The notes beneath the pieces were generated by a model. The model did not search any database. It was not told the origin of the DNA and saw nothing but the letters and a program-made list of their open reading frames with translations. Source: Bolinopsis microptera (taxonomy: Eukaryota; Ctenophora; Tentaculata; Lobata; Bolinopsidae). Taken from it: a stretch of 64,000 bases of DNA. Shown here piece by piece: positions 1 to 64,000 of the stretch; the stretch's first letter is position 1, and every line of letters starts with the position of its first letter. The translations under genes and the position numbers were made by a program. Location: the NCBI RefSeq assembly GCF_026151205.1, contig NC_087073.1:14403837-14467836 (forward strand), given 5' to 3'.

Positions 1-106
1 CAAACCTTCAGATAGATCTGTCGCAGAACAGAAAGAATTCGGAGAGGGACGAGTATGATGACATATCCTCAAGTTTTTAGAAGGTAATATGAAGTCCTTT
101 ACTATT
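1..106. repeat. Partial satellite monomer, left of the inserted element
   Basis: This stretch matches one monomer type of the array at 6617-10550. It shares the cctTCAGATAGATCTGTCGC start, the cagaaagaatt variant and the AAGTTTTTAGAAGGTAATAT core, closest to the monomers starting near 7795 and 9061. It ends with ACTATT, where the element at 107-6616 begins, and the array resumes with ACTATT at 6617. The array therefore extends left of the window. Confidence 0.85.
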
Positions 107-1269
107 GGGGGGGGGGGGGGGGGGGGGTCCAACCCGATATCCGATATGAGGGTTGATGAGGCCAAAATCGGAATCGGAAAAATCGGAAAATTGAGAAATT
201 TTAGAGAATCGATCTCTAAAACCTCTCAGAAGTGAGGAAGTGATAAAAAACCCCTACATATGCTATATTGTTATGAGAAAACGAACTAATTGGACATTCC
301 ATTAGTATGTTTTATGTGTTTTTCCACTGCAGGGGCTAGTCTGCCGTTTTCTGACAAAAGTGCTTAAGTAACATTTTGGAAATTTCGGGTTTTTTGGTCC
401 AACTTTTGTTTTTGGGTCGAGAACTATCCCTGAGGACCATTGGATAGATTCGCCGACCCCCGAAACCCCCTTTTTGGAACCCCCTAAAATGCAAAATATG
501 GTCATTTTTCTGAGAAAAGTGCTTAAGTAACATTTTGGGAAACGGATGCCGTTTATCTCGAAAACGGTGCCATTTCGGGAACTGAAAACGGTGGCATTGT
601 TTTTTACGCCCAAAACTGGCCTAGTGACGGTAATTTGGTGATCGTGGGTCTTCTGGCCTGGGAGAAAACAATTTATGTCACTTAAGCACTTTTGTGAAAA
701 CGGGCTCGTTTTCTCACAAAAGTGCTTAAGTGCCATTATACGTTTAATTAAATGTTGATACTGCCAACTGAAACTATATAATCGGTACTCACAAATCTAA
801 ATTTTCACGGCGGATCGATTGGTGATGGTCATAAACTTCAGAAACGCTAGCTTCGCCGTCAAAATTGCCGATTTGTCAATGCAGAACGTTTCAAAATATA
901 CGTCATAATTTCTTATAAGTTGAGACTGGCGGGATTATCGACAGCCAAGGGAACATAACCAAAGAGATAGAAGCGATTTGCTTCACTGCTCCTACTCTGT
1001 TTTTTTATTGAAATCTTTCAAATCAGTCAATTACATACAAGTTTACACAATGAATTAGTTTAATATAATATTGTCCTCTAAGCATGGATTGTCAAAGTTG
1101 AAATTGTCTCGGACAAAATGTATGTAACCAAAGGACCTGAGGGTCACCAAAACACAGATATTGAGTGCAAATGCAGCTCCTGCACAAGCATGGGCCCTTA
1201 AAATTGATATGGAGAAAGTTCTTTTACTACCACACATGTAGTACAAGGAGTACAAGGAGGCGATTTTTA

Positions 1270-2030
1270 CAAGACGCCTTGTCACATTTAACAAGACCTT
1301 CGCGAGGCTGGGGTCAGACGGAGCTCCTTTAGCGATTCTTTGGAATGAGTCAATCGCAGGAAGGAAAGATGAGAATGTGTCCTCGACTTGGATAAGGGCA
1401 ATACAAATTTTTGCCAGTTAGTTGGCAAGATTGGTAGCAGGGAGATCATTTTTTGGGCAGACAATTGTTCTGCTCAAAACAAGTGCTGGACTTTATTTAC
1501 TGCCCTATGTTCATCAACAGCCCAGATGTTGACCTGGACAAGATAACGGTCAAGTATCCCCAGTATCTAAAGCGAGTGCACACCTTTATGAGTGCAGACT
1601 CATTCCACCATAAAGTGGAGTTGTCCATTAAACAATCAGGTCAACTTCATGATTATAAGGACTTTGTTCAGGCAGTCGAACAGGTGGGTTTTGCGATAAG
1701 CATGAACTGCACATACTTTGAATCGTGGCCAAGGTCCTACGGAGCAAGCAACTAAAAAACTAAAGATGTTAAAGTTGTAAGTTTCCAGCGTGGGTCTGTA
1801 GAAATGGAATGGAAAACAAATCATGACGAGGTTTCCTTTCATTTCACTCCATTTCTCAGACAAAAAGACGAGAGACTCATTTCCATAGGCCAGGTTGCAA
1901 AATAGCTTTCGCCCAGGAAGAGCCCCGGGGGATAGCTACTCCCAAAAAACAAGACATTATACGTAAACTGTGCAGGCTTATGGCCCCGAGTAGTAGGGTA
2001 TTCTGGATGAACTTGCCTGATAGTACAGCT
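1270..2030 (+). pseudogene. Decayed transposase-like ORF of the 'DNC..QNK' family
   Basis: Pieces of one protein appear in order across shifted frames. First comes LWNESIAGRKDEN (about 1338-1376), then ADNCSAQNKCWTLFTAL (about 1459-1509). After a frameshift near 1510-1530 come VHTFMSADSFHHKVE and HDYKDFVQAVEQVG (within 1453-1755), and after a stop near 1755 come VKVVSFQRGS and PRGIATPKKQ with a WMNLP ending (about 1770-2030). I know this motif order from memory of a transposase-like family, with an acidic residue in ADNC, that is repeated in many invertebrate genomes. At least one frameshift and one stop show it is dead. The name of the superfamily is uncertain. Confidence 0.6.
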
Positions 2031-2940
2031 ATATAACAGATATCTTAATCGAGTGTTTGACTAAAAATCAACTATTTCTTGTATTATTTACCATTTATTT
2101 ATGTACAGCATTACTTACAATTATGTTACATTTTTATACGCTTGTTTTTCTTTGCCTCGCGTTAAAATTAAAAAAAATTAAAAAATGAAATAAAGACTCT
2201 GCAAACATCTCAGAGAAATATTACCACCATAAAGAACAAAGAGGGAGTATCCTGGACCCCGAAATCCACCACTTTTCTGTACTTTCAGAGGTACCAATGT
2301 GGCAGGAAACCAGGGCTCATGCTGCCGCTGTGCTAAAGCAGTAGAGGGGATGGCGGCTTCTCTAGGATCTAACACGTCCTGAAGCAGACCAACACTATGT
2401 CCCAACGCACTGGTGTTGGGATGTCTGCCCCCGGTGCCTGTCCGGGTCAATAAAGCAGTCAAGCATCATGTATGTTATGTTGAGCATTCTCAACCAACAA
2501 ATGTGGGAACTCCCACGAAAGACCAAAACAGATCTAAAGAGACACTTAACAACATTGGAAAATAGACTTCAATTTGTTTATATAATTTATAAAGCGTATA
2601 TTATTGCCCACGTTAAGGGGCCTGTTAATAATTTATTAAATTATTAGCTATTTTAGATTTAATAATAATGCCTCGCGTTACGATATCAATAATTCGCAAA
2701 TCATTGGTCTTTATGAAGAAAGCCTCATCTGAGTTCTTAATTTAATTTCTAAAGAAAGCAACTTATTTATTATTATCCCGTACTTTCACCAATCAACTCT
2801 TCGTTGAAATGCTGGTAGAATTTCGACTATTTTTTAATCCGCTGGGGAGAAGGGAGTGTTTTCGTGTTCTTGAACCACCACCAATCAATTTGTCGTAAAA
2901 TTTTAGGACAGAATGATCGCAGATAAAGTTCCCACTAATG

Positions 2941-3535
2941 TGGCTGTACTTAAGCACTTTTCTCAGAAAACGAAATTTTCTATTTCAGCGTGTCCCCTAT
3001 TTACAACCAATGTTTCATCACAACAGTTTTAGGCTAATTTTTCGTTTTACTTTCGATGACCAATGGTTTGAACGGGTCATTTTCATCAGAACATGTAGTA
3101 TTTGCCGATGTGACTGTACTTAAGCACTTTTCTCAGAAAACGAAATTTCAACTTTTCTATTCCAGCGTGTCCCCTATTTACAACCAATGTTTCATCACAA
3201 CAGTTTTAGGCTAATTTTTCGTTTTACTTTCGATGACCAATGGTTTGAACGGGTAATTTTCATCAGAACATGTAGTATTTGCCGATGTGACTGTACTTAA
3301 GCACTTTTCTAAGAAATTCACACTATAATTTGTGATTTTGAGGCACTTTCCGAGAAGTTAGGATGATGAAACCTTGTCAGAAGTCTCAAAAGTTGACAAA
3401 GTACCTTAGAAACATAGTGGGTGCAGTTTAAATTGGACAGCAGCTAGCCCAGAGCAATTACAGAATTGAAATCTTTTAAGTCAATTTGCACAAAATGAAC
3501 CTTGTGTTACTTAAGCACTTTTGTCAGAAAACGGC
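2941..3535 (+). repeat. Tandem copies of a TTAAGCACTTTTCTCAG repeat
   Basis: A unit of about 170-177 bp, starting tgtacTTAAGCACTTTTCTCAG, occurs twice in a row (from about 2945 and 3116), and the motif begins again at about 3294 and near 3508. The units share a long body containing GTGTCCCCTATTTACAACC. The same short motif also occurs inverted near 350-372 and 505-535, and as a back-to-back pair near 676-733. It behaves like the terminal or internal repeat of a small transposon family that has multiplied inside the 107-6616 element. Confidence 0.6.
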
Positions 3536-3867
3536 AGTAGTATGCTCACTACTAGTTGGAGTTGTCATGTACTCCCAGACCCGAGTGCTTTGGCCTCTTG
3601 ACGTGAGATCGATTGTTTCTGCTCATTAATTTTATCCCTGTTACTTGTTATTATGTATTAGTACAACACTAGGGTTATATTTTGTGGTCCGGTCTTTAAA
3701 CATACCATAATATCACTAGTACACTGCACCTTAAATGTATAGTCAAGTACATTTGTATCGTAACACATGCTTGGCTGGGGGATCATGTTTTGTGTCCGTT
3801 CGGTACCCTGTATTTTCAAAACGGACAAAAAGTAGGGCGGACAAAAACAGACAAAACATTTAGATGT

Positions 3868-5944
3868 CCTCCTCCTCCTCCTCCTAAGTCTTCCTCCTCC
3901 TGAGTCCTTCTCCTCCTCAGTCCTCTTCAGTCCTCTTCCTGACTCCTCGTCCTCGTCCTCGTCCTTCTCCTCAGTCCTCCTCACCCTCCTCCTCAATCCC
4001 CTTCTCCTCCTCAGTCCTACTCCCAGTCCTCCTCTTTCTCCTTCTCCTTCTCCTTCTCCTCCTCCTCATCCTCATTTCTCCTCCTGATCCTCCTTCTCCT
4101 CCCCATCAGTTCTCCTTAGTCCTCCTCATAGTCGTCCTCCTCCTCCTGAGTCCTCATCCTCCTCCACCTCCTGAGTCCACCTCCTGAGTCCTCCTCCTGA
4201 GTCCTCATCCTCCTCCTCAGTCATCATCCTCTTCCTCCTGAGTCCTCCCCCAGTCCTCCTCCTCCTTCTCCTCCTCATCCTCCTCCTCCTTCTCCTCCTC
4301 ATCAGTCCTCATCAGTCATCCTCTGTCCTCCTCATAATCGTCCTCGTCCTCATCCTCGTCCTTAGTCCTCCTCCTCCTTATCCTCCTCCTCAGTCCTCCC
4401 CCAGTCCTAATCCTCCTCCTTCTCCTCCTCCTCCTACTCCTCCTCCTCCTTCTCCTCTTTCTTCTCCTCCTAATCATTCCTCCTCCTCAGTCGTCCTCCG
4501 CCTCCTCCTCGTCCTTAGTCCTCGTCCTCTTCAGTATTCCTCCTCAGTCCTCCTCAGTCCTCATCCTCCTCATCCTCCTCCTCCTCCTCAGTCCTCCTCC
4601 TCATCCTCCTCTTCCTTCTCCTCTTCCTTCTCCTCCTAATCATTCCTCCTCCTCAGTCGTCCTCCGCCTCCTCCTCGTCCTTAGTCCTCGTCCTCTTCAG
4701 TATTCCTCCTCAGTCCTCCTCAGTCCTCGTCCTCCTCATCCTCCTCCTCCTCCTCAGTCCTCCTCCTCATCCTCCTCCTCCTTCTCCTCTTCCTTCTCCT
4801 AATCAGTCCTCCTCCTCAGTCGTCCTCCTCCTCTTCATTAGCCCTTGTCCTCATCCTCCTAGTCCTCGTCCTTAGTCCTCGTCCTCATCCTCCTCAGTCT
4901 TCCTCCTCAGTCCTCATCAGTCTCATTGTCCTCATCCTCCTCCCCAAGTCCTCCTCTTTCTCAGTCCTCCCCCAGTCCTCCTTCTCATCCTCCTCATCCT
5001 CTTCAGTCGTCATCTTGTTCCTCCTCAGTCCTCCTCTTCCTCCTACTCGTCAGTCCTCCTCCTCCTCCTTCTCCTCAGTCCTCCTCCTCCTCCGCAGTCC
5101 TTCTCCTCCTCGTCAGTCCTCCTCCTCGCCAGTCCTCCTTCTCCTTCTTCTCCTCCTACTCCTAAGTCCTCCTCCTCCTCCTCAGTCCTCCTCCTCCCTC
5201 TCATCCTTTTCCTCCTTCTCCTCCTTCTCCTCCTACTCCTAAGTCATCCTCCTGCTCCTCAGTCCTCCCCCAGTCCTCCTCCTCATCAGTCCTCCCCCAG
5301 TCCTCCTTCTCCTCCTCCTCATCCTCAGTCCTCCTCCTCATCATCCTCCTCAGTCCTCCCTAAGTCCTCCTCTTCCTCAGTCCTCCCTAGTCCTCCTTCT
5401 CCTCCTCCTCATCCTCAGTCCTCCTCCTCATCCTCAGTCCTCCTCCTCAGTCCTCCTCGTCCTTAGTCCTCCCCCAGTCCTCCTTCTCCTCATCCTCAGT
5501 CCTCCTCCTCAGTCCTCGTCCTTCTCCTTTTTAACAGTCCTCCTCCTCAGTCTTCCTCCTCGTCCTCGCTCTCGTCCTCCTCCTTCTCGTCTTCCTCCAC
5601 ACCAATCCTGCTCCTCTTCCTCAGTCCTCCCTCTCTTCAGTCCTCCTCCTCCTCAGTCCTCCTCGGTCCTCCTCTTTCTCCTCAGTCTTCCTCCTTTTCC
5701 TCCTCCTCCTCATTTCTCCTCCTCATCCTCCTCCTCCTTCTTCTCTTCCTTCTCCTCCTAATCAGTCCTCCTCCTAATCAGTCCTCCGCCTCAGTTCTCC
5801 TCCTCCTCGTCCTTAGTCCTCGTCCTCGTCCTCATCCTCCTAGTCCTCGTCCTCATCCTCCTAGTGCTCGTCCTGGTCCTCCTCAGTCTTCCTCCTCTGT
5901 CCTCCTCAGTCCTCCTTCTCCTCAGTCCTCCTCCTCCTCCTCAT
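3868..5944. repeat. 2-kb degenerate CT-rich (TCC/CAGTCCTCC) tract
   Basis: About 2.1 kb consist almost only of C and T on the plus strand, built from TCC triplets with a recurring CAGTCCTCC phrase. A block from about 4440 to 4640 is repeated almost unchanged about 180 bp later. Several reading frames are open only because of the composition (Ser/Pro/Leu on one strand, Arg/Glu on the other), so no coding is claimed. Long pure purine/pyrimidine strands can form triplex DNA. Confidence 0.9.
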
Positions 5945-6616
5945 CAGTTTACACAATTTATTGTTACTAAAATGTTTTTAAACGCATTTGAGTCTGTAAC
6001 ATATTGACATGTTACTGTTACTGACTCAAAATGTGCCCGAGAATTTTGTTGTTTAACAGAGTTTTACTCTCCAGTACTATGGAAAAGTTGTTACATGATA
6101 AATAAAGATTTTGATAAATAAAGTGATTTTCATCCCTTTTAATGTTATTGAAAATTGTGTAGACTATTCTTTGTATCTAACTGAGGATTGGAAGTTTGAG
6201 AAAGGACCATAGTCATTAACCGTGCTACCCATTTCTGCAGATAGCCTGTTACAAATTGTGGAGACAATTTAAATCAAAAGTTACTAAAGCGTTCGCTATT
6301 TGTTACGATTGTTATTACCAACCGTACCTCTTTCAATTGTGGACCGGGGTGGATGTTTCTGTCAAACAAGAGTTGGTACGACATTGTGTTGTTTTTCGGA
6401 CGAAACGATTCTTGTTTGGAACAAGATACCATTTTTGGGGTTCTGGGACCACCACCAATCGATTTCTTGTCATATTTAAGTACAGAAATAGCTACCTATA
6501 TCGCCTAGAAACCTCAGAGGGAAGATTTAAATTTTCCCGATTTTTCCGATATGAGGGTTGATGAGGCCAAAATCGGGATCGGAATGATCGGAATTGATCG
6601 GGTTGGACCCCCCCCC

Positions 6617-9600
6617 ACTATTTACTTTGTTTAGTATTGTATAATGATGAAAGTTACAATTTGAGTTTTCAATGAATACAATTTTGTACGTCAGTCTGAA
6701 TTTACAGAAAAAAGTAACCACTAATATAATCTGTATACTTAAAATAAAAGTTATAACGCTACATACCTTCAGATAGTTCTGTCACAGAATAACACACAAA
6801 TAATTCGGAGAGGAAGAGTATGTTGGCATATAATCCTTAAGTTTTTAGAAGGTAATATAAAGTCCTTTACTATTTTGTATTTACGTTTTTAAGTATTGTG
6901 ATAATATAATGATGAAAGTTACAATTTGAGTTTTCAATGAATACAATTTTGTACGTCAGTCTGAATTTACAGAAAATAGTAACCACTAATCTGTATAGTT
7001 TAAACAAAAGTTATAACACTACAAACCTTCAGCTTCAGATAGATCTGTCACAGAATAACACACAAATAATTCGGAGGGGACGAGTATGATGGCATATCCT
7101 CAAGTTTTTAGAAGGTAATATATAGAAGGCCTATAATGTACACCACTATTTACCTTGTTTTATATTGTGATAATATAATAATGATATTTACAATTTGAGT
7201 TTTCAATGAATACAACTTTGTACGTCAGTCTGAATTTACAGAAAATAGTAACTACTAATCTGTATACTTTAAATAAAAGTTATAACACTACATACCTTCA
7301 GATAGATCTGTCACAGAATAACACACAAATAATTCGGAGGGGACGAGTATGATGGCATATCCTCAAGTTTTTAGAAGGTAATATAATGTACACCACTATT
7401 AACCTTGTTTTATATTGTGATAATATAATGATGATATTTACAATTTGAGTTTTCAATGAATACAATTTTGTACGTCAGTCTGAATTTACAGAAAATAGTA
7501 ACCACTAATCTGTATATTTTAAATTAAAGTTGTAACACTACATACCTTCAGATAGATCTGTCGCAGAACAACACGCGGACAATTCGGAGAGGAAGAGTAT
7601 GTTGGCATATCATTCAGTTTTTAGAAGGTAATATAAAGTCCCTTACTATTTACCTTGTTTTATATTGTGATAATATAATGATGATATTTACAATTTGAGT
7701 TTTCAATGAATACAATTTTGTACGTCAGTCTGAATTTACAGAAAATATTAACTATTAATCTGTATACTTTAAATGAAAGTTATAACACTACAAACCTTCA
7801 GATAGATCTGTCGCAGAACAGAAAGAATTTGGAGAGGGAGAGTATGTTGACATATCCTTAAGTTTTTAGAAGGTAATATGAAGTCCTTTACTATTTACTT
7901 TGTTTAGTATTGTATAATGATGAAAGTTACAATTTGAGTTTTCAATGAATACAATTTTGTACGTCAGTCTGAATTTACAGAAAAAAGTGACCACTAATCT
8001 GTATACTTAAAATAAAAGTTATAACGCTACATACCTTCAGATAGTTCTGTCACAGAATAACACACAAATAATTCGGAGAGGAAGAGTATGTTGGCATATA
8101 ATCCTTAAGTTTTTAGAAGGTAATATAAAGTCCTTTACTATTTTGTATTTACGTTGTTAAGTATTGTGATAATATAATGATGAAAGTTACAATTTGAGTT
8201 TTCAATGAATACAATTTTGTACGTCAGTCTGAATTTACAGAAAATAGTAACCACTAATCTGTATAGTTTAAATAAAAGTTATAACACTACAAACCTTCAG
8301 ATAGATCTGTCACAGAATAACACACAAATAATTCGGAGGGGACGAGTATGATGGCATATCCTCAAGTTTTTAGAAGGTAATATATAGAAGGCCTATAATG
8401 TACACCACTATTTACCTTGTTTTATATTGTGATAATATAATAATGATATTTACAATTAGAGTTTTCAATGAATACAACTTTGTACGTCAGTCTGAATTTA
8501 CAGAAAATTGTAACTACGAATCTGTATACTTTAAATAAAAGTTATAACACTACAAACCTTCAGATAGTTCTGTCACAGAATAACACACAAATAATTCGGG
8601 TGGGACGAGTATGATGGCATATCCTCAAGTTTTAGAAGGTAATATAATGTACACCACTATTTACCTTGTTTTATATTGTGATAATATAATGATGATATTT
8701 ACAATTTGAGTTTTCAATGAATACAATTTTGTACGTCAGTCTGAATTTACAGAAAATAGTAACCACTAATCTATATATACTTTAAATGAAAGTTATAACA
8801 CTGCATACCTTCAGATAGTTCTGCTGTCACAGAACAACACACAAATAATTCGGAGGGGACGAGTATGATGGCATATCCTCAAGTTTTTAGAAGGTAATAT
8901 AATGTACACCACTATTTACCTTGTTTTATATTGTGATAATTTAATGATGATATTTACAATTTGAGTTTTCAATGAATACAATTTTGTACGTCAGTCTGAA
9001 TTTACAGAAAATAGTAACTATTAATCTGTATACTTTAAATGAAAGTTATAACACTACAAACCTTCAGATAGATCTGTCGCAGAACAGAAAGAATTTGGAG
9101 AGGGAGAGTATGTTGACATATCCTTAAGTTTTTAGAAGGTAATATGAAGTCCTTTACTATTTACTTTGTTTAGTATTGTATAATGATGAAAGTTACAATT
9201 TGAGTTTTCAATGAATACAATTTGTACGTCAGTCTGAATTTACAGAAAAAAAGTGACCACTAATCTGTATACTTAAAATAAAAGTTATAACGCTACATAC
9301 CTTCAGATAGTTCTGTCACAGAATAACACACAAATAATTCGGAGAGGAAGAGTATGTTGGCATATAATCCTTAAGTTTTTAGAAAGTAATATAAAGTCCT
9401 TTACTATTTTGTATTTACGTTGTTAAGTATTGTGATAATATAATGATGAAAGTTACAATTTGAGTTTTCAATGAATACAATTTTGTACGTCAGTCTGAAT
9501 TTACAGAAAATAGTAACCACTAATCTGTATAGTTTAAATAAAAGTTATAACACTACAAACCTTCAGATAGATCTGTCACAGAATAACACACAAATAATTC

Positions 9601-10550
9601 GGAGGGGACGAGTATGATGGCATATCCTCAAGTTTTTAGAAGGTAATATATAGAAGGCCTATAATGTACACCACTATTTACCTTGTTTTATATTGTGATA
9701 ATATAATAATGATATTTACAATTTGAGTTTTCAATGAATACAACTTTGTACGTCAGTCTGAATTTACAGAAAATTGTAACTACGAATCTGTATACTTTAA
9801 ATAAAAGTTATAACACTACAAACCTTCAGATAGTTCTGTCACAGAATAACACACAAATAATTCGGGTGGGACGAGTATGATGGCATATCCTCAAGTTTTT
9901 AGAAGGTAATATAATGTACACCACTATTTACCTTGTTTTATATTGTGATAATATAATGATGATATTTACAATTTGAGTTTTCAATGAATACAATTTTGTA
10001 CGTCAGTCTGAATTTACAGAAAATAGTAACCAATAATCTATATATACTTTAAATGAAAGTTATAACACTGCATACCTTCAGATAGTTCTGCTGTCACAGA
10101 ACAACACACAAATAATTCGGAGGGGACGAGTATGATGGCATATCCTCAAGTTTTTAGAAGGTAATATAATGTCCACCACTATTGACCTTGTTTTATATTG
10201 TGATAATATAATGATGATATTTACAATTTGAGTTTTCAATGAATATACTTTTGTACGTCAGTCTGAATTTACAGAAAATAGTAACTATTAATCTGTATAC
10301 TTTAAATGAAATTTATAACACTACAAACCTTCAGATAGTTCTGTCGCAGAACAACACACAAATAATTCGGAGAGGGAGAGTATGTTGGCATATCATCCAG
10401 TTTTTAGAAGGTAATATAATGTCCACCACTATTTACGTTGCTTTATAGTGTGATAATATAATGATGATAGTTACAATTTGAGTTATCAATGAATACAACT
10501 TTGTACGTCAGTCTGAATTTACAGAAAATAGTAACCACTAATCTGTATAA
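6617..10550. repeat. Satellite array, ~250-bp monomers in a five-monomer higher-order repeat
   Basis: The anchor CCTTCAGATAG (one copy reads ccttcagcttcagatag) begins near 6766, 7026, 7295, 7545, 7795, 8034, 8294, 8557, 8808, 9061, 9300, 9560, 9823, 10075 and 10328. Spacing is 239-269 bp. From 7795 the spacings run 239, 260, 263, 251, 253 and then 239, 260, 263, 252, 253, so a five-monomer block of about 1266 bp is repeated. Monomer types are also marked by shared variants, for example cagaaagaattt at 7795 and 9061 and the tatagaaggcctat insertion at 7026, 8294 and 9560. Short ORFs inside it are by-products of the repeat. Confidence 0.92.
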
Positions 10551-11007
10551 TTTTAATGATGATCATAACCCAATGTATTCTCCAGAAGCCCATAGTCCAG
10601 AATGATCTGTCGTAGTACAACACTCTCATAGAAAAGATGGACATTAAACATTGTGGCGATTTACGCAGAACAATGATAATACAGACTTTGAGATTATCTG
10701 ATTTGAGGGGCATTAATTTATGACTATCAAGAGTATATTGACATTTTATGGGGTGATATGGTTTATAGTTTTATCAAGTAATAAGAATGGTTGTAAATAA
10801 ACTATAACCGTGTACAATATGTTTATTTTTCAGATTTGTGGTTTATTCACTGCTATTACTAGCCATGATTCATATTACTATTTTCATGTCATTTCAAATG
10901 CAATGATTTGTTCCCCAACCAAAAGTACAATCTTATGTCAGAAATTTGAATTAGATAAAATATTTTCCGTCCTAACCACAACATAAATTCAGAAATATAA
11001 TGATAAA
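10551..11007. other. Spacer between satellite and FIP1
   Basis: AT-rich DNA after the last satellite monomer and before the FIP1 start codon. It should hold the FIP1 promoter and 5' leader, but I see no clear TATA box or other defined element. The only notable item is the short upstream ORF at 11000-11020. Confidence 0.5.
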
Positions 11008-11020
11008 ATGGCAGCGGTAG
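11000..11020 (+). promoter_or_regulatory. Short upstream ORF overlapping the FIP1 start
   Basis: An ATG at 11000 opens a six-codon ORF (MIKWQR, stop at 11018-11020) in a different frame from FIP1, whose ATG is at 11008. The FIP1 start has the stronger context (aaaATGG). If the leader includes 11000, some ribosomes would start here and terminate 13 bases after the main start, which could lower FIP1 output. Confidence 0.35.
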
Positions 11021-12384
11021 AAATTACGAATGTTATCCCGTCGGCTACACACGAGCAGGAGGACGCGTGGCTATACGGCGACGCAACTAAAGATCCCTCG
11101 CAATCAACACTAGACGCAAACGCCGTCGAGTTCGTCTCAAAAGTTCAGAACGGCAATGCTGACCACTCAGCCTCAGATAGTGACTCAGACGATGATGATG
11201 ATGACGATGTTCAGATTACTATTGGCGAGATCAACAAGAATGCCCCAGCTACGTTTGGCATGGCATCCTCTTTTGGACCCCCTCAGATTACCCCTATCAC
11301 ACAACCAAAACAAGTGAGCGTTATCACTGCTCCCCCACCAACTATTACTCATGTTTCTCAGCCTACTACCATGACCAGCAAGCGAACTATTGATGTTAAC
11401 GCTGTGGGAAATATCAATGGGGTACCCATTTATGACTATGATATTGATACCATGTGCGAAGAGAAGCCCTGGCGTATCCCTGGGGCTGATTTAACAGACT
11501 ATTTTAATTATGGTTTCAATGAGGAGAGCTGGAAAGCGTATTGTGATAAACAGAAAGGAGTACGAGGGATAGCTTCAGAGAAAAACAGGGAGCTGTCTGT
11601 AGTGCAACGTCCGTCTGTTATGAGCGCCACCCTATTACCAGAACTTCCCAAACTACCAGGACACCATTCTGGTGGCACTATAGGCGTGCTTGGTGCTAAG
11701 AGTCAGGCTGCCACTACAATAGTACCCCAACAAACCATCTCCTGTATCCCTTCTATCGGGTCTCTAGTGAATGCTCCCCGCCTCATGCTGCCCGCTGGTT
11801 TGGGCAATGTCCTCTTCCCACCCTCACTATCCCAACCAGCCTTCCTACCACTGCCACAATTACAGCCCCCAGGTCTAGCGCCTCCTCCCGAGATGAGACC
11901 TATGATTAAGCAGGAGGACGGCAGTACTCCCATGCAGCTCCCTCCATCCAGTGGTCCTCTACCTCCCCCAACTATGTTCCCCCCTCCTGGTCTCCCCTCT
12001 ATGTTACCTCCTCCTGGTGTTAATCTCAGTAACATGGTCCCTCCAATGATGCTGCCACCACCAGCATTCAGCGATGAGAGTGGGGCCTCCAGCGATGAGG
12101 AATCTCGGAGAAGGAGACGCAGTCCACGGAGATCACACAGTCGAGAGCGAAAGAGGTCACGTGAGCGGAGGTCGCGCGGTGACGGACATCGCGAGCGCAG
12201 CACAGAACATCGCAGTCGATCACGGAGGTCACCAAGAAAAGAAAAGAAGAGCAGAAAATCAGCTCGAGGAGATGAGAGTAGGCATCGACACCGAGATGAA
12301 GACAGAAGTAAGCGCAGTCGACGGAAAAAGGACAGCGAAAACGGGGGAGAGACAGGCGAAAATGGGGTGGAAGCTGAGCAATGA
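11008..12384 (+). CDS. FIP1L1: Pre-mRNA 3'-end-processing factor FIP1
   Basis: This 458-residue protein in a single exon is the FIP1 subunit of the nuclear cleavage and polyadenylation specificity factor. In that family FIP1 tethers poly(A) polymerase and contacts CPSF30. The N-terminus has the acidic WLYGD motif (residues 21-25) and an acidic run leading into VQITIGEI, as in animal FIP1. The signature Fip1 motif [17 protein letters not shown] begins at residue 154 and runs to about 185. A proline-rich stretch (about 270-350) is followed by an Arg/Ser/Glu-rich tail (about 364-450) like that of FIP1L1. The start ATG is the first in frame and gives the expected N-terminus. The gene has no introns here, unlike its neighbours CCDC124 and the helicase on the same strand. 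Confidence 0.93.
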
Positions 12385-13043
12385 GTTTCAAATTGTTTTC
12401 ATATTTAAAGAATGTAATCAGACCACAACGAGCCGTGTAGTACACCGGACAGAAAGGGCTGGCCGTGTCACACCATGTCCACTAGATGAGCTTACAGTTA
12501 TGTTCACTTGGTTGCGAGGATTTTCAAGTGCCTTGGTTTATAATGTTATAATTATCATTATTAATGTCTTGTTTATGTTTGAAAGCTAACCTAAAGCTAT
12601 TTTATTAATTTATTTGAGGTGTGAGTGTAGTGATCTATGGTATTGAGTTGTGGAGTTGTTAAGCTCATGAAACAGACTTGCATAGGCGTTTTACTGTCGT
12701 GTTATTGACAATTAAGTTTCTTAGAAAAGCAAATATATCATGATGATATTATGAGAGCTTTTGCAAAGTATTTATTTGTAAATTCTCATTTTTGCATTTT
12801 TGCATTTTTAGCAGAATCGATTTTATTTCTAGTCCATTCTATAATATCTTTGAAAACTATTATCGTAGATCTTTGAAATTAATTTTTCAACATTATTGTT
12901 TTTATCTAATTGCTCAAAATTATATAGTCATCTAAATATATATGAAAATATCAAGGAAGTACAATTTTAATCGTTCCCCGCTAAGCTCTAAAACGCCAAT
13001 GGTTATCGCCACTTTAACAGGTTGATGGTCCTAGAAAAAGGGT
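12385..13043. other. FIP1 3' flank and CCDC124 upstream region
   Basis: 659 bp of AT-rich sequence between two genes read in the same direction. It must hold the FIP1 3' UTR and the CCDC124 promoter. I find no canonical AATAAA on the plus strand, so the FIP1 polyadenylation site is not placed. No other gene or repeat is seen. Confidence 0.5.
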
Positions 13044-16000
13044 ATGCCTAAGAAGTTCAAGGGTGAAAACACCAAGGCAGTAGAGGCACGAAACAGAAAG
13101 GCAGCGGTAGATGCTGAGAAGAACGCTGTAGCTCGGCAAGCTGCTGAAGAGGACGCATGGCGTGACGATGATAAACTTACCAACAAGAAGGCTCAGCGAA
13201 AGGTTCGATCTTTCCCCTAGAATTTCAAGTTAAAGTAGTTTTTTGTTAGGACCCAATCCGCATTTGAAATAAGGTTGGAACAAATGTTGCGTTTGAGAAC
13301 TTAATTTCCTATTGCGTTCTTATTCGTCGCATTCTCACTCATTGCGTCAATTTAATTTTAGATTCGGTCCTAGAACGCCGAAGAAGAAAAGAGAAAAGCT
13401 GCGGTAGAAAGGAAGAAACTTGCCGCCCAATTGTTGGTTGAAGAAGAAGCTGCAATCGAGGCTGCATCAAGTGGCAAGACTCCTGCAAAGAAGTTAACTC
13501 AAGCAGAACTATCTTTGAGAAAGGCTGAACAAGAGCGTGAAAATGAGGAAGCTCAGCAAGAAAAGGTATGATTATCGCCGATAATAGAGGTGCGTTGTAC
13601 CGCGTTAAATAGGAAGCAGAGAATGGGGCAAACGTGCATTGTTCGCAAACGACTAGCAAAATTTTCGCTATCATGTTATGTAAGCAAACGAATACAGAAT
13701 TTCATGATCGCGCGCAAAATATATATATTAAACTACGCCGAACTCGATCGAGCAACAAAATCTGAAAAGAATCGTGTACTCTCAATAGTAAGGGGAAAAG
13801 TGGCATTCCGTTGGATTCGAATGTTCACAAGGATTTCTCAACGGAATATGGTAGTTAGGACCCCTACGAACATAATTAGACTTGTTGCCAATTTTGTATC
13901 TCAACGGAAACACCACTTTTACCACTTTTTACCACCTTTGTACCACCTTTCTGGTTTGCCAAATATCTTTAGTTGCGAACATCATAGAAGGCTGCAAATT
14001 AACCTAGAATGTTTATCTTATCAAGGAGTAAAACTTTTGTATGAAAAATTTTTACATCGGACAATCAGCTAATTGGATAATTACCAATTAGTTAATCACC
14101 AAAAAAAGTGAAAATTTTTTATTGGCTCAAAATGATTGAAATCGTTTGAATCACGGAGAAATGTAGTTTTTAGAAAAACTTCAAAAATTTTTGACTTAAA
14201 ATTTTTTTTCGAGACTTCAAAAAAAAAGTTTGAAAATTTGAAAATATTTTTTTCCGCCAAAAGTGATCGAATTGCATGAAACGTGGATAAAAATGCCTTG
14301 CAGAAAAATTTCGAAGATTTTTAGATTGGGGAATACTAAAATCATCAATATTTGAAGTTGGAGTTCAGTAAATCTCGACATATTTTAGTAATTAGGAATA
14401 GCTTAGCGGAAAGGGCTGGACCTGAAAAAGGTTAACCACACAATATTAGAGTTTCATAACTAATTACAATACAGCTGGACCTGAAAAAGGTTAACCACAC
14501 AATATTAGAGTTTCATAACTAATTACAATACAGCTTTATCAAATTCCACATAAAGAAACAGCACAAAAGGACCATTTAAGATCGAACCGATTTTACCTGC
14601 TGTACTATCATTTTATTGATTTCAATGATCAAAACCTCTGTCAATCTTGCCAATCTATACCGGGTATCTGAATGTACCGGACCTCTTATTTACCTCTATA
14701 ATTAGACCCAGTTGTGCAAGAAATGCGATTTCTCACAGGGGTTTCTTTAAACTGTGCACTTTTTGTCACTCTCGCAACTCACAAGAGGCCTGGTATTATA
14801 GGGGGGTATAGGAAGCGAGTGTAAATATACCTTCCATCATCCATTGTGGCTATTTTGTATTGTGAATGCGCATGCCGCTTCGTTTGCTATGCCATATACC
14901 TCGAATAACCCCCATATGTCATTGCCAGGGTCGGGATAGAGCTGGAGATAGCATTGAAAAGTTGCTAGAAATAGCTAGATTTAGAGTAAACTGGTGGTAG
15001 CTGGGTGGTGCTAGCATGGATGTAGCAGAACGTAGCTACACGGGGTTTCATTGGAGTTGGTTATTTTAATGGCCAAAGAGTGCCGGAACTAAAGTTACTA
15101 AAGATTGCAGTTGAGGGGCAGTGTAAACCACGGTGTAGTCAGGGACACAGAGCTACAGTGCAGGAGTACTGCAAAAGAACAGTGCAAGTGATACAGTCTG
15201 CAACAGTAAAACTCCGAAGAAGGAGATAAGATTGTGGCTGCAGAGGAGGAGAGTAGCTGGAACCTGATTGTGTTTGTGTTGAAAGAAGAGGAGGAAGAAG
15301 AGTTGCCTGCTCTGGTAACTGCATTTTTGGAAGAGGTGGGGTGAGAACTTATTTTCAAGCGACAAGGGTGGGCTGGAAGCAACCAGATACAGCTATCCGA
15401 CCTATTAAGATCACCGTCCTGAGCTTAACAGCATTTCATCAGAATCTGATGAAAACAGAGAGACTGACCCACCCTTTTTAGATCCAACGAAACCCTTTAT
15501 ATAAATCGATTTTCCGCATGAATTACGTCATGGTATCTTCTTATCAAGGCTACAGACCTTGCCGTACCGGATTTATTGATCAAAGTGAGTCTCTTTAGTA
15601 GGGCCTGTCGTGATATCATGGATCGCTTAGGTTCCACCAGGATCTGGTAGTCCTCATAATTCTGCGGCCTCTATGTGTCGTCATCTCGCACAACTCTTTA
15701 AGAATCTTGTGGATTTGGCATGTGAAAATTTGCAGCGCTCCAGACATTGATTGGGTTAACGAGGTGTCGTACGTCACATCAAGATCGGGTGACAGGGGGC
15801 TGACCAGGCCAGAACCCAATTGATTGGGCCTGAGGTCACGTGATTATGAGCCTGAGGTCACGTGACTATGACGTCACCAGACCTTCCTCTCCGTTTCCCG
15901 CTCATTGGACCAGGTGAGCTTGCATGCATGTGAATGTGGGTGTAAGTATAGCTGTACTGTAGTTTATACCTAATTAAACCCCTATAGAAACCGACAATTT

Positions 16001-19000
16001 ATTTTCTGGCAAAAAGCTAGAAATTTACCAAAATATCGTCATTGTTTTAAATCTATTTTGATGACCATTCCCGACCTAAAATCGCACGAGAAATCGATTA
16101 AACTTGGTTTCAGAACTCAACAATGCTTCCTTATGCCTCAAAATCCATGTTTTATCGATACAATCAACATATCGATCCTGTAGTTCAACTTATTACTTAA
16201 AGGGTTCAAGTATAGTTACGCGGTAGACAAACTAAAACAAAATTGTAGGTTTATAACCTACCAGGACGTGTGCCGAGTTAAGCTCGAGTCGAAGGTAATA
16301 TTTGGAACAAATATTTTACGAGTATCACCCGTTAAAAACAAAACACCAGTTTAATTGTCCTTTTGTCTGAACCATATGGTTAAGTGTTAGCTGTATACAA
16401 TACGTCAAAAAATCATATCAACGAATCGTATCAAAGTCCATCATCAGTTAGTAACAGAGTAGAGATCAGAGCAGAACGAAGGAACATGCTTGCTTGCGGG
16501 AATCTTTTCTGAAATATTGTCGACAGGTTAAAATCAATTGCATTTCTGTTACTTGGGTGTGGGATATAAAGCATTATATGGTTGTTAAAAGCCTACATAA
16601 TACTCTTCACTTAATATGGCTAATGTTTAGCATTATTTATAATCCATTATAATGATGTGATCTGAAATTAAGTTAAGCTACAGACGTTTTTTGTGACAAT
16701 ACAAGAAATAATGGATGAGCTCCTACTTGTGAGCCACTTAGGAAATACAATATATCTGATTTATTGTACCTTCACTTCTTCTGCTTTTTCGTTTGCTGTC
16801 TGTGCTCTGCGACAGCAATTTGTTGCCCAGATTTCCTATCCTCCCCTACCACCTTCTTACCACAGGTTGACATAAGCGCCACTTGCCTCTCAACAGCTTG
16901 GTTGTTGTTAACAAATGCTGTTTTGAGAGGCATTCTTATAAATGATATAATAGCGGCTCTCGTCAGACCACGTAGCAAGGGGGGTAGGGTTACCCGAGCA
17001 TACTCCTTCTTTGCTGAGGATAATTGTGTTATTTTTTATTTACATCATGTACTGAGCCTGAAGAAACTATAACCTAACTCGAACACGTTAGTTCTAGTAG
17101 TAGTATAATAATATGTCGAATGAATGATTGATTAAGCTGATCGTTAACATATGACACATATTATGGAAAAAAGTATCTTTGATAATAATAATTATTACCG
17201 ACTCCCGTTTTAAACCACCATCCACAAGAATCCTCCTTGTAGATGGGGAGCTCAGTGGACTTCCTTGCGGTCATGTCCAAATCTGGCTTGTAAAAAACCC
17301 TCACACGTCGGGAGGGTGGCACCTTCTCCTCCCAGTCAAGGATTTTCAGACAATCGGCCACACCCTCCCTCCGCACATCTTGTTCATCATCGGCTGAAAT
17401 TCATCATTCAATCAAATTTAAAAGATTTTATAGAAATGAATAATATATCCCAATTACTTAAACTGATAAAGTGCTACGTAGGACACATTATGAAACATCA
17501 TTTAAAGGCTGTGTTATGGTGTTAAATAAATACCTAGTTTAGCGAGAATGACTGATTCAGGGTGTCCGAAATAGCTAAAAGATCGATTATTACGCTATAA
17601 ACCCTGCTGTGTACAGCTTATTGGCCACTTGTATGTGCTCGTAGTCATATAATATATATGTGTGAAAAGATGCCGATAATACTTCCAGATTATTTCTCGA
17701 ATAAATTCATAAATAACCTTATAAAACAAAACATTATATTAATATAAAAAGTAGTTGTCTTTTCCATTTATACTGTACCAATCGCCGACTCACTTTTAGC
17801 ATTTAGCCTCACCAGCGCAACTTGAATTATATTAGAAATCGTTAACAAAATATTTTACGAAAGTAGATCTGCTGGATTTGCAAAGTGCTAGTAATAACCA
17901 AAGATGGTCACCTTTTTATTTCATTACATTCCCAGGTAGTAGGTTTACGAAAATTGAAATACCAGACACTTTAAAAAAGCTGCCCAACTGAAATTGCACA
18001 AATTGCAATACAACTGCCACATAACACAAGGTTTTTATACATATAAGTTTATTTAACGGGTGATACTCGTAAAATATTTGTTCCAAATATTACCTTCGAC
18101 TCGAGCTTAACTCGGCACACGTCCTGGTAGGTTATAAACCTACAATTTTGTTTTAGTTTGTCTACCGCGTAACTATACTTGAACCCTTTAAGTAATAAGT
18201 TGAACTACAGGATCGATATGTTGATTGTATCGATAAAACATGGATTTTGAGGCATAAGGAAGCATTGTTGAGTTCTGAAACCAAGTTTAATCGATTTCTC
18301 GTGCGATTTTAGGTCAGGAATGGTCATCAAAATAGATTTAAAACAATGACGATATTTTGGTAAATTTCTAGCTTTCTGCCAGAAAATAAATTGTCGGTTT
18401 CTATAGGGGTTTAATTAGGTATAAACTACAGTACAGCTATACTTACACCCACATTCACATGCATGCAAGCTCACCTGGTCCAATGAGCGGGAAACGGAGA
18501 GGAAGGTCTGGTGACGTCATAGTCACGTGACCTCAGGCTCATAATCACGTGACCTCAGGCCCAATCAATTGGGTTCTGGCCTGGTCAGCCCCCTGTCACC
18601 CGATCTTGAGGTGACGTACGACACCTCGTTAACCCAATCAATGTCTGGAGGGCTGCAAATTTTCACATGCCAAATCCACAAGATTCTTAAAGAGTTGTGC
18701 GAGATGACGACACATAGAGGCCGCAGAATTATGAGGACTACCAGATCCTGGTGGAACCTAAGCGATCCATGATATCACGACAGGCCCTATCTCTTTAGCC
18801 CTCTTCTTCTTTAGAGCTTTAGGTTGGTGATCAAACTCTTCGCTACTCGCTCCTCACTGGATCTATCAGGACAGATTCACATCTTTTTAGGTCTCAACCA
18901 GCCTTAGTTTTCCTGTTTTCATCATGTAGTACGTTCTGCTACCTCCATTTTAGCACCACCCAGCTTCCATCAGTTCACTCTAAGTCTAGCTTCGTCGGAG

Positions 19001-20985
19001 TTTTACTGTTGCAGACTGTATCACTTGCACTGTTCTTTTGCAGTACTCCTGCACTGTAGCTCTGTGTCCCTGACTACACCGTGGTTTACACTGCCCCTCA
19101 ACTGCAATCTTTAGTAACTTTAGTTCCGGCACTCTTTGGCCATTAAAATAACCAACTCCAATGAAACCCCGTGTAGCTACGTTCTGCTACATCCATGCTA
19201 GCACCACCCAGCTACCACCAGTTTACTCTAAATCTAGCTATTTCTAGCAACTTTTCAATGCTATCTCCAGCTCTATCCCGACCCTGGCAATGACATATGG
19301 GGGTTATTCGAGGTATATGGCATAGCAAACGAAGCGGCATGCGCATTCACAATACAAAATAGCCACAATGGATGATGGAAGGTATATTTACACTCGCTTC
19401 CTATACCCCCCTATAATACCAGGCCTCTTGCGAGTTGCGAGAGTGACAAAAAGTGCACAGTTTAAAGAAACCCCTGTGAGAAATCGCATTTCTTGCACAA
19501 CTGGGTCTAATTATAGAGGTAAATAAGAGGTCCGGTACATTCAGATACCCGGTATAGATTGGCAAGATTGACAGAGGTTTTGATCATTGAAATCAATAAA
19601 ATGATAGAACAGCAGGTAAAATCGGTTCGATCTTAAATGGTCCTTTTGTGCTGTTTCTTTATGTGGAATTTGATAAAGCTGTATTGTAATTAGTTATGAA
19701 ACTCTAATATTGTGTGGTTAACCTTTTTCAGGTCCAGCTGTATTGTAATTAGTTATGAAACTCTAATATTGTGTGGTTAACCTTTTTCAGGTCCAGCCCT
19801 TTCCGCTAAGCTATTCCTAATTACTAAAATATGTCGAGATTTACTGAACTCCAACTTCAAATATTGATGATTTTAGTATTCCCCAATCTAAAAATCTTCG
19901 AAATTTTTCTGCAAGGCATTTTTATCCACGTTTCATGCAATTCGATCACTTTTGGCGGAAAAAAATATTTTCAAATTTTCAAACTTTTTTTTGAAGTCTC
20001 GAAAAAAAATTGTAAGTCAAAAATTTTTGAAATTTTTCTAAAAACTACATTTCTCCGTGTTTCAAACGATTTCAATCATTTTGAGCCAATAAAAAATTTT
20101 CACTTTTTTTGGTGATTAACTAATTGGTAATTATCCAATTAGCTGATTGTCCAATGTAAAAATTTTTCATACAAAAGTTTTACTCCTTGATAAGATAAAC
20201 ATTCTAGGTTAATTTTCAGCCTTCTACGACGTTCACAACTAAAGATATTTGGCAAACCAGAAAGGTGGTACAAAGGTGGTAAAAAGTGGTAAAAGTGGTG
20301 TTTCTGTTGAGATACAAAATTGGCAACAAGTCTAATTATATTCGTAGGGGTCCTAACTACCATATTCCGTTGAGAAATCCTTGTGAACATTCAAATCCAA
20401 CGGAACCCTTAAATCGACCACTTTTCCCCTTACTACAAGATCGCGGCCGTCGACCAGAAGTACATCGTGATATTGCAACGATAATATTGTATAATTATAT
20501 CCGGTTACAATAAAGCAGCTGCCACATAACAACTTTCATGGATTTCCAAACGATAAGCTCAAACTTGTTTACCCTTTTATTTAGACATAAAACTCTGACA
20601 TTACCTCAGGAGGATCCCATACCAGAGAATTTAAATCACGTAATGACGGATGTTGAAGTAGCCCAGAGCGTGGAGCAAGCTATTGAGGCTCTAGACATTG
20701 TAAGTTTACTAATTTGACCTTGCAATTTCAGTTAACTCGATGTTTCTAGTATTCTCAGTGTCATGCTCGCCGAGAGACTGGGATTAACTTAATTAAAATC
20801 TGTTTCCTCAGGCGGATGGTGTTGATATGCATCCAGAGAAACGAGTGAAAGCAGCGTGGAACGCGTTTGAGCAAGGTCGAATTTCTCAACTGCGAGCGGA
20901 AAATCCTTCCCTGAGGCTGTCACAAGTCAGACAAATGTTGAGGAAAGAATGGCAGAAGTCTCCCTTGAATCCTATGAACCAGTGA
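13044..20985 (+). CDS. CCDC124: Coiled-coil domain-containing protein 124
   Basis: Four exons at 13044-13202, 13374-13565, 20610-20699 and 20812-20985 join in phase 0 to give 204 residues; human CCDC124 has 223. The N-terminus MPKKFKGENTKAVEARNRKA and the C-terminus RLSQVRQMLRKEWQKSPLNP are the most conserved parts of the family. Between them is a charged coiled-coil rich in Lys, Glu and Ala. CCDC124 (yeast Lso2) binds the A-site and GTPase-centre region of idle ribosomes and helps them restart. The acceptor of exon 3 is set at 20609 rather than 20584, because only this keeps frame and gives the family sequence EDPIPENLN. Intron 2 is 7 kb because a 6.65-kb palindromic element lies inside it; the other introns are 171 and 112 bp. 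An AATAAA lies near 21097. Confidence 0.93.
14415..14532. repeat. 59-bp tandem duplication, mirrored in both arms
   Basis: A 59-base unit beginning GCTGGACCTGAAAAAGGTTA occurs twice in a row (14415-14473 and 14474-14532). The same doubled unit, inverted, lies in the right arm near 19680-19797. Because both arms share the doubling, one arm was copied from the other, or they were homogenised, after it arose. Confidence 0.8.
15832..15878. promoter_or_regulatory. Two GGTCACGTGA E-boxes and a TGACGTCA site, mirrored at 18505-18555
   Basis: The left arm has GGTCACGTGATT and GGTCACGTGACT, followed by TGACGTCA, within about 45 bases. The right arm has the same set inverted. CACGTG with flanking GT/AC is the known binding site of MITF/TFE and USF bHLH-ZIP factors, and TGACGTCA is the CREB/ATF site. 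This is the densest cluster of recognisable promoter-type motifs in the element. Whether it drives transcription is inference. Confidence 0.4.
16772..17393 (-). CDS. Partial two-exon gene in the foldback loop, function unknown
   Basis: Two minus-strand exons fit canonical splice sites and phase. Exon A, 17199-17393, has acceptor tttcag and donor gtaata and codes for a peptide with DWEEKVPPSRRVRVFYKPDL and CGWWFKTGV. Exon B, 16772-17013, has acceptor cctcag, codes EYARVTLPPLLRGLTRAAI, and ends in a basic QQTKKQKK tail and a stop. Joined they give 144 residues. Exon A starts in phase 1, so at least one upstream exon with the start codon is missing and was not found in the loop. I recognise no domain. 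It may be a transposon protein, a captured host gene fragment, or a chance reading, but the splice and phase fit and ordinary protein composition argue against chance. Confidence 0.4.
18052..20435 (-). repeat. Right arm of the foldback element
   Basis: About 2.38 kb, the reverse complement of the left arm. Between about 18788 and 19005 it differs from the left arm. There it carries a diverged second copy of the ACGTTCTGCTAC...TAGCACCACCCAGCT sequence that also occurs at about 19178-19240, a local duplication on this side only. Confidence 0.8.
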
Positions 20986-21552
20986 CGATTCTTGTGTTAA
21001 TTTGTGATCTTTAAAAAAAAGTGCCTTGCAAAATATTTTTATTTTGGGATTTGGTTTTCAGTAGTGTTGATCTTGTAATCGTGATAGATGAGAGTTAATA
21101 AATAAGTGGAAATTATTTAAATCTCCTGATATGTTTTAAATATCTACATATTTTATTCATTTAGTTATTCTGATATCGTCAACTCCAGGAAATACATAGT
21201 TGTTTTACTGCCTACTCATTAGCGTCACAAACTTATTTTACTATACAATACCTATTAACTGGTAGCTGTATTACATTGAACGTCATATATTTGCACAATA
21301 TATTTTTATCCATTTACTAAAACAAATCCATGTTTTAGGTTTAAACTATGACAGTAAGTATGAAAGGTGGCGTGGAGCTTCCCAGTAATTGTGTTCTCAA
21401 TACCCGCTATTCGTTCGGCAAACTCTTTCTGAACTGCTTTTTTAAGGATTATATTTTGACCTAGGGATGTCGGTAAGTGGGGCCGAGTTGTTGAAGAGGT
21501 GGTGAGCAGCGCATGGTAAGTGTGCTCCTAGGTAAGTAGAATTCTTTCTAAA
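20986..21552. other. Spacer between CCDC124 and the DEAD-box helicase gene
   Basis: 567 bp, AT-rich. An AATAAA at about 21097 is likely the CCDC124 polyadenylation signal. The helicase leader lies at the right end, where an in-frame TAG at 21529-21531 precedes the ATG at 21553. No other feature is seen. Confidence 0.55.
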
Positions 21553-24500
21553 ATGGGTACATTTTCTCCAGAAACATGTTTGGAACTGATCCCCACACTC
21601 ACACGCCAGCAAGTGGAACGGGAGTATGTCTACTTCGGGGGAACTGTCGAGCTTGCCATAAAAGACAAGAGGTACAAACTCCGAGAATACCTGGTTAACC
21701 TGAGGGATGCCCAAAATGTAGCACCAGCCACCGCGGCATATGCAGGCTTTGCTGTACCAGCTGCTGATCAGACACCATACCTTGCTGCTTCAGTACAACC
21801 AGCGGACACTATCTCCCCCCACATGTACCAAGCAGCACTATCAACTCAGGAGCCTTATACCACACAGACTTCAAGTGAGAGCTACATTACTGGCGCAGGT
21901 GGTGACAAACAGTTAGACTCTCTCAATAACCTGTGTCATAAGATAAATGCAAATGTGCTGCAGCTGAAGCTGGATTTTGCGGAGTATGCGGTTGGCAGGG
22001 GAGCAGGCGGTTGCTATGATGCGGTTGATATGGATCTGTCAGACCCTGGTGAGGATATGGAGCTATCAGACTGTGATATGACTCAGGAGGACAAGGGTGC
22101 TAGTGATCATAATGGCTCAAGGTCCCAAATGTAAGTCACTTCTTTTTAGATCATGAATTATATTACAAATAGCACACATTAATTGTTCCGAATTCTGCTC
22201 CATTAAATTCTCAATCGTTAATTTCATAGCTAAGATCTCACCTTTCCATACTCATTCATTCATTTCCACAAATTCGCTCTGTTTATAATTGACCTGAGTT
22301 ATAAAGATTTTACATTACCGCATATATTCAGGTAAAGTGGTAATGTATGCTCTGTATGACACATAAATCTTTATTGAGCTCTGCTAGCTTGGTAAGTATT
22401 GTAGGCCCCGTCTCTCGATATTGGTTTCTATCTCGACCTGGCTTGCAATGTTACTCTGACTAAATTTCTACTACACTATGTTTTGTCGCTATATTTCGTG
22501 GAAATCCTTGTATAGGAACGTTTTTAGTTGATTTAAGTTTTTATCATTGTCTGTTGGATTGTAGTTTATGTACATATATGTTTATTGTTTATTATGTACC
22601 GATTAGTAGATTAAAAAGTTACCAGTATCTTAAATGTGGATCTTATTTTAGCATAAGGGCAGTCCCAAGGGCTCCTAGCTCTCAATGAGTAGATATAATG
22701 ATACTAGGTAAGTAGTTTTAATCAGACGATACACGTCTTTCAGTAATTGCACTAGTCTGATACAGTCTCAATCTAAGAGCACTCCATGATTTATTATGGA
22801 ATTTTAGAGCCCACAATCAACAGCCAATCGCATCCTATTCAGACTTTTTCACACCTTTTCTTTTTAAGTATATTATACACATACCGTAATTTGACCATCA
22901 TTCTCCAATTCAGGCACCAGCATAGAGGTGGCACAGCACACCCCAGAGGAGGCTCTCTGATGAGAGGAGGGCGAGGGAGAGGTCCACCACAACGTAGTCC
23001 TAACCTTGAAACCAGACCTCCCAACGGTGCACAGCACAACGGTTCTAACACTCATACTAGACCTATTGGTAATGCCAATGGTGACAGAGGAATCAGTAGA
23101 ATCAGCGATATTGATAGCGGGGGTGTGGCCGGAGCAGGGGCTGTAGGTGGATCATGGAGTAGGGGTCCTTCAGGCCCTCCTCCCCGAAGTAGAGCTCAGC
23201 CCAGAGAGTTCAATAGAGGGAGCAGATTTTCTAGTAGTCGAGGCGGTCAATCACAACCTAGACGCGATTTTGGAGTGCGAGGTCTTGGTAATAAGGAGGA
23301 GATACCTCATGATTTGAAACCTGTTGATTGGGAAAGTCAGACTTTGGAAACAATAAACAAAGTGCATTATAATGTAAGATTTTCTATACCAGATTTTATT
23401 CATGCTTTTCATTTGAATCTCTGGAGGTTTCGCTATTTTCAGACTCGTCTAAAATTTCTAATTTAATAATTTGCAGCTTAACCACCAGACTAACGGGTGT
23501 TTTATCAGGAGCACGACGCTACATCAACAAGACCTTCAGAAGAGATCAACAAATGGAGGGGGGAATGTAAAATGACAGTATCAGACACGTGCCCAAATCC
23601 TATCCTTAAATTTGAGGAAGTTTCCTTTCCAAACGCCATTAAAAGCGTAATCCAACAGAACAAGTTCCAAGAACCTACACCAATTCAGGCTCAAGGCTGG
23701 CCTATAGCGCTGTCCGGGCGGGACGTTATCGGTATTGCTCAGACAGGTAGCGGGAAAACACTCGGGTTCACTCTGCCAGGACTAATTCATATAAACGCTC
23801 AACCCCCGGGAAATGTGGGTCCTATTGCCTTGTGCTTGTGTCCTACCAGAGAACTTGCCCAGCAAGTAATGGAGGTCTGTGAACAATACACTACTGCCAT
23901 GCGAATGAGAGCAGTTTGTTTGTACGGAGGCTCCAGCAAATATCAGCAGATCCGACAACTGGCTGACGGAGTAGAGTTTGCTATCGCCACTCCGGGCAGA
24001 CTTATAGACTTACTGAACACTAAGAAGATCAGTTTGAGGCGTTGTTCTTATTTAGTATTGGACGAGGCAGATCGCATGCTGGACATGGGGTTTGAGCCAC
24101 AAATCAGCGCTATAATTTCACAAATCAGACCAGACCGTCAGACTCTAATGTGGTCAGCAACCTGGCCCGAAGAGGTCCAGGAACTCGCCCACAAGTTCCT
24201 CAAAGATCCACTTCAAATAAACATAGGATCAGAGAAACTGGTGGCGAATCATGCGATTAAACAAGTAGTAGAAGTGATAGAGGACTTTGAGAAGTTTGAT
24301 AAACTGAAAATGTTACTGCAGCAGATTACAGACGAGGGTGATAATAAAACTCTTGTGTTTACTGATACTAAACGTATGGCTGACAATATTGCCAACGAGC
24401 TTAAAGGTGGAGGGTAAGTGTTCAGTCCTTGGAAATTTATTTCTTCAAGAAACTTCAAATTGGAGTATCAATTCTTCCGTTAGACTCTGATAAGCATTTT

Positions 24501-25608
24501 GTAGATATATGATTAAAATCATGCTAGGTGAATTTCTAGACTAAAATATATGAAACTTTATTCACCAGTTGGACGGTGGAATCAATGCATGGTGATAAGA
24601 GGCAGGAAGATCGAGAACGGATTCTCTCAGATTTCAAGCGGGGATACATCTCCATTTTAGTGGCCACTGATGTAGCCTCTCGTGGAATAGGTATGTTGTA
24701 ACGTATAAGTAAACTTATTTACTACGCAAGTGAATTGTATTGTTCCCATCATTAGGTTAACTTAGACTAGAAATGCACACTTTTCATGATACACTGCATT
24801 GTACTTAAAGATACAAAGTGTAAATATCGACAAAACTAAATATGTACTGTAAAAGAATTCTCTCACGTCACGAGCTTAGTATTGTACTAACATCTGCTGA
24901 CGATCGCAAATATTTCAGACATTTCCGACATTACGAACGTTATAAATTTCGACTACCCGAACACCTCTGAAGACTACGTCCACCGAATTGGCAGAACAGC
25001 GCGCGCCTCCCGCAAGGGAACAGCCTACACCTTCATCACACCTAACGACTCCCGGAATATAGACGATCTTGTGGAGGTCCTGAAGGAGGCTAATCAGGAG
25101 ATCCCTCATGCTCTCATGATGATGAGGGAGTGTTTCGGGGGAACCAAACCTGGTGCGTAATCATCACTTATCATCATCTAGTATCTTTGTTATTGAATGA
25201 ATCTTATATTTTTTAATTTAGAGGATCGTATCAGTACTCACTCTAAAAGTTGTAGCATGGTTTTTCTTTTAATGGAATACTAAGTACTGATAAGCCATCT
25301 TTACAGAGAAGAAAGTGTGGGTACCCAAACACGCGAAGAGGAAGATAGAAGCTCAAGCGCGTGAAGCTGAACGGAAGAGACTGGCCCAGACCCCCACGTG
25401 CTCCACAGCCGACCAAAAACCTCTTTACGCTTGGGACGACCCCAACAAAGAGGACAGTGACAGTGATGTGGAGGTACGGAAACGTCAGAACTGTCCTGAA
25501 ACAGACGACGACTGGGCGGCCCTGTACGGGAACGCAGGGGACCCTGGGGACAGGGGTAAGGGACAGGAATCAGAAACTAATGAAACTAATGAGCCAGAAA
25601 ATGGTTAA
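21553..25608 (+). CDS. DDX5: DEAD-box RNA helicase, DDX5/DDX17 (Dbp2) type
   Basis: Six exons (21553-22130, 22914-23373, 23509-24413, 24569-24690, 24919-25152, 25307-25608) join in frame to 866 residues. The helicase core carries the Q motif ([10 protein letters not shown]), motif I AQTGSGKT, Ia PTRELAQQ, Ib [43 protein letters not shown] and [10 protein letters not shown]. The sequence matches the p68/p72 subfamily, RNA-dependent ATPases active in splicing, transcription and ribosome biogenesis. Exon 2 encodes an RGG-rich linker that binds RNA in related proteins. Exon 1 gives about 190 residues, ending in an acidic stretch, that I cannot match to known DDX5 N-termini. The C-terminus is Glu/Asp-rich with DDDWAALYG. 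Exon 3 begins at 23509: the TTTTATCAG acceptor is the only one keeping frame. Symbol is by subfamily; it could equally be called DDX17. Confidence 0.93.
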
Positions 25609-26327
25609 TTGGACGTTAATAATTAAAACGACATATTCCACAGACTATTTGATGTTGACACATTTATATTTTTACTCGTTTTTTTTGGACCTTTTGTTTT
25701 TGGGTCAAAGTTTAGCCTTTACTAAGTTATTTGATTACAGTTATAATGGATATATTGCTGCTGAAGCTTTCAACCATTTTTGAAATAGAGATTTTCATTT
25801 GTTCACCACCCCTCCGAACTTATTTTATGACGGTAGCACAAAAACTTGAGGATTTATTCTTTGCATTGTAAACATTAAAGAGAAACGTTATAGATACGAT
25901 ATAATAATAATGTTATACAAATTAATATGTTTAAGTTAGAAAATTCAAACTTAGTCAGGAAATACAATTAGCACCAATTCAGCAGCTGCTAAGCTATTTT
26001 AGTTTATTTAGTTGAATTTGATGAATGAATTTAATATAATATATCGTAATTTAAGAGAAAGAGCAAATAATATTCCTTAATAACATTATCAATACCAAGC
26101 TCCTCCATTAGAAAACGATTAAAATAATAAGAATCAAGTTAACTCTGATTTGTCTAGAATTTGTATAAAACACGTCCTATTCCCGCCTTATCTAATATTA
26201 CTGCTCATCCAGACCTGCTGTTTGATTTCAATCTGCCAAACAGGGCTCCTCTAGTAGTGATCAACCCTATCACTTCTCTCTGTTTTACTAATTGTAGATT
26301 GTTCTGTCACAGCTCTAGGATCCACTG
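25609..26327. other. Convergent spacer between helicase and membrane-protein genes
   Basis: 719 bp of AT-rich DNA between two genes that end towards each other. An ATTAAA near 25873 may end the helicase transcript. No other gene is seen. Confidence 0.5.
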
Positions 26328-28110
26328 TTATTGTACTAGTTCATGTTTTAGCATGTACGCCCATTCTTCCTTCACGTTTCTATTGGGATACTTCTCCTCT
26401 ATTCCTGCAAATTAAGAAGTGTTAGTACAATGTGGAAATGTACATTGTACACTGCACAATATGGAAATGTACCATGTATACTGTACACATGTACATTGTA
26501 CAAATGACGTAAACCCGGAGAATTGTTACCCGGTTACCTCTTCTCTCCTTGTTTGTTGTTATCACAGAGATGTGCACTAATTCCTGCACTTACTCCTTGT
26601 TCACTGTTCAGTGTTCACGGATATAAACAGCACAAGTCTTATAAACAGTACAATATTATGTACATGTGGTAAAGTCTACACTATCTGGAGATAATCCTGT
26701 ATAAATATAAACTCTGTTTTGGACTCAGATTTACGGCTTCACTAATTACACATATGTGTATTGATATTATATATGTGTATTAATACTGTATTAATATTAC
26801 TGTCGCTCTTAATTTGGGATATAAAGCGATATGATTATGCCAAAAAATATGTTTAGATTTCAAATTAATTTGTGATATACAGATTGAGATATGTGAACGA
26901 AATGTACATGCATTGTATGTATAGAAAAAGCTTACGATTGAGCTGAATGTTGCCGTATAGAAGACTCAGAGCGACAATAACGACATCTGAAATAAAACAG
27001 GCCACCCATATCCCGAACATTGCGAACTTTATGTGATCGTACAGTGTCATCGCTACCAACCCTGCAATATTACCATTATTAGCATAATTAGCATAATTAG
27101 TCTTTACATTTTCCCTCACGTACGTTTAGAGGTAACATGACGTTGCAATTAATAATTGTGGGTATTTTAAAAATTAAATATTATGACAACTGTATCGCAA
27201 TGTGTGTTTTACCTATGATTATGGTTAGAGAACAGAACATTATGTAGCCTAACTCCAACTTTCTCTTCGTGTTGAATAATTCTGAAAAGTGGCATTGTCA
27301 TTTAAACTGAACCATTTGGTTATACATCAAACCAGCGTGTATATAAAAACTGCATATTTATCCCATTTATGATAAGCAGCAAATCAAAAGTAATAAATAG
27401 TGTAGTATGTTAACTATTTTGTGGCTGTCTGTGCGAGCACATGTACATGTAATGAAATAACAAAAAGATTTATCTCAATAAAACGAACGTCTCATATCCT
27501 TCTCAATATCTTCAGTCTCCTTAGCGAGATGTGATCCTAGAGCGAGTTTGTGAAACCTGGACCCAGCTCCCTTTAGATGTGATCCTCCTAACGATATGCT
27601 GCTCCGGAAACTTTGAGCATAACCCACTAACTTCCTACCAAACGTCTTTCTCTTTTTACTGAAATGGGGTGTGTGAGTGTTGCTAACCTAGATAAGCTAT
27701 GTTGAAGTGAAAATAATGGTATGCTGTTCAAATCTGCATTAAGCATTCTGTTTTTTCGACAAAACAGAAACGCAATTTTTCGTTTCCTCTTTATTTTGGC
27801 GAACTCAGCTGTTAATGGAAGTTTCATATTGCAGGGTTTTGTTAATTCCTCTGCATGAAATAACATTAACAAGTGGTATGACTCACTGAACTTGGCTGAA
27901 CTTGTCCTCATCCTCCAAGTGTCCGTGTTTACCAATCTGAGTCTCGTCGTTGAGTTCCAAACAAACACTGCTCACCCTCACCTCCTTCTCCTCCTCCAGT
28001 GGGTCAGACTGACAAGAGTTGGGTGACTGTAAGTACTCGTGACCTGCTGGCACGTGGTCTATAAGTGATACTATTGGCTCGTAGTCCTCGTCCACTAGCA
28101 AGATGTCCAT
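26328..28110 (-). CDS. Unrecognised 221-residue protein with two membrane helices
   Basis: Five minus-strand exons (27887-28110, 27489-27658, 27213-27281, 26936-27061, 26328-26404) close in phase to 221 residues. The first 75 residues are acidic and soluble (MDILLVDEDYEPIVSLIDHV). A basic Ser/Gly-rich stretch follows (KKRKTFGRKLVGYAQSFRSS). After KRKLELGY come two hydrophobic segments, about residues 138-158 (IMFCSLTIIIGLVAMTLY) and 163-190 (FAMFGIWVACFISDVVIVAL), then a charged tail ending WAYMLKHELVQ. Both ends would face the same side of the membrane. I do not recognise the family. The phase agreement across four introns and the start in a good first exon support a real gene. The donor after exon 2 (gttcgt) is weak, so that border is least certain. 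Confidence 0.7.
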
Positions 28111-28327
28111 CTTACTACCACTCAGTTACGCTGTTGTACAGGCAGTGGTATCGGTTCCAGACCTGTTGGTGTCACAGATCTGGCTCCAGCTAATCTGGTT
28201 CCAATTCAGTATTGAGAACTTTCCAGTCTTATTTGTTTCTGGTCACAAGCAGGCATGACTCTTCCTGGGCCTCCTAAACCTATTCATTGCACTGGTGGTG
28301 AGTGGTGATATATTCAAGTTACTGCAA

Positions 28328-28406
28328 GGGGTGGTGGGGTGGTGGGGTGGTGGGGTGGTGGGGTGGATGGGTGGTGGGGTGGTGGGGTGGTGGGATGGTG
28401 GGGTGG
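28328..28406. repeat. GTGGTGGG minisatellite
   Basis: About ten imperfect copies of the 8-bp unit GTGGTGGG, upstream of the membrane-protein gene. The G-runs on one strand could form quadruplex DNA. Confidence 0.9.
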
Positions 28407-28501
28407 AGCACTTGATAACACGTGTTTATGTTAAACCTGGTGGCTGAGAAAATTATAAATCTCTACTGACAGTATAGTAGTGTATATATATTATATATGT
28501 A

Positions 28502-28544
28502 GTTGTACTGATCTACTGACAGTAGTACAGTAGATCAGTACAAC
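28502..28544. repeat. Perfect 17-bp stem inverted repeat
   Basis: GTTGTACTGATCTACTG at 28502-28518 is followed, after a 9-base loop, by its exact reverse complement at 28528-28544. It lies about 390 bp upstream of the start codon of the two-helix protein gene. Confidence 0.85.
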
Positions 28545-31500
28545 ACCTCTTGTAAAGTTACTTTCTTAAAACGCTCACTACTCTATTAATACATATTAGT
28601 TAGATTAACACGACAATGGATTAATTCTAAGCTTTATTGACAATTTATGACTGTATTGATCAGCTGATGGCGGTAAAGGAATTTAGTTGTTTAATCTTAT
28701 TGGTGAGCCGCACGAAATAGTACAAGCTTACAAGATTAGATTAGATTAGAGTACAAGGCTAAGTAACAAAATAATTGACTGTAGAAAGGGTCAAGCTCTG
28801 GTGGACAACGTACACATAAGAAGCATTCATAAAATACCGGCAACAATCGAGCCAGACAACCAGACTTGCTGTATTGTACACTTAGTAAAGCTAATATCTG
28901 TTCGATCAAATCATGCGTCACACTCAGTAATTGACAAGCATTATTTAGAAATATGTAGAAATGTCGAACCAAAGAATCTACAACAAAGAAAAAGTAGCGA
29001 TCTTACAATCCGAATTTGTGTATCAAAGAAACTACGCAGTACAAAATCATTGAGCTTATTATTATAAATGAATTGCAGCAGCGGCATTTCGTGTGCCGCA
29101 GCATCCTGGTATCCTGCAATAGTGGAACAACACGTGCAAGTATACGCAAAATGAGTAGCAATAAGTATTAGTAATATCGACAACGACTGGTCCGATTTGG
29201 AGGAAATTGTGACGAAGCAGTGACCTGTTAAAACAAACTGTGCGCTAACAATCAGTGTGGGTGGTTTGCAGTATTGTGCCTCAGTGAGTCAGTACTGTCC
29301 AGTGCAGGCCGGAACTCATTACCACAGATATAAGGAGTTGGAACAGAGCGTACGTGATGTATACAGTGTGCATACTGCAGCTCTCCATACAGTACACGTC
29401 GTGTGTACTATACTGTACTGTCAGAGCTGTTACAGCGCGTTACGAAAGTGTTGGTGTACTCTCTCTCTCTCTACCTCTCTAGTACATAGCTGTATCTATA
29501 GTAGCTCTCCTCGGTTATGATTTAATGAGTACGCCCATCTGAGGGAAACCCTTTTAATGCATCTATAATAATAATTCGACTAATATTTATCAGCTGTTCA
29601 TTTGTGTTGACTGTGCAGTTATGGTTGCTCTCATTAAACCTTCAATGCAACCCAAAATACAGCAATGCAATGGAGTGATCCGGCTAATGTTTCCTGGCCT
29701 AGACATTAAAACATTTACCGGCTACGTAGTACGTGTTGTTAGTCAAAGACTTTTGTTTTTAGGTTCAAATAGTTCAGCTATATCAGGGTAGATAAGATTT
29801 CTTTGATTGAATTAAGGTTTTAGGTTCATGATCAGTTATCAAAATTGTATAAAGTTCTCAAGTCTAGCAAGTGTGTGAACTGTTGGGAAAAATAAACAAT
29901 TAACAATTAAACAATTAAGCGGTAGGGGTGTTAAAGTAGTTGTGGACCCCTTGAGGAGTGAGAGTCACTCCAGCAGTCAGCACTATGGCTAAGGAAAGTG
30001 TGGCAAGTAAATAGTAGCCTGTAGGTATATATAGTAGGTATGGTAGTAGGTATGTAGTAGGATGAACCTAACATACACTGTACCCTCTAGGCTATACCTT
30101 GATAAATTGCCTGCTCGTGACGCGGGACACCTTACACCCTTCACAGCAGCGTTATACAGGTCTGGGAAAGGTACATTGACGTATTCCTATAACGTTGATG
30201 TGACCGACAAAATGTGTAATATGTCAATTAGTGCAAATAGTGGGTAACTGTGTTCAGTCAAATTCTGTCGGTCATTCTCACCAAAAAAATTAAACTGACT
30301 AAGATTAGATTTAGACATCCAAATTAGAAATTTACAATCCTATGGCTATGCAGATGTCACAATTTATCGATCATTGAATAATTTAAATTAATACAAAACT
30401 TAGACGGCCGTTCAGCCGTTGGGCTATGCAGTAAATTATGTGGTAAAGTGGATGATACTATGTATATTTATATTCCAGTTCGAAAGCTAAGACCTAATCA
30501 GTGTATTTTGTGGCGTTTTTTAATTGTTTGACTAAACATGGCCTGATTGTACTGTTCATCCATCTCTTGTGATTGGAAACTGTTTATACCAGCGCCGCTA
30601 AATTCTTTAGCACTAAAAAGTTTTTTATTTAAACTCTTAAGCGGTTACAACTAATATAAAAGCAAAAGAATATTCTGAAACGTGCCGTTAATCTACTCTC
30701 ACTTAAAAGTAAAAGTAAAAGAGTGGACAAAAAAACGCACTGTCGTGGGTACTAAGCATAATGAGACAGGCGAATAATAAAAATTTAATCGGCTCGATTA
30801 AATAGCCGAGCAAGGGAAACTAGGCTCATTACACCGCACAACACAAACAATTATCCTCCAAACGAGAAAAATTATTTGCACATGTCACATGTGGGATAAG
30901 GAAGTGGTCAATATATTGTCGGAGATATTATAAATAATTATGAAGGTGTTACTGTATGTGGCGACATGGTGTGCATGTTACTGATATTTCGTGGTTATTG
31001 CTTTGCAAGGTAATGGGGCTGTATAAATACCTTCAACTATAATTAAACAGTGGTTCATAAACTACAAATTACAATCTTTCATTGAAAGTTTCAACTAAAC
31101 GGGTTCCACTTCCATCCAACTAAACGTAAAAAGACACACACGTACAAACATGCTCACAGTAAGATATCCGTTACAGATATACAGGATGTAAATACTACAA
31201 CTACAAGTATATGCACATCATCAGCCAAACAAATTTCACATATATCAAGTGCCCGTCGTTTCTTTAAGGGGACATACACCAAAACCTTTTTTGCCGGGAC
31301 CCGGGATTTGACTTCATATTAAGAAAGTATAGATAAAAACAATAAGATTTGATACATTGACAAATTTTTTTGAGAATACGGACGCACTTTCGGAAAAAAA
31401 TATGTTTTATTTTTGGAAAGTTTTGGAAATTTCGAGAAGTCTGTCACTGTAATACCGATATTTCAGTCATTTTAAACGTTTTTTGGCTGATTTTTTTACC

Positions 31501-33429
31501 AAACATTATTTACAATTTCTACAAGAAGCCCTACAAAGGATTTTATAATTAAACACTAGATGACGAAGTTACAGACCAAACAAGGTCGAGAGAAGCAAAA
31601 TTGAAATTTTTGCCTACTATCAAAGTTGTATATTTTACCAATCACCTAGGTCATAAGATATCGCTTCAAAAATTCTTGTGAGTATAGCTGATGATCATAT
31701 CCAACTTTTTGGAACAGGATTCCACTCGATTTAGAGTTTTAAGGTATGAAATCTGGCCTCAAAGGACTTAGTAAAATTCATCGTTAAAAAGGGCCAAAAG
31801 TATCAGTTTTTTTGAAATAATTTTTACAGAATCGTTATCAGTTTGATAAGACGAATTTTTGAGTACCAAATTTATAATACTTAAAGACACAAAATTTGTA
31901 AAAAGATGTGTACAATTTGTAAAAAATTTATAGAAGGGGGAGGGACCTTTGTATTCGAGCTAGATAATTATTTAAGACAATTTAGAGAATATCTATTTCT
32001 GTAATCAAACATTTCCTGGTTAAAGTGCATTTTTCGGAAAAGCACAATTTCTTTTGTTTAGAATTAGAGGCTATAAGTCAATCATTTCTTGTGATATCGA
32101 GCTGAAATTTTGCACGAAGTTTATTTATATCTTGTTCAAGATATGTGTAAAATAGTGATATCGCATCTGAAAAGGCTGCGTTTTTATAAATTTTGAAAGT
32201 CAAAAAGTGGTAATTTTTCTTTTCAGGCTTGTTTTGACAAAAAAGTCCGTCAAGAAACGTCGGATTGTTTTGATGGTTGACATGAAATTGTTCTTTGAAT
32301 TCTGTCGCAGTTTTTGATGCCCTCAAAAATGTGTTTATTCAACTGGAAAGTTGATCTTTTGGACCTCAAAGTCAAACAACGAATTTAGGAATATTTTTCG
32401 TTTTTCATATTTACAGATTATTCTAAAAATAAAATTTCGATAGGAATGTGCTAGAGTCAGAGACTATTGGAAGTTTGCAAAATAACCGCAACTAGCACAT
32501 TTATAATTTATATATATAATATAAGTTATGAATAACAAAACGCCCAAAAATGCTTCCTTTTAAAGTTATGGTATTGGTAGAAAATGTGATTTTTTGGCTT
32601 CGCAGATACAAAAATCACATTTTCTGGTTATTCTAATAAATGACAAAACGTAATTCGCGTAAGCAACACTGAATATAACCTACGATCATCTCTTGTGATA
32701 CTGTGATCATTAGTATGAGCTCTGAAAATTGGCTAAAATCTAATTACCCTAGGCTGTTATCTTCATAAACATATAGAATAGAAATTCGGCGGAATGACAG
32801 GCCGAGCGCCCAGTAACAAAATTATATCCCGCAGAATAAGCGTAGCTAGGGACTAGCTGGTAGAAAATAAAGTTATGCGGGCTTAACATGAAAATTATAT
32901 GGGAACTAATCTTTTAGTTCTATATACTTTTCAGTTTCTGTTAAAAGACTTTTTAAACATTTACATGCAAATTGCAAAAGTTGTAGTGTAATACTTAAAG
33001 TTAAATTGTTGATGCGACAAGAAAAGGCTCTTATCAGGAAAAGAATTATTCAACGTTTCAATGTGAAAACATCGTATTCATGATCTCAAATTATTTGTTA
33101 TGTAGTACTAATAGCGTTGAAAGTATTAAAAAATATTCTCTTGAAAGACTCTGATTTCTTAAAAGACTCTTAATTGCATCTCAATTAATATTTATAATAA
33201 ATTACCCTTGGCGTACAACCCAAACAATGAAATAAAATCTAAAAGGTCTAATCTCCTAACGTTCAGACTTTCATTTGACGACTTCAGACGTAATAGTGTT
33301 GTGCAGCTGTTAAAAGGAATTTTGCATTTGGACGTGTCGTTGATATTTAGTTATATATTACTTAATTTCTTCATCGTATATCAATAATTCAACCACATTT
33401 ATCAAAATCAATATTTTATTTTATTTAAT

Positions 33430-33600
33430 ATGAGGCCGGCCGAGTTTGCTACACGTTGTATACCTTTCTCGTGCACGCGAAGCGTGCACTGATCCGGCCC
33501 GGCCAGAGAGAGAGAGAGAGTCTTTTGCGCGAAAAGGGGTTGCAACGTGTGTCAAGGCCGAGTCGTATCTGGTCTCACCGTCACCTCCCTTGCTTGATAC
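33430..33600. repeat. GC-rich dispersed repeat, copy 1
   Basis: A GC-rich island in AT-rich DNA with GTGCACGCGAAGCGTGCAC (a hairpin), an AG run, and GCGCGAAAAGGGGTTGCAAC followed by GTGTCAAGGCC. A related block occurs at about 60880-60940 (GCGCGAAAAGTGGCATGCAA, TATGTCAAGGCC). The two share roughly 40 bases with a few differences, so they are copies of one dispersed sequence of unknown type. Confidence 0.55.
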
Positions 33601-34693
33601 AAGAACTCTTCATTTAGCAAGGGTTCCTGTCAGTGATCTACGAGTGAGCACTCAGCACACTCATTTTTTACACTAATTTTTTACACTAGTTTTGCCTCAG
33701 ATCTATATGTTTATTTTACGTTTTTAATTTTTGATGCAAATAGTTTAAGATCATATGCATATGAATACGATGTTGTAACATTGAAACGTTGAGTATTTCC
33801 TTTCCTGATCAGAGCATTTTCCTTGTCGCATCAAACGGGTTCAAAACAAATTTCCACAAGAATACATTGCAACCATGCGACTCATGAAGAATATTCCGAT
33901 CCAGATTTTACACTCACCAGAGAGATCACTTCTTAATTTCTAGGTCAATTAAATTCTACTGATGTATCGCATCACCAATTAATCTGTGATCGTCCAACTA
34001 GAGTCTAGGTAACGCACTCAAGTAATTCGACAGAATCGAACTTTAGAGTACTTGTACCGCCATTAATGAGTATGAGGGTGCTGAGACTAGTACTAGTACT
34101 ACTAGTACTAGTAGAACAAAACATTGTTTTTTTTTATAAACAATAATATGTTAAAAGTATCAAGCCCATTTTACTTCGCACTTAACAGTCAGTTTGAAAT
34201 TGTCCCGCGAACTCTGTAACATGTATATAACTATAAGTATTGTATTAGAAGTAATGAGTCAGGGTCTTGTATTTGTAAGGAATTTTAACCTGATATCCGT
34301 GACTTGTCCAGCAAATTGTACTATCTTTATTGTTAAAACAAACAAATGTTTTGTAATAACGTTCCATCTTTCTACCTAATGATGGTGTTATATAGACATG
34401 GACACAATATGCAATACAAAGTGGAAACCGTGATAGTGTTAAAACAAAAAATAAAGTTTCCGTCGAACGCCTGCTAATGCCCTCTACTGCTGGATTCTAA
34501 GGTCTATTATATATCTTTACAACAAACTTTTCGTTGCAGTTGGTTGCCAAATTTAATACTTGCTCCGACGGTGACGTAAAGAGGTGTTTATAAGCATCGA
34601 CAGAGGACCGATAGAAAGCAAATTGTCAAAAATTCAGTCCCGCACTGACGTTTCTATTTTCTCGTCTCTCCAACTCGTGTCCCCGACTCGATC

Positions 34694-37600
34694 ATGTCAG
34701 GTGTGCTGATAAAACTGCGGCTGGTTATGCAGATAATCAGCGTATTCCTACCTAACATTTCTGCACAGCCTTCTTCAGGTAACTTTACTGTGATTTATAT
34801 TTAATTAATTTTTAATCTTAGAGCGTCTGTTACAAAATTAAATTAATCATAAATAAAAGCTGCTCGAATACTTTTTTTGTTGATGTTGAGACTTTGATCT
34901 TCTCTAGTGCAGAAATTTATTGTTCAATTCTAATTGGACTAATCTTCACTTTAAGTATTGAGGTCGCGACTCTTACGAACTTCTTATTAATTTGCAGGTG
35001 AATGTGAGATAAGGGATGTGGAGGGTTTTTTACAAAACGTGTGTATTTCTCGAGATAACAGTAAAGGGCAACAGAACAGTAGATTCACTTTCAAGTGCAT
35101 CAATTCGAATCAGTTTTACAAGGTCGGCTGGATTAATTTTGGCAATGGCAGGTAATTTTAAAATCTGGTTGTCCAAAAGTCCGGCCACGATTTACTTTTT
35201 ATGTATCTAAAAAACGGTGAAAAACATTTCATTTCTGAAACTAGTTTTTAAATTAGTGTTCTGTATCTAACTCTAAGTCAAAATATCGATGTATCATGAA
35301 CAAGAGTGAAGAGAAAAGGTGACAAATCAAAATATAAATTGGAATAAAGCAGATCGAACGCGAATACCATTATTTAATTAAAACCACAGGACAGGATTGT
35401 CATCTGTAGACGAGCTATGTGAAAACGACCGCAACTTTTACCAAGCATGTGCTACGAGGCAAGTGCTGCGAGCGCAGTCATTCTACAGTCACTCCAATTT
35501 CGCAGTCATATCAGGTGAGCAATTTATAGGATGAGTTAACTTAGATTGCAGTTTCTCCTTTTGTATAATAAGGGGTCGTTCGCAAACGGCGTACTTGTTT
35601 TTTAATAAACACCCCACCCCTCCCTCCGACCCTGTAGACACTAGACAGCTATTGTGTTAAAATTACACTAGCTAAATCATTTAGAAGCCCCTCCCCCTCA
35701 GTGATAGCGTAATATGTGAATGATCCCTAACACAAAATAAAGAAAATGCGATCCATTCGAGAATTATGTTTGCTGTGATGAATTTGGTTGTTTCTAGTAT
35801 TAATATTCTGTCGCCTACATTATTTACTTCATCGCAAATTGCACATGACATAGAACATTCTGTCATCCCTTTCCTCAATATTGCGCTATTGCCCATATCT
35901 CAGGTGAACACCCCTGTGGAGTCTTGTGTCAAAAAAGGAATACCATTATCAACATCATAGATCCCAAAACACCACTGATTAAACAAATGGGAGTTTTATG
36001 TGATGGAAGAGATGACTGTGTGAACACTGAGTTAACCGAAGAGATTTGCGAAACAAAGGAATGTGATCTGATATGTCAAGATACCTTCACCTGTGAAGAT
36101 GAAAGCTTCTGCAACGGGTTCCGATATGGCATGGAGTGCAACCAAAATCACTACAACGACCTCATCATAAATACACCACCCTATAAAGTATGCGATGACG
36201 AGAGGACCTGTGTAAACGGTGAGGATGAACAAGACTGTGAGGTGAGGAACGGAACCATCTCCACCTGCAAACACTACTCGGGCAACATAATTCCTCTTTT
36301 TAACTACACCCGCTGTGGACCAAGGGTAGGGTACTCCCAGGTATCATTCTCGTTTGATAAAACCATTCTTAGGTTCTGTGACGACTTTCTTGACCAGACC
36401 AACTGTTCTGATTACTCTAGAGTAGGTTTACACTGTTCAGTTCGCGGCCACATGTCAACTGTTGCTAATCAGATTGTCTGCATGGACACTAAGTACCATT
36501 TTTCAGAATTTTTCCCAAACATTCCTCAAATTTGTGATGACGGTTTGGACAAAGCGTGTGTCAATGCGAGTTTATCATGTTTGGTACACAAGCAGCAGCT
36601 CTGTGATGGACAGGTGGATTGTGAGGATAGAAGCGATGAAACACAGGAAATATGTGGGGATATGGTTGATACTAAATGTGTACGGAGGTATGTGTTCGAT
36701 AAATCTCGTCAAAATATAACCTTCCCATTAACGTGGGTAAAAGATGGTATTTACGATTGTTGGGATGGTGAAGACGAAATGGAGTCCTGGCCAACATGTG
36801 GATTTGGATCAAACACTCGCTTTAGAGTTAAGTGGAATGATTCGTGTTCAGAAGTATTCCTTTGCTACGGAAGCGACCAGTTCATCGACTTCACTAGACT
36901 TTGTGACAAGATCAATTCGTGCGATAAGGAGAACAAACTTTGCGAACTTTCCCGAGCTCAAGCTGCCACAAGTCATAAAGTTCTCCGAGACAGTATAGGA
37001 ACGGTAAGATTGTCGTATTGCTTGAGAGGGCTCGATGACATCAGATATCTAACTCAAAATATCTGTAAAGAAGTTAAATTTAAAACATCCACTAGAAATG
37101 TATTTGGCAAGAACTCGTCCCATGCCATACAGTTACCAAGTTCTAAAATAGATTGCAGAAATTTTTACGGGGAGTCTTACGTCCTCCTGAGCTGTCTAGG
37201 TCATTGTATTGATTCGAGCTCCTGCCCATTAGACAAAAGGCAGATCAAATTCGATTCTTGTCCTGGACAGTTCGTCAGAAACAGAGTGTTCACTGTAGAT
37301 AGTGATGGTAACTTGACTTTCCTCATCAAAAACCACAAAGCAAGAACAATGGGAGATGATGTTTTTCTCTGCGCAAACCGCAGGACCTGTCTAACGTTTG
37401 ACAAGGTCTGCAACTTGGTGGACGACTGCGACGACGGATCAGATGAGGAGTTGTGTGACAATCACTTCCAGTGCGAAACATCTGGAGAGTATCTCCCCAT
37501 CACCCAAAAGTGTGATCAAGTCATCCATTGTAAGGATGAGTCTGATGAGTGCAATAAAACTTGTGGCCAGAGCATTTTAAACGTTGGCATCCTCAAAGTT

Positions 37601-38812
37601 TCTGCATGGACAATTGGTATCTTATCTGTTTTCCTCAATTGTAGAGCTTTGATTAAAAATTCGACTACTCTCCACAAAAGCAAATCGGAGGCTGCATTTC
37701 TTACTAGTTCTCTGATAATTCTGATAAGCTTAGGAGATTTCCTGATCGGTATTTATCTGACAGCATTGGCTTCATTTGATAGTTACCATGGCGCTGGACA
37801 TTGTAAAGTACAATTACACTGGATCACAAGTCGTACCTGCATTTTCTTAGGTGTGATAAGTACAGTAGGATCGCAGGTTTCTTTATTTTCAATGACAACT
37901 TTGAGTGGCATAAGAGCTATTGGAATTTGTAAAAGTGGCAGCTCAGTTCCGAAAGAAATAACAAAGAAGAGAGTTCTTAAAGCCATCATTATTGTGCAGG
38001 TTATCGTTCTGTTTTCATTCGTAGTTTCTTATCTTCCGCTTCACAAACCCTTAGAGGACTTCTTCGTGAACGGTATCAAGTATGATGATTCCAATACCTT
38101 GTTTATGGGTTGCCCGGACAAGAAAATGCACGTGGCTATCCTTCAAGAATACTACGGAAGAATGACATTTTCAGAAGATCTCAGTTGGTCTTTAATCCAA
38201 GACTTGGTGGAGGGTATGTTTTCAGCGGACTACGGTGGGATCACTCATGAGACTCTTACTTTCTACGGTAACGATCCTGTTTGCGTATTCAAATATTTCG
38301 TCAAAATGGATGATCCTCAAAGAAACTTCTCACTCATCATTTTGAGCACAAACTTGTGTTGTATTGCAGTGATAACTGCTTCTTATGGAATCATTGCAGC
38401 TTCGTCAAAAAAGTCTATCAGTGCATTAACAAAACAAGGTCTAAACGCTAGTATAAAACAAGCTGACGACAGGCTTCAGAGAGTTGTCCATGCCATAATC
38501 ATTAGCGACTTCTTGTGTTGGATGCCATTCATAGTAACCAGTTGGCTTCATCTGTTTAGTGTTGTTGATGCCACGCCCTGGTATCCGATCTTCTCAATCA
38601 TAGTGCTCCCCTTAAACTCTGTGATTAATCCAATACTCTACGACACGGTCATTACAGGTGCTTTACATGCTGCATTCGAGAAGTTCACTCCAAAATGTTT
38701 GGATAAGTTAAATGTTATAAGAAACGTGTTTGTTGACCAGACGGCGCTAGACCGGGCGGAAAACTGTCTGGAAACCAGTGGTGTGGTACCGACTACCGGC
38801 CCTGTCAAGTAG
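34694..38812 (+). CDS. LDLa-repeat 7TM receptor (relaxin-receptor/LGR-like, no LRRs seen)
   Basis: Four exons (34694-34778, 34998-35151, 35390-35514, 35904-38812) give 1090 residues. Exon 1 is a signal peptide (MSGVLIKLRLVMQIISVFLP). A long Cys-rich ectodomain to about residue 670 carries several LDL-receptor class A-like modules with the CDxxxDCxDxSDExxC pattern, for example CDGQVDCEDRSDE and CNLVDDCDDGSDEELC. A rhodopsin-like 7TM domain follows (about 680-1040), with SLFSMTTLSGIRA after TM3, CWMPF in TM6 and PLNSVINPILYD in TM7, the pattern of leucine-rich-repeat receptors such as RXFP1. No leucine-rich repeats are visible between the LDLa modules and TM1. The loop before TM5 is unusually long (about 38040-38310) and Cys-containing. 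Ligand unknown; a peptide or glycoprotein hormone is likely by family. The whole 7TM and most LDLa modules lie in one exon. Confidence 0.85.
35572..35727. mobile_element. 156-bp MITE, copy 1, in a receptor intron
   Basis: It starts GGGGTCGTTCGC and ends ATGTGAATGATCCC, with TAA directly on both sides (35569-35571 and 35728-35730). The inner core CTATTGTGTTAAAATTACAC is identical in the second copy at 46235-46391. A 3-bp TAA target duplication with G-rich inverted ends fits a PIF/Harbinger-type MITE. It lies in the last intron of the LDLa receptor gene. Confidence 0.75.
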
Positions 38813-39324
38813 CCTGGGTAATAAAACAGAGCCGTGTTAATGGGAGACGAGGAACAAGATTCAAGCATCCACTCCTTTACACGCTCAGCAGATTAGGTCA
38901 GTGGTTGCGCAAGTAAATGAGGTACAATTGCAACACATCATAGTTTAGATGCTGGTACTCTATTATTATTATATCAACATTTACAATTTTGCCTGCTTAT
39001 TTTAATGTTAGAGCTCTGATAAGCTGCTTCACTAAAATAAATTGTACTAGTTATTTAAGTTGGATTACTAAGTATGTACATAGCTTGTGTCGACTGACAG
39101 GAGAGATCCATATACCGATATAATGTTATTGCAGACTTTTTATTATTAATTATTTAATCAAAACGCAATCAATGTAATTTGTTTATTAAATTATTTATGG
39201 ACGATATATGTATACGTGCGCGCATTACACTTCGGCAATAAAGCTCTGGCGTCTTCCATAACAATTTAGATGTAGACCTTATGATCGACAAGTCAGAGGA
39301 TGTAGTCTAGGTTTTTGTGGCACG

Positions 39325-39359
<35 letters not shown>

Positions 39360-40614
39360 ATTTGCCTACTATCGAGCTACTACCAGTAATATTTAACCTT
39401 ATTCTAACATGATTGGAGAGTATTTTTAGTGTTTATGTTGGCAAGGATGGAGCTGCAGTTATAAATTGTTTAACATTCAGCTATTTTTATCAGGCTGATA
39501 TTTTCACGAACACATTATGTGACATTTACTTTGGGCCAGCTTCGAAGTTGAAATGAATATGTTGAGTATTGAGTATTTTATAGAATGTTTAGCAAGTGTT
39601 TTACTTCCTACCCGAGGTGAATACAGGAGCGAATCACATACTTGACCTAACAAAGCAACGCATTTCGACCTAAATTTACTCGACCTAAATCTACTCTAGA
39701 CCTTAATTTATTTATGGAAAACGTCAGTAGTTCTGAGCAGAGAATATTGCGATTGGAAATTTTGTCTCATGACGACTTTACTCTTATCCCGTCAAATAAT
39801 AATTGCTTACAGTAAACCGTAAAATCCTATGAGGCCATGTAAATAAGTTAAACACACATTTCAGATTATATTAAGAAATTAAAACGTCGATAACAGCACA
39901 CATGAGAATAAGTCACACTCTGCAGATTCGTCGTAATTGGTTCAGGTTTCTCGGAAACATTGAAATGGAGCAGGACCTGTTATATAACATCTCACTTTAC
40001 CTACTGAACTATTGGTGTTATTAAACACACCTTAGAGTGAGACTATAAACACTCCATCACAATATAAGGCTCCTTCCTTCTGAATTTCAAACGTTTTCAA
40101 ATGGCTAGTAAAAAAGATTTTAAAAATGCATTAAAATTATAAAGAGCACTGCTTTATATAGAAAATAAAAGGTAAAATTCATCAAGATCTCACTCTCCAC
40201 ATTCTACAATCTAAACATTATGTAACCATTACCTGGCAGTGTTCCACAGAATAACTACAGCTCTCCCAAACAGTGAAACAGCAACATGGTCATTTATACA
40301 GCTGAGAACACAGTTCTGTCCTTTAACATTTCGCAATCATTATTTCTAATTCCAGAGAACTTGCCCAGAGCGAGATAGCTACAAAACAACTCAGTGCAGT
40401 GCCAGACTGATAACCACACAAGTGCAGACTCATTTACCGGAGTCATTTACCAGAGCGGAGAGGTATTTAATCTTTGTCAAGATGACGGTTACCGAGGTGG
40501 GACATGTAATAATCTACTGATCATCATCCTGATTATTCGTCAATTGCAACACACAAATATTTTTAAGTCAAAATTGCCACACTCAAATTGGTAACTGAAT
40601 TGCAGTTATTAAGT
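38813..40614. other. Convergent spacer between receptor and JAK-like gene
   Basis: 1.8 kb, AT-rich. It contains a run of more than 30 C at 39324-39359. Polyadenylation signals for the receptor may lie at about 39035 (aaaataaatt) or 39238. An AATAAA on the minus strand near 39713 could end the JAK-like transcript. No gene is seen. Confidence 0.5.
39324..39359. repeat. Poly-C run
   Basis: An uninterrupted run of about 36 C on the plus strand. Length in assemblies of such runs is unreliable. Confidence 0.9.
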
Positions 40615-43600
40615 TCATGATCCTGTAAGAACGTCCTCTATTCCGAAGAAATTGATTCGTCTTTGTTCATCGGTGAGGCATTTCTCAATAACAGCCAGTA
40701 TGTTGGCAGGCCATGAGGGATCCGGCTCAAGACAGTTCCCTTCCCTGAGAAAAGTCATGCTAACACTAACTTTTACATCATGTAATAATAATCATTAACA
40801 TCTAATTATGCATAAATTGTGTTATTCAATAAACAATTGCCGATAAAGAATAATTCAATATAAATAAGTGTATTATATAATAGTCTAAGAACATGTAATT
40901 AGTGTGAATTAGTCTGTAATTAATCAATTAAATACCTGAAGTACTGGTCGAGTAGGTTGATGTCTGAGTTGCCATGGAGATCAGACACTACATTGTGGTA
41001 GGCGATGTTACCGCTGTACAGTTCCCAGAGTAACACACCGTAACTCCACACGTCACACGCTGAGTTGAACTTTACTTTGCCTCCCCCACTCAATACAGCA
41101 ATTACCTGACAAACAATCAGTGGTTATTATCAGTGCCAAATACTGGAGGGAAATAGTGGGAATATTCAGCTGAACGTCCTGAGAAATACTTGAAATATTA
41201 TGCATTATAAATAGTTTATAATTAATGATATAAAACGTCGCGGGACGATGCCTTAAATGTGCAATAATTATCATCAAGTCTTTATAAAGACAGCGTATTT
41301 TAAAGTATCTAATCGCTTAGCCAAAGCGTCTAACAGCTTGCCTAATCTTGTAACATATAAATTACAAGTCACAGGACCAGATAATGTACTCAAAGTGTAC
41401 CAGTGTAACAGCGTGACGTATAGTCTACGTTTAAGTGCCCACCTAGACTACTTAAGCACTTTAACACAATATATTATATCTCACAGAACAGCGGCACTGA
41501 AAACAGTTACAACAGTAGATAAATTATATATTATTGTCTCATTACACTCATGTTAAGCTCATAGAGCCGTGTTCTCTTTTATCAAGGTAAATAATATCTC
41601 AACTTATAACTACAATGTTTCAAGAGATTTGTGTGAATCATTAGTCTTCACAAGAAGCTGAGCGAGCAGATCGGGAGGGAGATGTCTCGTGGTTATAATA
41701 GATTAGCCCTACTTTAAATTAAAATTCATTCTCCAAATTATGCGCATTTAGATAACCTTAAATTTACGCCAGGTAGGGAATCCAGAAAAGTACCAGCAGT
41801 AACTGAAATGTGACCGACCCACGTGACCGACCCACGTGACCCTGCCACATCCTCACTATCTCTTACCTCAGGAGGGTAGATAACAAAGGTATCACTAGCC
41901 ATGATCCTCCTCTGCTGGTAATACAGCGCTTCAGTGACACGTGCCAGCCCAAAGTTAGTGATCACCACGTCGTTATAGTTGGTCATGTACACGTGCTCCA
42001 GTCGTAGGTTCCTATGCACACACTTGTTCAGTGACAGGTACTTCATTCCCGCACAGATCTGTACCGCGTAACTCTCACGTTGTTTCTCCTGTAATTTAGC
42101 GGGAATTTAGCTGGAATTAAGCGAGTTAAGTTGGCAGTTTGTAAGTAGCCTTCGTTATGTAATGATAATACATCAATCATTACATGTGCAAGTTCAGGCC
42201 CTCTAAGATGTTATGTAGTTATGTAGTTATGTAGTTATGTAGTTATGTAGTTATGTAGTTATGTAGTTATGTAGTTATGTAGTTATGTAGTTATGTAGTT
42301 ATGTAGTTGTACATTCCAATGTGTGAGGGTAGCTGTAAGAGTATGAGTAGAACAGTAATTGGCTTCATGTAGAATATGTTAGTGTTTCAACAGTCTGCAT
42401 TTTTAAGTCAGTGCTATAATGGCATACAGGGTCTTGCCCTGTATACCTTACTGTTATACAACATATCATTTACATATTATTATTTAGTTAAATAATGGTA
42501 TATTTATTGGCTTATGCAGCTCATTTAGGATATTTAGGATATTTCACGCGGCGCATGTTCATTGACTCACGTTTGTTACAGACCAACTAAATAGACTTTT
42601 TAAATTTGCATCTTTGTGACGGAACAAAATAAATCATTTACAATTACTTTAAAGCAGACACACACGACATGACTAGCTGCCATAAATTGTACAAAGCATG
42701 GTCTAAACATACATTATATAATGAGAGAAACGCCATTTTAGGACGAGAAGAGGATTAGTACTCCTCGTACTTCATTAAGTCAATTTCTTCTGTACTCATA
42801 ACATTGGCAATAATACGTACATGCTATAATTAAGCTTCTGAAGACTCTGTTGCGGTTAAATATAGCGAGTACCATCAACGGTAGAGTTGTCAGTTATTTT
42901 GAAAGCTCTGTGATGATCTCATATTTATAGCATGATTGCGGTTTGCTGACCCTATTTTGGGAAGTTTCCATGCCTCGGACTCTCAATCTAGAATCAGCAA
43001 CACGTACAATAATACGATCACAATTAATGTGTAATTATGCAGGAATTACAAGTAAAAGAGCTGTGAATTTAACCAATTAATACGATTTAACATACCGTGA
43101 TATTGTGACTGTTGTTATCCAAGAAGTTACTGAGAGATTTGTATCTGTAGCAAGGAGTTATCAACAGTAGAATATCCTCAAGTAACACACATCCCTTCAG
43201 AGGTACTATGTTCCTGTCAAGAGGTAAAGTGTTAGAACTTTAAATTAACAATATTTAGTGGTGTTAGGAGACATAAGGACATGTGATAAAACGCGTGAAA
43301 ATTTGCCCATCCCTAATTTTAACCCCCCTTTTTGTGTGAAATGATCCAAATTCCAAAGGTTCTAGCTATAATTACAAGCTGAGCTGCTGTCTCAAAGAAC
43401 AGCTCTGAAAGTGACTAGGTTTACCTGCCCATTGTTAACTTCAGTTGTATAATAACGTTATAATGACGTCACGTTCCGCCCCACCCACAGGCAGCTGGAA
43501 ATTAGGTGTAACAAATGATGGGAAAGTTAATTAACTCTCATCAATAATGTACAGGAATTCTACTTTTCTAACAGGTTTAGTCGCACTATATAACATCACA

Positions 43601-46600
43601 GTGACTATGGTTTATTATTATCGGGAGTTTCATTAGTTAGCAGTAACGCACCTGAGGGCCCCAGAAGGACCCCAGCTGTTCTCATAATTAAACTAATAAT
43701 TAACATCTCTAATTGAGGCATCAGCCATCACGTACACAGAGTACTGTTCTTACTGACCCACCTTCTTACTGCTACAATTATATACCTTTATCATGCAGAT
43801 TGCTCAAATATAATGCACTATGCAGTTCATCTCCAATCACGTAAAAGTGGCCGAGATCGGGCTAATTATTCTGAATTTGGAGTTTTTAAAATGACTCTAA
43901 TCTAATGATCTGCTCAGCAGCTACTTTTACCTGGCATATCAGCAATACTAACTTAACACGTACGAATACCCACTTATCAGGATTACTATACAACTTTCTA
44001 TTCCCTCTATTAGACAGATCACCGAACGCGTATGTGATTTTGTGCTATCAGAAGTTATAGTTCCCGAGAAGCTGTACGAGACCTGCCAGGACGTAATAAT
44101 ATCCTGCTTCGCCCACACTTTTAAAAATGTCATATTATTACGTTTACACATAAAGACATAAGTCATAATATACAAAACAAGGTGAAATACGAATGTTTAA
44201 ACGCAAACACAGAATTGTTGTCGTGCAAGATCACATGACAATACTCACGGGTGTTCGAACTTCAGCAGATGTTTCACCTCCTCTATAAAATCCTGTTCAG
44301 GAACGTCTTTACATTTGGAGTAAGATTTGACCCACACGTTCTTGTTGAGAGAGAATCTGGAGCACAGAGCTTCTATTTTAGGAGTACCTGGAGGTGGTAC
44401 CATGAAGTTCCCTTCGTCCGGTCCTGGAATGTGGCCCGGTTAAGGTTGGTTTTTTATAAAATACTATTAAAATTTCACAGATTACAGCAATGAAGTAATA
44501 AAAATTGATTAATGATGCACACCATCTGTAAAATTTGATGGGCGATGACCGCAATTACATGGACCCATTAATTGCAACTTAAATGTTGGTAAATTGTAAG
44601 TTAGTTGTTAGTAAATTGTTAGTTTCTTAACCTCTCGTCGTGAGAAATCCTATACAGTATAATTATTTGGTACAGTAAGTACAAGACATGTTATTACCCA
44701 TCTTTGAGTTACAGCAGTTGAATATTAATAACAAACACAGTTAGACACGTATTAGACACGTGTTAAACTTTTAAAGTAATAACATTTCTGTGCCAATGGA
44801 CCCCAACTTAAGAATAACGCCCGGTAAATTCTTCACCGGTTTATTCACGCAAAGTCATAAAACGGAAACCTTATCAGTTTACATACCAGGGAAAGAGAAT
44901 TTAATTCTAAACGAATTGACATAAGATTGGAAATATATCTACAGATCTGCCTTATTCGCACGGTTCGCAGGGATCCAAATTAATTTTCACAGTGATTTTC
45001 GCAGGAAAGAGAAGAACGATGAGGATGACTGAAGAGTATTTTTAACATTCCATAAATGTGTCTGGGTGCATTTTATCGTAACAAATTCCAGATTCTACAT
45101 GCAGAGCACGTTATCATAGTACACCCTCGGAAAATAAACCAGCTACATTTATAGAATATGAATGTAAATGATACCGAACATGTTATGTAAACAAAGTTGA
45201 AAAGTAAATTCATTCTATTAAAGATTTAATACAATGAGTTCCACAAGCACTATCTGAGACTAAATAGAATAACATTCCTCGCTTGGTATGGAATTCACAC
45301 GTACAATGTTGTTCTTTACGATCTAGATAACTTTACTGTTTGACATAACTTATGGTAAATTAAATGAAGACAGTTGAACAGCAACTTACATCTAGCGGTA
45401 GGTATGTACACTATGTAGGCCCAGCCTTTACTAAAGGTGCTTAAAATTCTCTGCGCAAGTTATATCATTGGAATTTTCCGATGTCTCTCTCGACTACACT
45501 TATAAAATTCACTTCGTGCTATCAGTGCCTGTACCTGCAAACTTTTTGGCAGTTTTTGGATATTCGCTTATATTACATTTGGGTGGGTTCCAAACTATAA
45601 GGTATGGAATGGACTTTAAACAATCTACAAGGTAGGCGTGGACTGGCAAGAGCTACTCTACATCAGATTACACAACTGTAAAGAAAGATATCACTCCAGT
45701 CCAATTTGATTACAGCGCGTGTGTTGGAGACACCATACTATTATTTTACGGATACCTCTTGGGTAACATTGCCATTAGAGATTGGTAAATGTGTGGCCAG
45801 TAATAACTAATAAGGTCAAGTCCCCTGCTTGTACACACAAGTCCCCTGCTTGTACACACAAGTCCCCTGCTTGTACACACAAGTCCCCTGCTTGTACACA
45901 CAAGTCCCCTGCTTGTACACACAAGTCCCCTGCTTGTACACACAAGTCCCCTGCTTGTACACACAAGTCCCCTGCTTGTACACACAAGTCCCCTGCTTGT
46001 ACACACAAGTCCCCTGCTTGTACACACAAGTCCCCTGCTTGTACACACAAGTCCCCTGCTTGTACACACAAGTCCCCTGCTTGTACACACAAGTCCCCTG
46101 CTTGTACACACAAGTCCCCTGCTTGTACGCTCAAGGTTACGACATACCGTTTATCCTGATAAACGGTATTTCGTTCAGACTATAAGAGTCTTCTAATAGT
46201 CTGGAAAACGTGGCTTGATTTCGCGGCTACATAAGGGGTCGTTCACATAATATTACGTGATCGCATTTTGCCAATTTTGTTAACCCCTCCGTACAGTAAT
46301 CAGTTTTACCCATAGCTATTGTGTTAAAATTACACTAGCGTAGTCATTAAGGAACCCCCTCAGTGATTACGTAATATGTGTGAACAACCTCTAACCCGAT
46401 ACTAATTTTAATGTAATTACATCCCAGCTATGCAGTTTAAGTTAATAAACTTAAACAATAACTTAGTTAATGAAAAAGTCACACTCACGCTGGAGATCAG
46501 AGAGTTGGAGCAGTTTGTCCTTCTCTAGGAGCATGTCTTTAACTTGGTTAAGCTGGCCCCCCATGTTAGAGGGAATGCGGGGTAGGTTACTCTTCTTACT

Positions 46601-49600
46601 GCTTAATAACACTACCCTCTTGTTGTCGTCCTCCTGGGGGCAGTTAGTGTCACACAGTGTGTAATTATGCTGTGTGTTGTTTGTAGTGTGGTGTGTATTG
46701 TTACAGGGTCTGATTAAACGAATTAATAATTAATATGAATGATCGGTATTATAAAGAGCCACCAGATGTAGAATCTACACTGTAGATCCAATCTAGTGTC
46801 TGTGACTCTGTATTATACTCCAGTGTTCAGCTGATGCGTAAGATTTGTCACTCACTTTATTTGTGATTACTAATCAGTGTACATAAGTTGAGGCTACTGT
46901 AGACCGGCGAGTCAGTATATTTATTATTTAATAACTAATTTATAAGTTAAACATACAGCTAGCTAGATAGTGTATTTATTACTTAATAACTAATTTATAA
47001 GTTAAACATACAGCTAGATAGTGGCTGGGAGCTGGCTCCTACAGGTACCTGGCTACCTGTAGTAATCCTACTTAGATTACTACAGGTAGCATTGGGAGTA
47101 ATAACTGTAATTTGCACATCGTAAATCTGTAAATAGGACCTGTCGTCGACGCTGACTGGAAATAATACAACGTATTTCGTTCGAGCATACAAAACATTTC
47201 AAAAACATTACAAAAAGCATCATTTAGTAAAAAGTACCGAGTAGTGAGTGAGCTTAGTGTCTTATCTATTACTAAAACTACAACAAAATAAGACAAATGT
47301 GCATATTTTTATTAGTTAGTCAAAAGAAAATAACCAAATAAATTAACAATTCTAAATTATGGTTTGTTGTTCCGAATAATAGCATTTAATTATAAATGAC
47401 ATTTAAAAAGGCCTGGCCGTATAAACAGTAAACATTGCAAATCACAGTTTAATGTTAAATCTGGTAATATAAATAATGGGGCGGAATCTTAATCCTTTTA
47501 GAAGTTAATGGATGATTGATCAAAATGGACAATTGTTGGGTTATAAACTTTTTATTTAAGTTTATAACCCAACAATTCTCGGATTAGTAACTATAATTCG
47601 CCTTCCCATGCAAACCGTGACGAAAATCTGGTAGAATATCTATTTTATTCTCCAGCGGAGGTAAAATGTCAAAAATAACGACTCAATCTCTTAGTAATAA
47701 CTCTCAAAATACATTTTAGGAGCTCTCTCTATTGGCTGTCTTGAGGGAGAGGCCTATAAATAATCTTCATAAGAGGGAACACCAGCACAGCTCCAGACAG
47801 AAGTCCCAGCGCATAACTAAAAGATAACAAAGTCCCAGCAAAGGATTTGCCCCTTTTAGTCTGCATCATCTGCGGGCCGTACAGCGCCGCCAGAGAAATG
47901 AAGTGTCCGTTGGTCCAGGAGAGGAGGAAATTGAAGAGAGCTGCCCAGGCGTCATTATGAAACCACACTGACACGTTCCTAGGGTGAAGGTTAGTCATGT
48001 AGATACAAGGTACGAGTAGGAGTCTAATGTAGGATACAGGTAGGAGATAGGTGGGGGTAGGGAGAGAGTAGCAGCTGGAGGTGATCCTACCTAGCACATC
48101 TCCAACACTGAACACAAGGAATACTGTGACAGGCAGGAAGTAACCAGTCCAGCTCTCCTCCGCGCCATGATCAATGGGCCTAGCAGAGGACCTCAACATG
48201 GACAAGGCTGCTGGGAAACAAACTGATGTGATGGTTGAAGTGAGCACTGTTGTCAGACAAAACCTCCAAATCACTTTAAACACTGACATCGCTGTATTCT
48301 TCTGGGTTGTTGCTTCATCAGGCACTTGAGCATCTCTTGGTGAAAGCAGTTCTTTTCTTTCTGCTCCGATAATTTCAGCATTATTTGAACTCTTTTTTGA
48401 TGTAGCGATCTGAACAAACTCAGTCCTGCCGAAGACAACAAATACTACAAGGGAGATGAGCAGTGTAAAGGAAGCTATCAAGAAGTAATAAAAGCCAGCA
48501 GATACCGGATCAGAGTTAGGAAAAGCAAGAGTAACAATACAGAGGAGGGCAGAAAAGAGACCCGCTAACCCCTGACCTAGATAAAATCCCTGGACTGCAT
48601 TGGTAGTGAGGATAGATGACAGACCCATCATCCCAGACATGAAGATAGCAGAGGTGAACATGACAACACCGAACAGCATCATGGTCATGATGAAGAAGGA
48701 GAAGGCCCAGTTAGCGGTGTTGAGGTAAGCTGTGACCGTGATGACCAGGAAGACGAGCAGGGCTGAGGTGTTACAGAGAGTCACCACTGTCACCAGGTTG
48801 TGTATCTTGAGGACGACTACACCCAGCAGGGCTGCAATGAAGTTGGAACCTATTCCTACGATCTCAATGTAGCTTGGGAAGTTGTTTATGATGGTTTCGG
48901 AGTTGGTTTCAGAAAACTTAGCCACGTGAAAACCGTTAGCGGTGATCATGAGGTTCCAGGGAAGGAGAGATGCCAGACCAAACAGTATCATCACACTGTA
49001 AATCCTCCAACTGGTGCGAGCGTCTGGTTGGCGGCTTGCCAATAATGGTTCTGTCTCTTCAGTCATCTTCAAGGGTGGAAGATTCGGGTCATAAACTGGC
49101 GGATTAATCAGTTAAATCGGGGTACAAAACCGAACTTTAGTCATGAGCATTCTAACCAATATAATAATGCAACCTTCGTAGGTCGAAGGATTTAATGTTT
49201 GACTAAACGTTTCCTCGATAGAAAATAAATTACGTTCTTTAAACTTCTTTCCATAAAATGAGACATAGCAGTCTAAGTTTTACGATCATAATTTCGAATA
49301 TCATGGTTAAAGCCAGAGAATAATATTAATGTGGACAATTTTGGAAATAATTCAAATATCATACAATTTCCTCCAAATTATACAATGACCAATGTACAAA
49401 AAAAGGGGTACGTGTTAAGTAACTATAATATAACAATAGCTATTTGGATGCGAGCCAGCAATGGCGTAAAGGGCAAACTCGAACGTTTATAAAAATCACA
49501 AAAATTAATAGAAATCAGGTAAGGTCCATTTCTGAGAAATGGAAGTTTACAGGATGATGCTGAATTTATCAATATTTAGATTGTAGATATTATCGGTCAA

Positions 49601-52600
49601 CAATAATTGCCATGAAAAGTCTCGAGCTAAATGTTGGAATAAAAAGACGGTCGAAAGTGATTCAGCTTGACAAAAGAAGTGATCCGAATTAAATTTATTT
49701 TAATCTGAATGTTGTATTGGAAATGGCCCATTTCCAATAAAAAGTTATGTATTTCTAAGAAATCAGTAGGCAGATCAAATTAAATAGTTAAAAACAATCA
49801 CATATATGTAGACATAGATGACGTCACGATTCATGTCAAAATTTCGTTTCTGTAATTGTTGTGGAACACAACAAGAAAATTGAGAATAATCTTGTGCGAG
49901 GGTAGGGACCCAGATGTCGTTTCTAACCCAAAAAAACTTTAAGGAGGCTTCTCATCAGTAGCCGCACCTCCTTACTCGGTTTCTGAACTGGAATTCTATG
50001 GGCTTCCAGACGGCCAGACCGAGTATTACCACCCCATCCTTCTAGAGTTCATCACAAGTAGCACCCACCTTGAAGATCTTTGACACCCAGACACACCCCA
50101 TTGGCGAACAAACTTTGGATATAATCTTACATGCTCCCGAAGGAATCCCTGGTTTATGGTCTTTCTCATCGTCACCAGCACTTTCACTAGAGTCACCAGC
50201 CCAATCTCGGAACTGGTATTTGACCTACAGTGATTTCATTGTGCTAGTAAAGATTTATGCCATAATTCCAAAATTATGTCATCCGGCCACTGCTTTTCAT
50301 TGTCCATAGAAAAGTACTTGAAACACTGACAGGTTTTCGTAAAAATGTTAGGAAAGTGGAGAATGTCAATTTATACTAATATTAAAATAATAATATTACC
50401 GATGAAAAAAAACCGTTCTAAGTCTCAATTTGGATATGTGACCTTAAAATGAACAAACGCAATTAAAATACGCAGCCAAAAAGAACAACATATTATATCA
50501 AGAGAGCAGCACAATTAGTGACAGCGAAAACAAAATCATGTTCACATGATTGGAGAATAAATAAGAATTAGTAAATGAGGGATCAAAATTATTGTATGGT
50601 ATTAATTACACATTATACAAGTGAATAATATGTAGAACATGCGAGGAAACCGAAGACCACGTTCACAGGCCACATGGCGTAAACTGTTTACATATCGGAT
50701 GTGGGAAATATTCTAGAAGGTTGAGAAATATTGATAAGATTAGCCCCCTGACCACGTACGGGTCATTATCTCTCCTGGTTATATTACAGCTGTAATGTGA
50801 GTTAAGTGGAGTAGGGTTCGGGGGCTTTTAAGATCTAGGGGGTGTTCAGTAAATTGGATTAAAATTAGGTTTAATGACAGACTCTGTTCATATCCTTTAT
50901 CTGATGTTCGGACTTCCTCTAGACTTTTCTTGATTTTCAGAATATATACAGATCGTTCTGAAATCGGAAGGTTGTTCAGTGTTCTAGAGTGAAACCAGAT
51001 GCGTATCCCTATAATTTACGCTAGACCGCTTTTCAGAAATAGTTTCTTCACACGAATACTTGAAACATATAGAAACTTACTAAGTTCAACTAGATCTATA
51101 AGCAAAGGAAACGTAAACATAACCAAACTGATTTCTCTTCCTTGAGACCCAACTGAGGAAGCGTAAGCAAATTAAAAACCATAAAAACATGCATAATATT
51201 ATGAAAATTAACAGTATATGCGGAATATTACATATATTAATTAGTATAGAATATATAATAATATGTAACTTTAAAATTGCCCAGGACACGTGCGGTAACA
51301 ACCAGTACACTAACAACTGATCTATCATAATTTTGACAATTTGTTATCACTGCGTAGATTTGCGAGGGTGAAGAGTGAGATTTCAAAAGTTATTAGATAT
51401 TATACTACTACTCACTACTGTCTTCTTGCACAAAGATCGAAATCTAAAATTGAGCCCTGATAGGAGCTACACTGCTCTTCATTAAATCAAATACGCTTAC
51501 CTCAACTAGGGTGTATTTACAGTTGGACGGTTCTGTCACGTTTACATCGAAATCAAGCTTTCCATTGCCAGCCTGCGGTAAAAACAGAATAAATAAAATA
51601 CAACGCAATCATCTGACTGGTGGTTATATGGTGGTAAGACCTATTATCTGTACATTACCCGAGAGAAATGACCACACTGCTACAGTGCTACGGGACTGAA
51701 ATCTGAATTTGACGGGAACATTGTAGTAAAATATACCGGGTCCTTAACTCCAAATAGCACAAATTATAAAATATACGATTATTTTATTATTTGTAGTACC
51801 GGTACACACACGGTAACATTTAAAATAACAGAAGTTAACCTTGAGTATGAAATCTGAGGAGGTCGGTTCCTCAATGTTGACAACGTCTGCCAACTCTTCG
51901 TAAGCTGCCGCTATCTTCCTGAACTCGTACTTCTCCTGGCAGGCATGTTAATTAGGTGGTATTAATTGGGAATTAGGTGGAATTAGACCGTGGGAGCTTT
52001 GGGAAAAGCTGACTTTTACTTCTGGAAATGACATTGATTGAACATACATTTTCAAGGTTTTCAAGCGCTCGAATTTCAACAGAAAAAGCGATAAGCGCTT
52101 AAAAAAACAGAAAACGTACATAATTAAAAAGATTAGAAGTGACATACCAAGTTATCCTTGTTGCCCCACGTAACACAGACACAAATAATCTTCTGTAGTT
52201 TATTGAGGAACTCTGTGTCTGTGTTGGGCAGTCTGAAGTAGCCCCCACCTGTAAACCAAGAGAAATCCTTGCCCTGTGATTGGTAGTGGGTCAATCATTT
52301 TTATTGGATTTTAAATTAGGAATAGAATTATGTCCCTAAAACTTCAGAGTGGAGTCAGATAGCACAGGGCACAGATTTTCTATGTTAATCACCAAAAGAA
52401 ATGGGAACAGATATCTGTTGCTAAAAATGTGTGTCATAATATTTGACTTTTAATCGATTGTTCCTTTTAAATACTAATAAATGATGTTTAACTGTGATGT
52501 ATGACACTGGCATGTTTTTTATTGACACACACGCAACTATTGAGGCAACTCGGCCCTAAGGGTCTTTGCTGATCTAAACAGCCCAATCCATAAACTTTGA

Positions 52601-55600
52601 AACAAGTTACGATTTGTGTAAAATGTTAATTGATGCAGTTTTATTGACAACACCATGTAAATTGTAAATAATCTCCTAGTACGATAGCTGGTGTGGCAAT
52701 ACAACCTGCATCATATAATGGTATCTTTATTTGGCGGTCTGATTCAGTCGCACCTTTCAGACTTTAATTATGAAACAGAATAGCCTCTTCAGAACTAACT
52801 CATTTAAAAGAGAATGATTTGTCAAAGAACTCAAATCGCAGGAACCCTCTAAATATCTCGCCACGTAGTATTTACGCCTAAAGACTTGAAAATACGATTG
52901 TTAAGGGAGATAATTACTAAATTATTAAGTATCAGACTCAAATTCATTGCGCAATAACGCCCCCTTTACAAAAGCTCGTCGTTACATGGTCAATAATAGC
53001 TCAACTGAGTCCAGTAATAACAGATTGTTTTATTTTGGTCGACTGTCCGCAGCTATTATGATTTGCTTGACAAGTATACTTGTTTATGTGTATGTCTGTT
53101 CGCTGACTCAGGGTATCGCTGCTCAGAAGGAGGATTTAGATGAATGCTTGCTCAACACGGCTACTGCGTTCAATGTTGTATCCGGTAAAGAATGGGACCT
53201 TGCTTTCAAAGGCAAAACCGAGAAATTCATCAAGGACTTGGGATCAAAGAGATGTCGAGCTATGAATGAGTTTGGAAATTCCTATGCTTACTGTATCAGT
53301 TCTGGAGACTGGAAAGAGGTACTGAATACACAATGTTTTTTTTAAATGTCTTTAATGTGAACGAACACAATGAAATTTAAATACTTTAATAAATAAAAAT
53401 ACTCGATGAATTTTCATTAAATGTAAACATAATATTTGTATCTCAGGTCTGTGAGGAATTGTTTAAGAAGGCCAGAAAAGGTTCCCTTGCTATGGACAGA
53501 AGTAACCCAGCAACCAAAGGAGCCTGTTCAACTAGATACTATCTAGGGAAATACTACGCCTACTGCAGGTTTATGAAACCGATCAGGAAGAATGTTTGAT
53601 GGTTGCACTTTACAAGTTTTACCAGTTGCAATGTGATTGTGTCTGTGAATATCTTATTATAGTTTAAGTTGCTGTTGTTCAATCTTTAAAAATACATTTT
53701 TTTAACACAATCGATTTTTACTTTTAAAATGACGTGCTGAATGGACTTGCGAAACAGAGAATTGAGCTCGCTTAAAAACTCTGCACACCACAAAAAAACT
53801 TGCTCTCAAAACTGAATTATCAAATTATATAATTATCAAACCTCAAGTTTCTCGAGGATATCCTGATCTGATTTGTCGGGGAGAGGTACAGCTCCCTTGT
53901 TGTACAGCTGCCACAGAGTACACCCAAACACGTACCTGGGGTGAAGTGGTGTAAAAACTGAGAAATTCGGTTTATTTTGATGACGTGTTATACAGTTTAG
54001 TTCGGTAAATTTATCACTCCTGGGATAGTGTTAATGTTTCTTTTAACACAACACACAATAAAAAGATTACAAACAAGGAAGTCCTGACTATAAAGTTAAA
54101 AACTATGATAACAGACATGTAACGAGTGCAATCGGCTATCTTTTTGTTCGAGCATTCGTTGAAATCTTAACTGAAAAGCAGTCATTCGACTTCACTAGAA
54201 TTTATGATAGTTCAGGACTCCCTTTTATAATAAAAGGTTATCGTCTCCGATCGAAATGCAAAATATCGCGTTAGAATTTAAACGAAGTATGTCGGCTAGA
54301 AGGAAGGTAGTTGTGAGGTGAGAGACTGTTGAAGGTAGCCGATTGCACCAAGACTCAGCTCACCTGTCAACCTCAATGTTCCAGGGAGCGTTAGAGAATA
54401 TCATGGAGCGGTGGAGCCACCTAGCAGGGTGACCATATGAGGCAAGGTGAGGCAGATACTCTCGTAACAGTAGAGGGTTGTAGACATCTCTACGCTTGAT
54501 CAGCTCAGGGAGAATCCCAACAAACCTTAGTTTCACAATCCCCTTTGAACAGATGCTGATATTGTGCATGACGGGGAAGCCGTGAACTATCCTCTTCTCG
54601 TGCAGATACAGAATACCAGCTACTATTTGTTTTCCCAGGAAGTATAACTGCTCAACAGAGTGCTGAAACTTGCTTAACCGGACATTAAGAAGGGTAGAGA
54701 AGGATTCCTCAACAATACAGGGCATCTGATTCAGTCTGTAGACTCCTACAAACTCAGCTAGATTCTGATGGGCTATCCCACTTGTGTGGAGACCCTTGAT
54801 ATGTTCTATCAGCGGCACTAGAATGGAACTACCATAGTTCATGTTATGAGTTACAAACTGTGTCACAGACACAGGCCTGACTGTTTTGGGAGAATGAAGC
54901 ACCCCCGTGTGTCGTATGTAGAGGTAATGGTAGGAGCGGGGGATGGGTGATAATGCCACGTTCATGGGTGAGAGGGTAGGCTCACGCTTGGTGCTGTAGA
55001 CGGATTTATGTTCTGCGATCTGCATTAAATCCTCACATGTCACAGGGTCTTTGAGCTCCATCTTCTTCTTCACTGCATCCGTTTTGTCCATAAAGTTAAT
55101 CTGGTTGAAGAGTTTGATCAGAGACAGATACCCATGCTGATTGTCGATCTTGAAACGTCCACCCTCTTTTACTTCTATCCTTCTAGACCTAAACCTGTCT
55201 CCGATAACCATGAAGAAGTAGTATTGGTTTAAAATCTTTGCCGGTTCTTTGACAAGAAAATTATCCGTCACCAGAAATTTAGATTCGTTTCCGGGAGAAC
55301 GTAAAATTTGTTCAGCCTCATCCGCATTCTCGATCTTCATGACGTAAGAACATTTATCAACCAAAGAATAATTGAATTGTGTGTGCTTATTCCTGTCCTC
55401 AGCAGTGTTCACAATCACAAACTTGGGGTCATGATAAATTAGCGATTCTGAGTGAAAATCGTCGGAAAGTTTGTGATCCAGAATATGGTTACCTGGAGAA
55501 GTTTTCTTGTAAGCCATGTCTAGAAGGGTGAGAAATGATTCTACACTCGTCCTTGAGCTAAACGTCAGTTCATGACGAGAGTTTGGGGCAGTGACAATTG

Positions 55601-56300
55601 TAGCACTGTGATGCTTGAAGTTAAACTGAACTTTGTCAATATTTGTCAGTATGATTTCATAATCACTCAACAGTAGAGATGATTTAGTAATCTCAGCACG
55701 AATATGTTGAGTTGCATCTGTTGAACAATCAAATATGCATCTCTTTCTGCTTTGTTCAGTGACATTTTTAATTAATTTACATTTCACCGCCATGAGATTC
55801 TCACTGCACTTTAGCAGGGACTTGGAAACGAGCTCCATAATCTCACCGACAGAAACTGATGTAAACCCTAAAACAGGTAGCAAATAATTTACCATAACCT
55901 CAGATACATCGCTGATACCCAGTTCTGACAATTTGACCGCTAGAACGCTGGCAATGTCACCCGAGTTCTCTAGTGGGCTACCATTTGTCTTTAAATCATC
56001 AACTGACTGAAGATAAATGTAGTTAAAAACTTCGGGACACTGATGGACAATGTCTTCTATGTTTAACAGTGATGTTGGGAATCTGTAGTAAAACGACCCC
56101 TTGATGTGAGCATCAGGATTTTTCTTTGAGTACGGAAGGCAGTAACTCTGATTGCAGAACAGGGTACCAAACTTGAAGAGATCAGGTGAAACTCGCACAT
56201 CTTTGGCAAGTCCGCAGAGTAACTCAAATCTTGTAGCTTTCCGGGGAAACTCCATCTTATAGCCATTGTACAAGTGAATTGTGGTCTTAGTATGTATCAT
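40615..56300 (-). CDS. JAK-family FERM-SH2-pseudokinase-kinase-like protein
   Basis: Twelve minus-strand exons (54364-56300, 53842-53935, 52148-52273, 51840-51935, 51501-51572, 50069-50224, 46489-46633, 44249-44423, 43096-43213, 41867-42088, 40936-41105, 40615-40744) close in phase to 1146 residues, the length of JAKs. JAKs couple cytokine receptors to STATs. Residues 1 to about 270 are a FERM domain (LYNGYKMEFPRKATRFELL, FYYRFP). The SH2-like part (about 320-410) has FLVTDN where FLVRES is expected, so the phosphotyrosine arginine is missing. The pseudokinase (about 480-735) has HGFPVMHN for HRDLAARN. The last domain (about 892-1146) keeps the beta-3 lysine, HPNIV and DVWSYG, but has HRN for HRD and NFG for DFG, so it is predicted inactive. 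The roughly 150-residue linker is longer than usual. Intron 6 contains the SLC29 gene, intron 2 a plus-strand gene. A split into two genes at intron 6 remains possible. Confidence 0.75.
42211..42308. repeat. TTATGTAG octamer repeat
   Basis: About twelve copies of TTATGTAG in a row inside the intron between the 43096-43213 and 41867-42088 exons of the JAK-like gene. Confidence 0.95.
45817..46131. repeat. 21-bp minisatellite, 15 copies
   Basis: Fifteen copies of a 21-bp unit with core AAGTCCCCTGCTTGTACAC, identical except the last. The unit length is a multiple of three and lacks stops in most frames, so it opens several false ORFs on both strands. It lies in an intron of the JAK-like gene (between exons 44249-44423 and 46489-46633). 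Confidence 0.97.
46235..46391. mobile_element. 157-bp MITE, copy 2, in a JAK-like gene intron
   Basis: It begins GGGGTCGTTCACATAATATT and ends ATATGTGTGAACAACCTC, with TAA on both sides (46232-46234 and 46392-46394). It shares the ends and core of the copy at 35572-35727. The two ends can pair over about 25 bases. Confidence 0.78.
47531..47577. terminator. 18-bp perfect hairpin with AATAAA in the loop, SLC29 3' flank
   Basis: AATTGTTGGGTTATAAAC at 47531-47548 and its exact reverse complement at 47560-47577 flank an 11-base loop. Read on the minus strand, the strand of the SLC29 gene ending at 47729, the loop contains AATAAA. Another minus-strand AATAAA is near 47643. The hairpin may present a polyadenylation signal of the SLC29 transcript. 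Confidence 0.5.
47729..49066 (-). CDS. SLC29A3: Equilibrative nucleoside transporter (SLC29A3-like)
   Basis: A 445-residue, intronless protein starting at the ATG at 49066. It has the SLC29 layout: a short N-terminal tail, six helices, a hydrophilic loop (about residues 225-265, KKSSNNAEIIGAERKELLS) and five more helices. TM1 has the ENT signature GLASLLPWNLMITANGF, and GRITSS occurs near the helix 8 region. ENTs carry nucleosides and some nucleobases down their gradient. The N-terminal ETEPLLASR is a [DE]xxxL[LI] dileucine signal like the one that sends human ENT3 to lysosomes, so an endolysosomal location is likely. The gene lies on the same strand inside intron 6 of the JAK-like gene and has its own polyadenylation signals. 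Assignment to the ENT family is firm; the orthology to SLC29A3 rests mainly on the dileucine motif. Confidence 0.9.
   Translation of the reverse strand: MTEETEPLLASRQPDARTSWRIYSVMILFGLASLLPWNLMITANGFHVAKFSETNSETIINNFPSYIEIVGIGSNFIAALLGVVVLKIHNLVTVVTLCNTSALLVFLVITVTAYLNTANWAFSFFIMTMMLFGVVMFTSAIFMSGMMGLSSILTTNAVQGFYLGQGLAGLFSALLCIVTLAFPNSDPVSAGFYYFLIASFTLLISLVVFVVFGRTEFVQIATSKKSSNNAEIIGAERKELLSPRDAQVPDEATTQKNTAMSVFKVIWRFCLTTVLTSTITSVCFPAALSMLRSSARPIDHGAEESWTGYFLPVTVFLVFSVGDVLGRITSSCYSLPTPTYLLPVSYIRLLLVPCIYMTNLHPRNVSVWFHNDAWAALFNFLLSWTNGHFISLAALYGPQMMQTKRGKSFAGTLLSFSYALGLLSGAVLVFPLMKIIYRPLPQDSQ
49067..50068. other. JAK-like intron 6, upstream part
   Basis: About 1 kb between the SLC29 start codon and the JAK exon at 50069-50224. 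It must contain the SLC29 promoter. No exon with kinase similarity was found, which matters because the JAK exon at 50069 needs a phase-0 partner; the nearest candidate is at 46489-46633. Confidence 0.5.
52986..53599 (+). CDS. Small signal-anchored Cys-rich protein nested in the JAK-like gene
   Basis: Two plus-strand exons (52986-53318 and 53447-53599) with gtactg/tctcag splice sites join in phase 0 to 161 residues. After a short Ser/Asn-rich tail comes one hydrophobic segment (residues 19-40, LSAAIMICLTSILVYVYVCS), either a signal anchor or an uncleaved signal. The rest, about 120 residues, has six cysteines, in DECLL, KRCRA, YAYCIS, VCEELF, GACSTR and YAYCRF. The C..(about 11)..YAYC spacing recurs in the two exons, which suggests an internal duplication with disulfide bonds. 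I do not recognise the family. It lies on the opposite strand inside JAK intron 2 (52274-53841). The first in-frame ATG is used; the ORF also runs 13 codons further upstream without an ATG. Confidence 0.65.
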
Positions 56301-56943
56301 CCTTGACTAAAGGATCGCAAGGGTTATAAATCATATTATATCATAATATTGCGAAATTTTACGTGTTGCACATCTTAGTTAAACAACAAATATATATCTT
56401 AACAAAATCTTTTTCATTAACGTACTAGTACTATGTCAATGAGGATAGCTCAAGTCTGGTGTCTCCACTTCAACTCAACTGAGATACAGCTATATAACTC
56501 TCATCATACGATATTGTGTAACTGGCTCGACGATAGCTGCTCAATGCCCTATTTGGGTCAGATCGGAATTCGAAATTATCAATGAAATAGTGTACCACTT
56601 ACTCTCAATATTAGGAGAGCTCATCGGCAGTTTGTTCTAGAAGGCTTACATTTTCAAAATAAAGTGGGGTGGTGATGAAAGGTGGAGTAATTCTATATAA
56701 AATTAGTCGATGCTCGGATGGAAAGACGATCAACGAAATGATTAAGACGGTCGGTATTACGTTAATGGAACTGTAGCAGCTGATCTACAAATCAATTTTT
56801 TTTGTTATCTCGTCAAGTAATTAAAACCGATGAAATTTGACACCACCACACCATCGTGCTGAAATAAAACATTCAACTTGCCTCATGCCTGGAACCCGAA
56901 CTGTAGTTTAAAAATACTGTCGAGATTAAGAAAATAAACCAAC
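56301..56943. other. Interval between the two JAK first-exon cassettes
   Basis: 643 bp. On the minus strand I find no kinase-like exon after the upstream cassette, and neither AATAAA nor ATTAAA. It presumably holds the promoter of the downstream cassette, with a stop directly before the ATG at 56300 (TAG TCA AGG ATG). Confidence 0.55.
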
Positions 56944-59141
56944 CTGTCCCATGTTTCCTGGAGTTTCTCCTCGGGATACTCGTGTAGCATCCTGACCCTT
57001 TTCTGTGAGAACCAGCTACTTAACAACTCGTTCACTTCCGGACACTTGGCCGCTTTTAAGAATGAACTCCCGTGACTTGAGGAACCCTCGTCAGATCTGT
57101 GGGTTTCTGAAGCATGCATTATGGCTGATAGGATTCCTATCTTTCCCAGTTTAACTTGCTTCCGAGACTCGTTGATGTAGACGTTTTGAAGAGCAGGAAA
57201 GCCGTGGACTATATCCCGATCGTGAAGAAACTGCAAACCGTTCTTAATCTGTCTCCCAAAATCATACAGCTGATCAACAGTGTAATCTTGAACAAATGTG
57301 TCGGAGAATTCAAGTCCAAATTGTTCATGAACATAGTATATGGTGTTTAATCCGTCATCAGCATATCCAAAACACTTCAAGATATTTTCATGGACAAATT
57401 CCGGTCGGGATATTTCAGCAATTCTTGCAACAATGGTCAACGAATCCTTCTCCATATACTTCTTGTTGTACAGAAAAGCTCGAATGGCTTTCTTCTGTCC
57501 TTGTGGACTGACCCAATGACCAGTAAATGATGTGCAGAGAGATTTAGTACAAGATGAATTAGGAATTAAATTGAGGCAAAATAATGATAAGATGTTTGAT
57601 TGTTTATGAAAATCATGGTCTGCATCTGAGAAGAACATTTTGGTTTTGCGTATGTCTGTGATCATTTCTTCAGTGACTATCTGAGTTGGGCGAATGACAA
57701 GGTCCTTGTTGCGGACACGGATTTTGATGCTGTTTAAGAGTGCTTCAAGGGAACGATATTTGCAAGGCAGCTCTGTTGGACCAAGGGTGCTTTTCTTTTT
57801 CTTAGAAGTTTCATCAACCATGAAATAACCATCCTTGTTAACTACTTTAATAGGATGAGTCTTCTTGTCCCCGTTAGTCTCAGAGTTCAAAACGATGCAA
57901 AGTAGGTAGATATGGGGTAGATATGGGGGCTTAAAGAGAACATACCAACCAACTTGGAACCCAAGATCTCTCAGAATCTGACGAGACTGTTTGACACTAA
58001 CAAACTTCAAGGGAAGCCCACTTTTTTCGATAACATTATAGATATTTGTGGATGTTTGGGACTGGTTCAGTTCATTATATGTCATAGCATATGAATCAAA
58101 ATGGTTGTTTGATACTGGCTCAATTAGCATTATGGATTTGACTTTTCCTCTGAAATACATGTCAATTAAAGCTATACATGATTCAAGATCTTTGCTGCTG
58201 TCGGACAATATGGTTATGTCTATAACAGATGAGTCTGCCAAATGTAGCTGAAACCACTTTTGTTTAGATTTGCATAGTTTGAGTCTTGTCATTTGGTCAT
58301 AATCAGCTGCTACAACAACTTGTCCTTTCTCTGAGGATGTGATACATATTTCATGCTCTGAAATCGAGAGTATTGCTTGATGACATACTTCAACAGAAAG
58401 TTTTTTGTTATTAACTGAAACTGAGACTTGGAAAGTATGTAGTGGTCTGCAGAATGTTTGGTCATCAATAGTTTTCACGAAGGTATAATGAATTTCATCA
58501 GCTGTGGAAAATTTTTGAGCAAAGTAATTGGCATTTTCAATAATAGGCACACTGTTGGCTCTCACAAAAGGACTGTTTGGAACATCTAAAAGTCGCAACA
58601 ACTTCTCAAAATTGAGCACATTGCATGACAAATTCAGGCGCTTTAGCAAGCCTGCAAACAATAAGCCATATGTTGAATACACCCAAGTAATTCTGTTTTC
58701 AATGTTAACGCAATATTTCAGAAAGCGATAGAAATCTGCTTTAGCTTGATGAAAAATATAATTGAATGTTTCAGAATCACTGTGTAGAATGTCACTCAGT
58801 TCAACATGCTGATGAAACACTCTAAATGTATATTTTCCATCATTCTCAGAAATGGAAATAAATCTGCAATATGGCAGCAGATAACTGTCAACAGTGCCAT
58901 TTGTGATCAAACTGTATTGAAAACTTGATTGAGACAGCCTTGATTGTTTGGCACATTGCTGCATAAGATCAAATGTCGACTGGTAGAAGTTGAACTTTTT
59001 CTTGCCATGGCCATGGTTGAGTTGCTTAATAAAACTCCCCTTGTAGATTATGTTGCTCCCATTGTGAAGACTAACAGATGCAGTTGGGAGTTGGAGCTTG
59101 CTGTAAATTAGCCTATTAAGGCCAAGGTCTTCGAATAACAT
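56944..59141 (-). CDS. Second JAK-type FERM-SH2-pseudokinase exon (alternative first exon?)
   Basis: A single large exon codes 732 residues, then a donor (GACAG|gttggt) in phase 2. The FERM part has SVSLHNGSN, KFNFYQSTFDLMQQCA and YTFRVFHQH, matching the F1 lobe of JAKs. The SH2-like part has GWYVLFKPPY near residue 395, where JAK2 has GLYVLRCS, so phenylalanine replaces the binding arginine. The pseudokinase has HENILKCFGYAD and IVHGFPALQNV for the catalytic loop. It stops at ETWDR, the residue at which the downstream exon stops (EVDR), in the same phase. Without splicing it would run 20 codons to a stop. The start is taken at the ATG at 59141; an open frame continues to 59198 without ATG, so an upstream exon may exist. 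If joined to the exon at 53842-53935 and those after it, the product is 1233 residues. Confidence 0.7.
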
Positions 59142-60877
59142 TAGAGCATGTTTCCATTGTTTATCTGCAAAATATTCTGAATAAGTTACATTATTCAAAG
59201 GTTAATGTACTTTCATGTAGATTGAATGTGTTAACAAAGATGATATTAGATTAATATTATTAGATAAGAATAAATGATGTATCAAAATAAATATCATATC
59301 AATTTAAACATTTCAACTTGACAAAGTTAATTGGGAATCTGAAAAGATTCAAAATTGAGATAATACAGTCTCACAATGGTTTACATTGTACTACATGCGA
59401 AGTGTGCATGTTTACGGGTATAGGTACAAGATTTCAGAACTTTTGGCAGGGTCTCTCCTTCTTTAACCTTCAATCACTTCCAATTTGGAGTTCCTTCAAG
59501 TCACTACTAGAGCATCAAATCCCAGTTCTCAATGCAGATGAGATTACTGAGACTGTAATACACTGAGACTGTAATACACGATGAGAATCTTATACTATCT
59601 CACAAGTACTTGCTAGGCCGGATTGGCTCCAACTTATCGGCAAGAAATGTTCAGATCTTTCAATTCTCAGTTTGGTGGGCATAGTGTAACCTTAATGGAT
59701 CCATGAAAACAAATTCATTATCAACCAATCACGATAAAATATGGTGAAGATAAAAATAACTTGCATGTCGACTTTTGAGGGATAAAGCATACAATAAAAA
59801 CGATGGGAGTTAGTATGGATGAGGACTCCGCATCAGTGAGAATACATGAAAAACATGGTTAATAATCAAATTACACCTCGAATCGATAATCAAATAAAAA
59901 CAAAAGGAGTTCTGTAATGCAACAATATCAATATAACATCTGTCAGGCTTAAAGTATTCTAAAAATGAAAATATGACAGTATTTGCTTCAGCGCTCGATT
60001 TTAATACTGTGGTGTATATTGGTGAAAAATGCGCGGCGCACCTAAAATTGTAGTTTCATTTTAAAACATTTTTCATTTTTATCCATAATTTTATTCAACT
60101 CATTTAGATTGATCATTATTATCAGATATTCACTATAGTATCAAAAATAAATTGCACACCAAAAATATCAAATGTTTACTACTTTTTAAAAATGTTACCC
60201 GAGAAAAATAAAATATAATGCAGCTGGTTTTAAATTATTTTTATGCAAATTTTGCTTGTATTCCAATAAAATTAACTTATTTAAAAAATCTAAAACATGG
60301 TTTTTGACCTAATTTTGAGCAAACAAATAAGTTTTTTGCAATTTTACTGAAAAAAACTCAATTTAATCATTCCGATTCCAAAACACAAAATCAATTTTAA
60401 TCGATTATACGGTCAAAAATACATGTATATAAATATATCTGAGGTCCCCATGCCAGCGTATCGAGCATAAAATTCCCATAAGGCCCTCTGCTTTGACCAT
60501 TGTTAATGGTCTGGCCCGGCGCGCGCTACTTCGTAGCACTTGCCGTCGGGCCATTTCGAGAAGAAAGCGGCGCGCGCTACTTCGAAGAAATTTAGACGAG
60601 TAGCATCCGTCAACCCTCTGCTATAATTAAAATATGTGCTTTGTCAACAAATTATGGTGTATAGTAATGTCATGCGATATTAATCATATAATACTTAATT
60701 AATTGAGTAAAAATAGTTATTAGTGAAATGACTATGATTAGCAGATTAGGGGTGACCGCTATTGTTTTTTAAATTTGCCACTAATTATGACAATATGCAG
60801 TAGTTTTGGGCCATCGTGGATACATGTTACGTATCACAAATATCAGAGATATTATTATATTATTACTTTTTCCGCCT

Positions 60878-60940
60878 TCGGCGGCGGGCGCTTCGCGCGC
60901 GAAAAGTGGCATGCAACGTATGTCAAGGCCATCGTCATAT
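60878..60940. repeat. GC-rich dispersed repeat, copy 2
   Basis: GCGGCGGGCGCTTCGCGCGC followed by GAAAAGTGGCATGCAACGTA and TGTCAAGGCC. It matches the island at 33430-33600 over roughly 40 bases. Confidence 0.5.
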
Positions 60941-61604
60941 TAAGGCCAATGATTGAGTATTTAGCGGTCAACTCATTCGAAAGATTTGGAAACTGTTACC
61001 GTTATTAAGGGACCCTACCCAAATGTCATGAATCTTTTAAAAGTATCCTTCAGTACATATAAACTGGAGTGTACCTTACACCATGTCGATATATGCCCAT
61101 GCAATACATGCAATACTTTCCTCCCAGTCCAATGTCTCCCCCCAAACAATTTTCTTGTGCCCTTAAGTAGGTCAGGTCTTCTAAATAATAAGAAGAAATG
61201 ATAATGTCCTATTAAATCCAAAATTTCCTCCCAGTCAGACTGCCGTGTTTCTGGATGTAGAATCGCAAGGGAGCCAACTCAGTAAAAGGCCGGATTAAGT
61301 TCTTTGTCATCCAGCCATTAAGTTTCTAGAGACAGAGTACTTATTTTTTCCATTTCACGCTTTTGTAAAAAAACAATAGTGAAAGGTTAACAAGAATTGC
61401 GCCGGTTAGCGGACGCTAGATTTCCATCGCCCGTAATTAATTACAATTAACAATCGTTTCATATTGGTTAAATTACCAAATTTCTTTGGGGCGTTACAGA
61501 GAACAAAATGGAGGGATTGCCGTTGTCAATTATTTGAATCGAAAGTTAAACGACCGGACACCGTAGCGCAGCCTGTGCGGTGATATGCATGATGCAGTTA
61601 AAAG

Positions 61605-62155
61605 GACATCTGTCCGACAGCGACTCTTGTCCGACTCAATATGTTACCAGTAAAAAAATACATCTGTCCGAAATTGTGATCTAATTGCAATACGACACAT
61701 TTCCATTTTCCAATTATAGAGACATGATCTGAACTGAGATATGACCTGAGCTGAACTCTACCATAGTTTATTATCATTTGATGTCAAAAATTGGACAATA
61801 GTTTAAATGTTATATAAATAACTGATCTCCATACCGCTCTCCTGTGTGTAATGTAGGCTGTGATGTGATTGGCAGCTTGTTACAGCTTGTTACAGCTTGT
61901 TAGTGTACGCGGCTAGCATGATCCTTTCCTCAAATAGTCAATCACGTATCGATGGATCAGATCTCAATGGATCAAATCAGCATTATATTAGGACTGTGGG
62001 AGCAACGTCACAAGATTACACGTGAGCTTGTGAAATACGAACGTGATCTGAAATTGCAAATGTGATCCGAAAGTTGGACAGATGTCGCCAAAAACGACTC
62101 CTATCTGACAGCGACTCTTGTCCGAAACCGGTAATTCGACTGTCGGACAGATGTC
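61605..62155. mobile_element. 551-bp element with 16-bp terminal inverted repeats
   Basis: GACATCTGTCCGACAG at 61605-61620 is mirrored exactly as CTGTCGGACAGATGTC at 62140-62155. The phrase GACAGCGACTCTTGTCCGA occurs at both ends in the same direction (about 61616-61634 and 62107-62125), and partial CTGTCCGA copies occur inside. No coding region and no clear target duplication are seen. Likely a non-autonomous DNA element. Confidence 0.55.
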
Positions 62156-62946
62156 ACCCAATCAAATCTGTGGTAGTTAATACAATGTGAATCATAATAA
62201 AATGTATCGTTCATTTTGTCTAAATATAATGAATCAATCTATGGGCAATCATGTTCAACATGATAGTCATAACATCATAATTTATACAACAACATAACGG
62301 ATTACTAATATCGGGTTGCACCAAGCACCCACAACAAAATGAGAAGTTTGTATCGCATGAAGTTAACGAAAGCTTAAACGACAAATATCAATGCGAATCA
62401 AAATGTATAATAGCGAAAAGAGATATACATGCGCGCCGTACACGATTTATTAGCTCGATTCTTGGTATAGAGTACACCTTGACATAAAAGCATTGTAAAA
62501 TGCGCGCGCGACCATCAAAAGATAATTTGTAAAGGAGCACATGTTTGCGGAGGTTAATGCATGTTTTGCTTTGTGACACAACGAAAAACCTATACCCACT
62601 ATACCCTCTCTCTCTCTCTCTGTTTTGGTCAACGGTTTCTGGCCTCCTAGTGAAGAGGGAGGCCTTCTCGCCGTGCCCACAGAGTGTGACTCCTGCTAGC
62701 CACACTCCAGGACTCCCTAAGTATATACAAAAACATAGAATAATAGATATCAACGCAACAGACCTCTGGAGTCTCGAAGCTGTTACTACCTTGCTCAGAG
62801 CAAACCCACTTCAGATGTTCTTCTTTGGCGGGCAGGCGAGGGACTTCCGAGCATGGTCCACACCTGAATATGTGTCACTATCTGGGATGGTCCTGTGTGG
62901 GTCTAGTGTATGATTGTTTATGAACCTTGGTGTATGTCCTAGATGC

Positions 62947-63900
62947 TTATCCAAATAGATCGTCTCTGTCAAACCTTGTTGACTGTTCCACGAATTTGAT
63001 AATGTGGTCGAGTTTACTATTGATGAGTTCCTCAATTGTTAGGATGGGTTTACCAAATATCCTCATTCTAGTTGTCATCAGCTGGATGCATTCACATAGG
63101 AAGTGTTGTGATGTTTCTGCTTCCCCTGGGCAGTGTTCACAGTCTTGTGTTTCGAAATTGGAGTTGTTTGCTACCGTCTGGAAGTATGCTAGTGGGCTGT
63201 GTCCTGATAGTAGCCATGTTAGCCATCTGATGTGAGTACCTGTGATGTTAATTTTCTTGTACCTGTTTTTGTTGAGGAAAAATGTTAGTGGGGTTTTTCC
63301 TTTATCACTGAGTGCCACCTGTTTATACTTCTTGATATGGAGATTGAAGAGGTAATCTTTTATTTGGGTGTTGATTATAGTTCTTTACCGTATACTCCTT
63401 CATGTCCTGGAACAAAGTTCTACTCGATGCGAAAACCTAGCGAGTTGAGTTGGTCTGAGATGTTCAGAACGAACCTGGAGTTAAAAGTGGTGCTGTTAAG
63501 GGCTTTAAATGCAGCCTGGGAATCTGAGAGGAATTTATGATTGATTGAGATCCTAAGTTATCATTAGTCCAGAAACTTGCCATGTATAACGCAAATAGCG
63601 GGTACGATTTCCTCAATGAACCTGAAGAAGGAATATCTGTCCTGAATTGATACCATGTAACGTCGAGCTTAAAAATGAATCAAAAGTTCGAGTAAATCGT
63701 TAAACGTTGTATGTCCTATTTGCATCCCCTAAGCATTGCATTGATGTTTATTTCTGGTCCGGTTAGCTTTGCGTCTCAGAAATAAAGAGGTCCACTATGC
63801 TTAAAGAGCTAAGCTGTCCACCAGGGTACTGTAGATCTAAGGGTTCCCCGTGTAATGGGGCAGGCTGTGATAAAGCATCTCTGCAGGATGTCCGAGATGA
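62947..63900 (-). pseudogene. Decayed non-LTR retrotransposon (linker fragment and RNase H to C-terminus)
   Basis: Reading on the minus strand, the region near 63840-63900 gives LQRCFITACPITRGTLRS and VPWWT, like the endonuclease-RT linker of LINEs. Then, after an apparent deletion of the RT, comes an RNase H-like part: FLSDSQAAFKALNS (about 63480-63540), then, after a stop, NFVPGHEGVYGKEL. The open stretch 62947-63318 codes GTHIRWLTWLLSGHSPLAYF and a C-terminal CEHCPGEAETSQHFLCEC zinc-knuckle-like motif, usual at the end of such polyproteins. Several stops interrupt the frame, so it is dead. Confidence 0.65.
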
Positions 63901-64000
63901 ACTGATTCGAGTGTTGAGAACTTCCGCTGTAGAAACTGAATAGAACCAGTAAGGATGTCAGTCAAACTCTGCTGCTACTAGATGATTGTAGAGCGTCCAG

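Follow-up and report, generated by a model that had tools for sequence, protein, structure and literature searches.

The window analysed here, a stretch of 64,000 nucleotides from Bolinopsis microptera (NC_087073.1, positions 14,403,837 to 14,467,836), carries on its minus strand two large homologous exons that each resemble the front part of a Janus kinase (JAK), followed by a single set of downstream exons. The question that this locus raises is whether both large exons, here called head B (upstream) and head A (downstream), are alternative beginnings of one gene with a common tail.

Results

Two head exons and a ten-exon tail

The two heads were confirmed as large minus-strand open frames, 648 aa (A) and 772 aa (B) from stop to stop, with in-frame ATGs at 56300 (A) and 59141 (B) and coding parts of 645 aa + 2 nt and 732 aa + 2 nt, respectively. 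Their common break in phase 2 was found at 54364 and 56944 as the initial annotation had it: both end in D-R AG|GT, A reading GTTGACAG|gtgagc (54364) and B TGGGACAG|gttggt (56944). Since the heads are homologous, a common end of A and B is expected; the five heads detected genome-wide all break off at this position, so the shared phase is an inherited intron position and not independent evidence for a shared tail. The donor scores were 9.1 for A (CAG|gtgagc) and 7.7 for B (CAG|gttggt), with a median of 6.7 for known donors (n = 21), and the idea that the B donor had decayed was rejected given this normal strength.

The exon proposed as the first shared one (53935-53842) does take the phase of the heads (AG|G = R), reads YVFGCTLWQLY and is preceded by a ccccag acceptor. 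Continued from there, the tail comprises ten exons of consistent phase, the last ending at 40615 (Table 1). A start of t2 at 52248 was discarded for a phase mismatch, which the acceptor before 52273 resolves, and l1 was the only candidate between t4 and k1 above the splice-score cuts. The spliced models are free of internal stops and comprise 1094 aa for A plus tail and 1181 aa for B plus tail. Exon t1 shares 43-45% identity with its counterparts at the two other JAK-type loci. The intron between t4 and l1 also harbours an intronless nucleoside transporter gene (PF01733, E 6.3e-44), which is not part of the JAK-type product.

Table 1. Features of the JAK-type locus, in positions of the window.
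Feature	Position	Strand	Content	Basis
Head exon B (upstream)	56944..59141	-	FERM, SH2-like, first half of pseudokinase	ORF, donor score, JAK profile
Gap between B and A (643 bp)	56301..56943	-	Canonical polyadenylation hexamers absent; acceptor-like sites preceding A are weak	
Head exon A (downstream)	54364..56300	-	FERM, SH2-like, first half of pseudokinase	ORF, donor score, JAK profile
Tail exon t1 (first shared exon)	53842..53935	-	YVFGCTLWQLY..., second pseudokinase half begins	Phase fit
Tail exon t2	52148..52273	-		tcacag acceptor, gtatgt donor, phase fit
Tail exon t3	51840..51935	-	Pseudokinase end	Splice sites, phase
Tail exon t4	51501..51572	-	Linker	Splice sites, phase
Nested nucleoside transporter	47732..49111	-		
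Tail exon l1 (least certain exon)	46489..46633	-	Linker, then second kinase domain begins	Phase
Tail exon k1	44249..44423	-	Degenerate glycine loop and beta-3 lysine region, second kinase domain	
Tail exon k2	43096..43213	-	Second kinase domain	
Tail exon k3	41867..42088	-	Second kinase domain, HRN for HRD, NFG for DFG	PK_Tyr E 1.6e-12 (frame); alignment
Tail exon k4	40936..41105	-	Second kinase domain	
Tail exon k5 (last)	40615..40744	-	Stop codon	

Domain content of heads and tail

The description of each head as FERM, SH2-like domain and half a pseudokinase was borne out, the SH2-like domain as a candidate, with the FERM and SH2 parts weak in single sequences. The kinase part (PK_Tyr) is the only one above the Pfam cut-off in A and B; completed by t1-t3, it places a pseudokinase before the second kinase domain, as in a JAK, and HGFP replaces HRD in the pseudokinase of A, B and C. 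In a search of the five heads up to an E-value of 5, FERM_M was listed for two (best E 3.1e-7, head C) and absent from the listing for the other three, and a profile of the heads gave weak collinear JAK1 stretches of 2.6 and 8.5 bits in the FERM region. On these matches the family of heads carries a FERM domain, the assignment for A and B singly resting on their alignment with head C. Across the SH2 of JAK1 and on into its pseudokinase the profile aligns collinearly, with an i-Evalue of 1.2e-5 for the stretch as a whole.

The SH2-like part of head C, the one head tested alone, reached 13.8 bits against a Pfam cut-off of 21. An AlphaFold model of head C on the five-row alignment was unusable (mean pLDDT 38.6), and the SH2-like stretch was therefore folded separately (pLDDT 70). 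At E 0.001 Foldseek found nothing matching this model, and none of the 50 matches listed of 423 was an SH2 domain; in VIA, 43 of the 50 matches listed were SH2-containing chains, with Z-scores of 5.1-6.0 that are middling by the scale of that tool. No FLVR-type arginine, an SH2 motif, was evident in the head alignment, and the SH2-like part is weak.

Both catalytic aspartates are missing from the tail in the window, and because of this the second kinase domain is predicted to be dead, that is, a pseudokinase; we call the gene JAK-type, as the active C-terminal tyrosine kinase of a JAK was not found in it (HRN, NFG). The annotated kinase-like tail would thus be a dead, scaffold-like one, and what it would couple to different partners is not a kinase; the tail at a second locus (J2) looks active. 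HRD and DLG are kept in the kinase domains of both J2 and a third locus, J3, so that active-looking JAK kinases do occur in this genome, with the window member as the exception.

Other JAK-type loci and the history of the heads

The whole genome was searched with a 32-residue tail-start peptide and with four of the five heads (A, B, C and D2; D1 left out). The heads number five (A, B, C, D1 and D2) and the detectable tail-start exons three, with one in each JAK-type locus, and the peptide search gave no second tail-start exon near the window. At J2 the head-head-tail layout is repeated, with D1 as the upstream head and D2 as the downstream one. The frame of D1 is broken by a frameshift within a T6 run, which counts against alternative heads; inspection of the sequence did not support an intron at this point, and that idea was rejected. 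A weak match of B at C9:16671330 was dropped, its frame reading as that of a GCN2-like protein with two kinases. Among STAT domains, STAT_bind had one match over the cut-off (E 4.2e-4) and STAT_alpha had none.

In a tree of the heads D1 grouped with D2 (96/96), and the four pairings of B/A with D1/D2 were rejected (p = 0.019-0.037), in a tree whose branches are long and for which the program warned of D1 and D2 as two long branches meeting, a point counted against it. The program advised leaving one of the two out; both were included among the five rows, as four rows would say little. The grouping and the rejected pairings favour separate duplications at the two loci, and the head, not the tail, was therefore probably duplicated twice.

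Probable alternative heads sharing one tail

From its sequence, the window probably holds one JAK-type gene in which the alternative heads B and A share one tail. The shared JAK 3' end proposed at the outset is in this respect the best-supported reading, based on the open models of A and B with the complete tail, the layout of J2, the five heads against three tail starts, and an upstream head whose frame is intact across 732 codons, whose donor is normal and whose half-pseudokinase resembles the other heads as much as its FERM-SH2 part does, with no visible relaxation. Two corrections apply to the proposal: the tail is predicted dead, and separate promoters of the UGT1A/protocadherin kind are one candidate source of the 5' ends among several. 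Also counted against alternative heads is that the first two ATGs after the likely acceptor of B are out of frame.

Each head exon of about 2 kb would be spliced separately to the ten downstream exons, B joining 53935 by skipping A, and the downstream exons would supply the missing half of the pseudokinase and then the second kinase domain, predicted dead. The two heads may bind different receptors or partners, and the tail they share could serve J2 and J3, the active-looking JAKs, as a scaffold or as a regulator.

In variable-first-exon clusters the internal variable exons are not known to have a usable 3' splice acceptor. The best acceptor scores near the ATG were 6.9 (B), 6.6 (C), 5.4 (D1) and 3.5 (A), and D2 has no acceptor within 30 nt of its ATG (3.0 at -65). 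The internal heads A and D2 lack a strong acceptor there, and B, C and D1 have one, but 4 of 20 known acceptors also score below 3.5. BLAST of the stretches upstream of the five heads returned short chance-level matches only, except a low-complexity match between D1 and C. A spliced-leader pattern from Hormiphora matched 79 times, with 78 matches in the reversed control, and gave no evidence of leader genes; leaders are widely trans-spliced in ctenophores in the account of PMC8527503. Separate start sites, spliced-leader trans-splicing or a shared 5' exon may supply the 5' ends. Mutually exclusive use of the two giant exons, or leader trans-splicing, would yield the products expected from separate promoters.

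Alternative explanations

The same trans-splicing would suit B (and D1) being a separate short gene, separated from A in a two-gene unit, with an mRNA that terminates within the exon or shortly beyond it and encodes FERM-SH2 and half a pseudokinase, e.g. a receptor-occupying decoy. The B frame continues for 20 codons past the donor to a stop (hence 772 aa), and its ATG is preceded, at 23 nt, by a good acceptor. We nevertheless regard this as unlikely, given that the half-pseudokinase and its donor have been kept, which for half a fold would be needless, and that AATAAA and ATTAAA are absent from both head-head gaps. That absence from the 643-bp gap, as first reported, is correct but carries little weight, since about 35% of shuffles also lack both hexamers (about 22% for the J2 gap).

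Rather more doubtful is that B is a recently silenced, unused leftover of a partial duplication, with A and the tail as an ordinary single gene. D1, the matching head at J2, is frameshifted, and partial copies do arise in this genome, where a truncated copy of the start of head C (98%) was found. Against this, the probability that a frame such as that of B would still be open after 1% divergence in free drift is about 0.04 (assuming 0.1 indel per substitution), its donor is normal, and residue identity between B and A is only 24%, so that B has been kept for long.

It is very improbable that B is spliced to A one base before the ATG of A, giving a two-headed protein of two FERM-SH2 units and one tail. 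The best-scoring acceptor of A (3.5), at that position, would keep the frame, but 15 of 20 known acceptors outscore it, none of the eight AG sites tested near D2 leaves a D1-D2 join open, and an unfinished half-pseudokinase would sit in the middle of the protein.

Equally improbable, finally, is an artefact in which B has a tail of its own that the assembly lacks or that has diverged beyond detection. A short divergent tail exon could evade the search, nested genes are described as numerous in ctenophore genomes (PMC8527503) and the published Bolinopsis assembly, if it is the one used, is described as wtdbg with short-read polishing (PMC10232365). Against this, B and A are 643 bp apart in a window without N, the head-head-tail layout recurs at J2, and the J2 kinase, used as a query, matched a single JAK-type kinase exon within the window; nor would one expect head-head-tail if two similar tails had been collapsed into one.

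Discussion

In vertebrate JAKs, receptor specificity resides in the FERM-SH2 half, and if alternative heads on one tail are real, swapping this half would diversify receptor specificity within a single gene, in a lineage among the earliest-branching animals. Early JAK has been placed in sponges with ctenophores unsampled, as far as the account in PMC13203501 goes, and ctenophores are said in PMC11193209 to retain the fewest JAK-STAT parts; that a ctenophore has three JAK-type loci, and active-looking kinase motifs at two of them, is therefore relevant to when JAK signalling originated, whatever the splicing. A bolder version, which we hold to be improbable as a whole, would have head-swapping JAKs arise twice independently in ctenophores, with a double-pseudokinase tail in the window making two receptor-specific dead JAKs that tune the active ones, and with leader trans-splicing, in place of separate promoters, providing the 5' ends, whereby either head could be produced from a single primary transcript.

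Janus kinases include JAK1, JAK2, JAK3, TYK2 and Hopscotch. The window gene is like them in having FERM, putative SH2-like, pseudokinase and kinase-like domains in this order in 1094-1181 aa, and differs in its two probable alternative heads, in a second kinase domain without the HRD and DFG aspartates and in the weakness of its SH2-like part, with no evident FLVR-type arginine. With mutually exclusive exons it shares tandem homologous exons of the same 3' phase, and at J2 the D1-D2 join breaks the frame at all eight sites tested; however, the exons here are about 2 kb long with their own start codons, and B and A can be joined in frame at one weak site.

The closest likeness is to UGT1, UGT2A, GCNT2 and the clustered protocadherins, described in PMC1885805 as tandem homologous large exons that contain the start and N-terminal domains, end in one 3' phase and precede one constant set. 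UGT2A has just two variable exons, with 64% nucleotide identity compared with the 24% residue identity of B and A, and UGT1 and GCNT2 have a promoter per variable exon, with a conserved upstream motif in UGT1 (PMC1885805), whereas no shared motif was found here. The suggested UGT1A/protocadherin layout is matched in the tandem homologous exons, the same 3' phase and the one constant region, at this locus (J1) and at J2. Unlike in the variable-first-exon clusters, the split lies inside a kinase-like fold, and on sequence grounds the locus is probably best read as a variant of the UGT1/UGT2A/protocadherin layout.

Exon structure of the locus

Two large open exons on the minus strand, here called heads (B upstream, A downstream), had been taken in the initial annotation for possible alternative first exons of one JAK 3' end, and the exon models bore out the features on which this was based. 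As read from the sequence, both heads end alike in D-R followed by a split AG|G codon, and t1, the exon that opens the shared tail with YVFGCTLWQLY, accepts their phase. AG acceptors were found on all ten tail exons and GT donors on all nine preceding k5, and the phases all agree. The predicted products of A and B with the tail are 1094 and 1181 amino acids long, respectively, with no internal stops in either.

The intron between t4 and l1 contains an intronless nucleoside transporter of the equilibrative type, nested on the same strand as the JAK-type tail; many nested genes parallel to the host gene are described in the ctenophore Hormiphora (PMC8527503). A tandem minisatellite with several frames open on both strands (e.g. 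repeated CVQAGDL) also lies inside the long tail region. Elsewhere in the window a single open frame of 987 amino acids encodes LDL-receptor class A repeats ahead of a rhodopsin-type 7TM domain, a relaxin-receptor-like layout. By eye, a frame of 145 amino acids looks like the C terminus of a non-LTR retrotransposon protein, and a long Ser/Pro/Leu-rich low-complexity stretch with several open frames is probably simple repeat.

Coordinates of head exons, tail exons and other features (window positions unless C2 or C8 is given)
Feature	Position	Strand	Basis or content
Head exon B	59141-56944	minus	long open frame
Head exon A	56300-54364	minus	long open frame
Tail exon t1	53935-53842	minus	accepts phase of B and A
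Tail exon t2	52273-52148	minus	splice sites and phase
Tail exon t3	51935-51840	minus	splice sites and phase
Tail exon t4	51572-51501	minus	splice sites and phase
Tail exon l1	46633-46489	minus	least certain exon, because chosen as the sole t4-k1 candidate above the splice-score cuts
Tail exon k1	44423-44249	minus	splice sites and phase
Tail exon k2	43213-43096	minus	splice sites and phase
Tail exon k3	42088-41867	minus	splice sites and phase
Tail exon k4	41105-40936	minus	splice sites and phase
Tail exon k5	40744-40615	minus	last exon, with stop
Locus J2	C2 5.344-5.354 Mb		heads D1 and D2; one tail, HRD and DLG
Head D1 (J2)	C2 5344197-5346165
Head D2 (J2)	C2 5346626-5348635
Locus J3	C2 16.12-16.14 Mb		one head, C; tail with HRD and DLG
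Copy of start of C	C2 16321588-16321863	plus
Leader-like array	C8 7889747-7895419
Nucleoside transporter	47732-49111	minus
Minisatellite	45746-46179
LDL-receptor class A/7TM frame	35849-38812	plus
Retrotransposon-like frame	62947-63384	minus
Low-complexity stretch	4175-5970	plus

Recurrence and duplication of the heads

The genome is that of a ctenophore: one of its glutamate-receptor frames has Mnemiopsis ML032222a as its closest solved relative, and the best genomic copy of a 114-residue piece of this protein shows 81% identity. Whole-genome (264.65-Mb) searches with heads A, B, C and D2 as queries found JAK-type heads at three places, every one on C2: the locus of the window, which spans C2 14403837-14467836 (J1), J2 and J3. 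A 32-residue t1 query identified three t1-type exons, one at each locus, giving five heads versus three tail starts at the sensitivity of this query. The head-head-tail layout is real and recurrent in this genome. Inspection by eye of the listed frames upstream revealed no extra heads within about 15 kb (J1), 11 kb (J3) and 10 kb (J2). The first 92 residues of head C recur as a 99% copy at a distance of 180 kb from C, in a 1.57-kb, 98% block that includes the upstream DNA of C and stops after these residues; this block arose either by a partial duplication not long ago or in the assembly.

In the head tree D1 and D2 clustered with a support of 96/96 and the constrained pairings between J1 and J2 were rejected (B-D1 p = 0.035, A-D2 p = 0.031, A-D1 p = 0.019, B-D2 p = 0.037); the branching order among A, B and C was not resolved. 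These results make two separate duplications of the head probable, one at J1 and one at J2, each time without its tail. This is favoured rather than proven, because the branches are all long and the program warns of possible mutual attraction between D1 and D2; gene conversion is another way to arrive at their grouping.

Resemblance of heads and tails to JAK

A profile built from the five heads matched full-length JAK1 best (7t6f, E 6.5e-18), with a score partly due to matches in both JAK1 kinase domains, and an EGFR chain with two kinase domains came behind it (E 1.7e-16). One collinear stretch of the alignment to JAK1 (i-Evalue 1.2e-5) ran across the SH2 and into the pseudokinase; the stretches over FERM were collinear too, but weak. 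Of the FERM, SH2-like and half-pseudokinase content first assigned to A and B, the pseudokinase was upheld (Pfam PK_Tyr in 4/5 heads) and FERM was upheld for the heads as a family but weak in single sequences (FERM_M in 2/5), the entry for D1 covering its first part only in both counts; the SH2 segment of head C, taken alone, fell below the Pfam cut-off. A model of this segment (pLDDT 70) gave no significant match in Foldseek, and in the VIA comparison SH2-containing chains occupied 43 of the 50 listed rows (Z 5-6), which supports, short of proof, an SH2 fold in the modelled segment.

The J2 kinase domain matched JAK1, JAK2 and TYK2 strongly, with a higher score for the two-kinase EGFR chain only, and the top scores of the J1 kinase domain were to EGFR and MET chains, JAK1 being next. 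Given that HRN replaces HRD and NFG replaces DFG in the alignment, and that the glycine loop is degenerate in the sequence, this second kinase domain of the window is predicted to be inactive.

Possible use of B and choice of tail

Head B is open over 732 codons without frame damage. If B drifted freely and 0.1 indel per substitution is assumed, the chance of its staying open is about 0.04 after 1% divergence, which excludes a long-dead B and is compatible with a freshly dead one. Identity of B to the other heads is 20-24% in FERM-SH2 and 20-27% in the half-pseudokinase (20-36% for A), and to keep half a kinase fold as far as the splice point would be sensible only with the missing half spliced on. 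Donor scores were 7.7 for B, 9.1 for A, 6.1 for D2, 4.6 for D1 and 4.1 for C, the median for 21 known donors being 6.7. The polyadenylation hexamer said to be missing before A is indeed absent, as it is from the head-head gap at J2, but this carries little weight given that gaps without a hexamer arise by chance alone in about 35% (J1) and 22% (J2) of cases.

B, C and D1 have acceptor-like sites no more than 25 nt from the ATG, with scores of 6.9, 6.6 and 5.4, respectively. The site of A scored 3.5, one base upstream of the ATG, and D2 had none within 30 nt of the ATG and one of 3.0 at -65. Of random places, 8% score at least 5, 5% at least 6 and 16% at least 3, and 4/20 known acceptors score below 3.5. 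The internal heads (A and D2) thus look acceptor-poor, as an alternative-first-exon model requires, and this is not settled because it concerns five heads and a small matrix. Since spliced leaders are present on 56% or more of the Iso-Seq reads from Hormiphora (PMC8527503), trans-splicing ahead of B, C and D1 may be an alternative to promoters. On C8, twelve copies of a leader-like 21-mer stand in tandem and repeat about every 513 bp.

Alternative JAK heads with one common tail is the best reading of the locus, and we consider it moderately probable. Several observations speak against it: the frame of D1, the upstream head of J2, is broken once, within six consecutive T at about C2 5345655, and otherwise open, the break being either a true mutation or an error in the assembly; the first two ATGs past the likely acceptor of B are out of frame; and an upstream motif common to the heads was not found. 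It is possible that B became silent recently, or that it yields a truncated product. A two-headed B-A product is conceivable at J1 only, where joining B to A is in frame at one of 11 AG sites near the start of A, one base before its ATG, and leads to an early stop or the wrong frame at the other ten; at J2, none of eight AG sites tested around the start of D2 left a D1-to-D2 join open.

Comparison with known systems

Early JAK has been placed in sponges in a study in which ctenophores are unsampled (PMC13203501), and ctenophores are said to retain the smallest number of JAK-STAT components (PMC11193209). In the main text of the Mnemiopsis chromosome paper (PMC11797021) none of the words JAK, Janus, STAT and SOCS occurs, and the listed titles and abstract openings on ctenophore mutually exclusive splicing describe no such locus. 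The suggestion that no JAK locus had been described this way held among the matches listed for JAK with ctenophores or Mnemiopsis and alternative first exons (titles and abstract openings, few subscription journals), but the layout itself is not new: variable heads with a constant tail are already known from UGT1, UGT2A, GCNT2 and the protocadherins (PMC1885805).
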